A model generated the notes under the pieces. It was given only the letters and a program-made list of their open reading frames with translations. It made no database searches and was not told where the DNA came from. A stretch of DNA of 64,000 nt from Litoreibacter ascidiaceicola. Lineage in GTDB: Bacteria > Pseudomonadota > Alphaproteobacteria > Rhodobacterales > Rhodobacteraceae. The stretch is from assembly GCF_900129235.1 (NCBI RefSeq), contig NZ_FQUV01000006.1, positions 1 through 64,000 of the forward strand, written 5' to 3'. Positions within the stretch are counted from its first letter, which is position 1. Each line of letters begins with the position of its first letter. Made by a program: the position numbers and the translations under genes. Below, one piece after another: positions 1-64,000 of the stretch.

Positions 1-95
1 CGATGATGCTTAAACGGACTATGCTGCATGAGGAGCCTCCACAAGATGAGCAAACCTCAAATATCAAACCGAAGACAGATTAGTGCAACAGACCC
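1..95 (-). mobile_element. IS6-family insertion sequence, 5' end only (runs off the left edge)
   Basis: The first 95 bases are the near-identical reverse complement of the 5' end of the element at 17002. They end in the inverted-repeat tip TGCAACAGACCC at 84-95. A transposase start codon lies at 29-27, reading leftward and encoding MQHSPFKHHR, identical to the other copy. The rest of the element is outside the window, so it is unknown whether this copy is intact. The 166 bases between it and the first gene hold nothing I recognise. Confidence 0.85.
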
Positions 96-261
96 AAGAA
101 ATCTTGAATTTTTCCCATAACTGCCTCTTTCAGTTTTCACCGTCAGTAGTTTACGGCGCAGCGAACTAGAAAATCAACACCATTAACTCATGAAAGCTCT
201 GATCAGTCGGACGTCACTACGCTGTTTAAGATAGATCAACGATCCTACTAGAGTGCGCTAT

Positions 262-2277
262 TTACCTGCTACGCCAGGCCTGAGTACGGCCAAGAACTCC
301 GCGCGAGGCAATAAGATGGAATATCCGCGCGCCAGCATTTGTATAGAAAATCATCATCCCCATAGCTGCAGCCGGAGCGATATCACCTGCGTCGTCCATG
401 TTGAGAACCGCGATAGATGCGAGGGACGTTGATGGTGAATAGAGGAACACGACGGCCGAGACTGTCGTCATTGCGTTCACAAACAAGTAGATCGAAATAT
501 CTAGGATGGACGGCAGACAAACAGGCACAGTGACTCGGCCAAATAGTTTTAACGATGGTTGTTTTAACGACGCCGATACCGATTCAAATTCCCGGTCCAT
601 CTGCTGAAGCGCGGTTGTCGCAGTAAGGTGCGACACAGTGTAAAAGTGGGTTACAGAGCAAACGACAAGGATCGCCATTGTTCCGTAGATTATGTGTAGC
701 GGGTTATCGGGATTGTTGAAGAAGAAGATATAGGCAAGCCCCAGAACCATCCCTGGAATAGCCATTGGCAGCATTGCAAACATCTGAAATAGCGCACGCC
801 CGGTCTTAAAGCCGTTGGATTTCTCAACAAGATACGCCCCAAAAAAGATGATCGCAGTGCCTACAGTAGCCGTAAGCAAGCCCAGCTTGATCGAGTTGTA
901 ATATGAGCCCCAACCTCCACCGTCCATACGGTCAAATTGGAAGTTATTCAGGCTAAAGCTAAGGTCATACGGCCAGAATTTTACCAACGCGGCGAACTGG
1001 CACACGGCAAGAATACCGATGATAAATATGCCAACAAGGCTTGCATAGCCGAACAATATCCAATCGGCCTTTTTGTTTGGTTTTGGTTGATAAGGAACAG
1101 ACCTAGCCGATAGCAGCGCAACTTGTTTGCTCTGCACAAAGCGGTCGATTGCAAATGCAAGGATCGCTGGCAGAATGAGGACCACGGACACCACTGCACC
1201 CATCTCAAAATTCTGCTGGCCGATGACTTGTTTGTAGATATCTACGGCTAATACATTGAACTGTCCGCCAATAACTTTGGGCAGGCCAAAATCAGTAATG
1301 ACAAGGTTAAAGACCACAAAAGCCGCCGAGACCAAACCATATCGTGCACCTGGAATGGTCACAGTCCAAAAGGTCCGCCACGGCGTCGCACGCAGTGATG
1401 TGGCCGCCTCATAGAGCCGCCCATCTGAGATCGCTAAAGCCGTTGAAATGATCAAAAACGCATGTGGAAAGGTGAAGAACACTGATCCGATGACAATTCC
1501 AATCGGGCCGTAGATACTTGCACCAAACAGCATCTCTTTTAGAAACCCCTGATTACCAAACAGATACACCAGCGCAATGCCCGGCAACAGCGATGGGACG
1601 AGGATCGGAGCCATCGCAATCAGGCGGAACACGCCTTTGAAACGCATGCAGGAACGGCTCAGTGCATAGGCAAACCAAAAGGCCAGTGTGACAGTGATCA
1701 TCGTACTTATGGTTGCGATAAAGACGGAGTTCTTGATCGAATTCGAAAGGGCAGGCGTGCTAAAATAGTTTTTGAAATTCCCAAGGCCGGTTGATTTGAC
1801 CGGGCGGAGTTGAACGCGGCGAAAGGTATTGCTGTCCAATTCAACCCATTCGGTACTGTCGTTCAACGTTGATCCGACCAGAAACCGACCTTCGGCAGTT
1901 GTGTTGCGAAGACGATACTTGACCGGGCTGCGGAAACTAAAGTCGGGAAAGAATTGCGTCACGCCAACACGTCCATCTGATCCTGCGATCAGGTCGCTGT
2001 CGTCCAGCGCCTGAAGCTGGTCGTTCAAAAGCGCGAATGTAACGGCGTCGGAATAGAATGTTCCCGCTTGGTCACTTACCTGAACTTCGTAAGCTGACAG
2101 ATCGAATTGAAATGTCGAAAAGGATTTGGACAGCATGGCATAGAGTGGGAACACCATCGTGATGAGAAGGTAGAGGCCGATCACCATCATGCTGCCCCGC
2201 ATGATAAGGTCATCACGCGAGAGCTTTCCTTTTATGGTGGGGCCGGCGGGAAGGCTTTGCTGGGTCGCGTCGGTCAT
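262..2277 (-). CDS. ABC transporter permease, fused two-domain type, for 2-aminoethylphosphonate
   Basis: Inner-membrane channel of the phosphonate importer. The 671 residues hold two BPD_transp_1 halves in one chain. Each half carries an EAA-type loop: EAATSLRATPW near residue 290 and FESVSASLKQP near residue 565. These contact the ATPase. Between the first membrane helix (about 33-50) and the second lies a soluble stretch of about 120 residues, probably periplasmic, which is longer than usual. The start codon overlaps the ATPase stop (ATGA), so translation is coupled. AEP import is inferred from the phnWAY genes in the cluster and from the known fused permeases of putative AEP transporters (PhnU/PhnV-like). 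The exact substrate cannot be read from the sequence. Confidence 0.85.
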   Translation of the reverse strand: MTDATQQSLPAGPTIKGKLSRDDLIMRGSMMVIGLYLLITMVFPLYAMLSKSFSTFQFDLSAYEVQVSDQAGTFYSDAVTFALLNDQLQALDDSDLIAGSDGRVGVTQFFPDFSFRSPVKYRLRNTTAEGRFLVGSTLNDSTEWVELDSNTFRRVQLRPVKSTGLGNFKNYFSTPALSNSIKNSVFIATISTMITVTLAFWFAYALSRSCMRFKGVFRLIAMAPILVPSLLPGIALVYLFGNQGFLKEMLFGASIYGPIGIVIGSVFFTFPHAFLIISTALAISDGRLYEAATSLRATPWRTFWTVTIPGARYGLVSAAFVVFNLVITDFGLPKVIGGQFNVLAVDIYKQVIGQQNFEMGAVVSVVLILPAILAFAIDRFVQSKQVALLSARSVPYQPKPNKKADWILFGYASLVGIFIIGILAVCQFAALVKFWPYDLSFSLNNFQFDRMDGGGWGSYYNSIKLGLLTATVGTAIIFFGAYLVEKSNGFKTGRALFQMFAMLPMAIPGMVLGLAYIFFFNNPDNPLHIIYGTMAILVVCSVTHFYTVSHLTATTALQQMDREFESVSASLKQPSLKLFGRVTVPVCLPSILDISIYLFVNAMTTVSAVVFLYSPSTSLASIAVLNMDDAGDIAPAAAMGMMIFYTNAGARIFHLIASRGVLGRTQAWRSR

Positions 2278-3407
2278 TCCGCCGCCTCCGGCCGCTCAAA
2301 TGCCATCAATCTGTTCTTTGGAAGTTCAACGGTCATCTTGCCACCCTGTTCAAGGCTGAGTCTGCGCACAGCGTTGATAGAAAAGTCTGCAATCAACTCG
2401 CTGTTTCCAAAGCGCTCGTGATGCAATCTGCAACGCCAGAACGATCCGAGAAACTCCATTTCACCCACCACGACTTCAAGGGCGTTTTCCTCCGTTTCAA
2501 TAACGTCATCCGATCCCAGCACATGGGTTTCGTCCCCGTGTGGGATTACATCTTCGGGACGAATTGCGGCGATAATTGGATGGCCTTCAGCGAAATCATG
2601 CCCCAAAGATTGCATAGTTGCACTCCCAAAGCTGACTGCACCGCTTGGCCCAGCCAGGGCTGGAATCTGGTTCATTTCACCGATGAAGTCGGCCACGAAC
2701 AGTGTTTTGGGGGTGCTATAGATTTCAGTTGGGGTTCCAACCTGCTCAATCACCCCGTCTTTCATGACAACGATGCGGTCGGCCATCGCGAGGGCCTCTT
2801 CCTGATCATGCGTCACCATCACTGTCGTCACACCAAGTTGGCGTTGCAGTTCTTTGATCTCGTGACGCAAATAGACGCGCACTTTGGCATCAAGCGCCGA
2901 CAGGGGTTCGTCCAAAAGCAGTAAGCCGGGGTTGGTCGCGATCGCGCGCGCCAAAGCGATCCGCTGTTGTTGCCCTCCAGACAATTGTGCTGGGTACTTC
3001 TTGCTTTGATCGACCAGCCCCACCATGGTGAGAAGCTCGGACACCCGCGCCTTTATCTCAGGTTTTGAGCGTCCGGTGTTCTCCAATCCAAACGCCACAT
3101 TCTTTTCAATCGTTAGGTTCGGGAACAACGCATAAGATTGAAAGACAATCCCAAAATCACGTTCAGAAGGGGGCAGGTTTGACACGTCCTTGCCGCCCTG
3201 ATGCACACTGCCTTTGGTCTGCAGGTCCAGTCCCGCAATTGCGCGCAGCAGCGTTGTCTTGCCGCAGCCCGAAGGTCCAAGAAAGCAGATCAACTCACCC
3301 TCATAGATATCAAGCGAGACATCCTTGAGCGCGAGGAACTTTCCGAAAGCTTTCCAGAGGTTTTGAATTTTGAGATAGGGCTCTGATCCGTCAAGAGGCA
3401 AGGGCAA
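2274..3407 (-). CDS. ABC transporter ATP-binding protein for 2-aminoethylphosphonate
   Basis: Cytoplasmic ATPase that drives the importer. The 377 residues show Walker A GPSGCGKTT near residue 45, signature LSGGQQQR near 143, Walker B LLLLDEPLS near 160 and the switch histidine in MVTHDQEEAL. The C-terminal third is a TOBE-like domain (IRPEDV region), as in PotA/FbpC-type ATPases. It lies between the substrate-binding gene and the permease, in the same direction, and its stop overlaps the permease start. It matches the PhnT class of phosphonate transporter ATPases; the substrate assignment rests on context. Confidence 0.88.
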   Translation of the reverse strand: MPLPLDGSEPYLKIQNLWKAFGKFLALKDVSLDIYEGELICFLGPSGCGKTTLLRAIAGLDLQTKGSVHQGGKDVSNLPPSERDFGIVFQSYALFPNLTIEKNVAFGLENTGRSKPEIKARVSELLTMVGLVDQSKKYPAQLSGGQQQRIALARAIATNPGLLLLDEPLSALDAKVRVYLRHEIKELQRQLGVTTVMVTHDQEEALAMADRIVVMKDGVIEQVGTPTEIYSTPKTLFVADFIGEMNQIPALAGPSGAVSFGSATMQSLGHDFAEGHPIIAAIRPEDVIPHGDETHVLGSDDVIETEENALEVVVGEMEFLGSFWRCRLHHERFGNSELIADFSINAVRRLSLEQGGKMTVELPKNRLMAFERPEAAE

Positions 3408-3484
3408 ACATCCTTATTACATCGCAGAACAAATTCCGGCGAAGAACCGGTCTTCTGGAAAGAGGAGGGGGTTGTTTAAGAGGT

Positions 3485-3515
3485 GCGAGAGCGCCCAGTC
3501 ATCAGGCGCTCTTGC
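3485..3515 (-). promoter_or_regulatory. Hairpin between the binding-protein gene and the ATPase gene
   Basis: GCGAGAGCGCC at 3485-3495 and GGCGCTCTTGC at 3505-3515 pair over 10 of 11 positions around a 9-base loop. The hairpin lies 15 bases past the stop of the substrate-binding gene, with no T-run after it in the direction of transcription. Such intercistronic stems usually stabilise the upstream message, so that binding protein is made in excess over ATPase and permease. That role is inferred. Confidence 0.6.
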
Positions 3516-3529
3516 GAAGTCTAGATCGC

Positions 3530-4549
3530 TTACTTTGGATCAGACTTGCCGTCATAGCGGCCCGCCCATTCTTTTAGGATTGCAGCCCGATTGTTTGCTG
3601 CAAACTCAAAGTCGTTGTCGATCATCGCGTCCAACAGATTTGCTGGGAAGTGCTCAACCGGTTTGGCAATGCCAGGATATGCCACGACTGCATAGCCAAC
3701 ATTGTACATTTCGTTGGCTTCCTTGGTGATCGTGAAATCAAGCAGCTTCTGTGCGGCTTCCAGATCATCAGTGCCCGCGACAATGGCCGTGGCCTCCATG
3801 TCCCAGCCAACACCCTCGGAAGGGACGATGATTTCTAGAGGTGCACCGGCAGCTTTGGACTTGGCACCGCGGAAGGCAAAGGAAACGCCAATCGGGATTT
3901 CACCTGAGGCTGCTAGCTTACATGGTGCGGATCCTGAGTGCGTATACCGCGCGATGTTTTCATGAAGTCCATCCATGAAAGCCCAGCCGTCATCTTCACC
4001 GAATATCTGCAACCAGCTGGATACATCCAGAAATCCGGTGCCGGACGAAGCGGGGTTGGGCATGATAATATGGCCCTTGTATTGGGCGTCCGTAAGGTCT
4101 TTCCACGACGTCGGCGGGGTTAAGCCAAGCTTTTCTGCTTCGACAGTGTTATAACAGACCGACGCAACCCATGCGTCCATGCCAACCCACGCGGGCGTCT
4201 CGTCTTTATCTACAAACTTCGGATCGAGCTTTTCAACGCCAGCAGGCGCATAAGCCTCCAGCATGCCTTCGGATTTAAGCAGCAACAACGAAGTCGCGGC
4301 CAGTCCCCAAACCACGTCAGCTTGTGGATTATCACGTTCTGCTAGCAGCTTTGCGGTTATAACACCGGTTGAATCGCGTACCCAGTTGATTTTAATATCC
4401 GGGTGGATTGCATTAAAGGTCTCTGCGTAACGGGCCAGATCCTCGGCCTCGATTGCGGTATAAACTGTCAATTCAGCTTCTGCAAAAGCGGCTGTGGCGC
4501 TGATCGCCAAGGCTGCAACGCTTGTCATTGCTTTTTGAAAAATAGTCAT
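3530..4549 (-). CDS. Periplasmic 2-aminoethylphosphonate-binding protein
   Basis: Solute receptor of the importer, 339 residues. A Sec signal peptide (residues 1-23, cleavage after AFA) is followed by an extracellular-binding-protein family 1 fold like iron/AEP-binding proteins: LTVYTAIEAED at the start of the mature chain, NPASSGTGF near 168 and an AFRGAKS ligand loop near 230. A GGGAGT ribosome site lies upstream of the ATG. The 248 bases between this gene and the FAD/GcvT gene are AT-rich near 4600-4680 and could hold a separate promoter for the transporter genes; no operator is clear. AEP as ligand is inferred from the neighbouring genes. Confidence 0.85.
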   Translation of the reverse strand: MTIFQKAMTSVAALAISATAAFAEAELTVYTAIEAEDLARYAETFNAIHPDIKINWVRDSTGVITAKLLAERDNPQADVVWGLAATSLLLLKSEGMLEAYAPAGVEKLDPKFVDKDETPAWVGMDAWVASVCYNTVEAEKLGLTPPTSWKDLTDAQYKGHIIMPNPASSGTGFLDVSSWLQIFGEDDGWAFMDGLHENIARYTHSGSAPCKLAASGEIPIGVSFAFRGAKSKAAGAPLEIIVPSEGVGWDMEATAIVAGTDDLEAAQKLLDFTITKEANEMYNVGYAVVAYPGIAKPVEHFPANLLDAMIDNDFEFAANNRAAILKEWAGRYDGKSDPK

Positions 4550-4797
4550 GTTTTGTTAACTCCCTTCGAGTTTTCCGAAGCCCTTCTGATGTGGTTTCGG
4601 AGGTATTGCATTACTCTCGCAGAAAAAGATAACAAACCAAATTGATATTTCCTTTAAATGTATAGGGTAAGCTTATGTGTTATTTGCGCTGATCCCAATG
4701 GTTTTTGGAGCGAAGAGTTTCCTCCTCGCCCTCCATAAAAATAAAGATTTTCAATCTATTAACCGACCTTATCGAGCCTCAAGCCGTACTTTGTTTG

Positions 4798-7260
4798 TCA
4801 CCCATCCGCCCGGACCCGTTCTGATTTAGGATCATAGGGCGTGCGAAGATGCGCTTTGGCTGCGAAGCGCATCCCGGCCACATCAACTTCAAAGGAATGT
4901 GCCTTGATAAAATCAGCCTTCACCGGTTCGGTTGCATTGATCTCGCATAACGCAACAGCCGCGCCAAGTGTGTGTCCATATCCGGCCGAGCGCACTTCGC
5001 CGATTTCGACGCCGTCACACAAGACCGCTTCGCCACCCCAAAGTTGAACCATTTCATCTTCAACGACCAATTGAATGATCCGCTTGCTCAGGTGATTGGG
5101 ATCGGCTTTGGCAGCAACTAGTGCGTCCTTTCCAATGAATCCACTGGGCTTGTCAAAATCTACAGCAAAGCTGAGGCCCGCTTGCAAAGGTGTGATATCC
5201 GGCGTCAGTTCACGGCTCCAAGCGCGAAAGCCCTTTTCAAGACGCAAGCCATCAAGCGCATAATATCCTGCGTCAATAATACCGTGATCCTGTCCAGCCC
5301 GTTTCAGGTCTTCGTAGACCCCGACAGTAAATTCCACCGGAACGATCAGTTCCCAACCCAATTCACCCACGTATGTCATGCGGTTAGCCCAGACAGTGGC
5401 ATAGCCCAGATCAATTTTTTGCACAGTTCCAAACGGGAAAGCGGCATTTGACAAGTTGGTTTTGGTTAACTGCTGAAGTACTTGGCGTGACTTCGGCCCC
5501 ATGAGTGCCAGGACAGACCAGGCCGCCGTCACGTCCGTCAGAAAGACATGTGCATCTGGCGAGAAATTCTTGCCAATCCAATCAGCGTCCCGAACGGCTT
5601 GTGCTGATCCGGTGATCAACAGGAACTCCTGCTCTTTCAGTCGCAAAACAGTCAGGTCACTTTCGAACCCTCCGCGGGTATTCAGCAGGCCCGTGTAAAC
5701 GGTGCCACCGACCGCGACGTCGATATTGGCAGCACAAATTCTGTTGAGTTCCGTGCAAGCGTCACAGCCCTGAACCAGCAATTTGGCAAAGGAACTTTGG
5801 TCGAATACCGCAACATCTTCCCGTGTCGCCTTGTGTTCTGCGGCTACGGCATCGTGCCAATTCTGGCGGCCAAAGCTGTATTCGTTTTCAGGTGTTGTGC
5901 CTTCGGGTGCAAACCAGTTCGCCCGCTCCCACCCCATCTTGGAACCGAACACCGCATTTTTTGCTGCAAGCCGATCATAAAGTGCAGAACGGCGAAAGGG
6001 GCGTGCGGTGTCCAACTCCCGATTGGGCCAAGGCATTGCGTAATGCAGCCCCAGCGTTTCTTTGACTCGGTCATGCAGCCATGTCGGGTTATTGTTAAAA
6101 TCAGCAAAGCGGCGGATATCGACGGCAAAAAGATCTGACGTTGGCTCTCCGTGCACGATCCACTCAGCAAGGGCACGGCCTGCGCCACCCGCACTCGCGA
6201 TACCCATTGAGTTGAATCCGGCGCCAACAAAGAAATTCTTTAACTCTGGCGCTTCGCCAAGCAGGTAGTTGTTGTCGGGTGTAAAGCTTTCAGGGCCGTT
6301 GTAGAATTTGCGCACACCTGTGGTTTCCATTTCTGGAACCCGGATCAGGGCATTTTCGAGCAAGATTTCAAATTGCTCCCAGTCATCGGGCAACAACGAG
6401 AATTCAAATTTGTCAGGAATACCATCCATGCCCCAGGGCTTCGCCTCTGGCTCAAACCCGCCCATGACCAGCCCACCGGTTTCTTCTTTGAAATAGATAA
6501 AGCCATCGGGGTCGCGCAAAACCGGCAGGTCGGGATTAACGCCTTTCATGGTTTCGGTCACGATATACATATGCTCTGCGGAATGAAGCGGGACGTTCAC
6601 GCCACACATCTTGCCAAGGCTGCGCGCCCATTGGCCCGCACAATTCACCACGACTTCCGCTTCGATCCTGCCCTGATCTGTCTCGACTCCCGTTACCCGA
6701 CCGTCCTTTGTCAGAACATCTGTTACCTTGATCCCTTCGATCACCTTTGCGCCGCGCATTCTGGCACCTTTGGCAAGGGATTGGGTCAAATCAGTGGGGT
6801 TGGCCTTGCCGTCACCGGGCATCCATATGCCCCCTTTAAGGTCATCCACTTGCATGACGGGCCACTTGTCTTGCGCCTGCTGCGGGGTGAGTACATCAAC
6901 ATCGACACCTTGCGCGCGCGCTGCGGCCGCCGTGCGCATGAGCATCGTCATGCGATCTTCGGTACGGGCGACGGTGACAGACCCACATTGCATCCATCCC
7001 GTTGCAAGTTCGGTCTCTGCCTCAAGGTCGGCGTAGAGTTGTGTCGAATAGCGGATCAGATTCGTCATGGCGGGTTGGCTGCGCAGTTGACCGACCAATC
7101 CGGCGGCGTGCCATGTGGTTCCGCAACTCAACTGACCCTGTTCAAGCAGCACCACATCGTTGTGGCCCATTTTTGCCAGATGATAAGCAACGGAGCACCC
7201 GACGATGCCGCCGCCCACGATTACATATTGCGCTCTTTCGGGAAGTTCCGTTTTGGCCAT
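4798..7260 (-). CDS. FAD-dependent oxidase fused to a GcvT (aminomethyltransferase) domain
   Basis: Two-domain enzyme of about 820 residues. The first 400 are a DAO fold with dinucleotide motif VGGGIVGCSVAYHL near residue 13 and the conserved GTTWHAAGLVG. The second half is a folate-binding GcvT/GcvT_C fold (SVLALMGPKSR, GELGWELIVP, LDGLRLEKGFRAW). This is the layout of dimethylglycine and sarcosine dehydrogenases, which oxidise N-methyl amines and pass the carbon to tetrahydrofolate. Start at 7260 is chosen for a GGAGAG ribosome site and because VIVGGG then falls near the N-terminus. Its place between the AEP catabolic and transport genes suggests N-methylated aminophosphonates as substrates, for example N-methyl-AEP demethylation to feed PhnW. 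That substrate is inferred. Confidence 0.85.
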   Translation of the reverse strand: MAKTELPERAQYVIVGGGIVGCSVAYHLAKMGHNDVVLLEQGQLSCGTTWHAAGLVGQLRSQPAMTNLIRYSTQLYADLEAETELATGWMQCGSVTVARTEDRMTMLMRTAAAARAQGVDVDVLTPQQAQDKWPVMQVDDLKGGIWMPGDGKANPTDLTQSLAKGARMRGAKVIEGIKVTDVLTKDGRVTGVETDQGRIEAEVVVNCAGQWARSLGKMCGVNVPLHSAEHMYIVTETMKGVNPDLPVLRDPDGFIYFKEETGGLVMGGFEPEAKPWGMDGIPDKFEFSLLPDDWEQFEILLENALIRVPEMETTGVRKFYNGPESFTPDNNYLLGEAPELKNFFVGAGFNSMGIASAGGAGRALAEWIVHGEPTSDLFAVDIRRFADFNNNPTWLHDRVKETLGLHYAMPWPNRELDTARPFRRSALYDRLAAKNAVFGSKMGWERANWFAPEGTTPENEYSFGRQNWHDAVAAEHKATREDVAVFDQSSFAKLLVQGCDACTELNRICAANIDVAVGGTVYTGLLNTRGGFESDLTVLRLKEQEFLLITGSAQAVRDADWIGKNFSPDAHVFLTDVTAAWSVLALMGPKSRQVLQQLTKTNLSNAAFPFGTVQKIDLGYATVWANRMTYVGELGWELIVPVEFTVGVYEDLKRAGQDHGIIDAGYYALDGLRLEKGFRAWSRELTPDITPLQAGLSFAVDFDKPSGFIGKDALVAAKADPNHLSKRIIQLVVEDEMVQLWGGEAVLCDGVEIGEVRSAGYGHTLGAAVALCEINATEPVKADFIKAHSFEVDVAGMRFAAKAHLRTPYDPKSERVRADG

Positions 7261-7328
7261 GCCAACTCTCCAATGCAAATTCGCTTTGCATTAGATTGCG
7301 TTATTTGGCAAAACTTGGCAAACAAAAT

Positions 7329-8090
7329 CTACGCCTCGGAAGCGATATCAAGCCGATACCCTCGTTGCGATATCGCGCGGCGGATATCATCATCTGGCGC
7401 AATATCCGTCACGATACGCGTCGGTTTTGGAGGCGCATTAAAAACCACATGCCCGACGACACCAAATTTTTGGCTATCGGCCACCATAATCGGATTTTGT
7501 GATTGGGACAGCATCAGGTGGCGCATGCTGGACGCCTCGCGGCTGAAGTCGGTCAAAAACGCTGACGGGCTAAGGCCACCCGCGCTCACGACGGCAAAAT
7601 CCGCGCGGTATCGCGCGACGCTTTCCAACGCCTCAACACCCTGTACGGCCATTTCGGTCACATCGACTTTGCCACCAATGATTACCAGCTCGGCCGTTGC
7701 TTGGGCGATCACCTCAGCAACTTTAAGATCATTGGTATAGACGATCAGGCCGCTATGATGTGTCAGGGCTTTGGCCAAGGCGAGCACGGACGACCCGTTG
7801 TCCAAGAATAGCGAAGCTCCGTTTGGAATTTGCGACGCTAGATATTGTGCGATCAGGAACTTACCCTGAATATTCAGCTTGGACCTGCGGGTTATGGGCA
7901 GTTCGCTGGTGCGGATCTTGGTCGCGCCGCCGCGTATCTTTTCAAGCTTTTTATGTTGGGCCAAAAGCTCGATGTCTTTGCGAACCGTTTCACGCGACAC
8001 GCCAAGCTGTTCTGTCAGTGCCCGGATAGAAACCGTCGGCTTTTGGTCAAGCCGCTCAAGAATTATCGCGTGTCGCTCTGTCGCCAACAT
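7329..8090 (-). CDS. DeoR-family transcriptional repressor
   Basis: DNA-binding regulator of 253 residues. The N-terminal winged helix (RHAIILERLDQ then VSIRALTEQLGVSRETVRKDI) is the DeoR signature. The C-terminal DeoRC sugar-phosphate-sensor fold shows FLDNGSS near 95, YTNDLKVA near 120 and VVSAGGLS near 168. It sits within the leftward run between the Na/Pi-type transporter and the FAD/GcvT gene. It probably controls the downstream part of the island in response to a phosphorylated or phosphonylated intermediate; ligand and operator are not visible. Confidence 0.88.
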   Translation of the reverse strand: MLATERHAIILERLDQKPTVSIRALTEQLGVSRETVRKDIELLAQHKKLEKIRGGATKIRTSELPITRRSKLNIQGKFLIAQYLASQIPNGASLFLDNGSSVLALAKALTHHSGLIVYTNDLKVAEVIAQATAELVIIGGKVDVTEMAVQGVEALESVARYRADFAVVSAGGLSPSAFLTDFSREASSMRHLMLSQSQNPIMVADSQKFGVVGHVVFNAPPKPTRIVTDIAPDDDIRRAISQRGYRLDIASEA

Positions 8091-8136
8091 CAGTGGCTTT
8101 CCCTATCTTTCCACCGATCAGACAGAAAACAACATT

Positions 8137-9819
8137 CTAACGCTGACGCACGTCTAGGTCGTCGTAATCCTGCTCAATCAGGCGTGTTTCAAGCAACTGG
8201 CCGCCCCTGTGAAGGAGCGGGTAAGCAGCCGAGGCTATGTGGCTGTTAAAGTCACGTAACGCGCCGACGGTTTCAAGATGAATGTCGCTGGAATCGAAAC
8301 TGATCTGGACCCCTTCGCTCAGACGCTTCAAATGGCGCTTGCGGCTTTTACGCTCCAGCCGCGCCATTTCCTGCTTTTCCTCCAACAGCAAGCGTGCACT
8401 TTCAAGATCATCGGAAACGAGAAGGTTAGAGGCCAGCAGCAAGTTCGCTTTGGTCCGCTCATGCATATTTGTAATTTCTGAGGCCCCGTCTTGGGAAAAC
8501 CGGATACCCTTCTCGTACATCTCTTTCGCGAGTGGGATCATGCGTTTGGCCACAATGTCCCCCGCAGTTTCCACTGCGATCGCATACTCGGTGATTTCGC
8601 GAACCCGTTTATTGTCCTGTTTAGAAAGGTCCGTGTTTTGCAGCGCAGCTGCATAACGCCGAACATCGTCCAATGCCGTGTTCACGAAAGCATCTTGCGA
8701 AAGAACCATACGGGCGCGGTCAGGATCATATTTTGTATAGATATCCATAACCGGAGTTACCATGGTCTCGACCAACTGGATCATGCGCAACGCTTCGCGC
8801 TTCAGGTTCGTAATCGCCAGATGCGGCTTGTCCAGAACGGCTTCGTCAAGCGTTGTCTTATAGAGTGGGGATTGCTCTTCTGCGGTGGGAGGGTCGTCAG
8901 GCAGAAATTTCAAAAATGGACGTTCCAGCCTGTGCGCAAAGATCAATACCATCAACAGAAGCGCGTTAAACAATATGTGTGTGTTGATTAACGTCTGTGC
9001 GGAGGTCTCAGATCCGAAATATTGCAAAAGGCCAAATTTGTTGATCACATACAGGGCGATTAGGGCACCGCTTCCGCGCACGGCCAAATTCGCCACTGGA
9101 ACCCGCCTCGCCGCATTTTTCATGCCCCTGCTGAGCCACACAGGAATGATAGCGCTGCCCAGATTGGCACCAAGCACCAAGGACACCCCAGCAGCAACCG
9201 GGATCGCGCCAATCGAGACCAGCGTCACACACATCAGGATGACCGCAACACTCGAGTGCATCAAGAAAGCCAATAAGGCCCCGACGATAAATGCCGTCAG
9301 GAAATCCGTCGCAAGGTAGTCTGCAATTACTGGCAAGAAAGTGCTGTCGCGGATGGGGTCCATCGTTTCTCGAAGGTACCGGAGCGAAATCAGAATAAAG
9401 GCAATGCCAAGTATTATTCGGCCCGCTTGGCGAAGCTTGCGTTGCTCTGACTTGACAAAAAGACCGCCGCCCACCGCCAGTAGAACTGGGACCAACCACG
9501 CCAGATCGAAAGAGAACACCTGAATCAAAAGTGCTGATCCAAGGTCTGCCCCCAACACGACGGACAAGCCGACACCGAACGAAATGGCACCGGTCGCGGA
9601 AAATCCGGCGACCAACAACGCGACCGCAGCGGAGCTTTGCAGGATAATGGCAAGCACAAGGCCCGTTGCACCGGCGCTCACGCGGTTGCGATTCTCGGTG
9701 ACGACACGCTTGAAGGACGACCCAAAAGCGCGCTCAATACCGGTCCTCACCATGCGTACCGCAAACAGCAGCAGCATTGTGGCGCCCATCAACTCAACAA
9801 TGAATGAGATAATGATCAT
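8137..9819 (-). CDS. Na+/phosphate cotransporter-type membrane protein with PhoU-like tail
   Basis: About 560-residue membrane protein. The first 310 residues form two inverted Na_Pi_cotrans repeats with the paired motifs QSSAAVALLVAGF and HSSVAVILMCV, which mark the NptA/YjbB family. The last 230 residues are helical and resemble PhoU (LKREALRMIQLVETM, ITEYAIAVETAGDI). Start at 9819 (MIIISFIVELMG) places the first helix at the N-terminus and abuts the previous gene's stop. Bacterial members such as YjbB can export phosphate, so in this cluster it may expel excess phosphate released by PhnA. Import is equally possible from sequence. Confidence 0.82.
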   Translation of the reverse strand: MIIISFIVELMGATMLLLFAVRMVRTGIERAFGSSFKRVVTENRNRVSAGATGLVLAIILQSSAAVALLVAGFSATGAISFGVGLSVVLGADLGSALLIQVFSFDLAWLVPVLLAVGGGLFVKSEQRKLRQAGRIILGIAFILISLRYLRETMDPIRDSTFLPVIADYLATDFLTAFIVGALLAFLMHSSVAVILMCVTLVSIGAIPVAAGVSLVLGANLGSAIIPVWLSRGMKNAARRVPVANLAVRGSGALIALYVINKFGLLQYFGSETSAQTLINTHILFNALLLMVLIFAHRLERPFLKFLPDDPPTAEEQSPLYKTTLDEAVLDKPHLAITNLKREALRMIQLVETMVTPVMDIYTKYDPDRARMVLSQDAFVNTALDDVRRYAAALQNTDLSKQDNKRVREITEYAIAVETAGDIVAKRMIPLAKEMYEKGIRFSQDGASEITNMHERTKANLLLASNLLVSDDLESARLLLEEKQEMARLERKSRKRHLKRLSEGVQISFDSSDIHLETVGALRDFNSHIASAAYPLLHRGGQLLETRLIEQDYDDLDVRQR

Positions 9820-9821
9820 TG

Positions 9822-10673
9822 TTAGACATTCACCCCAGCGATTGTCGCGATGCCCAGGCCCACGATTAGAGCAGCGAGCAAACGGTCGCGGCGGGGGCCT
9901 TCGGAGAACCAAAACACGCCCATCAGCGCAGCAAAGATTACGGATGTTTCACGCAAAGCTGAAACGACACCCAGCGGGGCTTGCGTTTTTGCGTATAGAA
10001 CCAGCCCGTAAGCCGCCCCAGAAACGACCCCGCCAAAAAGGCCAATCGCAATGGCGCGGCCGGACATATTCTGAAGTCTCTCCCATCGGCTTGTGAAAAC
10101 GAATACCACGACGAAGAGTTCGGACACGAACAACCAACCGATATAGCCCGTCGGACTGCCCGAGACGCGGACCCCAACGCCATCCACGATGGAATAGCTG
10201 GCGATAACAACGGCGACACCAACGGCTGCGACCAGCCCGGCACGGGAAATGCCAGACGTAAATACGCCGCGCGCCAAAAGCAGGATGCCTGCAGAGACCG
10301 CGAAAACGCCCAGCCAAACAACCAAAGGCAGCTCTTCGCCCACCCAAATTAATGCGCCAACGGCAATCAACACGGGAGAAAGACCACGCGCGATAGGATA
10401 AACGATGCTTAAATCTCCGGTCCGGTACGCGATGCTCAACAACGCGTAATATCCCCAGTGAATGACCGTCGAGGCAACAATATATGGAATTGCGGCTGAG
10501 GATGGGGCCGCGCTAAACGCCAAAAGCGCAAATCCCGGGATAACATGCCCCGCAGCGACAAGGCCCAGCACGATCGTCCTGTCACCTGCGCCTTTTACGA
10601 TGGCATTCCATAATGCGTGAAGAAACGCAGCGAAGACGACAATGAGGAAGATGCTCAGGCTCAAGATTTGCAA
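9822..10673 (-). CDS. EamA/DMT-family permease
   Basis: A 283-residue inner-membrane protein with ten predicted helices in two five-helix repeats, the usual drug/metabolite transporter length. The typical YPIARGLSPVLIAVGALIWVGE segment falls at the end of the first repeat. Its start overlaps the end of the PbfA-like gene by 13 bases, so both come from one message. Substrate is unknown; in this cluster an organophosphonate or amine seems likely, for uptake or export. Confidence 0.85.
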   Translation of the reverse strand: MQILSLSIFLIVVFAAFLHALWNAIVKGAGDRTIVLGLVAAGHVIPGFALLAFSAAPSSAAIPYIVASTVIHWGYYALLSIAYRTGDLSIVYPIARGLSPVLIAVGALIWVGEELPLVVWLGVFAVSAGILLLARGVFTSGISRAGLVAAVGVAVVIASYSIVDGVGVRVSGSPTGYIGWLFVSELFVVVFVFTSRWERLQNMSGRAIAIGLFGGVVSGAAYGLVLYAKTQAPLGVVSALRETSVIFAALMGVFWFSEGPRRDRLLAALIVGLGIATIAGVNV

Positions 10674-12016
10674 CCCTGTACCGCTTTTTCGACAATGCCA
10701 AGCGCCTCGTCCAACTCAGTGCGGGAAATCGTCAACGGCGGTGAAAGCGTTAGCACGTTTCCTGCGCTGATCTTGAAACTCAGACCGTTCGAAAGGCAGG
10801 AATAATAGATCTGTTCAGCCAGTTCAGGCGCCGGCGTGCGGGTATCTTGGGCGGATACGATCTCAATGCCAAACATCAAGCCTCGCCCCCTGATATCGCC
10901 GACATTGGGATGGGTACTCAAGGTTTCACGCAAACGATCTTGTGCGTGGGTGCCGAGCGTGGCGGCACATTCGACGAGCCCTTCGTCCTCGATGATATCC
11001 AGTGTCGTTAAGGCGGCCCGTGCGGTCACCGGGTTTTTCTCGTGAGTGTAATGCCCGATTGCAAAGTCACCTGCTACATCCAGATAACGTCGCGCAACAA
11101 CTGCGGCAATCGGCAAAATACCCCCGCCAAGCGCTTTTCCGAGCGTAACAATATCAGGGATAAAGTCGTCATGCTGAAACGCAAACATCTCGCCTGTTTT
11201 GCCTAGGCCCGTCGGAATTTCATCCATGATCAGCAATGTGCCGTGACGGTGGCAGGCCTCTTGAACTGATTTCCAATATCCCGCCGGAGGCACCACAGGA
11301 ACCGCGCGCATCGGCTCGGCAATGACAGCGGCCACATCCCCTTCGCGTTGCAGGACGTAGTCGACCATCTTGGCGCAAGCCAGCCCGCAGTTTTCCGGCC
11401 CCGAATGACCGTAGGCGCAGTGATAGCAATGGAATGGTGCGACGTGTTCTGCACCCGGAAGCAGTGGGCCGGCAATATGGCTGCGGAAAGTGGCCTCGCC
11501 ACCGACCGACGCTGCACCAAACCCCGCGCCATGAAAGGAATCCCAAAAGCTCAGCGTTTTGAATCTTCCTGTCGCGGCCCGTGCCAAGCGCAGAGCAACT
11601 TCATTCGCGTCAGATCCACCGGTGGTGAATAGCGTTTTGCCCAGATTTCCCGGCGTGATCTTCTCCAGCCGTTCGGCCAGCGCGACGGAGACGTCATTGG
11701 TAAAGCGCCGTGGAGAGAAGGAAAGTTGGTCCAGCTGATCCTTGATCGCGGCAACCAAACGAGGGTGACCGTAGCCGATATGATGAACTGAATTGCCATG
11801 GAAATCCATGAAGCGTCGCCCGGCCACATCTTCGATCCAGATGCCTTCCGCCTTTGCGATCGTGGAGACGCAAGGGCTGGATAAACTCTGATGAAGAAAC
11901 GCGTCGGCGTCACGTTGCAACAAGCCGATGGCCGCAGCATCGGTTTCTTTTGATGACCAATCCTTGCGGGCTGCTGATGTGTTCGGCTCACCTTCTGTGT
12001 GGATCGTCGCGGGCAT
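10661..12016 (-). CDS. pbfA: PLP enzyme of the class-III aminotransferase fold, probable (R)-1-hydroxy-2-aminoethylphosphonate ammonia-lyase
   Basis: A 451-residue fold-type I PLP protein. It shows FTTGGSDANEVALRLAR (phosphate-binding loop, near 126), LLIMDEIPTGLGKTG (PLP-pyridine aspartate) and TLGKALGGGILP (Schiff-base lysine near 288). It also contains a Cys/His-rich stretch FHCYHCAYGH near 193. It lies directly after phnY in an AEP cluster. That is the reported position of PbfA, an ammonia-lyase related to class-III transaminases which turns R-1-hydroxy-AEP into phosphonoacetaldehyde, the substrate of PhnY. The fold is certain. Lyase activity is inferred from context and overall resemblance; a true aminotransferase remains possible. 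Confidence 0.75.
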   Translation of the reverse strand: MPATIHTEGEPNTSAARKDWSSKETDAAAIGLLQRDADAFLHQSLSSPCVSTIAKAEGIWIEDVAGRRFMDFHGNSVHHIGYGHPRLVAAIKDQLDQLSFSPRRFTNDVSVALAERLEKITPGNLGKTLFTTGGSDANEVALRLARAATGRFKTLSFWDSFHGAGFGAASVGGEATFRSHIAGPLLPGAEHVAPFHCYHCAYGHSGPENCGLACAKMVDYVLQREGDVAAVIAEPMRAVPVVPPAGYWKSVQEACHRHGTLLIMDEIPTGLGKTGEMFAFQHDDFIPDIVTLGKALGGGILPIAAVVARRYLDVAGDFAIGHYTHEKNPVTARAALTTLDIIEDEGLVECAATLGTHAQDRLRETLSTHPNVGDIRGRGLMFGIEIVSAQDTRTPAPELAEQIYYSCLSNGLSFKISAGNVLTLSPPLTISRTELDEALGIVEKAVQGCKS

Positions 12017-12028
12017 TTGCGGTCCTAA

Positions 12029-12056
12029 TAAAAAAGCAGGGCCAACGAGGCCCTGC
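12029..12056 (-). terminator. Rho-independent terminator after phnY
   Basis: Reading leftward, an 8-bp perfect stem (GCAGGGCC / GGCCCTGC, 12036-12056) with a 5-base loop is followed by six T residues. It sits between the phnY stop and the pbfA start, so phnW-phnA-phnY can end here. The genes beyond would rely on read-through or their own promoter. Confidence 0.85.
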
Positions 12057-12076
12057 AGTTAAGGGAGAGGTATGCC

Positions 12077-13534
12077 CTAGCCCGGCCAAGGCAGAGAGTA
12101 TGTCTTGACGTTTGTGAAGAATTTCATCGCTTCAATTACGCCTTCCTTCACGCCGTTGCCGCTGTCCTTGATGCCGCCAAACGGAGACATTTCGATGCGG
12201 TAGCCCGGTTGTTCCCAAATATTGCAAGTTCCCACATCCAGACCGTTGATATAGGCAATCGCACGGTTCAGGTCGTTCGTACAAACACCTGAGGAAAGCC
12301 CGAAATCGGTCGAGTTCGAGATCGCCATAACCTCTTCGTCATTGTCGGGCACCCGCACGATGGGGATGATCGGACCAAAGGTCTCTTCCATCACCAATTC
12401 GCTATCATGGGGGACGTGGTCCACCACGATGGGTGGCAATAACGCGCCCTGACGCTTTGGATGATAGAGAATTTTAGCACCTTGTTTTCCAGCCATGTAA
12501 ACACGGTTTTCAAACAACTCTGCCGCTTGGGCATGGATCACACAGCCCAGTTCCGTTTCAGGATCCTGCGGGTCGCCAAACTTGATCTTCTTGGCCTTCG
12601 CCAGCACCATTGGAACAAATTTGTCCGCCACAGACTCTTGCACAAGAATGCGCTTAATCGCTGTGCACCGCTGGCCGGAGTTTCCAGTCGCGCCAGCCAC
12701 CGCAATTGTCGCGGCTTTCTCAAGGTCAGCGTCGCTCAGATCGCTGCAAACAATCAAAGGGTCATTACCGCCCAGCTCTAGCGCTTGGCGCTTGTAGCCA
12801 GCCTTACTTGCAATAATCTTGCCCACTGGCACGCCGCCGGTGAAGGTGATGATATCAATGTTTTCATTGGTGATCATCTCGTCACCGATGTCCTGCGGCA
12901 TCCCCGTGACAATCTGAAACATCTCTGGCGGCAAACCCGCCTCATAGAGAATATCCGCAAGCGCAATTGCTGTCAGTGGTGTCAATTCGGTAGGCTTGCA
13001 GACCATGCAGTTATTGGTTGCAATGGACGGTGCAATCTTATGGCTCACCATATTAAGCGGGTGGTTAAACGGAGTGATCGCACTGATCGCTTTCACCGGC
13101 TCGCGGGTGGTGTAGATCTTGCGTTCCTTGCCGTTGTGGGTCAGGTCGCAAGAGAAAATCTCGCCGTCATCGTTCATCGCCTGACTGGCGGCAAATTGAT
13201 AAACGTCCTGCGCGCGCTTGGTCTCGTAAATCGCGTGTTGATGGCAGATGCCAAGCTCAAGAGTCAGCCACTTGGCCAGATATTCCCGCCTCTCACCAAT
13301 CAGCTCACCTGCGCGTTGCAGGATTTGACTGCGCTCATAGCGACTGAGCTTAGACTTGTAATTCGCTGCAATTTCAAAGGCTTTTGCAGCATGTTCAGCT
13401 TTGCCTGCCGGAACTGTGCCAATCACTTCGTCGGTGTACGGATACTTCACCTCTACCACATCATCGGTAAAGACGATTTCCCCGCCGATGCGCATGCCTT
13501 CATGGCGAATGTCGATTTTATCCATGGCGGTCAT
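12077..13534 (-). CDS. phnY: Phosphonoacetaldehyde dehydrogenase
   Basis: NAD(P)-dependent aldehyde dehydrogenase of 485 residues, cytoplasmic. It oxidises phosphonoacetaldehyde made by PhnW to phosphonoacetate for PhnA. Visible motifs are ITPFNHPLN near 153, the general-base LELGGNDP near 252 and the catalytic cysteine in [12 protein letters not shown] near 286. Its ATG overlaps the phnA stop (ATGA); a second in-frame ATG follows three codons later. The assignment to PhnY rather than a generic aldehyde dehydrogenase rests on its position directly after phnW-phnA. Confidence 0.92.
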
Positions 13535-14790
13535 GCTTCTACCTTTTCCATCGCTGCGGCTTGAGCCGCATAAAAGAATGCATCAAAATTTCGCAAAACG
13601 GGAGCCGACGGCAGATCAAGCACACGGTTGCAGATAAACGGCACCTCTTGCTCTGTCAGGCCACCATGGCTGCGCAATGGTTCGTTTAGCGCTGCGAGGT
13701 CGTGGCGGTGGGCAGAGGTCCCAATTGTCATATTCTCGGTTGAGATCATCACGATGTCACCAATGCGGTCGCCGGGCAATTCGAAACGACGGACAGCTTC
13801 GGCCTTGTCCATCACTTCAAGTATCTCGGGACGGGCGGCAAGACGGGCGATGATGTCGGCTTGGTCTGTTCCATCTGGCAAGTAAGCCGTGCCAAAACCG
13901 CCAAGCGCACCATGATGCACAACATAAGGGTCGGTGATTGGCAGGATCACGCGGGCCGCAGCCTCACCTAACCATTCATCAAGCAAATCTTGCACGTAAA
14001 TAACCTGTGGGTCACCGTTCGCATCGTGCTTGGGCTTCATGCCGTGATCCGCAGTCACAACGATTGCCGCGCCCATTGCATCCAGTTCAGTCAGGTATTT
14101 GTCGAACATCTTGTAGAAAGACTTCGCTTCGGCCTGATCGGGGGAATACTTGTGCTGAACGTAATCTGTCGTGGTCAGATACATTACGTCGGGGTTCCAC
14201 TCTTTCAACAGCTTAACGCCGGCAGCAAAAACAAATTCGGAAAGTTCCGCCGAATAAACTTCGGGCTGTGCCATCCCAAGCCATTTACTTGCGGCATCCT
14301 GACCATGTTCAGCTTTGGTCGACGTGTCAGACTTTTCCGCCGAATAGCACATCGCGCGATCTTCATCGAACTTCAGGCCGGCCCCCAAAAGCGCCCGCAG
14401 CTTGTCCTTGGCGGTGACGACGGCCACCCGAGCACCGGCCTCGTAGAACTTTGAGAACACTGTTGGCGCCCGTAAGAAACGGACATCGTTCATCATCACT
14501 TCTTCGCCTGTTTCCGGCTCATACAAATAGTTGCCGCAAATGCCATGCACAGCAGGTGGACGGCCAGTTGCAATCGACAGATTGTTAGGGTTGGTGAAGG
14601 ATGGAATGACAGAGTGAGCAAGCCGATCTGTGCCGGTCTCACGCATGCGTTTGAGCGTTGGCATTAGGCCGTCCGCGATTGCTTTTGTCAGATATTCCGG
14701 TTCACACCCGTCCAGGCAGATAGCAATGGCACAGGTTTTAGGCGTAGCATACGTGCGATCATTCGCGACAACAGTTTTGGTAATTGGCAT
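13531..14790 (-). CDS. phnA: Phosphonoacetate hydrolase
   Basis: Zinc-dependent C-P bond hydrolase, phosphonoacetate to acetate plus phosphate, the last step of the PhnW-PhnY-PhnA route. The 419 residues belong to the alkaline phosphatase superfamily. Metal and catalytic sites are visible: [10 protein letters not shown] (Asp), [14 protein letters not shown] (nucleophilic Thr), [12 protein letters not shown] (Asp and His), [10 protein letters not shown] (Asp-His) and [12 protein letters not shown] (His). It lies 17 bases after phnW. This route releases phosphate whether or not the cell is phosphate-starved, which fits the LysR-type control seen here. Confidence 0.95.
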
Positions 14791-14807
14791 CAGTTTTTCC
14801 TTCTGCT

Positions 14808-15995
14808 CTAAGCAGCTAGTTTTTTGCGTTCATCAAGTGCCGCTTGGGGCGGTGAGGCATCATTTACGCCCATCTCAGCGAGGGCTTGAGCAGCAGCAGC
14901 GACCACCTTGCGCATGACGTGCTCATCCATCTGGCCGATACAACCAATACGGAAGCTATCAACAACGGTTAGTTTTCCTGGGTAAATGATAAATCCGCGA
15001 TCTCTCATCAACTCATAAAACTTATGGAAGTCAAACGCAGGGCTGGCTGGGCAGAAGAATGTAACAATGATCGGGCTCAACCATCGATCTGCAAGCAAGG
15101 TTTCGAACCCTAGGTCGCGCATGCCCTCAACCATCACGTCGCGGTTACGCGCATAACGCGCACCTCGTCCCGCAACGCTTCCCTCTTTCTCGTGAGCATC
15201 AAGCGCGACAAGAAAGGCCGCAACCACGTGGGTTGGTGGCGTAAATCGCCATTGGCCCGTTTTTTCCATCGCGGCCCATTGTGCATAGACATCCAGAGAC
15301 AAAGAGTGACTGTTGCCTTTTGCAGCTTCGAGTTCATCTGTTCGGGCTATCACAAAGCCGAAACCCGGAACACCTTCGATGCACTTATTGGCCGACGACA
15401 CCATCGCCGTGTACTTGGTTCGCTCGACATCTAGTGGAACGGCCCCAAAGGCAGACATGCTGTCGATCAAAACCTTCCGTCCAGCCGCGTGGACGACATC
15501 TGCAATCTCTTCAACAGGGTTCAGGATGCCAGAGCTCGTTTCACAGTGAATGATCAATACATGGGTGATTGCAGGATCTTCGGCGAGGATGGCAGCAACT
15601 TCGTCACCACGTGGCGGCAGATAGTCACCTTTGTTCAGCAATTTGTAGGCGCGGCCAAGGCATTCCATTGTTTGCGCGGCACGCAGCCCGTAAGCACCGT
15701 TCGCCAAAACCAGCACTTTGCCATCTTTGGGCACAAATGATCCCAACATTGCTTCAACGCAATAGGATCCTGATCCCTGAATTGGAACGCAATCGTACTC
15801 TGACTTGCCGGGGCCCAAAAGGGCAAGCAGTTGTGTCCGCATCTTGTGCGTCATTTCACGAAATTCATTATCCCAGCTACCCCAATCGCGGAGCATGGCC
15901 TCTTTCACCGCGTAGGATGTCGTCAATGGCCCGGGTGTAAGAAGATAGGGCTCTCCCAGTCTTGGTGGCTCAATATCGCTCGTTTTGGTACCCAT
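14808..15995 (-). CDS. phnW: 2-aminoethylphosphonate:pyruvate aminotransferase
   Basis: First enzyme of AEP breakdown: it moves the amino group of AEP to pyruvate, giving phosphonoacetaldehyde and alanine. Class-V aminotransferase of about 395 residues with LLTPGPLTTS at the N-terminus, VLIDSMSAFGAVP (PLP-ring Asp) and the Schiff-base lysine in SANKCIEGVPG. An in-frame ATG lies 27 bases upstream (16022), but 15995 has the better ribosome site (AAGGAG, six bases away) and starts just before the conserved region. It is the first gene of the leftward operon and faces a LysR gene. Confidence 0.94.
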   Translation of the reverse strand: MGTKTSDIEPPRLGEPYLLTPGPLTTSYAVKEAMLRDWGSWDNEFREMTHKMRTQLLALLGPGKSEYDCVPIQGSGSYCVEAMLGSFVPKDGKVLVLANGAYGLRAAQTMECLGRAYKLLNKGDYLPPRGDEVAAILAEDPAITHVLIIHCETSSGILNPVEEIADVVHAAGRKVLIDSMSAFGAVPLDVERTKYTAMVSSANKCIEGVPGFGFVIARTDELEAAKGNSHSLSLDVYAQWAAMEKTGQWRFTPPTHVVAAFLVALDAHEKEGSVAGRGARYARNRDVMVEGMRDLGFETLLADRWLSPIIVTFFCPASPAFDFHKFYELMRDRGFIIYPGKLTVVDSFRIGCIGQMDEHVMRKVVAAAAQALAEMGVNDASPPQAALDERKKLAA

Positions 15996-16133
15996 TCCAA
16001 GCTCCTTGGATTTCCATGCCATACCCTTTGTCTAGAGAGGAGTGCACCATATGGAAAATTGTTAATTGCGATGGTATCAAAAGGTGTGCTTATAGGTGGA
16101 GCCAGTAAAAATTTGAAACTTAAGGGGTGATCA
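15996..16133. promoter_or_regulatory. Divergent control region between phnW and its LysR regulator
   Basis: This 138-base AT-rich stretch separates the leftward phnW operon from the rightward lysR gene. That is the classic layout in which a LysR protein binds between the two promoters, represses itself and activates the catabolic operon. I could not pick a T-N11-A operator with confidence. The lysR start has an AAGGGG ribosome site. Confidence 0.55.
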
Positions 16134-16979
16134 ATGCGGTACAGCCAGATACGAGCATTCCATTATGTCGCTATCAGTGGAGGGTTTTCACGTGCTGCTG
16201 AGGCCTTATCGCTCACCCAGCCGGCAGTTTCAGAACAGGTCAGAAAATTGGAAAGCGAGTATGACGTTTTGCTTTTTAACCGCAATCGCAAGCAAGTCAC
16301 TCTAACCTCTGCGGGTGAGCGGCTCTTGCTGGCGACCAAACAGTTTTTTGAAGTTGAACAACAGATTTCTGATGTGCTGTCTGAGAACCGAACTGCGTTA
16401 GAAGGGACTCTGCGAATAATCGCTGATAGCGCCTTTCATCTCACGCACCGCCTCAAGGTTTTTCGTTCCAAGCATCCCAAGGTACTTGTTTCTGTTCAAA
16501 CGGGTAACACCGCGGACATCCTGACGGCATTGCGCAATTATGACGCTGAGATTGGTTTGGTTGGCAGCTTGAATCCGGGACCCGACATGGAAGTCATCAG
16601 TTTGGGTACGTTCCAAATCGTCGCTTTCGCGTCTAAAGAATTCATGAAAGATCCAACGGCAACAATATCTATTAGGGAATTGTCAAAGTACCCATTAATT
16701 TTTCGTGAGAAAGGATCGAAAACGCGGCAAAAGTTAGAGGAAGAGGGTTTGCGCCAAGGGGTCTTGCTACAACCCACTTTTGAAGTTGAGGGCCGTGAAG
16801 CTGTACAAGAGATTGTCGCTGCAGGTGCAGGGATAGGATTTGTCTCGGAAGCTGAACTCGGACGCGACGAGCGCTTAATAACCTTACAGATAGATTGCCC
16901 GCAATTGATGATGGCCGAATCGTTGATCCATCTGAAACAACGGAGTGATGTGCGGCTGATAAGGGCGTTTATGGGCTAA
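16134..16979 (+). CDS. LysR-family regulator of the phosphonate operon
   Basis: A 281-residue LysR-type activator. The N-terminal winged helix (YSQIRAFHYVAISGGFSRAAEALSLTQPAVSEQ) is followed by a periplasmic-binding-protein-like effector domain from about residue 90. It is divergent from phnW, so it probably activates phnWAY in response to AEP or a degradation product, which allows phosphonate use even when phosphate is ample. Effector identity is inferred. It is the last intact gene before the right-hand IS6 remnant. Confidence 0.9.
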   Translation: MRYSQIRAFHYVAISGGFSRAAEALSLTQPAVSEQVRKLESEYDVLLFNRNRKQVTLTSAGERLLLATKQFFEVEQQISDVLSENRTALEGTLRIIADSAFHLTHRLKVFRSKHPKVLVSVQTGNTADILTALRNYDAEIGLVGSLNPGPDMEVISLGTFQIVAFASKEFMKDPTATISIRELSKYPLIFREKGSKTRQKLEEEGLRQGVLLQPTFEVEGREAVQEIVAAGAGIGFVSEAELGRDERLITLQIDCPQLMMAESLIHLKQRSDVRLIRAFMG

Positions 16980-17001
16980 ACTCTTGATTTCCACTTTTTG
17001 C

Positions 17002-17449
17002 GGGTCTGTTGCACTAATCTGTCTTCGGTTTGATATTTGAGGTTTGCTCATCTCGTGGAGGCTCCTCATGCAGCATAGTCCGTTCAAGCATCATCGATTT
17101 CCGCCAGATGTGATCCTGTGTGCGGTTCGTTGGTATTGCCGCTTTGAGCTTCCCGGCGAAGGTATTGTTCATATCAACCGGAAGTGGGAAAACAATCGTA
17201 TCGAGAGCGATCATGCCGCCCTAAAGAAGCTAATCACCCCGATGCGCGGCTTCAAATCACTGTCCTCAGCCAAAGCAACGCTACACGGTATCGAAGCAAT
17301 CAGGACCATCAAGCGTGGCCATGTCCACGGTAAGGAAGCTGGCATCACAGGCGAAATCCGTTTTGTTGAAAGCCTATTTGGCTTGGCTGCCTGACAGAAG
17401 GACGCCATAAGTCCATAACACAAACCAGTCAAATTAATGCAACAGACCC
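17002..17449 (+). mobile_element. IS6-family element, internally deleted (448 bp)
   Basis: Both tips are present: GGGTCTGTTGCA at 17002-17013 and TGCAACAGACCC at 17438-17449, perfect inverted repeats. The length is about half of a normal IS6-family element. The flanking 8-mers (CTTTTTGC and CCTAGAAT) do not match, so no target duplication survives. The left 95 bases match the left edge of the window in inverse orientation. It can no longer make its own transposase, but its intact ends could be mobilised in trans. Confidence 0.88.
17068..17394 (+). pseudogene. IS6-family transposase with the catalytic core deleted
   Basis: An open frame of 108 residues joins the N-terminus of an IS6-type transposase (FKHHRFPPDVILCAVRWYCR) directly to the C-terminal part (HINRKWENNRIESDHAALKK). 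About 120 residues containing both catalytic aspartates are missing; only the glutamate in NNRIESDH is left. The frame is kept across the deletion. The product cannot be an active DDE transposase. Confidence 0.88.
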
Positions 17450-17579
17450 CCTAGAATGGGTCGCCATCCAACACTTGGCCGTCACTTTCAGAAACGTGAA
17501 AATCCCCTCCCGGCGATCTAGGTGCCGGAAGAGGATATCTTAATTTGGTCATTCGTATGGGAGCGGGCTCTGCTTTACC

Positions 17580-19586
17580 CTAAGCGATAATGAAATCACT
17601 CGCATCGAGAACGAGGCCAGCTGAGAGTGTCGCGAATTGAACGCCCTCCCCAGCTCCGCTTCCATCGCTGTCAAAGTATACGTTGCCAGTCACGCTATCA
17701 TAGATGACGCGTTGGTCCGCAGTTTCAGCGAGACCCGTGTCGTTCGACAGGAATTCGATTGCATCCAAATCCCCGGCATCCAACCCGGCGAAGACGCTGC
17801 TATCAAGCTGGATTGAGTCGTCAGCCGCGACAAAGTCAGTAATGCGGTCCACATTACCAGCGCCAAGCGTCGTGCTGAAAACAAACGTGTCTTCACCAGC
17901 ACCGCCACGCAGCACGTCATTGCCGGCACCGCCGTCCAATGTATCGTCGCCATCGTAGCTATAGAGAATATTACGCGCATCGTTGCCAATCAACACATCG
18001 TCAAAGTTGGTGGCGTAGACATTCTCGAACTCGGAAATGATATCGCCTTCCGCGTCGCCGCCAGAAGCCTGCTGGAAACCAGCGGCATCTGCGTTCAAGT
18101 CAATCGACACACCAGCGGTCGAGCCCGCATATTGCAAAAGGTCAGCACCAGCGCCGCCAACCAGCGTGTCTGCCCCCGTGCCACCACGCACCACGTCGTT
18201 TCCGCCACCACCATTGATGGTGTCGTCGCCGTCCAGGCCATAGAGGAAGTTGCGGTCGTCATTGCCGGTCAGCGTGTCATTGAACTCGGTGCCCGTGACA
18301 TTCTCGAAGCCGGAAATGATGTCGCCGGACGCATCACCAGCAGATGTTTGCGCGACACCGTCAAGAGACAGGTCGACCGTTACGCCTGCATCGGAGCCTT
18401 CATATTGCAGGTCATCGACACCGTCGCCGCCGATCAGGGTGTCCGCACCCGCGCCGCCGCGGATCACATCGTCACCCGAACCGCCGTCAATAACGTCGTC
18501 GCCGCCAAAGCCGATGATATAGTTCGCAGACGCGTCGCCCGTCAGTGTGTCACCGAAATCCGAGCCATAGATATTCTCGAACCCTGAAGCGATGTCCCCC
18601 TCGGCGTCACCGCCAGAGGTTTGGTGGAAGCCCGCAGCATCCAAAGTCAGATCAACCGTGACGCCTGAGGTGGACCCCAAATAGCGCAGCCAGTCCTCAC
18701 CGGCACCGCCGGTCATGGTGTCAGCGCCTTCGCCACCGCGGATCACATCGTTTCCTGCCCCGCCATCAATGACGTCATCGCCACCGTAGCCGAACAGCAC
18801 GTTGTCTTCGGCGTTACCGGTCAGCACATCACCGAAATCGGAGCCGTATACATTTTCAAACCCTGACACCACATCGCCTTCTGCGTGGCCTCCGGATGCC
18901 GATTGCATCCCCGCGCCATCCGCGTTCAGATCAACGGTGACGCCCGAGGTGGAGCCAACATACTGAAGAGTGTCTTCACCTTCGCCACCGGTCAAAGTGT
19001 CGGCACCTTCGCCTCCGCGCACAACGTCATTTCCCGCACCGCCATCAACCGTATCGTCACCAGCTTGACCATCAAGATTATCATTGCCGTCAAGGCCGGT
19101 TACCGTGTCATCACCTTCACCACCGACAAGAACGTCGTCACCGGCAGTGCCTACGACTTCGGTGCCTGCATCAGGCTCGGCCACGTCAGGGATATCGGCT
19201 TCAATCGTCGCAATCGTCACAGTCTTATTCTTGTACTGTGCGGTCATGCTGAAGCTCGCGGTACCGTCATTCGGTGTCTCGAGGTCCGGATTGAATTTCA
19301 GTGCAGCGTTCTTGTTCAGGAATCTGTCTATCTGTCTGGCCGTTCCGGTGAACGTAATCGTGTTGGTGCCAGAACCCTCAACGTCCACGCGCTTGTTGCT
19401 GTTCGCTTCAAAGGTTCCCGAGTCAGTCGTCAACGTAATGGTGATGAGTTCTTTCCGAGCGCCTTTGAAACGGAACTTCATCGCAGAAAGGTCAACAAAT
19501 GACCCCTCTTCCTCATCAACCGTTATTTCGGTTGGAATATTTTTGACTTTGAGCTTGTCTTTGCCGAAGCGGAATTTCTTTTTCAT
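17580..19586 (-). CDS. Secreted RTX calcium-binding repeat protein
   Basis: About 668 residues. Start at 19586 (MKKKFRFGKDKLKV) is preferred because the longer upstream frame lacks protein-like composition. Residues 1-140 form a beta-rich domain with no known name. From about 150 the chain is nonapeptide RTX repeats (GGxGxDxxx), interleaved with a recurring block ending SGFENVYGSDFGDVLTGN. There is no N-terminal signal peptide, and the C-terminus (ASDFIIA) is typical of type I secretion substrates. Calcium-dependent folding outside the cell is expected. No type I exporter lies nearby. A surface layer, adhesin or matrix role is possible beside the capsule genes; no enzymatic domain is visible. 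Confidence 0.85.
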   Translation of the reverse strand: MKKKFRFGKDKLKVKNIPTEITVDEEEGSFVDLSAMKFRFKGARKELITITLTTDSGTFEANSNKRVDVEGSGTNTITFTGTARQIDRFLNKNAALKFNPDLETPNDGTASFSMTAQYKNKTVTIATIEADIPDVAEPDAGTEVVGTAGDDVLVGGEGDDTVTGLDGNDNLDGQAGDDTVDGGAGNDVVRGGEGADTLTGGEGEDTLQYVGSTSGVTVDLNADGAGMQSASGGHAEGDVVSGFENVYGSDFGDVLTGNAEDNVLFGYGGDDVIDGGAGNDVIRGGEGADTMTGGAGEDWLRYLGSTSGVTVDLTLDAAGFHQTSGGDAEGDIASGFENIYGSDFGDTLTGDASANYIIGFGGDDVIDGGSGDDVIRGGAGADTLIGGDGVDDLQYEGSDAGVTVDLSLDGVAQTSAGDASGDIISGFENVTGTEFNDTLTGNDDRNFLYGLDGDDTINGGGGNDVVRGGTGADTLVGGAGADLLQYAGSTAGVSIDLNADAAGFQQASGGDAEGDIISEFENVYATNFDDVLIGNDARNILYSYDGDDTLDGGAGNDVLRGGAGEDTFVFSTTLGAGNVDRITDFVAADDSIQLDSSVFAGLDAGDLDAIEFLSNDTGLAETADQRVIYDSVTGNVYFDSDGSGAGEGVQFATLSAGLVLDASDFIIA
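17900..19060 (-). repeat. Four tandem RTX modules with a period of about 279 bases
   Basis: The anchor encoding [IV]RGGxGADT recurs at about 18187, 18459, 18737 and 19018, with a related copy near 17908. Spacing is 272-281 bases, or about 93 codons. Each unit carries one run of calcium-binding nonapeptides and one non-RTX block with the text GVTVDL...SGGDAEGDI..GFENVY. The units differ at many synonymous and some coding positions, so the duplication is not recent. Confidence 0.75.
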
Positions 19587-19908
19587 GGACAGGTCACCTG
19601 GATTAAATTGTGAGAGACATAGCCAATCCAAGTGAGTGCAAATGTCAGCAGACCCCCCAGTCTCTTTCAAACGCAATCGCGGGCCAGCAGCAGCCTTTGA
19701 GTGATTCATTTCGTTAAGCGTTTCTTAACCAGTATTGCGGTCAATCGAGGGCTTGATCAGGGTATGAAAGCGACCGAAATGTGATCGAACTATGTCAGCA
19801 GGTTTCGGCATGAACACGCGTAAGAAAAGACTATCCTTGGATGGGAAAAATTACGCATAAACATTTGTAAGGGTGAGATTTTTTCGCGTCACTCTGCGCG
19901 CGACGATA
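19587..19908. other. Intergenic region between the capsule operon and the RTX gene
   Basis: These 322 bases contain no convincing gene. They lie downstream of the capsule operon and upstream of the RTX start, so the RTX promoter should be here. I see no strong terminator hairpin or known operator. Confidence 0.5.
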
Positions 19909-21240
19909 CTAGGTTCGGGCTGTCCGAAACATCGTCAAACCCGAGAAAATTGCCAAGCAAATTACCAGTACCAACGCAAGCGTGCCGGGTATCCTTGGGT
20001 AAACTGCGACCTGCGCCGTTCTTGGGGGCACGACGACTTGGAACAGGCTACGATTCAACGCCGCTTCCTGCCCAGCTGCCGCTTGTGATTTCAAAGCTGT
20101 TTGCGCGGCCTCGCGCGCCAAAGTCAGCTCCAAGGTGGCCAGTTCGTATTCCATCAACAACGTATTCAACGATCCCGCTGACGCGCCATCAGGTGCGACC
20201 AGACGCGCCCGCTGGTCCGCGATCTGCTGCCGCAGACGGGCTTCGAGCGCTACGGTTTGCTGGGTTTGCGGACTGTCCCCGATACCGGCGATCTGCGCTT
20301 TTTGCACCTCGCTGTTCAGCTTCATGGCTTCGGCTTCGAGATCTTTGATCGTCGTATAGATGCCCTCTACGCGGTTTCTCGGGTCGACCTCTTGGTACTT
20401 GATTTGCAAGGCAATAAGAGCAGCCTGAGCCTCTGCTACCTGTTGTTCCGCGGCCAGCCGCACGTTGGTCGCGTGTTCCTGACGTTGATCGAAAACCTGC
20501 TGCCCCAAGGCAAGAACCTGCGCCTCGGTGTTGCGCAAAACGGCATCGGATATCGCAATAGCCTGCGCATCATTTGGCGCGCGGACATACAAGGTCAGCA
20601 ACCCGCTTTGGATATCGACCGACGACTCGACGTAGCGGCCAAACTGCGAGCCCTTGCTCAGCGACAGGACCGGAACCGTGCGCAGTCGTTTCAGCGGGTC
20701 GATTGCAGGGCCGCTGAATTCAGTGATCAGCCCCAACTCGGCTTCCAACGCGTCCATCAAAGCCTGACTTTGAACGTAGGAATGGGCGCGGAAGACCTCC
20801 GACAGATTGGAAGGTCCCTGAACGCCACCAAGCAAGCCCGAACGCGACGCGTTCCCGGATTCTGCGGACTTGGTTATGGCGATGACCGAACGCGCTTCGT
20901 AGAGCGGCGTCGCGACCGCCAGAAGGTAGAACGCGGTTATCAAAATGGGCGCCACAACGACCGCGCAAAAAAGCGGCCAGTTGCTCCAATTCGCGAATGG
21001 GACCAGCTTGCGCGACGGCTTCGCCTCGGCTTCAGGCTCCGGCGGCGGGGTCACGGATGACAACAACGTAAGGGCCGCAGACGTTTGGTCCTGTTTCATG
21101 GTTTTTGCAGATTGCTGCATCTCGGCCTGCTTTTGCTGGATACGCTGGGCTTTGTCGGCCTCGGCGATGCGGGCCCGCTCTGCGCGCCATGCCTTGATCC
21201 GCGCGTCCTCGGAGGCGTCGGTCGGTTTGGAACTAGACAT
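19909..21240 (-). CDS. Capsule polysaccharide export inner-membrane protein (KpsE/CtrB-like)
   Basis: Polysaccharide co-polymerase of 443 residues that would link the inner-membrane ABC exporter to the outer-membrane channel. It has an unusual charged, glutamine-rich cytoplasmic N-terminus (about 85 residues), a membrane helix near 90-112 (VVVAPILITAFYLLAVATPL), a long periplasmic coiled-coil region rich in Ala/Gln/Glu (about 210-400) and a second helix near 418-436. It overlaps the KpsT-like stop by 8 bases. Family assignment is from topology and operon context. No KpsD/Wza-type channel gene is in the window. Confidence 0.85.
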   Translation of the reverse strand: MSSSKPTDASEDARIKAWRAERARIAEADKAQRIQQKQAEMQQSAKTMKQDQTSAALTLLSSVTPPPEPEAEAKPSRKLVPFANWSNWPLFCAVVVAPILITAFYLLAVATPLYEARSVIAITKSAESGNASRSGLLGGVQGPSNLSEVFRAHSYVQSQALMDALEAELGLITEFSGPAIDPLKRLRTVPVLSLSKGSQFGRYVESSVDIQSGLLTLYVRAPNDAQAIAISDAVLRNTEAQVLALGQQVFDQRQEHATNVRLAAEQQVAEAQAALIALQIKYQEVDPRNRVEGIYTTIKDLEAEAMKLNSEVQKAQIAGIGDSPQTQQTVALEARLRQQIADQRARLVAPDGASAGSLNTLLMEYELATLELTLAREAAQTALKSQAAAGQEAALNRSLFQVVVPPRTAQVAVYPRIPGTLALVLVICLAIFSGLTMFRTART

Positions 21241-21925
21241 GCAGACACCTTTCTTCCAATTCGACGGACGTCAATTTCGACAATTCAAGTGCTTCTTGTG
21301 CAATGACAAGGTTGTCGCAAGGTACCAGCCGCTTGTTAATCAGAACAAGGAATCTATCGCAATAGGCCGTAAGTTGGCGCGCGTTGCGTGACAAAAACAC
21401 CAACCCGCCGGTCTCAAGCCGTTGGGCCAAAATCTTATCGCACGCGATGCGATCTGCCGGCTCCCCAACGGTAATGGTCTCGTCCGCGATCCATGTTGCC
21501 GGACCTTCGATGGACAGGGAACACGCATAGGCCAACAGGCTGCGTTGGGTCGGGGAGAGATCCTGCATCACCTTGCGAGGGCCATGGTCGATCCCGAGAA
21601 CCTCACGACAAAATGCAGTGACAGCGGCAGGCGAAGTACCAACCAGACGCGCGAAGTTATTGATGTTCTCCAGCACGGTCAGGTTCGGGTGCAGGAAGCC
21701 AGCAAAACCGATCGGCCAGCTTACGCGACCTGCGTGCGTAACCTTTCCGCGATCAGGCTGGTCAATGCCCGCAAGCAATCGCGCCAAAGACGACTTCCCC
21801 GAACCGGGCGCCGCAAGGATGCCGACCCGCTCACCGGAGCCAAAGACCGTATTCACGTCTTGAACGATTGGTTCGCGGCTGTGAAAGCCGGGCTTCAGCA
21901 AACTGACGTTGTCCAACCTGATCAT
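21233..21925 (-). CDS. Capsule polysaccharide ABC exporter ATPase (KpsT-like)
   Basis: A 230-residue ATPase that powers capsule export with KpsM. Start at 21925 (MIRLDNVSLLKPG) is chosen because it overlaps the KpsM stop (ATGA). Walker A is AAPGSGKSS near 45 and Walker B is ATWIADE near 150. The signature region reads LSPTQRSLLAYACSL, a degenerate form of LSGGQ that is common in the KpsT/Wzt class. Alone it cannot transport; function depends on the adjacent permease. Confidence 0.88.
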   Translation of the reverse strand: MIRLDNVSLLKPGFHSREPIVQDVNTVFGSGERVGILAAPGSGKSSLARLLAGIDQPDRGKVTHAGRVSWPIGFAGFLHPNLTVLENINNFARLVGTSPAAVTAFCREVLGIDHGPRKVMQDLSPTQRSLLAYACSLSIEGPATWIADETITVGEPADRIACDKILAQRLETGGLVFLSRNARQLTAYCDRFLVLINKRLVPCDNLVIAQEALELSKLTSVELEERCLHV

Positions 21926-22716
21926 AACCGGCCCCGCATGATGCGCCTGCGTGTTGCGAATATCTCCAGCGGGACGGACGCGAGGAAGAAGAACGCGCCA
22001 ACAGCAACGGGGTACCACATCGACGCAATCGGGGAGGTGTAGCCAAGGAAGTAGGACTGGCGGACCAGCTCGGTGATGTGAAGAAACGGGCTGTACCAGA
22101 GCAGGTTTTGCATCTCTTGCGACAGGTCCGTCGCCGTGTAGAAAATGCCCGACAGCCAGAAAAGTGGGCGCAAGATCAAAGGGACCGCGCGCGCAAACGC
22201 ATCGCTCAGCATACCGGCGGCGGCCACGAAGCGTCCGATGCCGCACCCGATGCCCCAAGCCAATGCCAGACTAGACAGGACGCCGGGCATGTACGCGGGC
22301 AACGCGCTGCCAAACAGAACCGTTACCGCACCGAAGATCAAAACCGCCGTGGTCAGCATGTTGAACGCTTCCAGCAGCATCGTTGCAGACATGATGTCGT
22401 TGTTCGACACAGGGCGCAGATACCGCATGTAGCGGCTTGCCGTCAGCGTCCGGCTTAGCGCGGTCACGGTTTGCCGAAAGATCAGATATGGCAAAATGCC
22501 GGTCGCAATGAAGATCTCGGCGCGAACGTAGATAGGTGGCGTGCGTTGAAGAACCCAAAACAGCGCCACGATCAGACCGATCCAGACAACAGGCGTAATA
22601 TAGGCCCACAAATAGCCCAGCTTCCCGCCGGAAAAGCGGGTTCTGCGCTCCCGCTCCACCAGAACCGCGATCCGGGTGAACGCGTTCGGAGGGGTGATAT
22701 GTTGGGCTGCGATCAT
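21922..22716 (-). CDS. Capsule polysaccharide ABC exporter permease (KpsM-like)
   Basis: A 264-residue ABC-2 type integral membrane protein with six helices. The N-terminal amphipathic stretch with RERRTRFSGGKLGYLWAYITP is characteristic of KpsM/Wzm permeases. It moves the lipid-linked glycan across the inner membrane. It sits 3 bases after the epimerase stop and overlaps the ATPase start. Confidence 0.9.
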   Translation of the reverse strand: MIAAQHITPPNAFTRIAVLVERERRTRFSGGKLGYLWAYITPVVWIGLIVALFWVLQRTPPIYVRAEIFIATGILPYLIFRQTVTALSRTLTASRYMRYLRPVSNNDIMSATMLLEAFNMLTTAVLIFGAVTVLFGSALPAYMPGVLSSLALAWGIGCGIGRFVAAAGMLSDAFARAVPLILRPLFWLSGIFYTATDLSQEMQNLLWYSPFLHITELVRQSYFLGYTSPIASMWYPVAVGAFFFLASVPLEIFATRRRIMRGRL

Positions 22717-22719
22717 GAA

Positions 22720-23733
22720 TTACACTTGATAATAGTCGCGATACCACGCGACGAACTGGCGAATGCCGTCCTTCGTCGAGGTGTTGGGACGGTAGCCTGT
22801 CAGGCTTTCCAGAAGATCGGTGTTGGCCCAGGTGCCCGGCACGTCACCCTTCTGCATGTCCATCATGTTCTTCTTGATGGGCTGGCCAAGCGCGTCTTCG
22901 ATCTCGGAGATAAACTCCATCAACGGCACGCAGGTGCCGTTGCCGATATTTATCGTGCGGAACGGCGCAACCGGGCTGAGGCTGTCGCCCTCAACAGCTT
23001 TAGCACCAGAGTTCGGCATTGGCGGAACCGCATCAATCAACAAGCGGATCGAGTGCACCAGATCGCTCACATAGGTGAAATCCCGTGCCATCTCGCCGTG
23101 GTTGTAGACGTCAATCGCCTCGTCAGCGAGCGCTGCACGAACGAACTTGAACAGCGCCAGATCGGGGCGGCCATAGGGACCATAGACGGTGAAAAACCGG
23201 AACATGGTCGTGGGGATGTGCCACAGGTGCGAGTACGAATGCGCCATGCCTTCATTCGCTTTCTTGGTCGCGGCATAAAGCGTCAGCGGCAGTTCCGTCT
23301 TCTGGGTTTCCTCAAACGGCATCTGCGTGTTGCCGCCGTAAACCGAGGACGTCGAGGCCATCAGCAATTGGTCCACGCCGGTTTCGCGCGCGGCTTCCAT
23401 CAAGTTGAACGTGCCCGTCAGGTTGGTGTCGATATAGGCGCGGGGATTCTCAAGGCTATACCTAACGCCTGCTTGCGCCGCGAGATGCACGATGACGTCC
23501 GGCTTGGCCTCTGCCACCACCTTCGATAGAAACTCGTGGTCTTCCAACATGCCGATATGGGCGCGGAAGTTCGGGTTTTTCTCCAACATCTTATGACGCG
23601 ATTTCTTCAACTCCACGTCGTAATAGTCAGTCAGGCCGTCAAAGCCGACCACGGCAAAGCCCTCATCCAACAGATGTCGCGCAAGGTGAAAGCCAATAAA
23701 GCCGGCGGTGCCGGTTACGAAAACGGTTCTCAT
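22720..23733 (-). CDS. NAD-dependent nucleotide-sugar epimerase, probable UDP-glucuronate 4-epimerase
   Basis: Extended short-chain dehydrogenase of 337 residues. It has the Rossmann motif VTGTAGFIGFHLARHL at the N-terminus, the SSVYGGN active-site serine region near 130 and the catalytic YxxxK as YAATKKANE near 153. The text FDGLTDYYDVELKKSR matches the UDP-glucuronate epimerase (LspL/CapI) branch. It would provide UDP-galacturonate for the capsule. It overlaps the glycosyltransferase stop. A UDP-N-acetylhexosaminuronate epimerase is an alternative. Confidence 0.85.
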   Translation of the reverse strand: MRTVFVTGTAGFIGFHLARHLLDEGFAVVGFDGLTDYYDVELKKSRHKMLEKNPNFRAHIGMLEDHEFLSKVVAEAKPDVIVHLAAQAGVRYSLENPRAYIDTNLTGTFNLMEAARETGVDQLLMASTSSVYGGNTQMPFEETQKTELPLTLYAATKKANEGMAHSYSHLWHIPTTMFRFFTVYGPYGRPDLALFKFVRAALADEAIDVYNHGEMARDFTYVSDLVHSIRLLIDAVPPMPNSGAKAVEGDSLSPVAPFRTINIGNGTCVPLMEFISEIEDALGQPIKKNMMDMQKGDVPGTWANTDLLESLTGYRPNTSTKDGIRQFVAWYRDYYQV

Positions 23734-25682
23734 TTAGTGTCCAGTCTTGGTGTATTGAATAGCTCGGTCGTGCGTCCGAGAATTGTTTCGACAGAAAAGC
23801 GGTCGCCGGATTGCGTCATCGCCGCAGCGCCTAGCTTTGCAAGCTCGTCTTCATCGGCCAGAAGGCGTTCAAGCGTCTCGTCAAGCTCTGCTTCCGGCAA
23901 GGTCGTTGCCGCTGATAGAATATGCCCCGTCACGCCGTCAAACACCACTTCGTCGGTGCCGCCCGCCGGGGTTGCCAACACGGGCGTTCCAGCAAGTTGC
24001 GCTTCGATCAGGACGTTGGGAAGGCCCTCCATCTCGGCCAGATGAACCAGCAGGTCGGCGCGATGCATATAGAAGCCGACCTTGCTGCGAATGCCCGCAA
24101 GGAAGATACGGTTCGAAAGTCCGAACTCTTCGATCAATGCCGCGCACTCACCATGCAGCGCACCACTACCAAGCATGACAAAGCGGGTGTCGTCGCGATG
24201 GGCGATCAAGCGGGCAGCCGCCTTGATCCATTCCAGCGGGCGCTTGTTCTGGTCAAACCGGAACACGCCCAACACCGTCTTGCTGCACCCTTCGGAGGCA
24301 TCGAGGACGTCTGACCAAAATGCGTGATCCGTGTCATCGCCTTCTGGCAAAACTGCCGGAGTGGCATTTGGAACGACGATGACCGTGCCCGCATCCAGCG
24401 AGAGCCATTGCTCATAGGCGGTCGCGGCCTTCTGGCTGTTCGCGGTGAACGTGACATGAGGCAGGCGCGCGAGGGCCGCGTACAGCACGGGCAACTCGTC
24501 GCGGTAAAGGTTAGGCCGCAGGTTCGGTGGAAGCCCGCGGAAGGATGTGACGATCCGCGGAACACCCGCCAGAACGGCGGCAATGGCGGACTGAACGATA
24601 CCGCCATCCTGCCACAGATAGGCGACGTCGGTCTGGTCTTCGCGAAACATCGAATAGAGCTGGCAGGTGTGGCGCAAAACATCGGGCGCCAGCAGCTCGA
24701 GCAGCTCCTTCACATCGTCAGTCAGCCCCTCCAATGCCGCGACAGTCACTTCGGGCATTTCGGCCAAAACCGTGGTTTCGACGCCTGTTTCGGCCAGCAA
24801 CGGACGGTAAAAATCCGCACCGCTGGATGCGGTCGCGTGTTTCACCCAGACTTTGGGCGCGATGCCAAGCGCCTGGCCCGCATCGTAGCGGTCTTGGTAG
24901 GCGCAAGCGATGCGCGTCATCTGCCGCTCTGCTCCGCCCGTGCCAAGCTGCCCTGTGAAGAAAACGACGTTGTCGCATTTGGTGAAAGCGCGCGGCGCAT
25001 CAGCTTGTGCGATAAGGTCCGAGATCCCGTCATTGGCTGTGGCAAGATTGTGCTTGCTCAAAGTCCGTGCATGACGGCTAACCGACCCGAGCAGATCCTG
25101 CGAGGCCTTGCCCATGCTGCTTTGCCCCTGCACATGTTCGGCAAGTTTTGCGGCCTCGGCAAAGCGCGATTGCTCGTTCAGCAGTTTGATATACGTCATA
25201 CGGATCGGGCGATCATCGGAGTGAAGCACCAGAAGGCATGACATGATTTCGTCGATTTCGGTCCAGGCTTTCAGCTCGGCCAATGCGGGGATCGCTTTGT
25301 TGGCCTGCGTCAGGCTATGCCAGCATTCCGGAAACATTTCGGCGATCAGTGCGATGCCAGCGGCCACATTCTGCTCGCGGCGATACCACCGCATGAGCAT
25401 CCGCAACGAGGTCAAATCGTCAGGGTACAGGTTGCAAAGGTCGCCCCAGATGTCGCGCATTCCTTTTTCGTTGCGCTGCTTTTCCAGCAGCAACCCGCAG
25501 GCGATGGCAATGTCGTGGTCGGCGCGGAACCCTTGCAGGATCGGCGTCAGCTTTTCAAACACCAGCTTTGCCTTTTCCGGGCATGTAATGCCACGGCTCA
25601 TCTCGTAGACCTCTTCCGAAAAATCTTTCGGAAGGGCTGGCGCATCGGCGGCGAAATTCAGGACTTCTGACAGGGGTTGCAT
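23730..25682 (-). CDS. GT4-family glycosyltransferase with long N-terminal helical domain
   Basis: A 650-residue cytoplasmic or membrane-associated enzyme of capsule assembly. The first 230 residues are helical and TPR-like. From about residue 240 a GT-B fold begins (FFTGQLGTGGAERQM). The donor-binding half shows GVFRFDQNKRPLEW, MLGSG and the retaining-GT E-x7-E as EGLPNVLIE near 575. It sits between the 671-residue unknown and the epimerase, with 3-4 base gaps. Donor and acceptor are unknown. Confidence 0.85.
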   Translation of the reverse strand: MQPLSEVLNFAADAPALPKDFSEEVYEMSRGITCPEKAKLVFEKLTPILQGFRADHDIAIACGLLLEKQRNEKGMRDIWGDLCNLYPDDLTSLRMLMRWYRREQNVAAGIALIAEMFPECWHSLTQANKAIPALAELKAWTEIDEIMSCLLVLHSDDRPIRMTYIKLLNEQSRFAEAAKLAEHVQGQSSMGKASQDLLGSVSRHARTLSKHNLATANDGISDLIAQADAPRAFTKCDNVVFFTGQLGTGGAERQMTRIACAYQDRYDAGQALGIAPKVWVKHATASSGADFYRPLLAETGVETTVLAEMPEVTVAALEGLTDDVKELLELLAPDVLRHTCQLYSMFREDQTDVAYLWQDGGIVQSAIAAVLAGVPRIVTSFRGLPPNLRPNLYRDELPVLYAALARLPHVTFTANSQKAATAYEQWLSLDAGTVIVVPNATPAVLPEGDDTDHAFWSDVLDASEGCSKTVLGVFRFDQNKRPLEWIKAAARLIAHRDDTRFVMLGSGALHGECAALIEEFGLSNRIFLAGIRSKVGFYMHRADLLVHLAEMEGLPNVLIEAQLAGTPVLATPAGGTDEVVFDGVTGHILSAATTLPEAELDETLERLLADEDELAKLGAAAMTQSGDRFSVETILGRTTELFNTPRLDTK

Positions 25683-25685
25683 GGC

Positions 25686-27701
25686 TTAGGCCCCTACCAA
25701 ATGCGTTTGCACGATGGCCTCGGCTTCGGACTTCAACGCTTCCGTCTTCGGGCAGGCGAGCCCGATGACGTTGCGCGCAAACTCGACAGCTTCGGATTTT
25801 TGCTGCGCCTTGGTGGCCGCGCGCATCAAAAGAACCCAGACGTTGATCGTTTCCGGCAACAACGCAGCGGCGGATTTTCCAAGCTGCAGCGCGGTCATGT
25901 ATTCGCCCCGCGCAAACCGCAACCGTGCACGCCACAGGTCAAGCTCTGGCAGGTCTTGGGAAAGTGCGGCAGCCTCGCTGGACAGCGCGTCCAGCAGGTC
26001 GATGTCGCCCGCCTTGCCAGCGCTGCGAATGAGCAACGCCAACTCCTTGCGGATATCTTGCATCGCGACACGGGAAGGTTGGTGACGGGGCGCGGCAAAC
26101 AGAACCGCATGCAATCCATGGATGCGGTCGAGGCGTTCCTCGAAACTCAACGCGGTTGCGGCCCAGCTGTCCAGCACAGCCACTAGACCCGGATGCGTGA
26201 TACGGTCCGTGCCTTGATGCTCTCGCCACGCGGCCAGAACCTCGGCGGCGTAGCCAATGCCATGCGTCGCGCTTAGGTCGCGCACGATCTCTTCTGCTTC
26301 TTCCGGCGTCGTTTCAGGGGAAACGGCTTCGGTGAGGGCCGCACCGTTAAGCTGCAAAAGTTGAATGCGGATGGCAGGTGTCACATGCGACAAGAAAGAC
26401 GCCCGTTGACCGGTCTCCAGCTTCGCCAGCAGGTCCAGATCAAGAGTGACCGCAAGCTTCGCAAGATTATCATAAACAGGCCGATGCCCTCTGCGCGCCG
26501 CGGCAAGATAGAAGGCGAAGGCCGTGTCCAAGTCACCAGACGTCGCCGCGATATCAGCAACCCGCATTAGGACATGGACGGGCAGCTCGAAAGGCTCAGG
26601 AGCGGTGGTTTCAGCCAGCGTCAAAGCGTCTTTGAACACGCCGATTTCGCCAGCTTCTAGCACCAACGCCTCGCGGTCTCCTTCAGTCAAGCCATCAGCA
26701 ATCTTGGCCCTGAAAACCTCGATCGCGCGCTGCTGCGCTTGCATCACGTCACTCAGCAAAACGTCGACCGTTGCGCCATCGTTCGACAGCTCGCGCAGGC
26801 GCGCGATTGCCTGAGCAAACCGGCCAGTGTCACAGGCAGCAGCAATCTGGGTGGGAAGGTGAATTTCCATAGCGTTGGAGACACCGTTGCGAACGAACGC
26901 GTCGGTTTTTGGGGCAATCACCTTGCCCATCCACTGATCCATGACTCCACGTGCGAATTCGTCGGTGAAATGCGCAAGGCCGGCGCTTTCGTCCTCAATG
27001 GCCGCAGACTGCCCGAACACGTCCATCAGGTCGGTCGGGTTGAAAAACTTGCACCCGGCCAATGTCACTTCTTCCGAAACCATTTCAATGAAACGTGACC
27101 GCGACCCGATAGGTCGTCCGTCCTCTTTGCGGGCGTCGACATGCGACACGAACAGAACGTCCGGCAGCATCTCGGTCAGGGTTTTGATGTCGCGTTGCAG
27201 GCTGTCGCGCGTGACGAATTGCAGGCGCATCTTGCCCAGCATCCGGGCGTCTTCGCGCTGTTGTGGCGTCGCCGCCCAGTGGTGATCCAGAAAAGCACGC
27301 TGCGCGGCCGTGTCGCCGGATTCAGCAAGCGCCCAGAAGGATTGCGCACGGGTGGTGTCCGCAAAAAACTCGGCGAATGTTGCATTGAGATAGTTCAGCT
27401 GGATGGAAACGCCGTCGACGGTCACTTCTTTGGCAGATGCAAGCTCGACCACATACAGGTCGGACGCATCATGAGTATTTGCGGATACAACATTCAAATC
27501 ATGCGCACGCGATACAAGCGGCCATATGTCGTGCGGAATGTCTGCCACGCCTTGCATAAAGCGTGCCATCTGCACGGCTTCCGCTGGCGAATGGCAGTAG
27601 CCGTAGCACCGCTCCATGTTCAGGTTGAAACCGTGAACCGATTGGCCCCGGCGTAGGGGTGTCGTGATCCGGCACGACCCGATTGGTGTAATTGTAAACA
27701 T
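25686..27701 (-). CDS. Capsule-operon protein of unknown function (GSCR motif plus helical repeats)
   Basis: A 671-residue protein I do not recognise by name. The first 300 residues contain ITPIGSCRITTPLR at the start, LFVSHVDAR near 190 and NPTDLMDVFG near 232. This pattern recalls GSCFA/SGNH-like esterase domains, where an early GSC/GNC-type motif and a late Asp or His act together. The rest is alanine-rich helical repeats like TPR units. Its position, 30 bases after the UDP-sugar dehydrogenase and 3 bases before the glycosyltransferase, implies a role in capsule synthesis, perhaps modification of the glycan. Enzymatic activity is unproven. Confidence 0.55.
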   Translation of the reverse strand: MFTITPIGSCRITTPLRRGQSVHGFNLNMERCYGYCHSPAEAVQMARFMQGVADIPHDIWPLVSRAHDLNVVSANTHDASDLYVVELASAKEVTVDGVSIQLNYLNATFAEFFADTTRAQSFWALAESGDTAAQRAFLDHHWAATPQQREDARMLGKMRLQFVTRDSLQRDIKTLTEMLPDVLFVSHVDARKEDGRPIGSRSRFIEMVSEEVTLAGCKFFNPTDLMDVFGQSAAIEDESAGLAHFTDEFARGVMDQWMGKVIAPKTDAFVRNGVSNAMEIHLPTQIAAACDTGRFAQAIARLRELSNDGATVDVLLSDVMQAQQRAIEVFRAKIADGLTEGDREALVLEAGEIGVFKDALTLAETTAPEPFELPVHVLMRVADIAATSGDLDTAFAFYLAAARRGHRPVYDNLAKLAVTLDLDLLAKLETGQRASFLSHVTPAIRIQLLQLNGAALTEAVSPETTPEEAEEIVRDLSATHGIGYAAEVLAAWREHQGTDRITHPGLVAVLDSWAATALSFEERLDRIHGLHAVLFAAPRHQPSRVAMQDIRKELALLIRSAGKAGDIDLLDALSSEAAALSQDLPELDLWRARLRFARGEYMTALQLGKSAAALLPETINVWVLLMRAATKAQQKSEAVEFARNVIGLACPKTEALKSEAEAIVQTHLVGA

Positions 27702-27731
27702 TAGCGCGAGCCCCTTCGCGAGTTTGTTAAT

Positions 27732-29090
27732 TTATAGCGACCAGTAGCGCAGCGCCTTTGCTTCGGGTGAGCTGCGGTAGACACCCCGTACATCGACAAG
27801 AATCCCGTCTTCGCGGATTTTCTGAAGAAACGTCAGGTCGCTCAAATACGCGTCATGTGGCGTGGCTAGAACCATGGCATCCAGGTTCGACATTTCGTCT
27901 GCGGTGCACAGCTCGAAGCCAGCCGCGACGGCTGAATCTGCGGTGCATTTTGGATCATGGACCAAAGGTGTGATGCCAAACCCGCGCAACGCATCGACAA
28001 TTTCCAAGGATTTGGAATTGCGGATGTCAGGGACGTTCTCTTTGAAAGTGATGCCACAAACGCCGACGCGCATATCGCGAATGTCGCCGCCCTTTTTGAT
28101 CAGCATCCGCAAGGTCGTATCGGCGACGTGGCGCACCATACCATCGTTGGTGCGACGGCCTGCCAGAATAACCTGTGGGTGGTGGCCAACTTTTTCCGCC
28201 AACGTCGCAAGGTAGTAGGGATCAACACCAATGCAGTGCCCGCCAACCAATCCGGGCGTGAACTTCAAGAAGTTCCACTTCGTGCCTGCGGCTTCGATCA
28301 CCTCGTTCGTGTTGATGCCGACCTTGTCGCAAATCTGGGACATTTCGTTCATCAAGGCGATGTTGATATCGCGCTGTGTGTTTTCCAAAACCTTCGAGGC
28401 CTCGGCCACTTTAATCGTTGGCGCGACATGCAGGCCGGCTTTGATCACAGTGTTATAAACGGCTTTGACGCGCTCAAGGGTCTCAGGGCTATCGCCCGAT
28501 ACAACCTTGATCGTGTTTTCAACTGTGTTGACCTTGTCGCCGGGGTTGATCCGCTCCGGGCTGTACCCCAAACCAAAGTCTTCGCAGGCTTTCAGGCCGG
28601 ACAGCTTTTCGAGGATCGGCGCGCAGAAATCTTCCGTGACACCGGGGTAAACCGTCGATTCAAAGACGACGACATCGCCCGCCTTCAGATAGGGTCCGAT
28701 CATGTCACAGGCAGATTGCAGCGGCGACAAATCAGGCTGATGGGCGTCGTTGATGGGTGTTGGAACGGTCACGATGAAGAAAGACGCTTCTGCAAGGCTG
28801 GATGCGTCAGCACTCGCGACCAAACCGGAGCCTTGCACAACGTTTTTGCTCAGCTCATTCGTCGCGTCGTAGCCGTTGTTGATTTCAGCAACGCGTTGCT
28901 TGGAGATATCGAAGCCCGCGACCTTTTGAAACTTCTCCGCAAGACAGACAGCAAGGGGAAGACCCACATAGCCAAGCCCGACTACGGCAACATTTTCGAA
29001 TGTCGCTTTTTCCTTCACGTTGTCCAAAACGAACCGAATTGGGTTCTTTACCAATTCAGTTCCTTGCACATTGGGAACATTGTTCAGCAT
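27732..29090 (-). CDS. UDP-N-acetylhexosamine/UDP-sugar 6-dehydrogenase (TviB/WbpO class)
   Basis: NAD-dependent four-electron dehydrogenase of about 452 residues that would make a UDP-hexosaminuronate for the capsule. It shows VVGLGYVGLPLAVCLAEKF near the N-terminus, the family loop ESTVYPGVTEDF near 145, YSPERINPGD and the catalytic cysteine in GLVGGHCIGVDPYYL near 260. Start at 29090 (MLNNVPN) is preferred over an ATG 45 bases upstream. It is the first gene of the leftward capsule operon. The choice between UDP-GlcNAc, UDP-GalNAc and UDP-Glc as substrate cannot be made from sequence alone. Confidence 0.9.
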   Translation of the reverse strand: MLNNVPNVQGTELVKNPIRFVLDNVKEKATFENVAVVGLGYVGLPLAVCLAEKFQKVAGFDISKQRVAEINNGYDATNELSKNVVQGSGLVASADASSLAEASFFIVTVPTPINDAHQPDLSPLQSACDMIGPYLKAGDVVVFESTVYPGVTEDFCAPILEKLSGLKACEDFGLGYSPERINPGDKVNTVENTIKVVSGDSPETLERVKAVYNTVIKAGLHVAPTIKVAEASKVLENTQRDINIALMNEMSQICDKVGINTNEVIEAAGTKWNFLKFTPGLVGGHCIGVDPYYLATLAEKVGHHPQVILAGRRTNDGMVRHVADTTLRMLIKKGGDIRDMRVGVCGITFKENVPDIRNSKSLEIVDALRGFGITPLVHDPKCTADSAVAAGFELCTADEMSNLDAMVLATPHDAYLSDLTFLQKIREDGILVDVRGVYRSSPEAKALRYWSL

Positions 29091-29549
29091 TACATTCACG
29101 ATTCCGGCCCCTATCCAGCACTTCTTTGGAAACAAGCTACATTTGAATTATGGCTCAAATTTGTGCCAAATTGGGTGGATGTGAGAAGTTTGAGGGCTGG
29201 ACGCGGGTATTTCCTCAGTAATCAACGAGTTTTTATGAGAAACTGTTAAACACGCGTTTGCACCTAATAGTGATGTAACAGTGCGTTTCGTGGACGGCTC
29301 TTCGACCTCGATTTGCTCGACGTCCCCGTCTGCAGCCTGTTTCCAGATCGTTTATGCGACCACGACCACCTGAGAGACCCCCTCATCCACGCTTTGGCAC
29401 ACATTCAGCAGCCTTACCGTAAAATGCGACTGCACATAGGCCGCGTGGAACCGGTTGGGGGGCAGAAGCGTCAGTCGCCCCCTGCCCTGTCGCCCACCCT
29501 TAGTACATGGAACCAGCTGCCATAGTTCGCCGCGTCCTCGTGGTGTAGA
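29091..29549. other. Intergenic region between capsule operon and partition locus
   Basis: About 460 bases with no gene I can support. The left 190 bases are AT-rich and should hold the capsule-operon promoter. From about 29280 the GC content rises to that of the partition region, and open frames exist without recognisable homology. The missing N-terminal half of parA may once have been here. Confidence 0.5.
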
Positions 29550-30179
29550 ATGGTACGCGCCAGATCCCAAGTGGATCCGCTGCCCGCCGCCGGCACCGGC
29601 ATGGGCCTCAGCGAGATGCCCGTCACGGATTTTATCAAGCTGACCAGCTGGCCGTCGATCGACCTGATCCCGTCTTGCGCCAACGCTGCCTTCGTCGAAT
29701 TTGCCTCCGCGCAGTACCGCCACCTCAACTCCGAATGGTCATTCTTTGCCGCCGACGTGCTCTTTATCCCCTCGGGTCCCGGCTACTGGGGATACGATTC
29801 CACCACCAGCTTCATCAGCCAGCTGTCGGAAGCCATCGAAGATTTGGACCGCTTCAAGGGGCAGACGCCGGGAAATACGGGGGGCGACAAGGCCTTCCTC
29901 GACCTCAAATTCCTGCCGACCCGGTTCGAGCCGAACACCGATCTGCACCGTGCGATGCAGTCAGCATTTGGTCAGGTTTTTAAGTCACATGTTGCCGAAC
30001 ACCCGATCGAGATGACCCGCGCGGTCGAACAATCTGGCCGCTTCCTGTCATCGGTCAATGAGATCGATTAACGGCAGATAACACGCGAAACATGGCGTCG
30101 CGCAAGCGCCTCTTTTGATCGGGCTTACGAAGAATTCAGGGATACGCTCACCGTGACCTGGGACAAGATGGAGGACTGA
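29550..30179 (+). pseudogene. parA: ParA-type plasmid partition ATPase, broken
   Basis: The readable part matches the ParA/RepA partition ATPase of alphaproteobacterial replicons: LTSWPSIDLIPSCAN, FIPSGPGYWGYDSTTSF, FLPTRFEPNTDLHRAM and HPIEMTRAVEQSGRFLSS. Three lesions are visible. The N-terminal half with the Walker A loop is absent. About 40 residues including the Walker B region are missing between LNSEWSFFAA and DVLFIPSG. The codon after SSVNEID is TAA at 30069-30071, where family members carry tyrosine. Beyond that stop the same frame continues with the family's C-terminus (RQITRETWRRASASFD) to the TGA at 30177-30179. It cannot make a functional ATPase. Confidence 0.85.
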
Positions 30180-30183
30180 ATAG

Positions 30184-31290
30184 ATGGTTAAGAAGCGCAG
30201 CGTTTTCGACATCAATTTCGAAGAAACGGACGGCTCCGACGCCGAAAGGTTCCCCGCGGGGAACCCGGAGCTGGAGAAAAAGTCGTTCAACGTGCAAGGC
30301 CACCCGTTGCAAAACGAAGCCGCCCCCTCGCGTCGCGGCCCCATGGCCAGCGCCATCACCGAAGCGGCGGATGCCACGTCGGAACGCGTCAGCGCCGAAG
30401 CCGCCATCCGCGCCGAGAATGACGCCCTTGCGCATGAGCATGTGCGGCTGAAGAAACTGGGTTTGATCACCGATTTGATTGAGACTTCATCGGTTGTGAT
30501 CACAAAGTTGACACGCGACCGTTCCGCGAATACAGACCCTGAATTGCAAGAGTTGAAAGACTCTATACAGGCGATAGGGCTCTCAAACCCGATACGCGTG
30601 GAGCAGACCGGAACCGGCTTCGAGCTGATCCAGGGCTACCGTCGTCTGGCCGCCTTCAGGGAGCTGGCAGAAGAAACCGGCGACGCGCGCTACACCAAAA
30701 TTCCCGCCGCGTTGGTTCCCCGCGGGGAACCTTTGGCCGCGCTGTATCGCAAGATGGTCGACGAAAATCTGGTGCGTAAAGACATCTCGTTCGGCGAGAT
30801 GGCCCAGCTTGCGTTGTCCTATGCCGAGAATGAGGACATTGAGCCGGGCGAGGCGGTGAAGGTGCTTTATGCCTCCGCGCTCAAGCAAAAGCGCCGCTAT
30901 ATTCGCCAGTTCACCCGCGTGCTGCACGTTCTGGGCGATGCGCTACGCTATCCCGAGCTGCTGCCACGGGCCTTGGGGATCGAGCTTTTCAAGCTGTTCG
31001 AGGCGGAAGAAGATCGCGGCGTCCAGATCGCCGCCGCTCTGCACGCGGTTCCTGATCGCGATGGCGAGGCCGAGGCTAAAATCCTGCGCGATGCGCTGGC
31101 CAAGCCGAAAGAGCAGCCCGCGCCGAAATCAGTCTCCAAAACCTCCCTGCGTCTGGCCAGACCGGAAGGGGAGGCGCGGGTGATCGCTCAGAACGGCAAG
31201 GTGGAATTGCGCCTGCCAAGGGATTTCTCGGCGGTCAGCCGCGAAAAGTTGCAGGACGCAATCGAGGCGTTTCTAACCTCACTCGACTAG
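30184..31290 (+). CDS. parB: ParB-family partition/centromere-binding protein
   Basis: A 368-residue ParB/RepB-type protein, apparently intact. The ParB nuclease-like domain is seen in LQELKDSIQAIGLSNPIRV and LIQGYRRLAAFRELAEE (residues about 120-165). A helix-turn-helix region follows (ENLVRKDISFGEMAQLALSY, about 195-220). Its start lies 4 bases after the parA stop, the usual parAB operon. Two of three identical 18-bp palindromes (probable parS sites) lie inside this coding sequence. With parA broken, it may persist as an incompatibility or silencing factor, or act with a ParA from elsewhere in the genome. Confidence 0.9.
   Translation: MVKKRSVFDINFEETDGSDAERFPAGNPELEKKSFNVQGHPLQNEAAPSRRGPMASAITEAADATSERVSAEAAIRAENDALAHEHVRLKKLGLITDLIETSSVVITKLTRDRSANTDPELQELKDSIQAIGLSNPIRVEQTGTGFELIQGYRRLAAFRELAEETGDARYTKIPAALVPRGEPLAALYRKMVDENLVRKDISFGEMAQLALSYAENEDIEPGEAVKVLYASALKQKRRYIRQFTRVLHVLGDALRYPELLPRALGIELFKLFEAEEDRGVQIAAALHAVPDRDGEAEAKILRDALAKPKEQPAPKSVSKTSLRLARPEGEARVIAQNGKVELRLPRDFSAVSREKLQDAIEAFLTSLD
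30248..30265. repeat. parS-like palindrome, copy 1 (inside parB)
   Basis: A perfect 18-bp palindrome, GGTTCCCCGCGGGGAACC. It fits the repABC centromere pattern GTT-N4-GC-N4-AAC and is one of three identical copies within 1.1 kb. It lies in the 5' part of parB and is translated, so the site and the protein sequence are co-selected. Confidence 0.75.
30714..30731. repeat. parS-like palindrome, copy 2 (inside parB)
   Basis: Identical to the copies at 30248 and 31317. It lies in mid-parB, where it is read in a frame encoding VPRGEP. Confidence 0.75.
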
Positions 31291-31303
31291 GTTTTCCTGA
31301 AAA

Positions 31304-31993
31304 TCACCCCCCAAAAGGTTCCCCGCGGGGAACCTTTTTTGCATTTACAGCCCGATCAGGGCGACGACAGGGGCGGTTGATCACGACCATGTCGCGCTCG
31401 GAGATGGCGAGGACCATCTCCATAGCGGCGGCCAATTGCCTGGCTTGTTCTTCAATAAGGTCGTCGATGGCTTTGCGGGCAGGGCCGCGCTCCTGGCCGA
31501 AGTGGGCGACCGCAGCGCGCTCCATGTCGCGCAAACGGGTGCGCAGGGCAGGGGTCAGGCGCGGGTAGCCAAGGTCGTGAATAAATCAGGCCATGACAGC
31601 GGGCGTGATCTCGTCCGTCATCTCCGCGGTGCCGATGTCGAAAGACAGCTGGTGCGTCAGCTGAGCGTCGGTCAGTACCGGCATTTCGGTGCGGAGGCGT
31701 GCCATCATCCCCATCACAGATGCTCGTCCTGCACCACCCGCATCTGCGACGGGCGCGGCAATTTCAGAATGTGGGTCGTCGGCGCGTTCAAACCCGACTT
31801 AGGCAGTGCGAAGCGACCGTCGGACATGCGGGCCAGCGCCACCTTGCCTTGCACACCCGCAAGTGGGGAGGGACAGCGAGACAGGACGCGCGGGCGCGTC
31901 ATCCAAATAGCGAAAGCCGGTCGTGCCGCTGTCGTCGCGTGTCAGGCGACCAACAGGGGCAGGGGAGCCGTCAAGGAAGACATCCAGTTACAT
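31304..31993 (-). pseudogene. HipA-type toxin kinase, decayed
   Basis: Fragments of a HipA serine/threonine kinase can be read leftward: LDVFLDGSPAPVGRLTRDD near the start, then after a frameshift near 31870 KVALARMSDGRFALPKSG and APTTHILKLP (the family's ATP-lid region). After a gap come FDIGTAEMTDEITPAVMA and FIHDLGYPRLTPALRTRLRD from the C-terminus. The second codon is TAA, another stop falls at 31714, another follows PAVMA, and the catalytic core is missing. The gene is dead. It follows hipB by 2 bases, the normal hipBA layout. Confidence 0.72.
31317..31334. repeat. parS-like palindrome, copy 3, downstream of parB
   Basis: Identical 18-bp palindrome 26 bases past the parB stop. The symmetry extends to 26 bp with flanking A4 and T4, and six T residues follow on the plus strand (31335-31340 partly), so it could also serve as a transcription terminator for parB. 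Confidence 0.75.
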
Positions 31994-31995
31994 AG

Positions 31996-32214
31996 TCAAA
32001 TCCCGACTGTCAGGCGCAGGCCAATATCTTGGCACAGTTGCAACACCAAGCCGATGCGAGCGGTGTCCTTGCCGTTTTCGATCGCGCTGACGATTGGCAA
32101 CGATACACCGCTTTGCATCGCCAGATCGCTTTGCTGCAGCCCAAGCGCCCGCCTGCGCGCTCGGATCGCTTTGCCAAGGGTAGCGGGGTCGGTGATGATG
32201 TGCGGCTAAGACAT
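31996..32214 (-). pseudogene. HipB-like Xre-family antitoxin with a stop at codon 3
   Basis: The frame encodes a 70-residue Cro/C1-type helix-turn-helix (LGKAIRARRRALGLQQSDLA, then SGVSLPIVSAIENGKDTAR). This is typical of HipB antitoxins that repress their own operon and neutralise HipA. Codon 3 is TAG and no good alternative start follows, so it is probably not translated. It lies just upstream of the decayed hipA. Confidence 0.72.
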
Positions 32215-32316
32215 GGTAAATTTCAATGATCGTTGATGTTCATCCGGATATGGGAGTATCTCGTCAAAATGTCATTGATCGTTTATAAAATGAGCAGGGT
32301 GGTTCGCTGTATTAGA

Positions 32317-33024
32317 CTATTGCTCGGCAGTGACCACAGAGGCGCAGGCGGGGATACTCCACCCCACTGATACCAAACAGACAAACGCACGCGCGCCGAC
32401 TGTTAGCGCTGTCGCACCCAAAATATCCGGCGCTGGTGCGAGCGCATCCAAACCGCTGGTACAAGCCTTTTGCAAGGTGGGATCACCGGCAAAAGAGGTG
32501 CAGTCCTCGACGACCTCGAAATGCTTGTTCCTATAGGCTTCGAGCTGTCCGGCAGTGGCTTCTCCAGTGCTTACAGCGTCGGGTTTGATGGGGGGGACGG
32601 GCATTTCACTTGTGCTCTCTTGCAGCCGCTCCTGAACGACCTCCGCAAGCTTTCTTGCGTTCGAAAAGGTGAACCCTTCGGCGGTGAAATCCGGACAGTC
32701 GATGTTCCAGTGATCCTTGATCGCGCAGCCCGCAACGTCCTGTTTCGCGGTGTTCAGCAGGACGTCACCCACCCCTGACAGCGTCTCGAAATGGCAAGCT
32801 GTGCCCTCACTGCCGTCAGGCAGTTCAACGAAAGGGCAGCTTACAAATGTCATCTCCGATTTGCTTGCGGATAGGGGAAAAACGTAAATTTCATCAATGC
32901 CGCCCGGTGTGGCGCGAAATAGGCCACGGTCGATTTCGGGCGGTAGGGGTGATTTCTGGGCAAGTGAGATTGTGCCGAAACATGTCATGATCACGACAAG
33001 CAAGAGACCCCTAAACCTTGTCAT
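32317..33024 (-). CDS. Exported protein following the amidase, candidate immunity protein
   Basis: A 235-residue protein without a family I recognise. Residues 1-22 are a Sec signal peptide (RFRGLLLVVIMTCFGTISLAQ). The mature chain has six or more cysteines (SCPFVEL, TACHFETL, AGCAIKDHWNIDCPDF, EDCTSF, KACTSG), suggesting disulfides in the periplasm. A late hydrophobic stretch (ALTVGARAFVCLVSVGWSIPACASVV) may be a membrane anchor or a buried helix. The gene starts 1 base after the amidase stop. A periplasmic partner co-expressed with a peptidoglycan amidase is what an immunity protein looks like; this role is inferred. Confidence 0.6.
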   Translation of the reverse strand: MTRFRGLLLVVIMTCFGTISLAQKSPLPPEIDRGLFRATPGGIDEIYVFPLSASKSEMTFVSCPFVELPDGSEGTACHFETLSGVGDVLLNTAKQDVAGCAIKDHWNIDCPDFTAEGFTFSNARKLAEVVQERLQESTSEMPVPPIKPDAVSTGEATAGQLEAYRNKHFEVVEDCTSFAGDPTLQKACTSGLDALAPAPDILGATALTVGARAFVCLVSVGWSIPACASVVTAEQ

Positions 33025-33025
33025 C

Positions 33026-34405
33026 CTAGCAAATCCTTTGATTGATGTTGGCCAGCAGGCTGATCGCTATGGATTCGGCGGCCTTGTCATACATGTCATG
33101 ACCGGCTGCTAGATCCGGCATGTCGCGTCGTAGATTGGCCGCCTTCCAAGCCGCCAATTCTGCGCCGCCAGCGGGTTTTGCGGGTATTCCCCACCGCGTG
33201 CGGCTTGTGCCGATTTCCGCGTTGTAAGCGGCGGTATTCCAAAGCCTGTCACCGGATTCGACATTGATGAAATCGGCCTCCAGATAGATCGGAATCACCT
33301 GCTTTTTTGCCGGATCCGTCGAGCCCAGATTTATCGGCGAGATGTTTGCAAGCCTGCGCGCATTTTCACCCTGCTCGGTGACGGTGTCGGTCGAGTTTTC
33401 GGCAGCTTGCAATGTGGCTGCAAGATGCGTCCTGATGGCGGTCCCGACCGAGCGCGCACGCGACACGGTGTCGGCTGGTGAATTCGCGTGGCCGCTGTAA
33501 AGGATCAAAGGCCCGCGCGATCCGGAAGATGAGGATGCCGATTTGGGATAAACGCCACCCAGAAGGCCCGCATCCAGCGTGGTGATGTTTACGCCACGAG
33601 AGCTGTCGACGATGCCGGAGACTTTCGTGATATCAAGCTGCACATGCGCGTTAGTGGTTTCTGCGTTGAAGTGGCAGCAAAAGAAGAAATCAGCCGATTT
33701 GTCCCGTGCGACCGCCGCGCGGTCCGCACCTGTCATGTTTACAAATTCATCCGTTTTGGTGAGGTGAACCTCGATCGCGTCCAAATAGGGAAGCTTGTCG
33801 ACGATCTCGCCTTTCAAGGCATCTATCTTGTCGCGCACCAGCGGGATCAACCGATGCGTCATGGTTTTTTCCAGCGTGTTGGTAATCGCCCCCAACGCAT
33901 TGTTCCATGACGACGAGGTCACGTCGAACATTGCGTTGTAATCGGCCTGGCTCATGGTGCCGGCGGCGACAGCGTCCTGATAGGGTTTGAGCCGCGAGGC
34001 GTTGGCAAGCCTGGCTTGCGCACCGCGGCCACCATGACCGGGATCCAGCACGAATATGATTGTAGCAGAACAGTTTGCAGTGGCAGAGACGCCGCCGCCG
34101 GGCTGCGCCGTTGCGGCGGCCTGCGCTTGCGCGCCTTGTTGGGAGGCCGCCTGTGGGTCACCGCCCAATCCGCCGCTGATTTCGTCGACCTCGCCTTGGC
34201 AGCTATGCTCCATCTCCTCGGGGACGATCACCGTGTCACCGGGCTGAAGGCCGCCGGGCAGGGTTTCGCTGCCCAGATCATAGACCCGTCCGTTCCGGTC
34301 CACATCCAACGCCTGCCAGTTCGAGCCACCCCCCGGTATCCCGCAGTTCTGGGCGATGGACCAAAGGCTGTCATTTTGAGCAACGGGAAGTCGTGTGTCA
34401 GCCAT
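33026..34405 (-). CDS. LysM-type domain plus N-acetylmuramoyl-L-alanine amidase (Amidase_3), no signal peptide
   Basis: A 459-residue zinc amidase that would cut the bond between muramic acid and the stem peptide. Start at 34405 (MADTRLPVAQNDSLWS) is preferred because the longer frame lacks protein-like composition and this ATG overlaps the upstream stop. Residues 1-65 form a LysM-like module. An Ala/Gln linker (95-125) leads to Amidase_3 motifs: VLDPGHGGRG (zinc His), HLTKTDEF with RAAVARDKSADFFFCCHFNAE (zinc His) and IPIYLEADFINVESGDRL (catalytic/zinc Glu). An 80-residue insert follows the first motif. There is no signal peptide although the target is periplasmic, so export by another route, such as type VI secretion, is likely. 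Confidence 0.78.
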   Translation of the reverse strand: MADTRLPVAQNDSLWSIAQNCGIPGGGSNWQALDVDRNGRVYDLGSETLPGGLQPGDTVIVPEEMEHSCQGEVDEISGGLGGDPQAASQQGAQAQAAATAQPGGGVSATANCSATIIFVLDPGHGGRGAQARLANASRLKPYQDAVAAGTMSQADYNAMFDVTSSSWNNALGAITNTLEKTMTHRLIPLVRDKIDALKGEIVDKLPYLDAIEVHLTKTDEFVNMTGADRAAVARDKSADFFFCCHFNAETTNAHVQLDITKVSGIVDSSRGVNITTLDAGLLGGVYPKSASSSSGSRGPLILYSGHANSPADTVSRARSVGTAIRTHLAATLQAAENSTDTVTEQGENARRLANISPINLGSTDPAKKQVIPIYLEADFINVESGDRLWNTAAYNAEIGTSRTRWGIPAKPAGGAELAAWKAANLRRDMPDLAAGHDMYDKAAESIAISLLANINQRIC

Positions 34406-35093
34406 CCAAAATATCCCCAATATGTGACAACCCGTCTTTCGCCAGCGCCTCCGGCACCCATGCGAAAAGCGGATTACGGTCGAAAGAAAAGCCAAGGTGA
34501 TAGGTGCAGATCAACCAGTCCACGACAAAGTCGTGCCGTGTCAGGTCTTGGCGGGTCAAGTGCGAAGAATACTGCTCCAAGCTGCTGCGGACGTGGTCCG
34601 CTCCAAGCGCCTCGATCCGTTTCGGGTTCGTCTTGGCGCAGATTTCGAAGGCGGCATGAACTGCGCTGTGCGGGCGGCTTTGCCGCGTCGTTTTGCAGGC
34701 TGCGCCAAACCCGGGGGCGACGCCGTCAGTTGCCGCGCACAGACCTTCGGCGATCATCAGATCCGTGCTCCGAAACATTCGGTTCAAGCCGACATTCGGG
34801 TGGACGCCGGAATGCCCCCACAGCATCGACTGCCTGACAGGCTGGTACAGGGGGTCGGTGCGGAAAGACGCGCCCAAATGCAGAGCAAGAAAGGCGTATT
34901 TTACAATTTCGCCGCGAAGTTCGAACCCGGATGTTTCAGACTGTACCGTCGCGAGCCGAAAGAAGCGGGTGACCTCCGAGGTCCCGCAAATCGCACCGAC
35001 TTTCCGAACGGACTCGCGAAATATATACGCAAGATCATTGGCATGGGTGATCTCGAACGAGTGTTGCAGAGCCGACGTATTGATGCTGACCAA
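34398..35093 (-). CDS. Unknown 231-residue protein with two LG-x2-F-x2-DP-type repeats
   Basis: I do not recognise a named family. Two similar helical blocks occur: IVKYAFLALHLGASFRTDPLYQ near 65-86 and VVDWLICTYHLGFSFDRNPLFA near 185-206. A related block occurs in the C-terminus of the DUF4123-like protein on the opposite strand. No signal peptide is present. It is the first gene of the leftward arm, overlapping the amidase start by 8 bases. Position suggests a chaperone or adaptor for the amidase, or part of its delivery. Confidence 0.6.
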   Translation of the reverse strand: MVSINTSALQHSFEITHANDLAYIFRESVRKVGAICGTSEVTRFFRLATVQSETSGFELRGEIVKYAFLALHLGASFRTDPLYQPVRQSMLWGHSGVHPNVGLNRMFRSTDLMIAEGLCAATDGVAPGFGAACKTTRQSRPHSAVHAAFEICAKTNPKRIEALGADHVRSSLEQYSSHLTRQDLTRHDFVVDWLICTYHLGFSFDRNPLFAWVPEALAKDGLSHIGDILDG

Positions 35094-35346
35094 AAGGACA
35101 CCCTCAGGTTCGGAAAAAGGAAATGACCGTGCGCGTCACGGGATCGCAAATGGCGGATTCAAATTAGGCCTTATGTCGATGAACCTAACGACACATGAGG
35201 GGGCTGACAAGATTTCGCCGGCGCGGATGGTGAACTGCAAGGACTTTATATATATCGGCCCTTTAAGTGATGGCGACGACGCAAAAACCTGAGGGGTTAC
35301 TGTCCGACATGGAAACAAAAGGTGTCGTCAGGGCCGGTGGCTTGTG
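35094..35346. promoter_or_regulatory. Divergent promoter region of the putative effector island
   Basis: This 253-base region separates the leftward 231-aa/amidase/partner genes from the rightward DUF4123-like operon. It includes an AT-rich core (CTTTATATATATCGG at 35243-35257). A short open frame of 39 codons runs through it (35173-35292), but I see no support for it as a gene. Both arms could be fired together from here. Confidence 0.45.
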
Positions 35347-36735
35347 ATGAACAAGGTTGACGACCCGTGGATCGGCGAAGTCGCCGACGGCCCGAATGCG
35401 CCCTTGCAGCGCGTGTCCGCGTTGATCCGCGAGGATGTCGAAGGCGTTGTACCGCTCGACACCCAATTTGGCGTGCGCGAAAAACGGTGCGTTCCCGACG
35501 TTTTGAGAAAGCCGATGTTCGAAGGTGGGGCAGGGGCGCCTTATGTGCTACTGGACGGCGCGCGGTTGCCGGGATGCCGCGAGATGCTGGAGGCCGCCGA
35601 CGCGCCGCACCGCTGCCTTTACAGAGGTGAAGCCTACGACGCGCTTGCCGACGAGGCCCCTTGGGTGGCCGAGCTGACCCCTGACGGATCGTTGACCCGC
35701 GCGCTGTTCACCCGCGGTCCCGCGCCATGGCATATGTGGGATCAGGGCCCGCATCTGATTTTGCGCGGGCAGGGGGGTATCGACGGGATGTGGCGTCACC
35801 TGCGCCGGTTCAACCGTGCGCAGGACGAGGCCGGAAAATGGTTTTACCTGCGCTACTGGGAACCCAGTGTTGTCGGGGCCTATTTCACGCAACTGGCGGA
35901 TATCGAAGACCGGCGGCAGGCATGGTTCCGCGCCGATGGGGCATCGGATATCCATATCACGCGGCCCGCGCAGGATGCCGTGACCACCCTGCGGTTGTCC
36001 GCGCCCGAGCCTGTGCGCAGCACGGCCCTTCGAACGCGCCTTTTGCCGCAGGACAGGGTCGTTTTCGGTCATAGCCGGGAGGCCGCGTTCTTTGTGGCGC
36101 TTGGCGCGGGCATGGCGTCGCGCAATGCCGGCACAGTTCCCCTTGGGCTGACAGCTGCACCTGATCACCGCGACTGGACCGCACTAGCACGCGCGGTGGC
36201 GCGTCATGCAAAACCGTTGGGCATCGTCACCCAGCAAGGGCTGGCGAAACTGACCGCGCTGTCCGCCTCGCTTGGGCTGGCCTTCTGGGAGGACCTGCGG
36301 TTCGACCTCAAGCTACGCCAGACCATTGCCACCAAATCCGCATCCGAAGCGGAGCGGTTGAGCGCTGCGCGCGACCTTTACGACAAGACCGATGTGGAAA
36401 CCGGCACGCTGGACGCGGTGCTGGAGCTGATGGCGCGCAAACTAACCTATGGCGCGCCGGATACGCTGCGCCACGTAGCGCCAAAGACGCTTGGGGTGAT
36501 GAGCGATTCCGAGCTCAATGCGTTCGCCATCACGATCCTGCGCTTTGACGCGGATATCGAAAGCCGCCCGATCGAAATCCAGCGGATTGCCATTGCGTTG
36601 GGGGCCGCACTTGGGGTGGCGTGGCTGGACAATCCATTCTATCATTCCTTGAAAGCGGCCCTTTTGTCGGATGGTGATCCATCTGAACAGGTGCGCGCAT
36701 ATCTGAGCCACCCTGACCGCGAGACCGCACCATGA
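35347..36735 (+). CDS. DUF4123-like protein, probable type VI effector adaptor
   Basis: About 462 residues. The segment from YVLLDGARLPGCREML (near 62) through LYRGEAYDALADEAPWVAEL, the FTR..APWHMWDQGPHLIL block and GMWRHLRRFNRAQDEAGKWFYLRYWEPSVVGAYF matches the DUF4123 pattern. DUF4123 proteins are known adaptors (TEC/Tap) that load cargo onto VgrG tips. The C-terminal 160 residues carry helical repeats ending IALGAALGVAWLDNPFYHSL, related to the 231-residue protein opposite. An ATG at 35347 is chosen over the GTG one codon earlier. The next gene overlaps its stop (ATGA). No VgrG, Hcp or sheath gene is in the window. Confidence 0.72.
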   Translation: MNKVDDPWIGEVADGPNAPLQRVSALIREDVEGVVPLDTQFGVREKRCVPDVLRKPMFEGGAGAPYVLLDGARLPGCREMLEAADAPHRCLYRGEAYDALADEAPWVAELTPDGSLTRALFTRGPAPWHMWDQGPHLILRGQGGIDGMWRHLRRFNRAQDEAGKWFYLRYWEPSVVGAYFTQLADIEDRRQAWFRADGASDIHITRPAQDAVTTLRLSAPEPVRSTALRTRLLPQDRVVFGHSREAAFFVALGAGMASRNAGTVPLGLTAAPDHRDWTALARAVARHAKPLGIVTQQGLAKLTALSASLGLAFWEDLRFDLKLRQTIATKSASEAERLSAARDLYDKTDVETGTLDAVLELMARKLTYGAPDTLRHVAPKTLGVMSDSELNAFAITILRFDADIESRPIEIQRIAIALGAALGVAWLDNPFYHSLKAALLSDGDPSEQVRAYLSHPDRETAP

Positions 36736-37829
36736 ACATCCGCAGCAGCTGGACCTTCGCCGAAGGCTTTCCACAGGCCCCACCCTCCACTGCGTGCGAA
36801 AACTGCCACGATTGCATTCCTTTTTACGAGGCGACTGCGTCCCGCGTGATCCGTGCGCTGCAACTGCCCGTCGATGATGAATTGACCGCCGATCTGGGCG
36901 ACCGGTATCCGATGCTGCGCTACATCAATGCGCTGCCCGCTATGCAAATCCGGCGCTACTACGCGCAACTCGACCGCATCGCGCGGATTTCGGGGCTGTA
37001 TGCGGCGGGTTTCAGATGGCTGGAAAGCCTTGGGGTGCAGATCCCTTTCGTAGGCGCTGCCGCCTTTGCCTCGAACGTGGTGCGGTGGGAGGTCGCGGAC
37101 CTAGTGCACGGCTACGGCAATGTCGTCTACGAGCAGGAACGGCGCGGGATGAACACCACCGGCCGCCACGATCTGAACGCCATCACGGGTGTCATGAACA
37201 AGCTGATCGCAGGCAATGCGGTCGTGTTTGTCGAGATTTACGCAATTTTCGATTTTTGCGTCCGCCATTTCAAAACCTACGGGCGGCCACGCTCCGACGC
37301 GCAGCTTGCCGAGTTCGAAATCTGTTTGGAGAATTTCATAACCTGGTGGGACGAGGTGCAGCCCGGCAACCGCATGTTCCCACAGCTGCGCAATATTCAG
37401 GTGGACCGTGACGGGCTTATCAAGGACGGCATCATGGCCTCCCTGCGCGCGGATAGCGGGGAGGCGCGGCGACAGGCCAGCACCGGCCTGATCCTGTATA
37501 ACGAGCAGAATTACACGCTTCAGGAATATATGTATGACCTGATCGACAACGACATCTTCGGAATTATCCCCTTCGACCCCGCTGAAATCGGCCTGCTTCT
37601 CAGGGGCTACCGAGCGGCGGCGAAGTTTTCCTATGACAAGGATGCGCAGATTGCCGACCGCTTTATCGTGACCTATGACAGCCCCGGCTGGCTGACGGAG
37701 GCTGGCGACCGCTACCCCTACACGGTGCAGGTTGTCTCGCGGTTTGACGAGTTGTATTTCGAAGGTGGCGACAGGCGGTATCTGGGTGCAGAGCACAGCA
37801 GGATGGCAGCGGATGCGCGTGGGTTCTAG
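36732..37829 (+). CDS. Unknown 365-residue protein, candidate secreted cargo
   Basis: No family recognised. The N-terminus has a cysteine cluster, CENCHDC (Cys22, Cys25, Cys28), which could bind a metal. There is no signal peptide. A moderately hydrophobic stretch (LGVQIPFVGAAAFASNVV, about 97-115) and another near 150-170 (NAVVFVEIYAIFDFCVRHF) could be membrane-active helices. It starts inside the stop of the DUF4123-like gene and overlaps the following exported-protein gene by 17 bases. DUF4123 genes usually precede the effector they load, so this is the best candidate for that cargo. The activity is unknown. Confidence 0.55.
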   Translation: MNIRSSWTFAEGFPQAPPSTACENCHDCIPFYEATASRVIRALQLPVDDELTADLGDRYPMLRYINALPAMQIRRYYAQLDRIARISGLYAAGFRWLESLGVQIPFVGAAAFASNVVRWEVADLVHGYGNVVYEQERRGMNTTGRHDLNAITGVMNKLIAGNAVVFVEIYAIFDFCVRHFKTYGRPRSDAQLAEFEICLENFITWWDEVQPGNRMFPQLRNIQVDRDGLIKDGIMASLRADSGEARRQASTGLILYNEQNYTLQEYMYDLIDNDIFGIIPFDPAEIGLLLRGYRAAAKFSYDKDAQIADRFIVTYDSPGWLTEAGDRYPYTVQVVSRFDELYFEGGDRRYLGAEHSRMAADARGF

Positions 37830-38583
37830 ATTTGTCGCGGGTGTTGCGGCGCTGGCCCTTGGCGGGCTGGCGGTGCTGGCGATGGCCCAGACCCCGCAGC
37901 CGACGTTGGACTTTGCGCCCTACGCCAACATGCACGCGATGCAGCAGGGCAGCAGCCTTGATCTGGGCTTCCTTCCGGACGAGGTCCATCCCGGCTTCGG
38001 CGGTGAAGGTGTCGGGGTCGATATTGCGTTCAGCAACGATGATCTGCACCTCACCTGCCCCGATGGCGCGTACCGGATAGCCCTGTCAGATGGCCTTCTG
38101 GTGCGTGCGGACTTGTTCTGCCCGACGGACCAGACAGACCATGCCGACGTCGAGGCCCGATTGCTGGCGTCGGGCTTTGCGCGGGTGAAGGACTTCACCC
38201 AGGACAAGCGCCGTCCCGACGCATGGGGCCGCACCGTGGCCGACGCTTTCGAGGCCCTTCCGGAAGAACAGGGCGGCACAGTGGCGCGTATCATCTTGTC
38301 GCGATGGGAGCGCCCGGACGGCCATTCAGTGAGCCTTTCGGCGGCCTATTATGCCCCCGCCGGACGCACCCGGCCTATGTTGGAAATGGACATCTCGGCC
38401 CCCAAGACATGCCTGTTCCCGCTCTCGGTGTTTACAAAGTCGTCTGTCGGGGATGACAGCTGGACCAGCCCCCTTGTGGAACCCGTGCGCCCCATGTTCA
38501 ACGACGCACCATGGGAGTCTATCCCTCTCGAACAGCGCTATGAGCTTGCCGCGGAGGCCGCGAGGCAGCTTTGCTCCGGCTGA
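37813..38583 (+). CDS. Exported protein after the candidate cargo, possible immunity protein
   Basis: A 256-residue protein of no known family. The start at 37813 is preferred because it gives a clean signal peptide (RFVAGVAALALGGLAVLAMAQ). The mature part contains four cysteines (LTCPDG, LFCPTD, KTCLFP, QLCSG), so disulfides in the periplasm are likely. Translational overlap with the 365-residue gene mirrors the amidase/exported-partner pair on the other arm. Immunity against the 365-residue protein is an inference from layout only. Confidence 0.6.
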   Translation: MRVGSRFVAGVAALALGGLAVLAMAQTPQPTLDFAPYANMHAMQQGSSLDLGFLPDEVHPGFGGEGVGVDIAFSNDDLHLTCPDGAYRIALSDGLLVRADLFCPTDQTDHADVEARLLASGFARVKDFTQDKRRPDAWGRTVADAFEALPEEQGGTVARIILSRWERPDGHSVSLSAAYYAPAGRTRPMLEMDISAPKTCLFPLSVFTKSSVGDDSWTSPLVEPVRPMFNDAPWESIPLEQRYELAAEAARQLCSG

Positions 38584-38613
38584 CACTCCACCAGTAATGT
38601 CACTATTGCTTGT

Positions 38614-38979
38614 CTAAGCTTCTATCTGAACAGCGATCTGTTCCGGTGACCAACCATTCTTCAGCATACCAAACGATTCTTTGCGCAAGCCCTCATACTT
38701 CTCTTTGATCAGCGACAGGGCATAATCACGCTTGGCATCGTGGATGCGAGCGATAGTTGAACTGCGTCTGGATGAACGTTTTTTTCACTACCCACTAGAT
38801 GAGATTCAAAGTGCGATTGAGGGCTTGTTGAGAGCTGCCCCTCGTCGATGTCCACGAGAGGTTGAGGTCGAGATTTTGAAACAGCGCCAAATACGGATCA
38901 GTCGTTTTCCGCGACCGGTGTTGCCAGATGGATCAATTGCTCGTGTAACTCGCAGTCAGGCAGCCAAAATCTTAGAAGA
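38614..38979. other. Gene debris between the island and the IS3 element
   Basis: Leftward from about 38735 to the stop at 38614-38616, a C-terminal scrap reads RDYALSLIKEKYEGLRKESFGMLKNGWSPEQIAVQIEA. It resembles the tail of Rpn/PD-(D/E)XK transposase-like proteins. Rightward from 38732 an open frame (LRLDERFFHYPLDEIQSAIEG) runs into the IS. Neither is a whole gene. The junction near 38735 looks like an old recombination point. Confidence 0.45.
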
Positions 38980-39013
38980 TGAGCAGCCCTACTTGAGTGG
39001 TCCAAATTTAGAA

Positions 39014-39589
39014 TTATTGCATGATTGGCTTTTGGTCCATCAGTACGATGGCCTCTGGCGCAGGTGGCCGATAGCCCAGAGCACTATGTGGTCGTTTGGT
39101 GTTGTAATGGTTCCTCCATCTTTCAGTGATGATTTAGGCCTCACGTCACGAGCAGAAGATTTCGCCGTTCAGTAACTCGTCGCGCATCCGCCCGTTGAAG
39201 CTCTCGCAATTTCCGTTCCCCCAGGGTGACCCGGGCTCAATGTAGGCGGTCTTTGCCCCAGCCGCCTTGATCCAGTCCCTGACGGCCTCGTCGATGAGCT
39301 CTGAGTCATTGTCCGACCTGATATAGGCAGGCACATCTCGCAGGATGAACAGGTCTGTCGGAGCGTCGAGAACCTCCGTCGAATTCAGCTTTCGTTTCAC
39401 TCGGATCGCAAGGCATTCTCGGCTGTGTTCATCCAAGATGTTGAGAGTTCTGAACGCCCTGCCATCGTCGGTTCGGTGGTGAACGAAGTCATACGACCAG
39501 ACATGGTTGCGATACTCTGGATGCAATCGGATGCATGACCCATCGTTCAGCCAGAGCCGCCGCTCGGAAGCCTTGAGCCGGCTGCGCAC
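39014..39589 (-). pseudogene. IS3-family transposase OrfB, truncated and with internal stops
   Basis: The integrase core is readable (NHVWSYDFVHHRTDDGRAF, AYIRSDNDSELIDEAV, AYIEPGSPWGNGNCESFN, LNGEIF). The N-terminal part of OrfB is deleted: RSRLKASERR joins directly to LWLNDGSCIRL. Near the C-terminus the frame meets TGA at 39146 and another stop soon after, yet the rest still reads WRNHYNTKRPHSALGYRPPA. The normal SDNGPEF has become SDNDSEL. It is inactive. Confidence 0.85.
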
Positions 39590-39621
39590 ATGATCGATGC
39601 AGGCCCGCCGGCGCGAGGGGC

Positions 39622-39897
39622 TTAGAAGTTTCCCGATGCGGCTTCCTTCAGGATCAATTTATCCAGCGTCAGGTCAGAAACCGCACGCCGAAGACGCTCG
39701 TTCTCTTTTTGTAGCCGCTTCAGTTCTTTGAGTTGTTCTGCGCCCATTCCACCGTACTTCTTCCAACGGTCGTAGGTTTGTTCGGTCACACTGATCTGCC
39801 GGTTCGCATCAATCCGAGGCACGCCTTGCCCCATCAGAGCTGCAACCCGCCGTAACTTCACGACAATCTCTTCAGGCTTGGGTCTCTTAATGGCCAT
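39622..39897 (-). CDS. IS3-family transposase OrfA
   Basis: A 91-residue helix-turn-helix protein with a leucine-zipper tail (LKELKRLQKENERLRRAVSDLTLDKLIL), the standard IS3 OrfA length and layout. It looks intact, but OrfB is broken, so no OrfAB transposase can be made from this copy. OrfA alone would at most repress transposition of related elements. Confidence 0.85.
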   Translation of the reverse strand: MAIKRPKPEEIVVKLRRVAALMGQGVPRIDANRQISVTEQTYDRWKKYGGMGAEQLKELKRLQKENERLRRAVSDLTLDKLILKEAASGNF

Positions 39898-40187
39898 CTC
39901 AGGTCCTCCGCTTTCCTAACTATAGGGGCGGACCACTCAAAAGGGGGAGGCTCATTCCATCCCTGTTTGGCTGTCACGAAGAGCAATAAGACCACCAAGA
40001 TAACGCATGTTCGAAGGAGCGTGGCCAGATGCGGAGTCAATGCTCCGCACCCCAATTTTTGCCAACACTGGCATCATTGCAGCGAACACTGCCGAGAGCA
40101 GCGCCGATACTTGCCAAGTAACCATGATGGCTTGTCCCCGTTGGCCAAATTTGTGACCTTCTAGCGGTCGCGACCGCCATAAGCCCC

Positions 40188-41543
40188 TTAGCGCGATGGA
40201 ACTGTTAATGTTGCGGTATACCCGCGCGTTCTGCCTTGTTGTGGCGAGACTACCTCAAGGGTACAGCCAGACTGATTGCAGAGCTCTTGAACAATTGACA
40301 ACCCCAACCCATACCCATTTGGCATGGTGGTCTTTCGTACAAAGCGCCCCTTTATCTCTTCGACGTCTGCGGCATCCAACGGATCGCAATCGTTGGAAAT
40401 GGTCACGCGGCCCGACTGGGTAGCATCGACCACACTCGGAGCGCCACCAGACGCATGTTTAAGCATGTTGTCAAAAAGGTTGCTCAGAATTATCCCGAAT
40501 GCGTCTGGGTCAACATGGCTCAACCATTCCCCGGAAGGGTGTTTCACAATCAACTTCTCCTCAGAGGGCTCACGGGTGCGCAACTCGTTCAGGAGCAAGC
40601 GTGTCACTTGATTTATATCCGTCTTGATTGCGGAGCTACCTAACCCCGACTGCGCCCTAGACATCTCCAATAAGCGCTCAATCAATCGCACCAATCGCTT
40701 CAACGCTGTCTCGATTTCAGCAACATTGCCCGAAATGTCGGGGTCGTCCAGTTTCGACTTCAGGCGTTGCACCTGCGCAAGAGATATCGCAATTGGGGTA
40801 CGCAACTCATGGGCGGCATTGGTGGCAAATGCTCGCTCAGCTGCGAGCGCTGTGTCAAGCCGTTCCATAAGCTCGTCGAGCGTATCAATTGCGGGTTCGA
40901 TTTCTGCAAACGAGCTTCTGCGATCAATCGAGGTTAGGTTGAACTGGTTCTTTTGCGCGATGTCATCGCTAAGGTCAGCAACAATATCGACGGCTCGCCG
41001 AACCGACCAAAACACAGCGATAACAAAGATCGCCCCCAACAGCAAAAAACTAGAAAGCAGGCCTAGTACAACACCGCGAATGGCTTCATTGCGCTCTCGC
41101 ATTGGCTCGGCAACTAAAACTGCGATGCCGCTGCCGGTACTTGATGTTTGAAGTGCTACACGGTGGTCGTTCATAGTGCTCAGCCCTTCATGCGCAGAGG
41201 GTTGCATCAGCGATGCCTGTGCAAGCGGCGATTGAGCGAGGACGTCGCCATCAGCATTCAAAAACCAGAAGAGCGTGCGCTCATCTCTGTCGTGAGTAGC
41301 TTCTTCGAAGGACAACAACGCGGACGCATCCAACGCACCGTTAGGATCGCTTGCATCGGAATACGATTCAAATACTTTCAGCATCAGTTGCGCCTTGCTG
41401 ATCAGACCCGCGTCCTGAAGTTCGTCATATTCTTCAGTCACGACGCTATAGACGAGGTAGCCACCCAGTAGGAAAGCTACAGCGAATGGAATGGCGAGAT
41501 TTTTAACAAGCGTCCCAAGCAGGCTCTTTCGCTGCACAATCAT
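40188..41543 (-). CDS. Sensor histidine kinase of the eptA-linked two-component system
   Basis: A 451-residue membrane kinase. It has helices near 10-32 and 160-182 flanking a periplasmic sensor of about 125 residues, then HAMP, the dimerisation/H-box FATNAAHELRTPIA near 240 and a C-terminal ATPase domain (LSNLFDNMLKHA N-box; YGLGLSIVQELC G-box). It overlaps the response-regulator stop by 4 bases. The layout matches PmrB/QseC kinases. With eptA beside it, it likely senses cations, envelope damage or cationic peptides; the signal is not visible. Confidence 0.9.
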   Translation of the reverse strand: MIVQRKSLLGTLVKNLAIPFAVAFLLGGYLVYSVVTEEYDELQDAGLISKAQLMLKVFESYSDASDPNGALDASALLSFEEATHDRDERTLFWFLNADGDVLAQSPLAQASLMQPSAHEGLSTMNDHRVALQTSSTGSGIAVLVAEPMRERNEAIRGVVLGLLSSFLLLGAIFVIAVFWSVRRAVDIVADLSDDIAQKNQFNLTSIDRRSSFAEIEPAIDTLDELMERLDTALAAERAFATNAAHELRTPIAISLAQVQRLKSKLDDPDISGNVAEIETALKRLVRLIERLLEMSRAQSGLGSSAIKTDINQVTRLLLNELRTREPSEEKLIVKHPSGEWLSHVDPDAFGIILSNLFDNMLKHASGGAPSVVDATQSGRVTISNDCDPLDAADVEEIKGRFVRKTTMPNGYGLGLSIVQELCNQSGCTLEVVSPQQGRTRGYTATLTVPSR

Positions 41544-42196
41544 GCCACAAGCTCATAGCCCAAACCGCGGTGCGTGATGATAAGGTCCTTGCCAAGCTTC
41601 GTACGCAATCTGCTCATATGAGCCTCAATAGCGTTGCTTTCTACTTCTTCACCGTGAGCATATATGGCCAATTCCAGTGCCGCCTTGGGAACGATCTTTG
41701 CTTGCCGACGGATAAGAACCTCTAGCACGCCCCACTCCTTCGCCGTTAACTTAATAGCTTGACCGCTTCTGGAGACCCTGTGATCAGCAAGACAGATGTT
41801 GAGGTCATGGATAAGAAACGTTTGAGATATTTGATCTGTGCTGCGACGGCAAACAGTATGGATGCGAGCCTTCACTTCGTCCAGATCGAATGGCTTGATG
41901 ACATAATCATCTGCTCCAAGGTTCAGCCCGTTGATCCTGTCGCTGATCTTATCTCTTGCAGTCAATATGATGACTGGCGTCCGAATGCGTCTAGCACGCA
42001 GTGACTGGAGAAATAACAATCCGTCCCCGTCCGGAAGATGCAGATCAAGTAGCACAACGTCATATTCCAAGGCGCGCACGGCACTTTCAGCTTCGTCTAA
42101 AGTTGAAAACCACTCCACAACGTGAAAGTCGGCCTCTAGATGCTCAATCAGCGGGCCTGCTAGGGCGGCCTCATCTTCAATCAACAAAACTCGCAT
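41540..42196 (-). CDS. OmpR-family response regulator (PmrA/QseB-like)
   Basis: About 218 residues. The receiver domain has the acidic pocket in LLIEDEAAL, phosphoacceptor DVVLLDLHLPDGDG (Asp51 region) and LTARDKISDR. A C-terminal winged helix follows (LTAKEWGVLEVLI, VESNAIEAHMSRLRTKLG). Start at 42196 (MRVLLIEDE) is chosen because upstream codons do not belong to the fold. Lies between dgkA and the kinase, so eptA-dgkA-regulator-kinase probably form one leftward unit. Confidence 0.92.
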   Translation of the reverse strand: MRVLLIEDEAALAGPLIEHLEADFHVVEWFSTLDEAESAVRALEYDVVLLDLHLPDGDGLLFLQSLRARRIRTPVIILTARDKISDRINGLNLGADDYVIKPFDLDEVKARIHTVCRRSTDQISQTFLIHDLNICLADHRVSRSGQAIKLTAKEWGVLEVLIRRQAKIVPKAALELAIYAHGEEVESNAIEAHMSRLRTKLGKDLIITHRGLGYELVA

Positions 42197-42248
42197 TTGC
42201 GTCCTTGGGTGCCTTGGGGTGTTAGAGTTCCATCTGACAGAGCGCTTT

Positions 42249-42680
42249 TCATGAAAGTATAAAATATCTAACAACAACGGATATTAGGAACATGGCGTTA
42301 GCAATCAAGAGGCACATGGTCGCCAGTGATCCAAGGTCCTTTGCATCGCGCGCAAACTCCTCCCAATCTGCGGTCAAGTGGTCTACCAGACATTCGATCG
42401 CCGTGTTCAGAGCTTCAACCGCCACAAGGCCGAAGAACAAGACGAATTGAATACAGTAATCCCCAAAGGTGGCCCCTGCGATGCCAAGAAGCACTATGCT
42501 GGCAGCCAATGCAAACACGATATGCCGAAACGCCGTTTCTTGCCATAACCTCCGAAGGCCACCGATTGAATAGCCTGCCGCCGCAAAAACATGGGCGATG
42601 CCGGTGATGCGTTCAGGTTTTACCCGACGAGGTTCAGATATAGCTTTCAATTTTGAGCAATCTTTTGATGATCTTTGCAA
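42249..42680 (-). CDS. dgkA: Diacylglycerol kinase, DgkA type
   Basis: Small integral-membrane kinase, 143 residues, which phosphorylates diacylglycerol to phosphatidate. The hallmark VEALNTAIECLVDHL lies near 87-101, with three membrane helices (about 52-70, 75-95, 118-138). Its start lies 34 bases inside the end of eptA. EptA takes phosphoethanolamine from phosphatidylethanolamine and leaves diacylglycerol, so DgkA next door recycles that by-product. Confidence 0.92.
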   Translation of the reverse strand: MQRSSKDCSKLKAISEPRRVKPERITGIAHVFAAAGYSIGGLRRLWQETAFRHIVFALAASIVLLGIAGATFGDYCIQFVLFFGLVAVEALNTAIECLVDHLTADWEEFARDAKDLGSLATMCLLIANAMFLISVVVRYFILS

Positions 42681-44314
42681 GAGGCGAAAAGATCCAGTTT
42701 CGCCTCATAGTCGGTGGTTTTGATGTCCAGCATCCCGAGTAAAGAATGGTACAGATTATCGTGCGACAGCGGATCTGACATTTGCTCGGAAAGACAGTCT
42801 TGATCGATAGAGAACTGGGCCTTAAATGCGTTCGACATCCAAAGGATCATCGGCACTTTGGTCTGATATTCGGGGGCCATGAAATATGGTGCTCCGTGAA
42901 GATAGAGCCCTTTCTCGCCCAAAGACTCTCCATGGTCCGAGACGAATAACAAAGACGTTGCAAGACGGTCTTCCTTGGTTAGCAAAGCGATTGTCTGCGC
43001 CAAAATTTGGTCGGTGTAGGCAATGGTATTGTCATAGGCATTGGTGATCTCGACGGGTGAGCAGTTCTTGAATTCCGCTGTGCTGCACGCAGGAGTGAAG
43101 CGTTCAAACTCTTTTGGGTAGCGCAGGTAATAAGTCGGGCCATGGCTGCCAATCAGGTGCAATACCAGCACCGTGTCGCGGGTAATTGTTTGCGAATATT
43201 CTTCCAACGCCTTCATGAATATCCCGTCCATACATTCGCCAGACGCACAGAACTCATCGTTTTGCGTTTGAGTGAAAGAACGGGAGCCACCGACGCGGCG
43301 CGCAATGCCCTTATCGCCAGTGTTGTTATCCCACCAGTCGACCTGCAATCCGGCATGGGCCAGCACATCCAGAACATTTTCGTTCGAGACACCTTTCTCG
43401 TAAGAATAGTCGTCACGGCTAAATTTGGAAAACATGCACGGCAATGACGTCGCAGTCGCCGTCCCGCAAGAACTCACGTTCGAGAAGTTGACAATCGGGA
43501 GCTGCTCCAAGTTTGGATTTGTCTGCACATCGTAGCCATTCAGGCTGAAATTTTGCGCGCGCGCCGTCTCACCAGCGACAACGATAGTAAGCACGGGTTT
43601 GCTGCCAGCATTATACGATGGGCCTTTTTTTGCATCTCGCCCAACCGCTGCGACCGTCACATTTGAGGAGCGCATCATCATCTTGGCATAGCGAATGGTA
43701 GCCACCATTGGTGCACCCGGTTGAAAGGCGCTCATAAAGTCCTTTCGCTCGCGCAGAGTGGCCGAATATGACTTTAGATCAGCCATGAGGAAGCCTGCGG
43801 CAAGACACAAACTTAGCAGTATGGTGAGGACAGGCGCGCCGAACCTCCAAAGGGTCCTTTCCGGCTTGATTTTGACGGAAAGGATAGCAACGGCCGGAAC
43901 CACCCCCAGCGATAAAACATGAAGGACAAACCCAGCAGTAATCAGGTGCTTTGATTCAGTCACTGTTGTGACCATGGCGTTCTGAATCATATCCCGGTCA
44001 ATAATCACTCCCAAGTTGTCCGTATAGTAGGAGGACACCGAGCTCAAAATTACGACGAAAATCAAAAACGGCTTAACTAACCAAGGGAGACCAAAGAAGC
44101 TAAACGCAGCAAGGGTCAGGAAGAAGACTGCGCTGATGTAACCAAAGAGCGAGAACAGGTGGCCTGCAAAAATTTCGACGGCGATAGTCCAGAACGTCGC
44201 GTTGTAGGCGCAAAACACGAAGGCGACTGTCAAAATTGTTAACATGATTGGCGACATTGGAGCCGACATTCGAAGATCTTGGAGACGTTCTCGTACCAAA
44301 GAGTGTGTGGTCAT
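42647..44314 (-). CDS. eptA: Lipid A phosphoethanolamine transferase, EptA/MCR family
   Basis: A 555-residue inner-membrane enzyme that adds phosphoethanolamine to lipid A and lowers the negative surface charge. Five N-terminal helices (about residues 20-190) precede a periplasmic alkaline-phosphatase-fold domain. Metal and catalytic sites: VVAGETARAQNFSLNGY (Glu), SSCGTATATSLPCMFS (nucleophile Thr), VLHLIGSHGPTYY, and VSDHGESLGEKGLYLHG (Asp-His). Several cysteines match the family disulfides. It leads the operon with dgkA and the two-component genes, which suggests self-contained regulation. Confidence 0.93.
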   Translation of the reverse strand: MTTHSLVRERLQDLRMSAPMSPIMLTILTVAFVFCAYNATFWTIAVEIFAGHLFSLFGYISAVFFLTLAAFSFFGLPWLVKPFLIFVVILSSVSSYYTDNLGVIIDRDMIQNAMVTTVTESKHLITAGFVLHVLSLGVVPAVAILSVKIKPERTLWRFGAPVLTILLSLCLAAGFLMADLKSYSATLRERKDFMSAFQPGAPMVATIRYAKMMMRSSNVTVAAVGRDAKKGPSYNAGSKPVLTIVVAGETARAQNFSLNGYDVQTNPNLEQLPIVNFSNVSSCGTATATSLPCMFSKFSRDDYSYEKGVSNENVLDVLAHAGLQVDWWDNNTGDKGIARRVGGSRSFTQTQNDEFCASGECMDGIFMKALEEYSQTITRDTVLVLHLIGSHGPTYYLRYPKEFERFTPACSTAEFKNCSPVEITNAYDNTIAYTDQILAQTIALLTKEDRLATSLLFVSDHGESLGEKGLYLHGAPYFMAPEYQTKVPMILWMSNAFKAQFSIDQDCLSEQMSDPLSHDNLYHSLLGMLDIKTTDYEAKLDLFASCKDHQKIAQN

Positions 44315-44638
44315 ATGAATTGATCCGCGCTGCTATTGAGCGCTCTTGATCACAGCAACCTTACGCCAACCTTATGATTAATAAACGCCGTTCGTTCAGT
44401 GGAAAGAACACGTATTTGCAGCAGGATTGGACATCATCCATCCGGAATTTTGCAAGGATTGCGAAGGCAGCACACGAAAGATCTTATTCTCAAGAGCTAG
44501 GCATTTTGATTTGCGTCAAAGATACATTCTGAATAATGAATATATTATCTTCTCAAGCCAATTGAATGCTGCTGGTGGTCAGCTTTTCCTGGTCGACCGA
44601 CGTAGCCTTAATGTTATACGCTCCAAAGGATCACAATC
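44315..44638. promoter_or_regulatory. Divergent intergenic region between eptA and the RND operon
   Basis: These 324 bases hold the promoters of leftward eptA and rightward RND genes. The right half is AT-rich and contains an Fnr-type palindrome at 44506. No gene is apparent. Confidence 0.5.
44506..44519. promoter_or_regulatory. Fnr/FixK-type binding site upstream of the RND operon
   Basis: TTGATTTGCGTCAA matches TTGAY-N4-RTCAA, the half-sites bound by Fnr/FixK proteins carrying an E-x2-SR recognition helix. It lies 120 bases upstream of the adaptor start, so it could act on the RND promoter. The same motif occurs at 50611 and 61512. Confidence 0.55.
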
Positions 44639-45922
44639 ATGCGCATATGGATCACCGCTATCGGACGGCTTTTTGCCGTTGGTATTCCTCTTGCGTTGGG
44701 GGTCATGGCGATTCTGTACTCAGGCTCCATCAAGTCTGAGGCGGCCCCGAAGGAGACCGTTGCGCAATCTGTGCCTGTGCGCGTCATTACCTTGAGCGAA
44801 ATAGATCTGGTCCCGCGAGTCACCGGATACGGCGTTGTGGCGCCAGCCCGCGAATGGCGCGCCATAGCGCGGGTGGAGGGGACAGTCACGATGTCCTCAC
44901 CGCTTCTGTCGGATGGGAATTATGTGCCCATGGGAACCGAGCTTTTGCAGATTGATGACACGGATGTGCGCCTTACCCTTGCGCAGCTGGATGCGCAAAT
45001 GGCGGCGCTGGAGGTGAAAGACGAGACCCTGACCGCGAGCCTTGAGATCAGCCGCGCCGATCTTGCACTTAGCGAAAGTGACCTAAAGCGCCAACAAGAC
45101 CTACAAAGCCAAGGCGTGACCACACGAACCGCCCTAGATCAGGCCGCGCGGACGGAATTAGCGGCCCGATCCAAACTGACCGACATCCAAAACCAACTTG
45201 CACTGAATGAGGCTGAGCGAGCAGTGCTGTTGGCGCAACGCGCCAGCTCGGCACGCAGCCTAGAGTTCATGTCGGTGGTTGCACCTTTCGATGTTCAAAT
45301 CGGATCAGTCGCGGCGGATGTCGGGCAATATGTGGCCCGCGGTACTGTCTTGTTTTCAGCGGATGGAACCGAGGCCGTGGAGATCACGGCTCAGTTTCCC
45401 TTCGGGCAAATGGGCCCGCTGATAAGGTCGCTGGAGCCCGGCACCAGCGTTCTTGACCTGAACGCGCAGGTTCAATTGAGCCAAGCCGGTCGTATCATCA
45501 AGTGGCCCGCGACGGTCGCACGCGTTAGTGACGCCATCGACTCGCGCACTCAAAGCGCCAGAATTGTGGTTCGAGTCGACCAACCGAGGGAAAAGGCCAT
45601 CGCAGGTCAAAGACCACCGCTGCGCCGCGATATGTTTGTCGAGGTCGTGCTTAGCGCGCCGTCACGCAAAGCGTTGGTCGCGCCATCTACCGCGATCACC
45701 CAGAACCAAGCGCTTGTTGTCAGCGCGCAAGGAACGCTTGAGCCGCGAAAGGTCGAGCTTGCCTATACAGCCGATGGTCTGGCCGTCATTTCGGGCGGGC
45801 TTGCTGCGGGCGATAAGCTGGTGGTCACGGACCCGTCTGTGGCCGTACCCGGCATGGCAGTCAAACCCGTTGAGGACCAATTGCTTGTAGACGCGTTGGC
45901 CGCTCAGGCGTCAGCACAATGA
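44639..45922 (+). CDS. RND efflux periplasmic adaptor (membrane fusion protein)
   Basis: A 427-residue HlyD/AcrA-type adaptor. An N-terminal membrane anchor or signal (about 8-30), a lipoyl half-motif (VVAPAREWRAIARVEGTV), a coiled-coil hairpin (about 115-205), the second lipoyl half (FMSVVAPFDVQIGSVAADVGQYVARGT) and beta-barrel/membrane-proximal domains follow in order. Its stop overlaps the pump start by 4 bases. It would bridge the inner-membrane pump to an outer-membrane channel, which is not encoded here. Confidence 0.9.
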   Translation: MRIWITAIGRLFAVGIPLALGVMAILYSGSIKSEAAPKETVAQSVPVRVITLSEIDLVPRVTGYGVVAPAREWRAIARVEGTVTMSSPLLSDGNYVPMGTELLQIDDTDVRLTLAQLDAQMAALEVKDETLTASLEISRADLALSESDLKRQQDLQSQGVTTRTALDQAARTELAARSKLTDIQNQLALNEAERAVLLAQRASSARSLEFMSVVAPFDVQIGSVAADVGQYVARGTVLFSADGTEAVEITAQFPFGQMGPLIRSLEPGTSVLDLNAQVQLSQAGRIIKWPATVARVSDAIDSRTQSARIVVRVDQPREKAIAGQRPPLRRDMFVEVVLSAPSRKALVAPSTAITQNQALVVSAQGTLEPRKVELAYTADGLAVISGGLAAGDKLVVTDPSVAVPGMAVKPVEDQLLVDALAAQASAQ

Positions 45923-48900
45923 TCGCGCTGTTCACGCGCCACGCAACCGCCGCCAACATTCTGATGCTGCTGTTCATCGGACTCGGCATCGCCGCCCTGC
46001 CAACGCTGCAACGCGACAGCTTTCCTGAAATCCCACCCTCTGATGTTGAAGTGCGCATCGTCTATCCCGGTGCCGCGCCTGCCGATGTTGAAACCGGCAT
46101 CTGCATGGTCGCCGAAGACCCGATCCGAAGTGTCGACAATCTCGCCGAACTGACCTGTCAGGCCCGCGACAACATGGCAGTCCTGACCGCCGAAATCGTT
46201 GAAGGCGCCGACATGACGCGCTTTGCCGCTGACGTGAAGGCCGCCGTGGATGGCGTCACCGCCTACCCTGCAAAGGCCGATGCGCCCGTGACCCGCATCA
46301 TGGAGCGCGTGGCAAATGTTGCTTCAATCGCGGTGACTGGCCCGGCCGACCCCAAAGTACTCTTTGCCTATGCGGATCAATTTGCCGAGTTTCTGAAAGC
46401 CGACCCGAAGATATCCCAAGCCACCGTTGGCGGGTTTTCCGATCGGGAGATTGTGATCGAGATATCAGCCACGGCACTGCAACGCCATGGCCTGACGATT
46501 TCTGCGGTCGCAGCCGCGTTGAGTCGCAACAGTCTGGACGTTCCCACCGGAACGCTCGAAGGCCCCGAAGGGGACGCATTGGTGCGGTTTGCCGGTGAAC
46601 GTCGAACTCCTGGCGAGTTAGCGACAATTCCTTTGCTGGGATCAGAATTGGGCACCGAAATTTTGCTTGGTGACGTCGCAAAAATCTCCAACAGGTTCGC
46701 GGACGACTATAACGCAACCTTCTACAATTCCAAACGCGCGGCCATCGTCAGCGTCTCGAAAACCTCGACGCAAGACGCGTTGCGGGTGATGGCTGCCATC
46801 GAAGCCCGACTGGACACTGCGCGCGCGCAAGCCCCGGCCGGGATCGAATTGGAAATCTCGCAAGACAGCACATCCAACATCACCGAACGGCTGCGGATCA
46901 TCACGACCAACGGCTTGCAAGGCTTGATTCTGGTGCTGATTGTGATGGGGCTGTTCTTCGGGCTGCGTTTTTCCTTCTGGGTCGCGTTGACGCTGCCGGT
47001 GTCCTTTTTAGGCACCATCTTTGTGATGCAACTGATGGGCCTGACCATCAATATGATCACAATGGTCGCGCTCCTGGTCGCGATTGGCCTGCTGATGGAC
47101 GACTCGATTGTGATATCCGAAAACATCGTGCGCCGCAGACTGGCGGGGGAGACGCCCGTTCAAGCCGCCCTGAATGGCGTCGCACAAGTCGGACCCGGCG
47201 TTATGGCCTCGTTTTTGACAACCGTCATGATCGTCGGCCCGCTTGGACTTATGGCGGGTCAGATCGGGGCGGTGCTCAAATTCCTTCCCGTGGTTTTGGT
47301 GATCACCCTCGTTGTCAGCCTGATCGAAGCGTTTCTTGTGCTCCCAAACCACCTTGCCCACGCCCTGCGCGGTGACATGCGCCCCAATCGCGTCAATCGT
47401 TGGATGAATGGGTTTTTCGACATCCTCCGCGACCGGGCCATTGTGCCGCTCGCCCGCCAAGCCCTGCGGTTTCGCTATTTCACCTTGGGGCTCGTTGGTT
47501 TCATCTTTCTGGTGTCGCTCACGCCGTTCACTGCGGGGTTGATCAAGTTTCAAAGCTTTCCGACACTGGAGAGCGACACAGTGGAAGCACGGCTCTTGCT
47601 CGCGCAGGGCGCACCACTGTCACAAACCGAGGCGCGTGTGCAAAAAGTCGTCGCCGCACTGGAAAAACTCAACGCTGCGGAAACACCGAAACAACCCGAC
47701 TCGCAGCCGCTTGTTCAGAGTGTGACGGTATCCTTCGGGTCAAATGCCGATGCCGCTTCCGAGAGTGGCCCCCATCTCGCAACCGTCAGCGCAAAACTTC
47801 TGCCTGCCGGTACCCGAACAACGACAGTCACACAAATCGTCAACGACTGGAAAAAAGCCACTGGCCCAATGCCGGACATGGCCAGCCTAAGATTTACGGA
47901 CAAGGAACGCGGCGTTGGCGGCAAGCCAATTGATGTGCGTTTGCAAGGACCGGATATGGCAGCATTGGAGACAACCGCCCGCGAAATGCGTGCCTTCTTT
48001 CGTGCATTCCAAGGCGTGCGCGACGTGGCCTACGACCTGCGTCCGGGTAAACCTGAATACGTTGTCTCACTTCGTCCTGCCGCCGCGTCGGCGCTCGGAG
48101 TGACAGCGCAAGGCATCGCCACAGAGCTGCGGGCGAGCTTTCGGGGGGATACCGGTTTAGAGGTGCAGGATGCTCTGGGCGGGCTCGATGTCGTCGCACG
48201 TCTCAATTTGTCGGACCGTAATTCCGCCAGCGATATCGCCAATATCCGCGTGTCCGGAACAGGTGGTGCATTGGTGCCGCTTTCATCCGTAGCCGATATC
48301 AGTCTGACACGAGGCTATGCCTCGATCACCCGAATTGACGGTATGCGAACGGTGTCGGTGACAGGATCTATCAATGCCGATGTCGCAAACTCGCGCGAGC
48401 TGATGGCAGCCATGCGCGCTGATTTTCTGCCTGAGCTTAGCCAGCGCCACCCGGACGTAAACGTCGTGGTTGTGGGCGAGTCCAAAGACACCGCCACCAC
48501 CGGCGCGTCACTGATGCGCAACCTCGCGATGGGACTCATCGGTGTTTGGTTGATCCTTGCTTACCAGTTCCGCAGCTTCATACAGCCGATCGCGGTTTTT
48601 CTTGCAATTCCGCTGGGTGTTATCGGGATGATGTGGGGGCATTTTGCGCTTGGAATGCAGTTGTCTATGCCCAGTTTCGTGGGTTTGGCAACGCTTGCAG
48701 GCGTCGTTGTGAACAACTCGATCTTGTTGGTCGAGTTCATCAAAATCCACCATAACACCAGCGATGACCTGATGGAATCCGGGGTTAGCGCGGTGCGGGA
48801 TCGGTTTCGCCCGATCTTCCTGACATCGTTGACCACCGTTGTGGGGCTTGGCCCACTTTTGTTCGAGCAGTCAACCCAAGCCCAGTTCCTGAGGCCGATC

Positions 48901-49026
48901 GTCGCGAGTTTGGCTTTCGGGTTGTCCGGCGCAACACTGCTAGCCCTGTTTGTGACACCGGCGGCCTATATGGTTTTACATGACCTGCGGTTGGTCCGCA
49001 GAGTTGCGGAGTCGCTGGATTCTTAA
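45919..49026 (+). CDS. RND-family efflux permease
   Basis: A 1035-residue proton-driven pump of the AcrB superfamily with 12 helices and two large periplasmic loops. The proton-relay pair lies in helix 4 (IGLLMDDSIVISENIVRRR). The conserved GDVAKI and the repeat of helix motifs after residue 850 (LATLAGVVVNNSILLVEF) mark the two halves. Substrate cannot be told from sequence; with eptA next door, envelope-active compounds are plausible. It forms a two-gene operon with the adaptor. Confidence 0.92.
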   Translation: MIALFTRHATAANILMLLFIGLGIAALPTLQRDSFPEIPPSDVEVRIVYPGAAPADVETGICMVAEDPIRSVDNLAELTCQARDNMAVLTAEIVEGADMTRFAADVKAAVDGVTAYPAKADAPVTRIMERVANVASIAVTGPADPKVLFAYADQFAEFLKADPKISQATVGGFSDREIVIEISATALQRHGLTISAVAAALSRNSLDVPTGTLEGPEGDALVRFAGERRTPGELATIPLLGSELGTEILLGDVAKISNRFADDYNATFYNSKRAAIVSVSKTSTQDALRVMAAIEARLDTARAQAPAGIELEISQDSTSNITERLRIITTNGLQGLILVLIVMGLFFGLRFSFWVALTLPVSFLGTIFVMQLMGLTINMITMVALLVAIGLLMDDSIVISENIVRRRLAGETPVQAALNGVAQVGPGVMASFLTTVMIVGPLGLMAGQIGAVLKFLPVVLVITLVVSLIEAFLVLPNHLAHALRGDMRPNRVNRWMNGFFDILRDRAIVPLARQALRFRYFTLGLVGFIFLVSLTPFTAGLIKFQSFPTLESDTVEARLLLAQGAPLSQTEARVQKVVAALEKLNAAETPKQPDSQPLVQSVTVSFGSNADAASESGPHLATVSAKLLPAGTRTTTVTQIVNDWKKATGPMPDMASLRFTDKERGVGGKPIDVRLQGPDMAALETTAREMRAFFRAFQGVRDVAYDLRPGKPEYVVSLRPAAASALGVTAQGIATELRASFRGDTGLEVQDALGGLDVVARLNLSDRNSASDIANIRVSGTGGALVPLSSVADISLTRGYASITRIDGMRTVSVTGSINADVANSRELMAAMRADFLPELSQRHPDVNVVVVGESKDTATTGASLMRNLAMGLIGVWLILAYQFRSFIQPIAVFLAIPLGVIGMMWGHFALGMQLSMPSFVGLATLAGVVVNNSILLVEFIKIHHNTSDDLMESGVSAVRDRFRPIFLTSLTTVVGLGPLLFEQSTQAQFLRPIVASLAFGLSGATLLALFVTPAAYMVLHDLRLVRRVAESLDS

Positions 49027-49432
49027 AGGAACGGGGCAACCTGCATTTTTCTGCATAAGGCCGGGCTACTCTTTGATTGTGATGATGCTTTTATCAGCGT
49101 GATGGAAGCGAAACTTTGGCACAAGCTTGATGCTAAATCGTCTATCCAGCCCCCTTATGTTTCTGATGATCAGTTTGAGTTCACCGCGGTCATCCGGCAC
49201 GATAATTCGGGAATCAGGCGGCGCTTGTGATCTTGCAACGGTGGCATTGCGGGACAAATGTTAAGTCTGACTGATACTTCTGTTCGCTGTGTGCACTTTA
49301 CTGTGTCGACAGCGGCCGATGTCGGGCAGGTGCCAATAGATCAAGGGGTCTGGAGTACACGAAGCCACTAAACCATAAGTGATGCGGTTAGAAATGAAGC
49401 TAATTGAATGCCGTCTTGCGGTTTCGTAGCGC
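49027..49432. other. Intergenic region after the RND operon
   Basis: About 400 bases without a gene I can support. A 63-codon leftward frame (49066-49257) exists, but its composition and lack of context leave it doubtful. No clear terminator hairpin was seen. Confidence 0.4.
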
Positions 49433-49900
49433 TCAGGAAGTTGAGTAATCAAAATTCGCTTCAACGAGTTTTAACCAGCGCCTTTGTCTGTGGGCGAAGA
49501 AGCGGCGAGCAAACGCCACGACTATGGGCGTTAGAACTCCGGCTTCGATCTTTACGACATCGACATATCGCGTTCCACCCTCAACAGGCTCGACTTCCAT
49601 TGTATGATCCCAAGTGGGTATGAGCCAGCCGCAACCATTCTCTCGCAACCTGTGCATCCGGCCTTGATCCGGCAAGAACTCAATGCTGATGTCTTGCCAT
49701 CCGATTGGTATAAACCCCAACAATAGCTTTCGAACCCTGAACCGATCTGCTGACCAGCGTTCCGGAAACTCCCTAGGCGCGATTGGTTGAAACGTCAGCA
49801 TCCCTTTCGCGACAAAGCACAAGAGGCGCGGCTGGAGGACATGATCCCAAACAACTGCAGTGTCGGCTGGCAGGACTGTTGCCAGTTCAATTGTTCTCAT
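49433..49900 (-). CDS. SRPBCC/START-like domain protein
   Basis: A 155-residue cytoplasmic protein of the polyketide-cyclase/SRPBCC fold type. It opens with LATVLPADTAVVWDHVLQP and ends with a long helix (VVAFARRFFAHRQRRWLKLVE), as in this fold. Start at 49900 (MRTIELATVL) is chosen because it lies just inside the upstream transglutaminase stop. Such proteins bind hydrophobic ligands; the ligand here is unknown. Confidence 0.65.
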   Translation of the reverse strand: MRTIELATVLPADTAVVWDHVLQPRLLCFVAKGMLTFQPIAPREFPERWSADRFRVRKLLLGFIPIGWQDISIEFLPDQGRMHRLRENGCGWLIPTWDHTMEVEPVEGGTRYVDVVKIEAGVLTPIVVAFARRFFAHRQRRWLKLVEANFDYSTS

Positions 49901-50576
49901 AGCGCAATCGCTCAACACGGCGGTTTATCCCGCCGATCATGTGTCGGTAGAACCACATCCGTATTCCGTCGGGTCGGTTCTTGTATTTCGCACTTTTATA
50001 GTAGGTGGATGGATCATCCCAAGTGCCGTGATCATCCGTCACGGCCGCCATCTGTTGAAAAGCTTCGTGCTCAAGGTTGAAATCTGCGCTGGCGTCACCG
50101 TCTTTCAATGCAATCGAATAGCCAACTGACCAACCGCGACGTTTGACCTCGGCTTTCGCAGCGGTAAACAGCGGCAGGTCGTTGATAAAGGTGTCGATAC
50201 GTCGCCAGATGCCATCTATCTCAACTTCGATCCAAGAATGAGAGATTTCCCTTGGCATGAGCCAATATGCAATGCCTGTAAAAAACCCTCTCTGAATGTC
50301 TTTGGAGATCAGCGAAAAGTGGATGCGGGCAGGAATGCCCACGGTCTTGCAAAGAGCCAACAACAAAGTCGCCTTCGTGTTGCACTGCCCATATCCTAAC
50401 CGAATGGTGTCTGACGCTTTAACAAAGTCGCCATCGTCGGGAAACGCGAACTGAATATCATCCCGAACGAAATAGAATAGCTGTTCAAACCTGCCGCGAG
50501 GGGTTGTCTCAGTTTGCGTCAGACGTGTGGTAGTTTCTCGGACAAGCGGATGGTTCTGATCAGCAAGCAATTCCAT
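49887..50576 (-). CDS. Transglutaminase-like cysteine protease-fold protein
   Basis: A 229-residue protein of the transglutaminase-like superfamily without a signal peptide. The catalytic triad is visible: Cys in LGYGQCNTKATLLLALCKTVGIPAR, His in ISHSWIEVEIDG and Asp in WRRIDTFINDL. It could act as a peptidase, amidase or crosslinker; no substrate is evident. It overlaps the SRPBCC gene by 14 bases, so the two are co-translated. A palindromic Fnr-type site lies 35 bases upstream of its start. Confidence 0.8.
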   Translation of the reverse strand: MELLADQNHPLVRETTTRLTQTETTPRGRFEQLFYFVRDDIQFAFPDDGDFVKASDTIRLGYGQCNTKATLLLALCKTVGIPARIHFSLISKDIQRGFFTGIAYWLMPREISHSWIEVEIDGIWRRIDTFINDLPLFTAAKAEVKRRGWSVGYSIALKDGDASADFNLEHEAFQQMAAVTDDHGTWDDPSTYYKSAKYKNRPDGIRMWFYRHMIGGINRRVERLRYENN

Positions 50577-50610
50577 CCTATATATTTACAACGCTGGAAG
50601 CCATTTGACA

Positions 50611-50624
50611 TTGACGCAAGTCAA
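50611..50624. promoter_or_regulatory. Fnr/FixK-type palindrome between divergent genes
   Basis: TTGACGCAAGTCAA has perfect 5-bp half-sites, and its reverse complement differs by one base from the site at 44506. It lies 35 bases from the transglutaminase start and 66 bases from the small membrane protein start, so it could act on both promoters. Confidence 0.58.
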
Positions 50625-50689
50625 CCGACATCCAAGACATTCATGTAATAATTAAGCATCGAACAGTTGATCGCAAAGAGAGATGAATC

Positions 50690-51100
50690 GTGGAAAATGG
50701 CTTCGGAAATCGCACCTTGAAGATTGCAGCGGGTGTGGCAATCGTTTTCGGGTTGCTGACAGTTTTGTCCGGTGGTCGTGCGCTTTTCGGCAGCGAAGTA
50801 GCCCGCGCAGCCGTCGGTGATGCGGTGCCATTTGTGCTATGGTTCAACTTTCTAGCCGGGTTCGCATATGTCGTCGCAGGGATCGGTCTGTTTTTGCGAC
50901 ACCGTCCAGCGGTTTGGGTATCAATCGGTATACTTGGCTCAACATTTCTGGTGATGCTGGCCTTCGGTTTGCACATGGCGCAAGGCGGTGCTTATGAGGT
51001 GCGAACGGTCGGGGCCATGATCCTGCGCACGAGCGTTTGGGCGGCAATATCTTTTGTTGCTTGGACTTATATCGGGCGCGGGGCCATGAGAGCGGAGTGA
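50690..51100 (+). CDS. Small integral membrane protein of unknown function
   Basis: A 136-residue protein with four predicted helices (about 10-30, 45-65, 72-92, 105-128). A GTG start at 50690 is used; the nearby ATG is out of frame, and AAAGAG lies upstream. No catalytic motif is visible. It is divergent from the transglutaminase gene and shares the Fnr-type site, so the two may respond to the same signal. Confidence 0.65.
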   Translation: MENGFGNRTLKIAAGVAIVFGLLTVLSGGRALFGSEVARAAVGDAVPFVLWFNFLAGFAYVVAGIGLFLRHRPAVWVSIGILGSTFLVMLAFGLHMAQGGAYEVRTVGAMILRTSVWAAISFVAWTYIGRGAMRAE

Positions 51101-51107
51101 AGCGACG

Positions 51108-52448
51108 CTAACCTTCTGACCCACCGTCGGGAAGCTTAAAGACGGCCTCGAACCCGTCCGTCCGCCCCTGCGCTGGCGAGTGAAACGCTAACTTTGCCTG
51201 CGTCCCATCGGCAATTGCCTTCACAATGGCAAGACCAAGTCCGCTGCCCAGTGCGTTGGTCGGTCCGCGCTCAAACCTGGCGGTCAGCTGCGCCAAAGCT
51301 TCGGGGGCAACTGGTGGACCATCATTGATCACGCGCAACGTGCCGTCGCCGGTCAGTAGTAGCTTAACTGGGGTGTCGCTGCTGCCGTGACGCAGCGCGT
51401 TCTCAACCAGGTTTCGAACTACGATCGCGAAGGCGTCCGGATCAAGATTCGACAGTACCGGGTCTGTTGGAAGTGTGCGTTGGATGCGCACAAGTCCTGC
51501 TGTGCTGTCGAAGTCCGCCAGCACCATATTCAGCACAGGGCATAGGTCCGACAAAGCATCGCTGCGTAACCGCCCCCCCTCAGCGCGCGCCAGTTGCATA
51601 AGTTTCTCGGAAAGGCGGGTTAACCGCTTGAGCGCGACCTCGATCTCGCTTGCCCGTCCAGCTGCAATGGTATCAGAGGTTTCGGTCATCAGCCGTTGCG
51701 TCTGTGCAAGTGCAGCCGCCACCGGTGTGCGCAATTCATGTGCTGCGTTGGAGGTAAAGCTACGCTCGGCCACGAGCGCGCGCTCAAGACGGTCGAGCAC
51801 TTCGTTGACGGCCTTGGCCACAGGTTTGATTTCATCTGGAAGACTGCGATCAACAACCGCCGACAGATCCTGCGCACCACGACTGGCGAGTGCATTGCTA
51901 AATCGCCGCACGGGACTCAGGCTGCGTTGCACAATCCAAAACACACCAAACAAACCAAATGGAATGATAACAATCAGCGGTAAGGCGAGCCCAATCAAAA
52001 CCTCGCGGGAAACCTCCGCGCGGTGGCTGAGCGGCTCAGCGACGGCGATGGTAATCGTGCCTTGCAACGCCGCGTCATAGTAAAGTCTGTGGGTTGCAGT
52101 TTGGCGAAAGCCCATTCCATCAAAGACAGGAAAATCCGCATCCTCAGCTGCGTGCGACCGTATCAGGACACGCCCCTGATCGTCGCGCACAATGTATGTA
52201 AAGAACTCTTCATGCTCGCGCAGGGTGGCGATACGTTGGCTAACCCCTTCTTCCTCGCGGCTGATGATGTCCACTACCACCAAGGGAAGGATGCGTTGAG
52301 CAGTTTCTTCCAGCGTGGAGTCAAACACCTCGTTCATCTCACTGCGCAGCAGGGTAGCGGTGGCCCAAGCGGTCACCAGCCAGAGCACCGTCAAACCCAG
52401 CCCGAGCGCCAACGCCAGGCGACCTTGCAGAGAGCTTGGCATTCTCAT
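51108..52448 (-). CDS. Sensor histidine kinase linked to the PepSY/flavin genes
   Basis: A 446-residue membrane kinase: helix near 10-30, periplasmic sensor of about 120 residues, helix near 150-172, HAMP, H-box FTSNAAHELRTPVA near 237, N-box LVENALRHG and G-box GSGLGLAIVKAIA. It overlaps the response-regulator stop by 4 bases. It is QseC/PmrB-like and similar in layout to the kinase at 40188, so the two systems may be distant paralogues. Confidence 0.9.
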   Translation of the reverse strand: MRMPSSLQGRLALALGLGLTVLWLVTAWATATLLRSEMNEVFDSTLEETAQRILPLVVVDIISREEEGVSQRIATLREHEEFFTYIVRDDQGRVLIRSHAAEDADFPVFDGMGFRQTATHRLYYDAALQGTITIAVAEPLSHRAEVSREVLIGLALPLIVIIPFGLFGVFWIVQRSLSPVRRFSNALASRGAQDLSAVVDRSLPDEIKPVAKAVNEVLDRLERALVAERSFTSNAAHELRTPVAAALAQTQRLMTETSDTIAAGRASEIEVALKRLTRLSEKLMQLARAEGGRLRSDALSDLCPVLNMVLADFDSTAGLVRIQRTLPTDPVLSNLDPDAFAIVVRNLVENALRHGSSDTPVKLLLTGDGTLRVINDGPPVAPEALAQLTARFERGPTNALGSGLGLAIVKAIADGTQAKLAFHSPAQGRTDGFEAVFKLPDGGSEG

Positions 52449-53104
52449 GTCGTACCCAGCCGATAGCCGAGGCCGCGCACCGTTTCGATCCGCTCGCGCC
52501 CCAGTTTCTTGCGCAGGCGGCTGACATGCACCTCAATCGTGTTGCTCTCGACCTCGGTATCAAAGGAATAAAGTCGCTCTTCCAATTGAGCCTTGGACAA
52601 AAGTTGACCGGGTCGCTGAACGAATGCCTCAAACAGAACCCATTCACGAGCGGTTAGGGCCACCGACTTACCGCCTCTAAAGACAGACCGCGCGGCAAGG
52701 TCGACCTCCAGATCGCCCAGAGTGGCCAGAGGGTTCGGGTTGCCAGCATAGCGTCGAGCCACAGCAGCAACGCGCGCTGACAGTTCGGATAAATCGAAGG
52801 GTTTGACCATGTAATCGTCAGCACCTGCGTTCAGCCCCTCGATCCGGTCACTGATCTGGTCCAGCGCGGTCAGAATGATCACAGGCGTTACATCGCCCTT
52901 CTTTCTAAGTGCACGCAAGAATGGCTGACCCCGCCCGTCGGGCAGCATCAGGTCAAGAAGGATCAGGTCATAGGCAGCGACATCCAGATATTCGCCCGCG
53001 CCGTCCAGCCGCATGGCCCAGTCGATGGAATGCCCGTCAGCGGCAATCTGGTCGCGCACCGCATCACCCAACACAGTATCGTCCTCGATCAGCAGCACAC
53101 GCAT
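52445..53104 (-). CDS. OmpR-family response regulator (QseB/PmrA-like)
   Basis: About 219 residues, with receiver (LLIEDDTVLGDAV, phosphoacceptor YDLILLDLMLPDGRG, LTALDQISDR) and C-terminal winged helix (LTAREWVLFEAFV, VESNTIEVHVSRLRKKLG). Start at 53104 (MRVLLIEDD) is chosen to begin the fold. It is divergent from the PepSY gene at 53250 with a 145-base gap, so it probably controls the rightward PepSY/flavin genes. Confidence 0.92.
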   Translation of the reverse strand: MRVLLIEDDTVLGDAVRDQIAADGHSIDWAMRLDGAGEYLDVAAYDLILLDLMLPDGRGQPFLRALRKKGDVTPVIILTALDQISDRIEGLNAGADDYMVKPFDLSELSARVAAVARRYAGNPNPLATLGDLEVDLAARSVFRGGKSVALTAREWVLFEAFVQRPGQLLSKAQLEERLYSFDTEVESNTIEVHVSRLRKKLGRERIETVRGLGYRLGTT

Positions 53105-53249
53105 ATCTGTCTTTTCCTGTTCCGTTTGTGATCTCTCTATCATCGGCAAAGCTGACGTGCACCTGAAGCACAAAACCGGAGCACTTCAGGTCCGCGTCAG
53201 GTCGATATGTGACAAAGCGCCATCAACACGAGCTTCAGGAGATGGCATA

Positions 53250-53633
53250 ATGAAAAAGTATCTGATGGCAACGACCCTATTGATTGGTCTTGGTGCGGCA
53301 GGTGTCGTCCTTGCCGATGACGATGATTGTCGGGTGCCGATGGCAAACTGGCAACCGCGAGAGGCTGTGCAGAAAATGGCAGAAGCCCAAGGCTGGACCG
53401 TGCGCCGGATTAAGACGGACGATGGCTGCTATGAAATCAAGGGCCGAGACGCAACGGGCCGCGAGATTGAGGTCAAGGTTGATCCCGCCACGCTGGCCAT
53501 GGTCGAGTTTGAATACGAAGATGACGACGACGATGGCAATCGTGGTCGCGGCACCGTCGCGCCAACGGGATCAGTGCAGCCACCCGCGAACGGGTTATTC
53601 ACTCCCGGCACGGCGCCCGTCGTTCAACAGTAA
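53250..53633 (+). CDS. Small exported PepSY-domain protein
   Basis: A 127-residue protein with signal peptide (MKKYLMATTLLIGLGAAGVVLA) and a mature PepSY domain. The latter has the typical beta-hairpin text GWTVRRIKTDDGCYEIKGRDATGREIEVKVDPATL. An acidic run (YEDDDDD) follows, then a proline-rich tail. PepSY domains often regulate or sense in the periplasm and often accompany QseBC-type systems such as the one opposite. It ends at a strong terminator, so it forms its own transcript. Confidence 0.85.
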   Translation: MKKYLMATTLLIGLGAAGVVLADDDDCRVPMANWQPREAVQKMAEAQGWTVRRIKTDDGCYEIKGRDATGREIEVKVDPATLAMVEFEYEDDDDDGNRGRGTVAPTGSVQPPANGLFTPGTAPVVQQ

Positions 53634-53762
53634 TCTACATTCAATGCCCTTAGGGCCAGCGGCACCGCGAATGTCCGCGATAATGAGCATTTGGCCTTAA
53701 TTGAAGTCGCCTGGCACAAGGCCGAATTTGCGAGCTGTTTGTCCCGATGGTTCGCCAACTAA

Positions 53763-53798
53763 CCCCGTCGCCAGCCCAAGGGCGACGGGGCTTTTTTT
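53763..53798 (+). terminator. Rho-independent terminator after the PepSY gene
   Basis: A perfect 10-bp stem, CCCCGTCGCC / GGCGACGGGG, with an 8-base loop (53763-53790) is followed by CTTTTTTT. It is one of the clearest terminators in the window and separates the PepSY gene from the DUF2271 operon. Confidence 0.93.
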
Positions 53799-53903
53799 AG
53801 CCAAACCTGACGCCCAGCTGAAGTGATTGCCGGTTTTTCGTCAGGGACACATCAGCCGAATCCTACATACCAATTTCAAAGCAACCCAATATGGAGACTC
53901 CCG

Positions 53904-54374
53904 ATGAAAACCCTGCTGTTCGCCCTAGCATTAACCACCGCCTTGACCATTCCTGCCTTGGCAATTGCCAAACCCGTTACGCTGACCGCAAACATGAAGC
54001 AGTATGGCGGCGATGGTGCTTACCTTGCACTTTACGTCACTGATGCAAATGGCACCTATAAGGGCAGCCTGTGGATGGCAGGCGGCAAGTCGAAATACTA
54101 CGAACATCTGAGCGACTGGTATCGTGCGACAGGCGGCAACACAGCCGAGATCAACGGCATCACCGGTGCCAGTGTTGGCGCGGGGCGGCAGTTAAAGATC
54201 ACACTCGATCTTGCGGATGCGCTGTTTGACGCCGGCTACGAATTACATATCGACGCCTCGGTCGAAGACATGCGCGACAGCCCGTCCGAAGTGGTCGTGC
54301 CGCTGACTACAACGGGTGCGGGTCAGCCAGCCGCCGGTCGCCGCTATATCCGCGATTTCACCTACGACATGTAA
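53904..54374 (+). CDS. Exported DUF2271 protein with a flavinylation-type motif
   Basis: A 156-residue periplasmic protein. The signal peptide spans residues 1-22 (LLFALALTTALTIPALAIA). The mature domain shows the DUF2271 pattern (YGGDGAYLALYVTD, LWMAGGKSKYYEHLSDWYRATGG). NGITGAS at residues 84-90 resembles the ApbE target motif in which FMN is linked to the last Thr/Ser; here that residue is Ser90. It is followed 22 bases later by the PepSY-reductase and then ApbE. It would be the flavin-bearing periplasmic electron carrier; covalent FMN is inferred. Confidence 0.78.
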   Translation: MKTLLFALALTTALTIPALAIAKPVTLTANMKQYGGDGAYLALYVTDANGTYKGSLWMAGGKSKYYEHLSDWYRATGGNTAEINGITGASVGAGRQLKITLDLADALFDAGYELHIDASVEDMRDSPSEVVVPLTTTGAGQPAAGRRYIRDFTYDM

Positions 54375-54396
54375 TACACATCAAAGGAACCTCACC

Positions 54397-56604
54397 ATGC
54401 TGCGCGCCCTGCACAAATTCCCTGGCCTGTTCGCAACTCTGCTGATCGTCGTCATGACGCTCAGCGGGGCGGTGCTAAGCGTTCTTCCGACACTGGAGGC
54501 TGTGCAGGCCCCCTCACAGCTCGACTCGAGCTTGACCATTGCCACTTTGGCGGATCGCATTGCCATCACCTACCCCGGCGTTGAACAAATCCGACGCGCG
54601 CCGTCGGGGCAGATCACGGCATTCTATTTTGAGGCCGGGCAACCCGGTGCCGTGATCATCGACCCCGCGACAGGTGAGGGCGTGGCGAATTACGAGCCCT
54701 CGGCCTTTCAACGCTGGATAACCAACTTGCACCGCTCACTGTTTCTGGACGACGCAGGACGGCTGACCGCAGCGGCGGGGGCGGCATCGCTTCTGGTGCT
54801 CTCGATCTCGGGGCTGATGCTGACAGCACGGCGTGTCGGGGGCTGGCGGCGTTTCTTCTCTCGTCTGCGTGGCCCGCTCATGGGGCGGCTGCATGTCGAA
54901 GTGGCGCGGGTGACTGTTGTCGGGCTTCTGCTGTCTTCAGCCACTGCGCTCTTCATGACCGCCAGCACCTTTGAGTTACTCCCACAGGGCAGCGTTGTCG
55001 CGTTTCCCTCGCAAGTCAGCGGCCAAACCGGTGCGACGCCTGGTATAATGGCATTGCTGCGAGACACTCCGGTGGATACTTTGCGCGAATTGACCTTTCC
55101 CTATCCCAACGACCCCACCGATGCGTTCTTGCTCAAGACAGACTCGGGCGAGGGGTATCTCGATCAGGGAACAGGGGAGGTTTTGATCTGGGCCGATGCA
55201 GGTGCATGGCAACGCGTCAATGAGACGATCTACATGCTGCACACCGGACAGGGTATGGCGTGGCTGGGGGTGATCCTCGGGCTGATGGCGCTTGGGGCGC
55301 CGTTCATGGCCATAACTGGCGTGATCCTCTGGGTGCACGCACGCCGTGCTCGGCCACGGATCAAAGGTAATTTTGCGGCCATACAGGCTGACACGATCCT
55401 GCTGGTCGGTAGCGAAGGGGGCAGCACTTGGGGCTTTGCCGCGACCCTGCATGATGCATTAACACAAGCAGGCCATAAGGTTCACGCATCCCCGATGTCG
55501 CAATTTTCGCCACATCGGTATAGCCTTGCCGAACGGGTAATCGTGCTGGCCGCGACCTACGGCGAGGGCACAGCACCCGCTTCGGCCAAGGGGTTCCTTG
55601 ATCGGCTGGCGGCTTTACCAAAAGCCCCCGATATGACGCTGGCTGTGCTGGGGTTCGGTGACAGCAAGTTCTCCGAGTTCTGCGCCTATGCCGGCGATGT
55701 AACCCGCATGGCCGAGGAAAAAGGCTGGGTGCAAATGTTGCCGATGGCGACAATCGACCGTCAGTCACCACAAGAATTCGCCCGCTGGGGGCGAGATCTG
55801 GGTCGCGCCCTTGGCCAGCCTTTGGAGCTATCGCACAGCCCGGCGATCCCGCGCAGCCAAGCACTGACGCTCATCTCGCGTCGCGACTATGGGGCCGAGA
55901 TGCAGACCCCTGCCGCGATCCTTCGTTTCGCAATTCCCAAGGTCGGGCTTTGGGCGCGGCTTGCGGGGCGGGCTTTGGGTCGGTTCTCACCCGGAGATTT
56001 GCTCGGCATTGTTCCCGAAGGTTCACATGTGCCGCGCTTCTATTCCTTGGCCTCCGGACGCGAAGATGGCTTTGTCGAGATTTGCGTCAGTCGCCATCCC
56101 GGTGGGCTGTGCTCGGGACAGCTTCTGGATATGGGCATCGGCGATAACGTGCGGGGTTTCATACGTCATAACCCTGATTTTCGACCTGTTCGGGGTCACA
56201 AACCGGTCATTCTGATCGGGGCTGGCACCGGCATCGGACCGCTGGCTGGGTTTGCGCGCACCAACCATTCGGGACGACCCATGCATCTTTATTTTGGCAC
56301 TCGGCATCCTGACAGCGATCTTTTCTACGAAACGGAAATACGCGAATGGCACGAAGAGGGTCGTCTTGCCTCCGTTGCCACCGCCTTTTCTCGCACCAGT
56401 GGACGGGCCTATGTGCAAGACGCCCTACGCGCCGATGCAGACCATATTGCCAAGTTGATTAATGAAGGCGCGCAGATTTTGGTCTGCGGCGGACGTAACA
56501 TGGCCGTTGGTGTGACCGATGCGCTGACCGATATCTTAGCACCTGCCGGATTGACACCCGCCGCGCTGAAAGCAGAGAGACGTTATGTTGAAGATACCTA
56601 CTAA
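54397..56604 (+). CDS. PepSY transmembrane protein fused to flavodoxin and ferredoxin-NADP reductase-like domains
   Basis: A 735-residue inner-membrane oxidoreductase. A PepSY_TM segment with four helices (near 8-30, 130-150, 170-190, 285-315) comes first. A flavodoxin domain follows (VGSEGGSTWGFAATLHDA near 330, then YGEGTAPASAKGF and GFGDSKFSEFC). The NADPH/FAD reductase domain has RFYSLAS, GLCSGQLL, GAGTGIGPLAGF and LYFGTRHPDSD. This layout moves electrons from cytoplasmic NADPH through FAD and FMN to periplasmic acceptors. Start at 54397 has AAGGAA upstream. Its end overlaps ApbE by 20 bases. Confidence 0.88.
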   Translation: MLRALHKFPGLFATLLIVVMTLSGAVLSVLPTLEAVQAPSQLDSSLTIATLADRIAITYPGVEQIRRAPSGQITAFYFEAGQPGAVIIDPATGEGVANYEPSAFQRWITNLHRSLFLDDAGRLTAAAGAASLLVLSISGLMLTARRVGGWRRFFSRLRGPLMGRLHVEVARVTVVGLLLSSATALFMTASTFELLPQGSVVAFPSQVSGQTGATPGIMALLRDTPVDTLRELTFPYPNDPTDAFLLKTDSGEGYLDQGTGEVLIWADAGAWQRVNETIYMLHTGQGMAWLGVILGLMALGAPFMAITGVILWVHARRARPRIKGNFAAIQADTILLVGSEGGSTWGFAATLHDALTQAGHKVHASPMSQFSPHRYSLAERVIVLAATYGEGTAPASAKGFLDRLAALPKAPDMTLAVLGFGDSKFSEFCAYAGDVTRMAEEKGWVQMLPMATIDRQSPQEFARWGRDLGRALGQPLELSHSPAIPRSQALTLISRRDYGAEMQTPAAILRFAIPKVGLWARLAGRALGRFSPGDLLGIVPEGSHVPRFYSLASGREDGFVEICVSRHPGGLCSGQLLDMGIGDNVRGFIRHNPDFRPVRGHKPVILIGAGTGIGPLAGFARTNHSGRPMHLYFGTRHPDSDLFYETEIREWHEEGRLASVATAFSRTSGRAYVQDALRADADHIAKLINEGAQILVCGGRNMAVGVTDALTDILAPAGLTPAALKAERRYVEDTY

Positions 56605-57529
56605 CCTTAAGCGTCATGCCTTGAGCGGCCCAACGATGGGCACCCGTTGGTCGGCGCTATTCTATGCCCCTACAGTGGCAGCCCTTGAACCGATCCGCGC
56701 TGCACTCGCTGAAAGCGTGGATGCTGTGGATCGCCAAATGTCCACATGGAAACCTGACAGCGATCTGATGCGCCTCAACCGTGCACCAGTAGGAACCTGG
56801 GTGCCGGTTCCTGCGGAATTGATGGAAGTGCTTGCGAAGGGGTTGGGGATCGGAAGGCTTTCGGATGGAGCCTTCGACATCGGAATGGGGGATATCGTTA
56901 CCGCTTGGGGGTTTGGCCCGCAAGATGCGGATGTACAGAAAATTCGTGCTGCTTTGGGCAAGGCGCGTGCCTCTTCGCACGAGTTTCTGGAGCTTGATCC
57001 CGATGCACTACAAGTCCGCAAACTTGCCCCACTTGCACTGGACCTGTCGGGAATTGCTAAAGGTTATGCAGTTGACCGCATGATGGCAGTGCTGGGTAGT
57101 TTCGGGATCACTGACGCTCTTGTGGGCCTCGATGGTGATATGCGAGCCCTTGGCGCGCGACCAGATGGTCAAGCATGGAATGTGGCAATTGAGCGCCCCG
57201 ATTATGAAACGCGGGCACCGCTGTCCATGATTGAGCTTATCGATGCTGCTGTCGCCACATCAGGTGATTACCGTCATTGGATCGAAGCTGGTGGGAAACG
57301 GCTCTCACATACGATGGACCCGGCCCTCGCTGGCCCTCTAAGGGACACGCCTGCATCGGTGACCGTTCTGGCCAAGACCTGCATGGAAGCAGATGCTTGG
57401 GCGACGGCCTTCATGGTTTCTGGTCGGCAGAAAAGTGAAATCTGGGCCAAAGCTTTTGGACTGACCGCCGTTTTTATCCATCGCGATGGCGGCGACTTTC
57501 GTCAAACGCATGTTGGTGGGACAGGTTAA
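56585..57529 (+). CDS. apbE: ApbE-type FAD:protein FMN transferase
   Basis: A 314-residue enzyme that splits FAD and attaches FMN to Thr/Ser of target proteins. Motifs: SGPTMGTRWS at the N-terminus, LDLSGIAKGYAVDRM (Mg/FAD site) near 155, ALVGLDGDMRALG near 180 and LSHTMDPALAGPL near 240. The N-terminus has no signal peptide or lipobox, and a stop just upstream in frame rules out extension. Most ApbE proteins act in the periplasm. Either this one modifies the target before export or it leaves by an unrecognised route. It is the last gene of the DUF2271-reductase-ApbE operon. Confidence 0.9.
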   Translation: MLKIPTNLKRHALSGPTMGTRWSALFYAPTVAALEPIRAALAESVDAVDRQMSTWKPDSDLMRLNRAPVGTWVPVPAELMEVLAKGLGIGRLSDGAFDIGMGDIVTAWGFGPQDADVQKIRAALGKARASSHEFLELDPDALQVRKLAPLALDLSGIAKGYAVDRMMAVLGSFGITDALVGLDGDMRALGARPDGQAWNVAIERPDYETRAPLSMIELIDAAVATSGDYRHWIEAGGKRLSHTMDPALAGPLRDTPASVTVLAKTCMEADAWATAFMVSGRQKSEIWAKAFGLTAVFIHRDGGDFRQTHVGGTG

Positions 57530-57985
57530 GGTTGTCCGATTCACGTTGTTTAACACTTTGTAGAGATAGTGCCCCTCGTAGAAGTCTAATCCCGACGGTA
57601 GGTTGGGCTCTAAGCAGACACTTGCACTCTGTTAAGAGCCACCATTTGTTGAACGGTTCCGCCATAGCCGACATCGGTGCAATTGCAGCGAATTCACCCT
57701 TTTTCCGCAGAGCCAACTTAGACGTCAACAAAACAAACGGCAGTTTTGAGTTAGAAGGCAAGAGGTCGCTGTCCCTGCAATTCAACAGAAATTTTATTTT
57801 GAACTCACGGCGAAGTGCAATTTGTGTTAATTATTGCCTGAATGTGTAAGCAGCAACCCAGTCACCACTCACGAGGCATCTGGATATCGAGGTGCTCCGA
57901 GAGCGACGCCCTTATGCGCTAAATGAGCGAGGTCGATTTGGCCAATTTGAGGACAAACCTACCCTCCGCGACACTAAGATTAGCC
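57530..57985. other. Intergenic region after apbE
   Basis: About 455 bases between convergent transcripts. Short open frames exist on both strands near 57530-57850 but none has recognisable features. I see no clear gene, terminator or known repeat. Confidence 0.4.
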
Positions 57986-59587
57986 TCATTCCACGATGTG
58001 CAAATCCACCTTGCGAAACGCCGATATCGCGCGATTGGCAATTTCATCGCAAAGGCAGATCGCATTGATATACCGCCTCGCAAAGGTTTCGGTTTCCGGA
58101 GCCACCTTCAATAGGCGCATTTTTTCAACTTTTGCTGCGTCCAAATCGCCTGCCTCCACGTGGAACCAAACGAGCAGATAATGAAAAGCAAAGAAGCCAG
58201 GCATTGGACATTTTTCAAGCTCTGTGATTGCCTCATCGGCCCCCGTTGTCATCATCAAGAACATCGCCTTCGGCATGTGATACCAGCTGGGATGCAGCGG
58301 GTTTAAAGCAATGGCGCGGTCGATTAAAGGTATCGCCTCATCCCAATCCGCAAGTCTGACAAGGCAGATACCGAACATCGCCAACATGTCGGAATGACCC
58401 GGGTTGAGCCGCAAGGCCCGTCGGACGCAAGCGCGAAAATCAACAAAGCGCCGAGCGTGAAAATAGGCCAGCGCCAAAGACTGATGTGCCATCGCGTTTT
58501 GCGGATCATGACTGACAGCGAGCGAGGCGTGCTTCATCGCCAGATCAAGTCTTGCGAGATCGCCCGCATCCGCCGTCATGGCACGATAGTATTCGATTTC
58601 GATCATCGCGAGGGCAGCGTGAGCTTCGGCTGAGGTCGGGTCATTCCTTACAGCATGCTTCAGGCCCGCTTCAATTTCGTCGCGACCTACCTGATCCAAT
58701 TGAATCCCGAACTGAAAGTACCGAGATATCCAGGCATAGGTTTCCCATTTGATCGCCGGCTTAGAACGCTCGACTTGCTGCGCATAGTGTCCGATGGGGC
58801 CATATTCTACCGCAATGCGCGCGGCGATACGCGCGACTATCTCATCTTGCATTTCGTAGATATGGCGCGCGTCCATCCGCATGTCGATTTGATCCGTCAG
58901 AAGAATTTCGTCTGCGGCTGCGTCGATCAGCCTTATACTTGTTTCAATCAAGTCATCGCGAATGCGGTAACTACCCTCCAGCACAAAATCTGGATGGAAG
59001 AGGTCAAACATCTCCCCAATGCTCAAATGTTGCTGTTTAGCTTTTTCAGTTGTGGCGCGCGAAAACACCGACAAATCTCTAAAACGAGACAGGTTCGAAA
59101 TCGTCCCTTCCGTCAGTCCGTCAGACAGAAATTCAAGACTCGTTTTCGGGCCAATATACTCGAACGGCAACACAGCGATAGACGGTTTTTTGGTTTCTGG
59201 AAGAGCTGGAGTACTATCCGGCTCGTTTGGCTTCTCGCCATCCCATGACACGTAGAAAGACGGCTCGTAAGACCCTTTGGGGATCGTGATATGGATCGGA
59301 TCATCCCTCCCATCCTGCCGATAGTATTGGTCCAGCTTCTGGCGAAGGGCCCGAGCCTGAACACGCACGATTGTGTCTGTCTGCGGATCGAAATCTGCTT
59401 CTTTGTCGAAGACTTCTATTCCAATGGTATAGCCCTTCAGCCGGTGTTTCCGCCCTGCGAGAGACTCTGCAACAACATATGTCAAAAAGCGTGTCAAACG
59501 CGGCGCATTGCAGAACTGCCTGCTACCCAAAATCCGTGCAAGTTGTGTTTCGACCACCTCTTTGGGCAGTGATGTCGTCAATTGCAT
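57986..59587 (-). CDS. Regulator-like protein with N-terminal DNA-binding-type region, TolB-like domain and TPR tail
   Basis: A 533-residue protein without signal peptide or membrane helix. Residues 1-100 resemble the winged-helix region of adenylate-cyclase-like regulators (RFLTYVVAESLAGRKHRLKGYTIGIEVF, DTIVRVQARALRQKLDQYY). Residues 130-250 contain the TolB_N-like segment IAVLPFEYIGPKTSLEFLSDGLTEGTI and DFVLEGSYRIRDDLIETSIRLID. The last 250 residues are TPR repeats. This family is abundant in alphaproteobacteria and its targets are usually unknown. It is transcribed alone. Confidence 0.75.
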   Translation of the reverse strand: MQLTTSLPKEVVETQLARILGSRQFCNAPRLTRFLTYVVAESLAGRKHRLKGYTIGIEVFDKEADFDPQTDTIVRVQARALRQKLDQYYRQDGRDDPIHITIPKGSYEPSFYVSWDGEKPNEPDSTPALPETKKPSIAVLPFEYIGPKTSLEFLSDGLTEGTISNLSRFRDLSVFSRATTEKAKQQHLSIGEMFDLFHPDFVLEGSYRIRDDLIETSIRLIDAAADEILLTDQIDMRMDARHIYEMQDEIVARIAARIAVEYGPIGHYAQQVERSKPAIKWETYAWISRYFQFGIQLDQVGRDEIEAGLKHAVRNDPTSAEAHAALAMIEIEYYRAMTADAGDLARLDLAMKHASLAVSHDPQNAMAHQSLALAYFHARRFVDFRACVRRALRLNPGHSDMLAMFGICLVRLADWDEAIPLIDRAIALNPLHPSWYHMPKAMFLMMTTGADEAITELEKCPMPGFFAFHYLLVWFHVEAGDLDAAKVEKMRLLKVAPETETFARRYINAICLCDEIANRAISAFRKVDLHIVE

Positions 59588-59754
59588 CGATACGGCCCCG
59601 CCATTTTTGGTGCGCCAAGGTGAGGCGTCTGCGGCATGTACACCGCCAACCTAACTGTGAGTCACTTAAGTCTCATTAATTATTCAGTCATGTTTGCGCT
59701 AACCGCATCGGCCCTGACGTTGCGCCAGATCAATTTAGTAATGGGAATCCCAGA

Positions 59755-60066
59755 ATGGGTCCAGATAACAGCGACTTATCACTGGCAGAAACATGCCTAG
59801 TAAGGCTCAATCTGGAGCTTTCCCAGTTGGAGCAAGGGTTCAAAGCCAATCTGACGTTTAAAACTCAAACCTTCGTCCAGCAATTCGCGGACCTGAGGGC
59901 GCAAACTGAGTCAGTTCTCGAACAAATCGCGGCATTGCAACACCAAAGTCAAACAGCCGCTGCATCGCCCAGCCGAGACCGGCAATGGCACGCTCTTAAA
60001 GCTGCCATTCGGATTTATCGAAAAGCGGATACCTCAACCGATGAGGCGACACGCACAAAGACCTAA
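59755..60066 (+). CDS. Small hypothetical coiled-coil protein
   Basis: A 103-residue protein with no family I recognise. Residues 12-65 are predicted coiled coil (LNLELSQLEQGFKANL, FADLRAQTESVLEQIAALQ). It ends 75 bases before the Crp/Fnr gene in the same direction, so the two may share a transcript. The ribosome site is weak, which keeps confidence moderate. Confidence 0.5.
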   Translation: MGPDNSDLSLAETCLVRLNLELSQLEQGFKANLTFKTQTFVQQFADLRAQTESVLEQIAALQHQSQTAAASPSRDRQWHALKAAIRIYRKADTSTDEATRTKT

Positions 60067-60141
60067 CTACGCCCCTCATACCCCTTGGGACCGCTGAAAG
60101 GCCCTCTCCCAGAAATGACCGACCCAGTCAGGAGCTGCCCC

Positions 60142-60903
60142 ATGACAAATTTAAGTGTCCCCTTTGCATCACCCGCACGCGAAAGCCGAATTGTCCCAAC
60201 TGGACGGTTGCCAATGATCCGAACCAAAAAAAGTGACAACCGCAGTATCGGCCCAGTAAGACATGATGCAGTAAGGTCAGCCCCCAGCGTAGAAACGCGT
60301 GAAGATCGAAACAAACACAAGCACCTGAACGCGCTTTTTGACCAGTCCTCGTTCGAGCAGCATTTCCAGCCTGAAAGCACCATATTGCTGCATGGCGATC
60401 CAGCCGACACGTTGTATCAGGTTACGTCAGGAACAGTGCGTTGCTGTACGATAGATGCGGATGGCTTGCGGCAAATATTCACGTTTGCCAGAAAAGGCGA
60501 TCTTATCGGAATTTCAGATATGGATACTTGGCACTTCACAGCCGAAGCTGTCGATCATGTTGTAGTGAGGTCCGTTTCCCGGCCCATCCTAGAGCAAGCA
60601 TTGGCGGTGCAGATTTCGCTACGCGAAGAAGTAAGGGAACTTATGTGCGAACTGTTGGTGCGACGAGAACGGCAGCTTCTTTCCATGATTTCAAAGAAAG
60701 CGCCTGAGCGACTGCTTGGCTTCCTTCAAGATTTCTCCGCTAATCGATCCAATTCGGGGTTCGTTGCGCTGCCGATGAGTCGCAGAGATATCGGAGATCA
60801 CCTTGGCATGACGGTCGAAACGGCCAGCCGCTCGTTCAGCGATCTGAAAAATCGCGGGATTATCGAGATGAACACGCCGGAAAAATTCAGACTTGTTGGC
60901 TAG
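60142..60903 (+). CDS. Crp/Fnr-family regulator, FixK-like without iron-sulfur cysteines
   Basis: About 253 residues. Cyclic-nucleotide-type sensor fold (ILLHGDPADTLYQVTSGTVRCC, RKGDLIGIS), long dimer helix (about 140-165) and a C-terminal helix-turn-helix reading MSRRDIGDHLGMTVETASRSFSDLKNRGII. The recognition helix ETASR carries the E-x2-SR set that contacts TTGAT half-sites. The N-terminus lacks the cysteine cluster of true Fnr, so it is more like FixK or DNR. Start at 60142 is chosen for AGGAG seven bases upstream; other ATGs lie at 60115 and 60214. It could act on the sites at 44506, 50611 and 61512. Confidence 0.85.
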   Translation: MTNLSVPFASPARESRIVPTGRLPMIRTKKSDNRSIGPVRHDAVRSAPSVETREDRNKHKHLNALFDQSSFEQHFQPESTILLHGDPADTLYQVTSGTVRCCTIDADGLRQIFTFARKGDLIGISDMDTWHFTAEAVDHVVVRSVSRPILEQALAVQISLREEVRELMCELLVRRERQLLSMISKKAPERLLGFLQDFSANRSNSGFVALPMSRRDIGDHLGMTVETASRSFSDLKNRGIIEMNTPEKFRLVG

Positions 60904-61041
60904 GTAAGAATGTTGGCGTCGCTTGCACAACATCTCTCGACATTTCCTCGCGCGTCGCATCGGCCAAACTAAAGAGTTCGGGCATTCATAAGAGAGATTG
61001 GAACGGTAGAATCCGTCTCCAACCTCTCCTATCAATCTAGC

Positions 61042-61197
61042 TCAGACCAAAGGCGAGCCACAATCGTTTACATCCATATCCTTGACAGGATCTTCCGGGC
61101 CACATTCTTGATTGCTTACCGGATAGTGCCCGGGCTCTGTGCATCCAGCTATGGCCAGTACTGTACCTAAGAGTGCAAGCATGATGAGAGTCTTCAT
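61042..61197 (-). CDS. Very small lipoprotein
   Basis: A 51-residue protein with signal sequence MKTLIMLALLGTVLA and lipobox IAGC (lipidated Cys19). The mature part is only 33 residues and contains two more cysteines (NQECGPEDP, VNDCGSP). A good ribosome site (AAGGAAACAG) precedes the ATG. No family is recognised; an envelope role is all that can be said. Confidence 0.6.
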   Translation of the reverse strand: MKTLIMLALLGTVLAIAGCTEPGHYPVSNQECGPEDPVKDMDVNDCGSPLV

Positions 61198-61631
61198 TCT
61201 GTTTCCTTTTTCATAATGTGAAGGTAATTGCGCGTGCCTGGAGACAATGAATCTCAGCGATGCCTCAAGCGGCTTAGATCATGTCAGAAGCGTGACCATT
61301 TTGGTCTCCATACAATACGACTAACGGCCACACCGAACTAATTCTGAAATTCATCACTAGTGACCGTGTGTACCCATTTATAATAAGCAAATCCGTTTAC
61401 GCAGAATTGACAAAGGACAATTCCCAGCATGTTTTGAGCTTACATTCCAACACATCTCTTGCCAGATCAAAATGAGCTCCGCCCAGTGACGGCGATGCTA
61501 CCGTCAGGCAATTGATGTTCGTCAATCACAAGGTCTCCAAGCCATTTAATGATTACTTCTGTATCGCCCCAGGACTCTCACAACTGAGAGGTCTGCCGGA
61601 TGCTTCACTAACTCATTAAACGGAGATTAAA
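61198..61631. promoter_or_regulatory. Intergenic region upstream of a small exported protein
   Basis: About 430 AT-rich bases. They hold the promoters of the leftward lipoprotein and the rightward exported protein and an Fnr-type site at 61512. No other gene was seen. Confidence 0.45.
61512..61525. promoter_or_regulatory. Fnr/FixK-type binding site
   Basis: TTGATGTTCGTCAA matches TTGAY-N4-RTCAA. It lies 107 bases upstream of the exported-protein start. The FixK-like regulator gene is only 0.6 kb away. Confidence 0.5.
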
Positions 61632-61940
61632 ATGAAACTTTTCCTCACGACCGCCCTGACAGCACTCACATTGTCTGCCCCAGCTTTCGCCGAAACAACG
61701 GCAGCTGAGCTATTTGCCATGAGCAACGATTCCGCCGCAGAAACAATCGTACAAGAGCATTCCACAGGTGATGTGACCGCTGCTCAAATCACGTTGGCAC
61801 TTGATAATATGAGCGCGGCAGAGCGCGAAGTATTTCTGGCCAGCCCCCATGAGGTGCGGATGGAAACACTTAAGAATTGCCTGGAGAAAACAGATTCGGG
61901 CGACAGCGCGGCTGAGTCCTGTGTGATTAACAAGAAATAA
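61632..61940 (+). CDS. Small exported protein of unknown function
   Basis: A 102-residue protein with signal peptide (MKLFLTTALTALTLSAPAFA). The mature chain is helical and acidic, with two cysteines near the C-terminus (LKNCLEKTDSGDSAAESCVINKK) that could form a disulfide. No family is recognised. A GGAG ribosome site (61622-61625) lies six bases before the ATG. It is monocistronic, ending at a hairpin. Confidence 0.7.
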   Translation: MKLFLTTALTALTLSAPAFAETTAAELFAMSNDSAAETIVQEHSTGDVTAAQITLALDNMSAAEREVFLASPHEVRMETLKNCLEKTDSGDSAAESCVINKK

Positions 61941-61966
61941 CAGCACATTTTTGCTATGACCTGAAT

Positions 61967-61998
61967 CCAAGCGATCCATTCCGAATGGTATCGCTTGG
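61967..61998. terminator. Hairpin terminator between convergent genes
   Basis: CCAAGCGAT at 61967-61975 pairs with ATCGCTTGG at 61990-61998, and CCATT/AATGG continues the stem inside with one bulged base. TTCTCTATTT follows on the plus strand. It lies between the exported-protein gene and the end of the ATPase operon, so it may end transcription from both sides. Confidence 0.7.
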
Positions 61999-62070
61999 TT
62001 CTCTATTTGTATGGCCAAAGATTGGTCATGCAGATTGTGAAGTGTTATTGTTCCAACGATGATAGGCGCT

Positions 62071-62988
62071 TCAGTTCGACTCTTTCTTAGGTAGCGCGGT
62101 CTTGGAGTGGCGGTTTTTTTTCAGCGCTTCGAACCCGATGATCACGTCCAAAAGTTCGGTCGTGATTTCGCTCTGCCGCATCGACCGTGTCTCAGACATT
62201 AGCGCATCCAAACGATCGTCCACCGATTGCTCCGCTTGGCTCATCAAAGCCAAACGTGCGGCGTTTTCGGTCACAAGCGCCTCAGCTGCCGCCCGAAACA
62301 TGCTGGCGAACAGGTGGTTACGAATGAGTGCCTGAAAGAGCGTAGTCGGCGGCATAGAGAAAGCTGGAAGACTGCGTGAAACCCAAGGCTTGGTCTGCAG
62401 TTCTTGCACGAGATCTCGGTCGAGGGGCAAAAGGGCAATCACCTCGGGTCGTTGACCTTTGTTCCCGTCCCGCGTGAAATAAGCGAGCGAGACCGCCACA
62501 TCATCTGTTCCGTGGTCACGTCGCATATCATCAAGATGTCGGGTAAGCAGATTGGCAAGCCGGCCAATCCCATCCACGGATGCGGGCGGAAAGAACGTTG
62601 TCTCAGGCGCAAGGCGCTGATCCCGCAAAGCGTCCGCCATCTGCGCGCCGACGCACAAAACGATGGTCTGTTGCGAGGCGTCGACAAGCTGTTCCGCAAC
62701 ATGGCTGGCCAGTACCTCGTTGTAACTTCCGCACAACCCGTGATCCGACCCAAACACGATCAGGACTTTGGTCCTTGCCGCTGAAGATGAGCTCTCAAGC
62801 GGACCAATCTGGCTGAGAAGAGCGTGGAGCCCGAGCAGAATAGTCTCGTGATAGGACTCAATTGCACGGGCAGCATGTTCATATGGCGCCGAATTGATCA
62901 CCGATAGTGTCTTCATCGTATGCACGATGCTCCTGATACCTTCCATGCTGGCGGTGCGCCGCGACAGGACTTCAAGCGTTTGCGCCAT
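62071..62988 (-). CDS. atpG: F-type/N-type ATPase gamma subunit
   Basis: Central rotor shaft of the ATPase, about 305 residues. N-terminal helix [29 protein letters not shown] and [20 protein letters not shown] are family hallmarks; the C-terminal helix ([21 protein letters not shown]) completes the coiled coil. Start at 62988 is chosen for a GGGAGG ribosome site six bases away. It follows alpha with a 17-base overlap and is the last gene. Gene order alpha-gamma with gamma last matches the N-ATPase operon rather than the usual delta-alpha-gamma-beta-epsilon order. Confidence 0.87.
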
Positions 62989-64000
62989 TCTCGCCTCCCG
63001 TACTCGCGCGCGCAGCGCGTCCAAGGGCTATCATCTGGGTTTTGTCGTCTTCGGTCAGGGGTGCATTGTCTGCAATGCGCGTTGCCAAGTCCTGCAATTC
63101 ACACGCAGCCGCTTGTCTAAGCGTGGCCATTACGGTCCCGGTCTCTGCCTCGCTCAAGCCGTCGAACTGACCTTCCATCGCCGCCACCAGAACTGCCAGT
63201 TGCTCCACCGCTGGCATCGGATCCCGCTCGGCCTGTCGTAGTGCTGCACGCACCGCCGCACCGCGTGTCAAGCGCGCGCGCGTTGCGTCGTCCAAACGAG
63301 TGCCAAAGCGGGCAAAATCCTCCAACTCTTCAAATTGCGACAGCGTCACGCGCAGGTTGCCCGCGACAGACCGGAACGCCTTGGTTTGTGCCTTGCCGCC
63401 CACCCGGCTGACCGAGACCCCCAGATCGACCGCCGGAAATTGGTTTTTGCGCACAAGCCTCGGCGATAGGTATATCTGCCCGTCGGTAATCGAGATCAGG
63501 TTTGTGGGGATATAAGCAGACAGGTTTTCTGCCTGCGTCTCGACCACGGGCAAAACGGTAATCGACCCGCCGCTTGTGAACTGCCCTGCCCGTTCCAGCA
63601 ATCGTGCGTGGATATAGAAAATATCTCCGGGAAACGCCTCACGCCCCGGTGGGCGGCGCAAGAGAAGCGACAATTCACGGTAAGAACGCGCGTGGTGGGT
63701 AAGGTCATCAAGGATCACTAAGACGTCCCGCGCCTGATCCGAAAAATACTCCGCCATCGTGAGCGCCGCATAAGGTGCCACATAGGCCAGCCCTGCCGCT
63801 TCCTCATCTCCTGCAGCTAAAACAATCGTGCGCTCCGACATCCCACCGTCATGTATCGCGCCAATCACCTTTGCCACCGCATCCCCGCGCTGGCCAATGG
63901 CGCAGTAGATGCAGATCACATCGGTGTTTTTCTGATTGAGGATTGTATCAACCGCTACCGATGTCTTACCGGTCTGCCTGTCACCGATAATCAACTGGCG
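62972..64000 (-). CDS. atpA: F-type/N-type ATPase alpha subunit (partial, runs off the right edge)
   Basis: The last 342 residues or so of an alpha subunit; the N-terminus lies beyond 64000. Walker A is [13 protein letters not shown] at the window edge. [33 protein letters not shown] and [38 protein letters not shown] follow. The text [13 protein letters not shown] departs from the near-invariant DDLSKQAVAYRQ of housekeeping alpha subunits. This is a sign of the divergent N-ATPase class, which is thought to pump Na+ or H+ outward at the cost of ATP. Confidence 0.88.

Follow-up and report, generated by a model that had tools for sequence, protein, structure and literature searches.

A FAD-GcvT fusion gene lies between phn catabolic and phn transport genes

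The window, by which we mean the whole 64,000-nucleotide stretch of Litoreibacter ascidiaceicola DNA analysed here (contig NZ_FQUV01000006.1, positions 1 to 64,000), contains a run of same-strand genes in the order phnW-phnA-phnY-pbfA-EamA-Na/Pi-DeoR-fusion-phnS2-phnT2-phnU2, with a LysR gene divergent from phnW. The features of this locus are as follows.

262..2277, minus strand: phnU2, 2-aminoethylphosphonate (AEP) ABC transporter permease (TIGR03262, above cut-off)
2274..3407, minus strand: phnT2, AEP ABC transporter ATPase (TIGR03265, above cut-off)
3530..4549, minus strand: phnS2, putative AEP-binding protein (TIGR03261, above cut-off)
4798..7260, minus strand: FAD-GcvT fusion coding sequence, 820 aa, candidate N-methyl-aminophosphonate demethylase
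7329..8090, minus strand: DeoR/GlpR-family regulator (Pfam), directly upstream of the fusion
8137..9834 (longer start at 9912), minus strand: Na/Pi cotransporter-like gene (tblastn matches in relatives at places annotated as Na/Pi cotransporter)
9822..10673, minus strand: EamA-type transporter-like gene (tblastn matches in relatives; EamA is annotated in the same type of cluster)
10661..12016, minus strand: pbfA (NF049939, 662 bits against a cut-off of 525)
12077..13534, minus strand: phnY, phosphonoacetaldehyde dehydrogenase (TIGR03250, above cut-off)
13531..14790, minus strand: phnA, phosphonoacetate hydrolase (TIGR02335, above cut-off)
14808..16022, minus strand: phnW, AEP-pyruvate transaminase (NF010006/TIGR02326, above cut-off)
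16134..16979, plus strand: LysR regulator of the AEP-catabolism type (TIGR03339, 284.8 bits, below the cut-off of 341.1)

The original prediction had placed the fusion between phn catabolic genes (phnW-phnA-phnY-pbfA) and phn transport genes (phnS2-phnT2-phnU2), and the curated NCBIfam cut-offs bear out this placement. Three same-strand genes that it left unmentioned, which are EamA-like, Na/Pi cotransporter-like and DeoR/GlpR, lie between pbfA and the fusion; the EamA-like product gave no Pfam match at 1e-15. The accompanying claim that glycine-betaine genes are absent also held in a Pfam scan that covered 29 of the larger proteins encoded in the window. Elsewhere in the window, positions 17580-19709 encode a repeat-rich protein with many GGxGxD-like stretches that appears RTX-like by eye and is adjoined by polysaccharide-type genes extending to 29099, and positions 42647-44314 encode an EptA/EptB-type phosphoethanolamine transferase (Pfam PF08019, PF00884).

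The fusion is read on the minus strand from an ATG at 7260 to a stop at 4798, with a GGAG stretch resembling a ribosome-binding site 5' of the ATG and an alternative, earlier TTG at 7278. Its product combines four Pfam domains in one chain, each above its cut-off, which confirms the architecture of the dimethylglycine/sarcosine dehydrogenase (DMGDH/SarDH) type that had been claimed for it.

6160..7227, minus strand: DAO (FAD) domain, PF01266, residues 12-367, 255.6 bits
5986..6153, minus strand: FAO_M linker domain, PF16350, residues 370-425, 74.2 bits
5167..5982, minus strand: GCV_T folate-binding domain, PF01571, residues 427-698, 251.4 bits
4831..5085, minus strand: GCV_T_C barrel, PF08669, residues 726-810, 53.8 bits

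The best-matching named relative, among the best 80 of 269, is from Litoreibacter meonggei at 95% identity. Against the trimethylamine N-oxide demethylase family NF053776, the fusion scored 159 bits, far from the cut-off of 1100.

Catalytic and folate-site residues are conserved in the fusion clade

We compared the fusion with the dimethylglycine dehydrogenases and oxidase of known structure (DMGDH of rat, 4p9s, and human, 5l46; DMGO of Arthrobacter globiformis, 1pj5), with which it shares the four domains, the fold, the flavin His, the His/Tyr dyad and the folate-site acid. His51 aligns with the flavin-bearing His in the TWHAAGL motif of DMGDH (His91 in the human enzyme), and His230 and Tyr256 align with the catalytic dyad His225/Tyr259 of DMGO in the alignment to 4p9s and 1pj5. 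Asp535 aligns with Asp552 of DMGO, which we take to be a functionally important folate-site residue. All four residues are invariant in 35/35 rows of the fusion clade. An AlphaFold model of the fusion, computed without ligand, was of moderate confidence (pLDDT 72.5) and weak near some segments of the FAD domain. Its best structural matches were DMGDH, DMGO and related folate enzymes (Z 43-47), with DMGDH and DMGO matching along almost the full chain; the matches include a D552A structure with tetrahydrofolate (THF). The roles of the flavin His and the His/Tyr dyad in DMGDH and DMGO are described in the available part of PMC5082570. By alignment with these enzymes, the flavin of the fusion would be linked covalently at His51, and conservation of the putative folate site favours the N-methyl carbon as the one that is oxidised.

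The fusion differs from DMGDH and DMGO in that identity is only 29-34% in structural alignments, in its location within AEP-degradation clusters and in the residues at positions Arg60 and Lys258, where the known enzymes carry others. Arg60 and Lys258, which could hold a phosphonate, are common to the sister clade. We set aside Arg60 as a phosphonate-specific residue, as it is also common to paralogues and present in 4/5 rows of PbfC, a single-domain flavoprotein of AEP clusters that is discussed below. Among the positively charged residues near the N-terminal domain, Lys152 is the only one specific to the fusion clade.

phn genes accompany the fusion across families and gene orders

An alignment of the fusion and six orthologues served to scan 84,980 species for relatives, of which the best 80 of 269 were kept. 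These 80 relatives, which are 66-95% identical to the fusion, were picked by sequence alone, and their loci were cut at 10 kb. At least one core phn gene (phnW, phnA, phnY, pbfA, phnS2 or phnU2) lies near the fusion in 71 of the 80, with phnW in 56 loci, phnA in 56, phnY in 51, phnS2 in 45, phnU2 in 38 and pbfA in 27. The gap between the fusion and the phn genes has a median of 2.2 kb and is at most 3 kb in 61 of the 71 linked loci. No phn gene was found in nine loci. In four of them (L045, L106, L107 and L114) the contig is short or truncated, and in the other five (L050, L056, L097, L101 and L103) the sequence extends 10 kb from the fusion in one direction or both. Gene order varies: in some Rhodobacterales the catabolic and transport genes enclose the fusion, in Mesorhizobium it adjoins a divergent LysR gene with NaPi and phnW, and in Shinella and Ensifer it follows phnU2. 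One deep branch, L163 (61% identity), has as neighbours PsrA (TIGR03405, above cut-off) and a phosphonate-binding protein of the PhnD type, which form an independent set of phosphonate neighbours, and it also carries phnA, phnY, pbfA and phnW. Because phnW accompanies phnYA also where there is no fusion, its position by phnA in 57 of the 63 phnA-bearing loci (the other six lying at contig ends) serves only as a consistency check on AEP as the product.

Genome samples gave the same picture. In a family sample of 248 genomes searched at E<=1e-270, nine genomes had matches, of which seven showed 75-100% identity and the remaining two 50-52%, and phnA scored above cut-off in 34. phnA was present in all seven orthologue genomes and in neither genome of the 50-52% relatives; the corresponding hypergeometric P of ~5e-7 overstates independence, as the genomes are related. 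The fusion lies within ~11 kb of phnA in six of the seven orthologues, and the seventh, on a small contig, adjoins phnS2T2U2. In a class sample of 385 genomes, 47 had matches at the same threshold and 44 had phnA. With clade membership read from a 73-fusion tree, in which the wider clade has SH-aLRT support of 94, we found phnA in 11/11 genomes of the fusion clade, Litoreibacter included, versus 12/22 in the sister clade. Genomes with phnA are thus enriched in the sister clade too, yet phn genes stand alongside its fusions in only 3/23 rows. The original prediction would have failed without co-occurrence with phosphonate genes, and such co-occurrence is present in 71/80 loci and, for phnA, in 7/7 and 11/11 genomes. 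As these counts are far above chance, we rejected a chance neighbourhood.

The linkage also bears on whether this could be a dimethylglycine or sarcosine dehydrogenase of the ordinary kind, located here by chance, for example to handle betaine from trimethyl-AEP. The identical architecture, the 12 loci that carry a GbdR-like regulator and a BCCT transporter of the betaine type near the fusion in L056 speak for such an enzyme, which we nevertheless consider very unlikely given that phn linkage spans families and gene orders. In addition, the Litoreibacter genome gave no match for a TmpB/PhnZ-type HD protein (TIGR03276, E<=1e-15), and on this ground we rejected a TmpAB-betaine link in that genome; among the 21 genomes searched, 12 had a TIGR03276 match at this threshold, none of them above cut-off.

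The paralogues weigh against the same explanation. The 3.74-Mb Litoreibacter genome encodes ten full-length FAD-GcvT fusions including the target, of which the nearest paralogue is 49% identical, and one paralogue groups with rat DMGDH (support 87/76 in a FAD-domain tree), so that betaine breakdown need not depend on the target fusion. By tblastn, no phn catabolic gene was found in the nine paralogue neighbourhoods (L037-L042), where L037 gave a general ABC ATPase match only, or near the 50-52% relatives L035 and L036, which indicates that phn linkage is a property of the fusion's clade and not of the architecture. One paralogue (L007, G000:C7:25718-28120) contains an internal TAG, which reflects either a decayed gene or a sequencing error. 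The phn neighbourhoods of Aminobacter, Shinella and Ensifer contain another such fusion, 42-43% identical to the target and no more than ~10 kb from the first (L061, L063, L064, L084, L087, L102 and L113).

In Sinorhizobium meliloti 1021, the fusion gene is on pSymB, and in the two S. meliloti pSymB loci (L126 and L129) it is flanked by taurine/sulfoacetaldehyde genes and phn genes. This position between the two gene sets would fit a sulfonate analogue such as N-methyltaurine as substrate, which we regard as most improbable: among four annotated fusion neighbourhoods, sulfonate genes occur in Sinorhizobium only, and phn genes occur in 4/4.

Other neighbours were noted. A PehA-like phosphonate/sulfate ester hydrolase lies near the fusion in four loci (L055:8213-9742, L056:7534-9057, L046 and L054); the two that were scored reached 434-454 bits, below the cut-off of 900, and such hydrolases may free phosphonates from their esters. 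Rhizobiales-like phn DNA also turned up under the title Bacillus subtilis SK6B4 (L094), an assembly that has probably been mislabelled or contaminated. Folate-pathway genes were not seen to recur beside the fusion: a glyA probe matched in 0/80 loci, and a DHFR-like gene occurred in 5/80, all Aminobacter. We therefore dropped both as neighbours in support of a folate role.

The fusion is distinct from characterised PbfC

Related FAD enzymes are known to act on N-methyl-AEP, a compound that the available part of PMC10590968 describes as frequent in nature. According to the same source, PbfC, PbfD1 and PbfD2 convert it to phosphonoacetaldehyde and methylamine, which cuts the other C-N bond, and the flavin of PbfC/PbfD comes off on denaturation. 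PbfC of Azospirillum sp. B510 corresponds to WP_012976454, which we assigned by position and accession numbering and which lies on pAB510a near phnX, phnW and pbfA. Like the fusion, it has a PF01266-type domain, a location in AEP clusters and the same proposed substrate. Unlike the fusion, it is a protein of ~415 aa with a single DAO domain, without GcvT, and it is 30% identical to the fusion over 406 columns. In a FAD-domain tree, five PbfC rows (Azospirillum and four homologues) split from all 33 fusion rows, DMGDH and DMGO included, with support of 100/100. These rows carry R, K or Q at the position of the flavin His (R in Azospirillum) and S at that of the catalytic His. Given the GcvT domain, the residue differences and the separate clade, we rejected the view that the fusion is simply the characterised PbfC.

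The name has nonetheless been applied more widely, as 'pbfC' is listed for Mesorhizobium ciceri, Shinella zoogloeoides and others in a FEBS J 2025 table (PMC12366243, in the part available). In M. ciceri WSM1271, the best genome-wide match to Azospirillum PbfC is the fusion in the phn cluster, which is also the only DAO protein in the 22-kb locus. The published label thus appears already to cover the fusion, with the domain difference undiscussed in the available part of that paper. In the literature searched, as far as its available parts go, no phosphonate cluster is described as encoding a GcvT or folate domain, but Table S1 of PMC10590968 may list fusions.

The shared name raises the question of a shared reaction, in which the fusion would oxidise N-methyl-AEP at the ethylphosphonate side to give phosphonoacetaldehyde and methylamine, and its GcvT domain would be idle or put to another use. 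The same kind of gene cluster, the tabulated label (PMC12366243, in part) and the M. ciceri match are consistent with that reaction. We consider it unlikely, since characterised PbfC is single-domain, has R and S in place of the flavin and catalytic His and belongs to a clade apart (100/100), and since invariant folate residues would be odd for an idle domain.

PbfD1, which corresponds to TIGR03364 (HpnW), is likewise a FAD amine oxidoreductase of AEP clusters, but the fusion scores 81.9 bits against that family's cut-off of 285.1. The fusion and PbfD1 occur together in none of the family-sample genomes, where a mere 0.2 would be expected by chance.

A precedent for two routes from one N-methyl amine is found with N-methylaminobutyrate, which, in the available part of PMC6122326, is demethylated by the SarDH-like Mabo with covalent FAD and releases methylamine through Mao with non-covalent flavin. 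This pair parallels a demethylase with covalent FAD versus a methylamine-releasing oxidase, although its substrate is a carboxylate and not a phosphonate and Mabo is likened here by its description in that source.

A DeoR/GlpR regulator is associated with the fusion gene

In 73/80 loci, the fusion has a homologue of the DeoR/GlpR regulator directly upstream, at a distance of 0.6-1.7 kb. In the Litoreibacter window, we identified two repeats between the regulator and the fusion.

7305..7321, minus strand: direct repeat TTGCCAAgttTTGCCAA, a candidate operator for DeoR and the sole motif match in the window
7272..7292, minus strand: 8-bp inverted repeat just 5' of the fusion start codon, kept in L043 and not general

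The motif TTGCMAAN(2-5)WTGCMAA has its sole window match upstream of the fusion (0.06 expected), and the motif is found again directly upstream of the fusion in 19/80 loci, mostly Rhodobacterales, and in 0 shuffled controls. It is plausible that this repeat is the operator of the adjacent DeoR protein. A general inverted-repeat operator was set aside, as arms of at least 8 bp occur in only 4/81 upstream regions. Near the DeoR-fusion pair, 12 Rhizobiales loci carry a GbdR-like AraC regulator of the choline type (e.g., L084:7882-8973).

Proposed function of the fusion

At slightly better than even probability, and judging from architecture, conserved residues and phn linkage, we propose that the fusion is a flavoenzyme of the DMGDH type whose reaction is the oxidative N-demethylation of an N-methylated AEP, with N-methyl-AEP the most likely substrate. 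Considered separately, an aminophosphonate substrate is likely, folate-linked demethylation is probable, and N-methyl-AEP as the main substrate is our best guess. The original prediction had read the gene as an aminophosphonate demethylase that would widen the range of usable phosphonates. The demethylase reading gains from the phn linkage and from a folate domain that looks active; the widening is not new in itself, because oxidation of N-methyl-AEP by the related FAD enzymes PbfC and PbfD has been published.

A variant of this proposal is that the substrate is N-methylated 1-hydroxy-AEP or N,N-dimethyl-AEP, whose product would feed PbfA or PhnW. It draws on the presence of pbfA in 27/80 loci, a PbfF-like dehydrogenase in 13 loci and the dimethyl substrate that DMGDH normally takes (PMC5082570, in part). 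We think these substrates quite unlikely, as 44 of the 71 phn-linked loci lack pbfA, albeit in loci cut at 10 kb, and as N-methyl-AEP is the form reported to be frequent (PMC10590968, in part).

For demethylation of N-methyl-AEP, we infer the following scheme, in which substrate, bond broken, products, covalent flavin, electron acceptor and regulation are all predicted. The N-methylated amine would be taken up via PhnSTU2, and covalent FAD would take a hydride from the N-methyl group, aided by His230 and Tyr256. The resulting iminium would be tunnelled to the C-terminal GcvT domain, where THF near Asp535 would capture the carbon as 5,10-methylene-THF. The AEP product would then pass to PhnW, followed by PhnY and PhnA. 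The neighbouring DeoR/GlpR protein probably controls the fusion gene.

Taken together, we tentatively suggest, at somewhat less than even probability, that what goes under the name 'pbfC' in Rhizobiales and Rhodobacterales does not encode a PbfC; its product would be a convergent, folate-dependent N-demethylase of the DMGDH type that converts N-methyl-AEP to AEP and passes the methyl carbon to the one-carbon pool. If so, the pbfC label would span two reactions with different by-products, methylamine versus methylene-THF, and surveys that apply this label to fusions would wrongly predict methylamine as the product and overlook a one-carbon supply from phosphonates. Breakdown of N-methyl-AEP would then proceed by two chemically distinct routes, and a whole clade of 'FAD-dependent oxidoreductase' proteins in rhizobia and marine Rhodobacterales would gain a function. 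Furthermore, in rhizobia and marine roseobacters, phosphonate use and folate metabolism would be connected.

Follow-up and report, generated by a model that had tools for sequence, protein, structure and literature searches.

LysM-fused peptidoglycan effectors of type VI secretion systems (T6SSs), DUF4123 adaptors, orphan effector islands, and plasmid-borne T6SSs are already known (PMC10673891, PMC11796386, PMC13098142, PMC9113992). BRPE67_05220 from Burkholderia sp. RPE67 is a LysM-NlpC/P60 T6SS effector whose LysM domain is required for VgrG binding (PMC10673891). Tae17 from Acinetobacter baumannii is a T6SS peptidoglycan effector that also contains LysM and an amidase domain (PMC11796386). 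In the Pseudomonas aeruginosa TecT/co-TecT/TseT module, a DUF4123 adaptor and a co-adaptor in a remote cluster are reported to be required for one effector (PMC6560169, PMC6684961). Effector-immunity modules encoded at a distance from the main T6SS and complete T6SSs on Rhodobacteraceae plasmids have also been reported. The published orphan islands are recognized by their hcp, vgrG, or PAAR genes and are presumed to supply a T6SS located at another site of the same genome (PMC13098142, PMC9113992).

In this study, we analyzed a 64,000-nucleotide stretch of the Litoreibacter ascidiaceicola genome (positions 1 to 64,000 of contig NZ_FQUV01000006.1; hereafter, the window), which carries a gene for a LysM-Amidase_3 protein. 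The locus is probably a T6SS cargo-effector module that is orphan in this genome, with the T6SS of relatives being borne by a plasmid-like contig. The amidase gene (33026–34405, minus strand) encodes 459 amino acids, with its ATG at 34405, its last codon at 33029, and its stop at 33026–33028. The gene for its partner, an exported cysteine-rich protein of 235 amino acids, follows on the same strand (32317–33024; ATG at 33024, stop ending at 32317). A single base (33025) separates the amidase stop from the partner ATG, as the first-pass annotation had stated. That annotation overlooked the upstream gene at 34398–35093 (minus strand; 231 amino acids, TTG start), designated up and considered a candidate co-adaptor, and the divergent DUF4123 module at 35344–38583. 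Up and the start of the amidase gene have 8 bases in common, and the minus-strand trio consists of up, the amidase, and the partner, in that order. Downstream of the partner, a HipB-like helix-turn-helix antitoxin frame was recognized by eye (31998–32215, minus strand), with no evident HipA. PADLOC gave no match at the locus.

The amidase is composed of a LysM region (approximately residues 2–64), a linker (residues 66–113), and the amidase part (residues 115–459). In Pfam, Amidase_3 (PF01520) scored above the curated cut-off (28.1 vs. 27 bits, E = 2.4e-6) and LysM (PF01476) below it (14.7 vs. 20.9 bits). The N-terminal 66 residues are the sole well-predicted stretch of the AlphaFold2 model (block pLDDT mostly 70–84), and the closest structures to the fold of residues 2–64 are LysM domains (4uz2, Z 5.0, 33% identity over 49 residues). 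Because the Pfam score is below the cut-off and the best fold match of the model is to LysM, the N-terminus is called LysM-like rather than a certain LysM member. The amidase core was modelled poorly (mean pLDDT 36). Residues H124, E179, H245, and E376 are invariant in a three-way alignment of the window amidase and two homologs. From the motifs DPGHGG, LEKTMTH, FFCxHF, and YLExD and what is established for Amidase_3, we assign them as the three zinc-binding residues of this family and its catalytic glutamate. The N-terminus is not hydrophobic (best 12-residue mean hydropathy of 0.5 within the first 50 residues). The first-pass annotation was therefore right that the enzyme keeps its zinc and catalytic residues and lacks a signal peptide. 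Its insert of 80 residues is real but differs in size: the two zinc histidines are 121 residues apart, which exceeds the spacing of 70 in the amidase structure 4rn7 (PDB) by approximately 50, and an Ala/Gln-rich linker of approximately 48 residues lies behind the LysM. There is also a conserved block near the C-terminus. Based on these features, the protein is a predicted peptidoglycan amidase effector.

The domain combination differs from those of the described enzymes. Housekeeping AmiA and AmiC belong to the same Amidase_3 family with the same catalytic residues and are exported via a signal peptide, whereas the window amidase has no signal and carries LysM and inserts; the NCBIfam AmiA/AmiC models match it only far below the cut-off. 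While the Tae1–4 effectors have an NlpC/P60 or CHAP-type cysteine peptidase domain, Pfam detected neither in the amidase and, besides Amidase_3 and the weak LysM, listed one insignificant family. BRPE67_05220 is similar in that LysM is joined to a peptidoglycan hydrolase with an adjacent immunity gene (PMC10673891). However, it is a cysteine NlpC/P60 enzyme from a vgrG locus, whereas the window encodes a zinc Amidase_3 with no vgrG nearby and with DUF4123 and an accessory gene instead. Tae17 has an Ig-like domain ahead of its LysM and a CHAP/Tae3-like cysteine amidase plus a lytic transglycosylase, and it docks to its own VgrG17 (PMC11796386). The LysM arrangement, which the first-pass annotation found unfamiliar, is thus only partly so, since peptidoglycan-cutting T6SS effectors with an N-terminal LysM have been published, but with NlpC/P60, lysozyme-like, or CHAP-type domains and not with Amidase_3 (PMC10673891, PMC11796386).

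The partner is exported and cysteine-rich, in line with its first description. Its N-terminus is signal-like (best 12-residue mean hydropathy of 2.5), and both of its homologs are hydrophobic there too. It has nine cysteines, eight of which are kept in all three homologs of the alignment. The partner shows 43% and 31% identity to its homologs and diverges faster than the amidase, which is compatible with, although no proof of, an immunity protein. No match was found in Pfam, NCBIfam, PHROG, or PDB sequences; the AlphaFold2 model was poor (pLDDT 51), and Foldseek gave no significant match. The partner is predicted to be a periplasmic immunity protein.

The accessory protein up contains two copies of an LGxxFxxDPL motif, and a similar pair is common to most of its relatives. 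It belongs to no Pfam family, and its sequence profile had no PDB or Pfam match. Relatives of up sit between DUF4123 and other effectors. They were found on contig C13 of the same genome, ahead of a CHAP-like protein (L053), in the sister species G590 (L085), on plasmid pAMI4 of Paracoccus aminophilus, ahead of a protein with a HEYGH motif (L016), and at a contig end in G566 (L056). The position of up is similar to that of co-TecT, which acts as co-adaptor to the DUF4123 protein TecT (PMC6560169); on this positional analogy, up is a candidate co-adaptor. The TecT/co-TecT/TseT module is reportedly the work of Burkinshaw in 2018. It resembles the layout proposed here in its DUF4123 adaptor and, with up as the candidate, its co-adaptor; it includes a PAAR gene, whereas none was seen at the window module.

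No DUF4123 gene is present on the amidase's own strand at the window locus. The DUF4123 adaptor (35344–36735, plus strand; 463 amino acids, Pfam E = 1.4e-19) is divergent from the amidase trio at a distance of 250 bases and is a member of the second module. It is followed by a putative second effector of no known family (36732–37829, plus strand; 365 amino acids) and by an exported protein (37813–38583, plus strand), the putative immunity protein of that effector, whose hydrophobic N-terminus was read from the sequence. The same trio is present in the T6SS-less genome G593, where the 365-residue middle protein is 87% identical and its neighbors approximately 53–54% (54% for the exported partner). 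Beyond this module, a short ORF of no known family (38732–39175, plus strand) lies beside two pieces that resemble an IS3-type transposase pair (39146–39897, minus strand).

Homologs of the amidase are few. A scan of 84,980 species genomes by DNA patterns found one relative, a full-length protein with 69% identity in a Paracoccus MAG, and a search of the genus found a second with 58% identity in G599. No further full-length relative is present in an order-wide sample of 391 genomes, and the LysM-Amidase_3 family therefore looks rare; a housekeeping AmiC was rejected. In both the Paracoccus MAG and G599, the genes are ordered DUF4123, up, amidase, and partner on one strand, with up of G599 apparently frameshifted close to its end. 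A chance ORF is ruled out by the conservation of the amidase and partner pair in these two other genomes. Both hosts possess a T6SS, as indicated by TssF and VgrG in the Paracoccus MAG and by VipB and Hcp in G599. The amidase module of G599 is located on an 853 kb contig, away from the VipB contig. PLSDB contained no plasmid copy of the amidase, up, the partner, or the second effector.

The L. ascidiaceicola assembly (3.74 Mb, 22 contigs, 99.98% complete) contains seven DUF4123 genes on five contigs, and no VipB, TssF, VgrG, or Hcp. The first-pass annotation had proposed a search for a T6SS cluster elsewhere in the genome and had named the lack of a secretion system as refuting its reading; the search found none of these four markers. 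The six further DUF4123 loci have mostly adaptor-effector-immunity layouts, including CHAP- and matrixin-type enzymes. Locus L053 on contig C13 (5908–8479) consists of DUF4123, an up-like protein, a CHAP-like effector, and an exported partner; in G590, the effector of this locus is 47% identical, and two immunity-like stretches are arranged in tandem. Locus L054 on contig C7 (7723–10670) consists of DUF4123, a matrixin-like (HELGHTLGLPDEY) protein, and a partner, and is syntenic in the T6SS-positive G591 and G592 and the T6SS-less G590. DUF4123 occurs in 11 of the 21 genomes from the genus, and four of these 11 (the window's genome, G219, G590, and G593) lack VipB and Hcp; G593 was assembled in only three contigs. 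In the family sample, VipB was present in 17/17 other genomes with DUF4123 over the cut-off vs. 71/295 overall (p approximately 6e-12, ignoring kinship). The proposed type VI effector-immunity bicistron is thus supported in that the pair is co-linear behind DUF4123 in two T6SS-positive genomes and DUF4123 tracks the T6SS in the family, but not in its own genome, where T6SS markers are absent. By context, the T6SS effector-immunity reading is strong, and formal membership fails at a T6SS in the same genome. Unlike the published orphan islands, the window modules have DUF4123 without hcp or vgrG and reside in a T6SS-less genome.

The T6SSs of the relatives offer a clue to this absence. The T6SS of G591 is on a contig of 73,157 bases which, read whole, encodes VipA, VipB, TssF, TssM (IcmF), VgrG, three DUF4123 proteins, and RepA/RepB. 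The VipB contigs of G592, G596, and G599 are 66,262, 66,182, and 75,901 bases long, respectively, and G600 and G603 have a VipB on chromosome-sized contigs. From the contig sizes and replicon genes, we infer that the T6SS is largely a plasmid trait in this genus. The relatives suggest that the T6SS is located on a plasmid absent from the assembly, and this plasmid was presumably lost. In the best reading of these data, a T6SS carried by a plasmid has drawn on the chromosomal effector stock, at least until recently.

A plasmid remnant is present beside the module. The RepA/ParA remnant (29574–30167, plus strand) is a C-terminal part only, which matches residues 214–446 of the 455-residue RepA on the G591 T6SS contig; residues 1–213 of that RepA have no match there. 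The following RepB/ParB partition protein (30184–31290, plus strand) is intact and 70% identical to Sulfitobacter and Pseudosulfitobacter plasmid copies. Three copies of the parS-like palindrome GGTTCCCCGCGGGGAACC, without strand assignment, are located within 30242–31334, and transposase-like pieces occur near the module. RepB, the truncated RepA, the palindromes, and the transposase-like pieces suggest, at the sequence level, that the region arrived with a plasmid, of whatever kind.

The modules could also be decayed relics left after a permanent T6SS loss and functionless today, as the lack of T6SS genes in the window's genome, the truncated RepA with transposase-like pieces nearby, and a premature stop in one effector of G590 might indicate. 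We consider this unlikely because the amidase, partner, and accessory gene are all intact, and the modules common to the window's genome and G590, both T6SS-less, show dN/dS values of 0.07–0.16 (at dS of approximately 0.13–0.47), which indicate continued purifying selection and are near those of flanking control genes in the same comparison (0.02–0.10). These values cover adaptors, the accessory protein, effectors, and immunity proteins of other modules; the amidase was excluded, having no close enough orthologue. The CHAP effector of G590 is strongly different. The effectors have drifted less than expected if the T6SS had been lost since the common ancestor, suggesting that either the loss was recent in each species or plasmids repeatedly return.

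It is very unlikely that the amidase is instead loaded into an extracellular contractile injection system (eCIS), a type of machine that has LysM proteins among its baseplate parts. Contig C7 does carry a sheath gene (PF04984) at 87 kb with Pvc16_N and baseplate spike genes, in an eCIS-like cluster at approximately 86–106 kb (L097/L098), and the sheath family is also present in G590, G593, and G591. However, the amidase module is on a different contig (C21), DUF4123 goes with the T6SS in the family sample, the published T6SS LysM domains differ from the eCIS ones, and G219 has seven DUF4123 genes, yet neither a PF04984 sheath nor VipB. Endolysins often combine LysM and Amidase_3 without signals, but a holin-released phage endolysin with a periplasmic inhibitor was rejected as scarcely credible despite a weak PHROG endolysin match (E = 0.0067), because no phage genes lie near the module, neither the 50,697 phage records nor the viral contigs contain a match to the amidase, and its conserved neighbors are DUF4123 and the gene for an exported partner.

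We propose a pathway for the LysM-Amidase_3 protein as a T6SS effector. The amidase, without a signal peptide, would be made in the cytoplasm and handled by a DUF4123 adaptor, probably also by up. Its N-terminal LysM may dock it onto the VgrG/PAAR tip, from which it would be injected into a neighboring Gram-negative cell. There, the zinc amidase would cut the MurNAc-L-Ala bond of peptidoglycan. The exported cysteine-rich partner would wait in the periplasm of the producer and presumably block the amidase. More tentatively, and with less confidence than we place in the module assignment itself, ammunition and gun may be inherited apart: chromosomes would keep selected DUF4123 modules while a plasmid of approximately 70 kb brings or removes the T6SS, such that T6SS-less cells stay immune and become armed as soon as they receive the plasmid, with the LysM-Amidase_3 effector and the up family as new components.

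No relevant paper on Amidase_3 with a T6SS was found in the literature searched, which comprised papers available without subscription. Within it, Amidase_3 as a T6SS catalytic domain, the recurrent up family, and repeated DUF4123 arsenals in T6SS-less genomes appear to be new. If the proposed reading is true, a zinc Amidase_3 would join the peptidoglycan weapons of the T6SS, and the locus would point to an accessory family recurring between DUF4123 adaptors and effectors. It would also be a natural case of effectors being passed on independently of their machine, making it testable whether orphan effector-immunity modules persist because they protect, because they allow re-arming, or are merely decaying.
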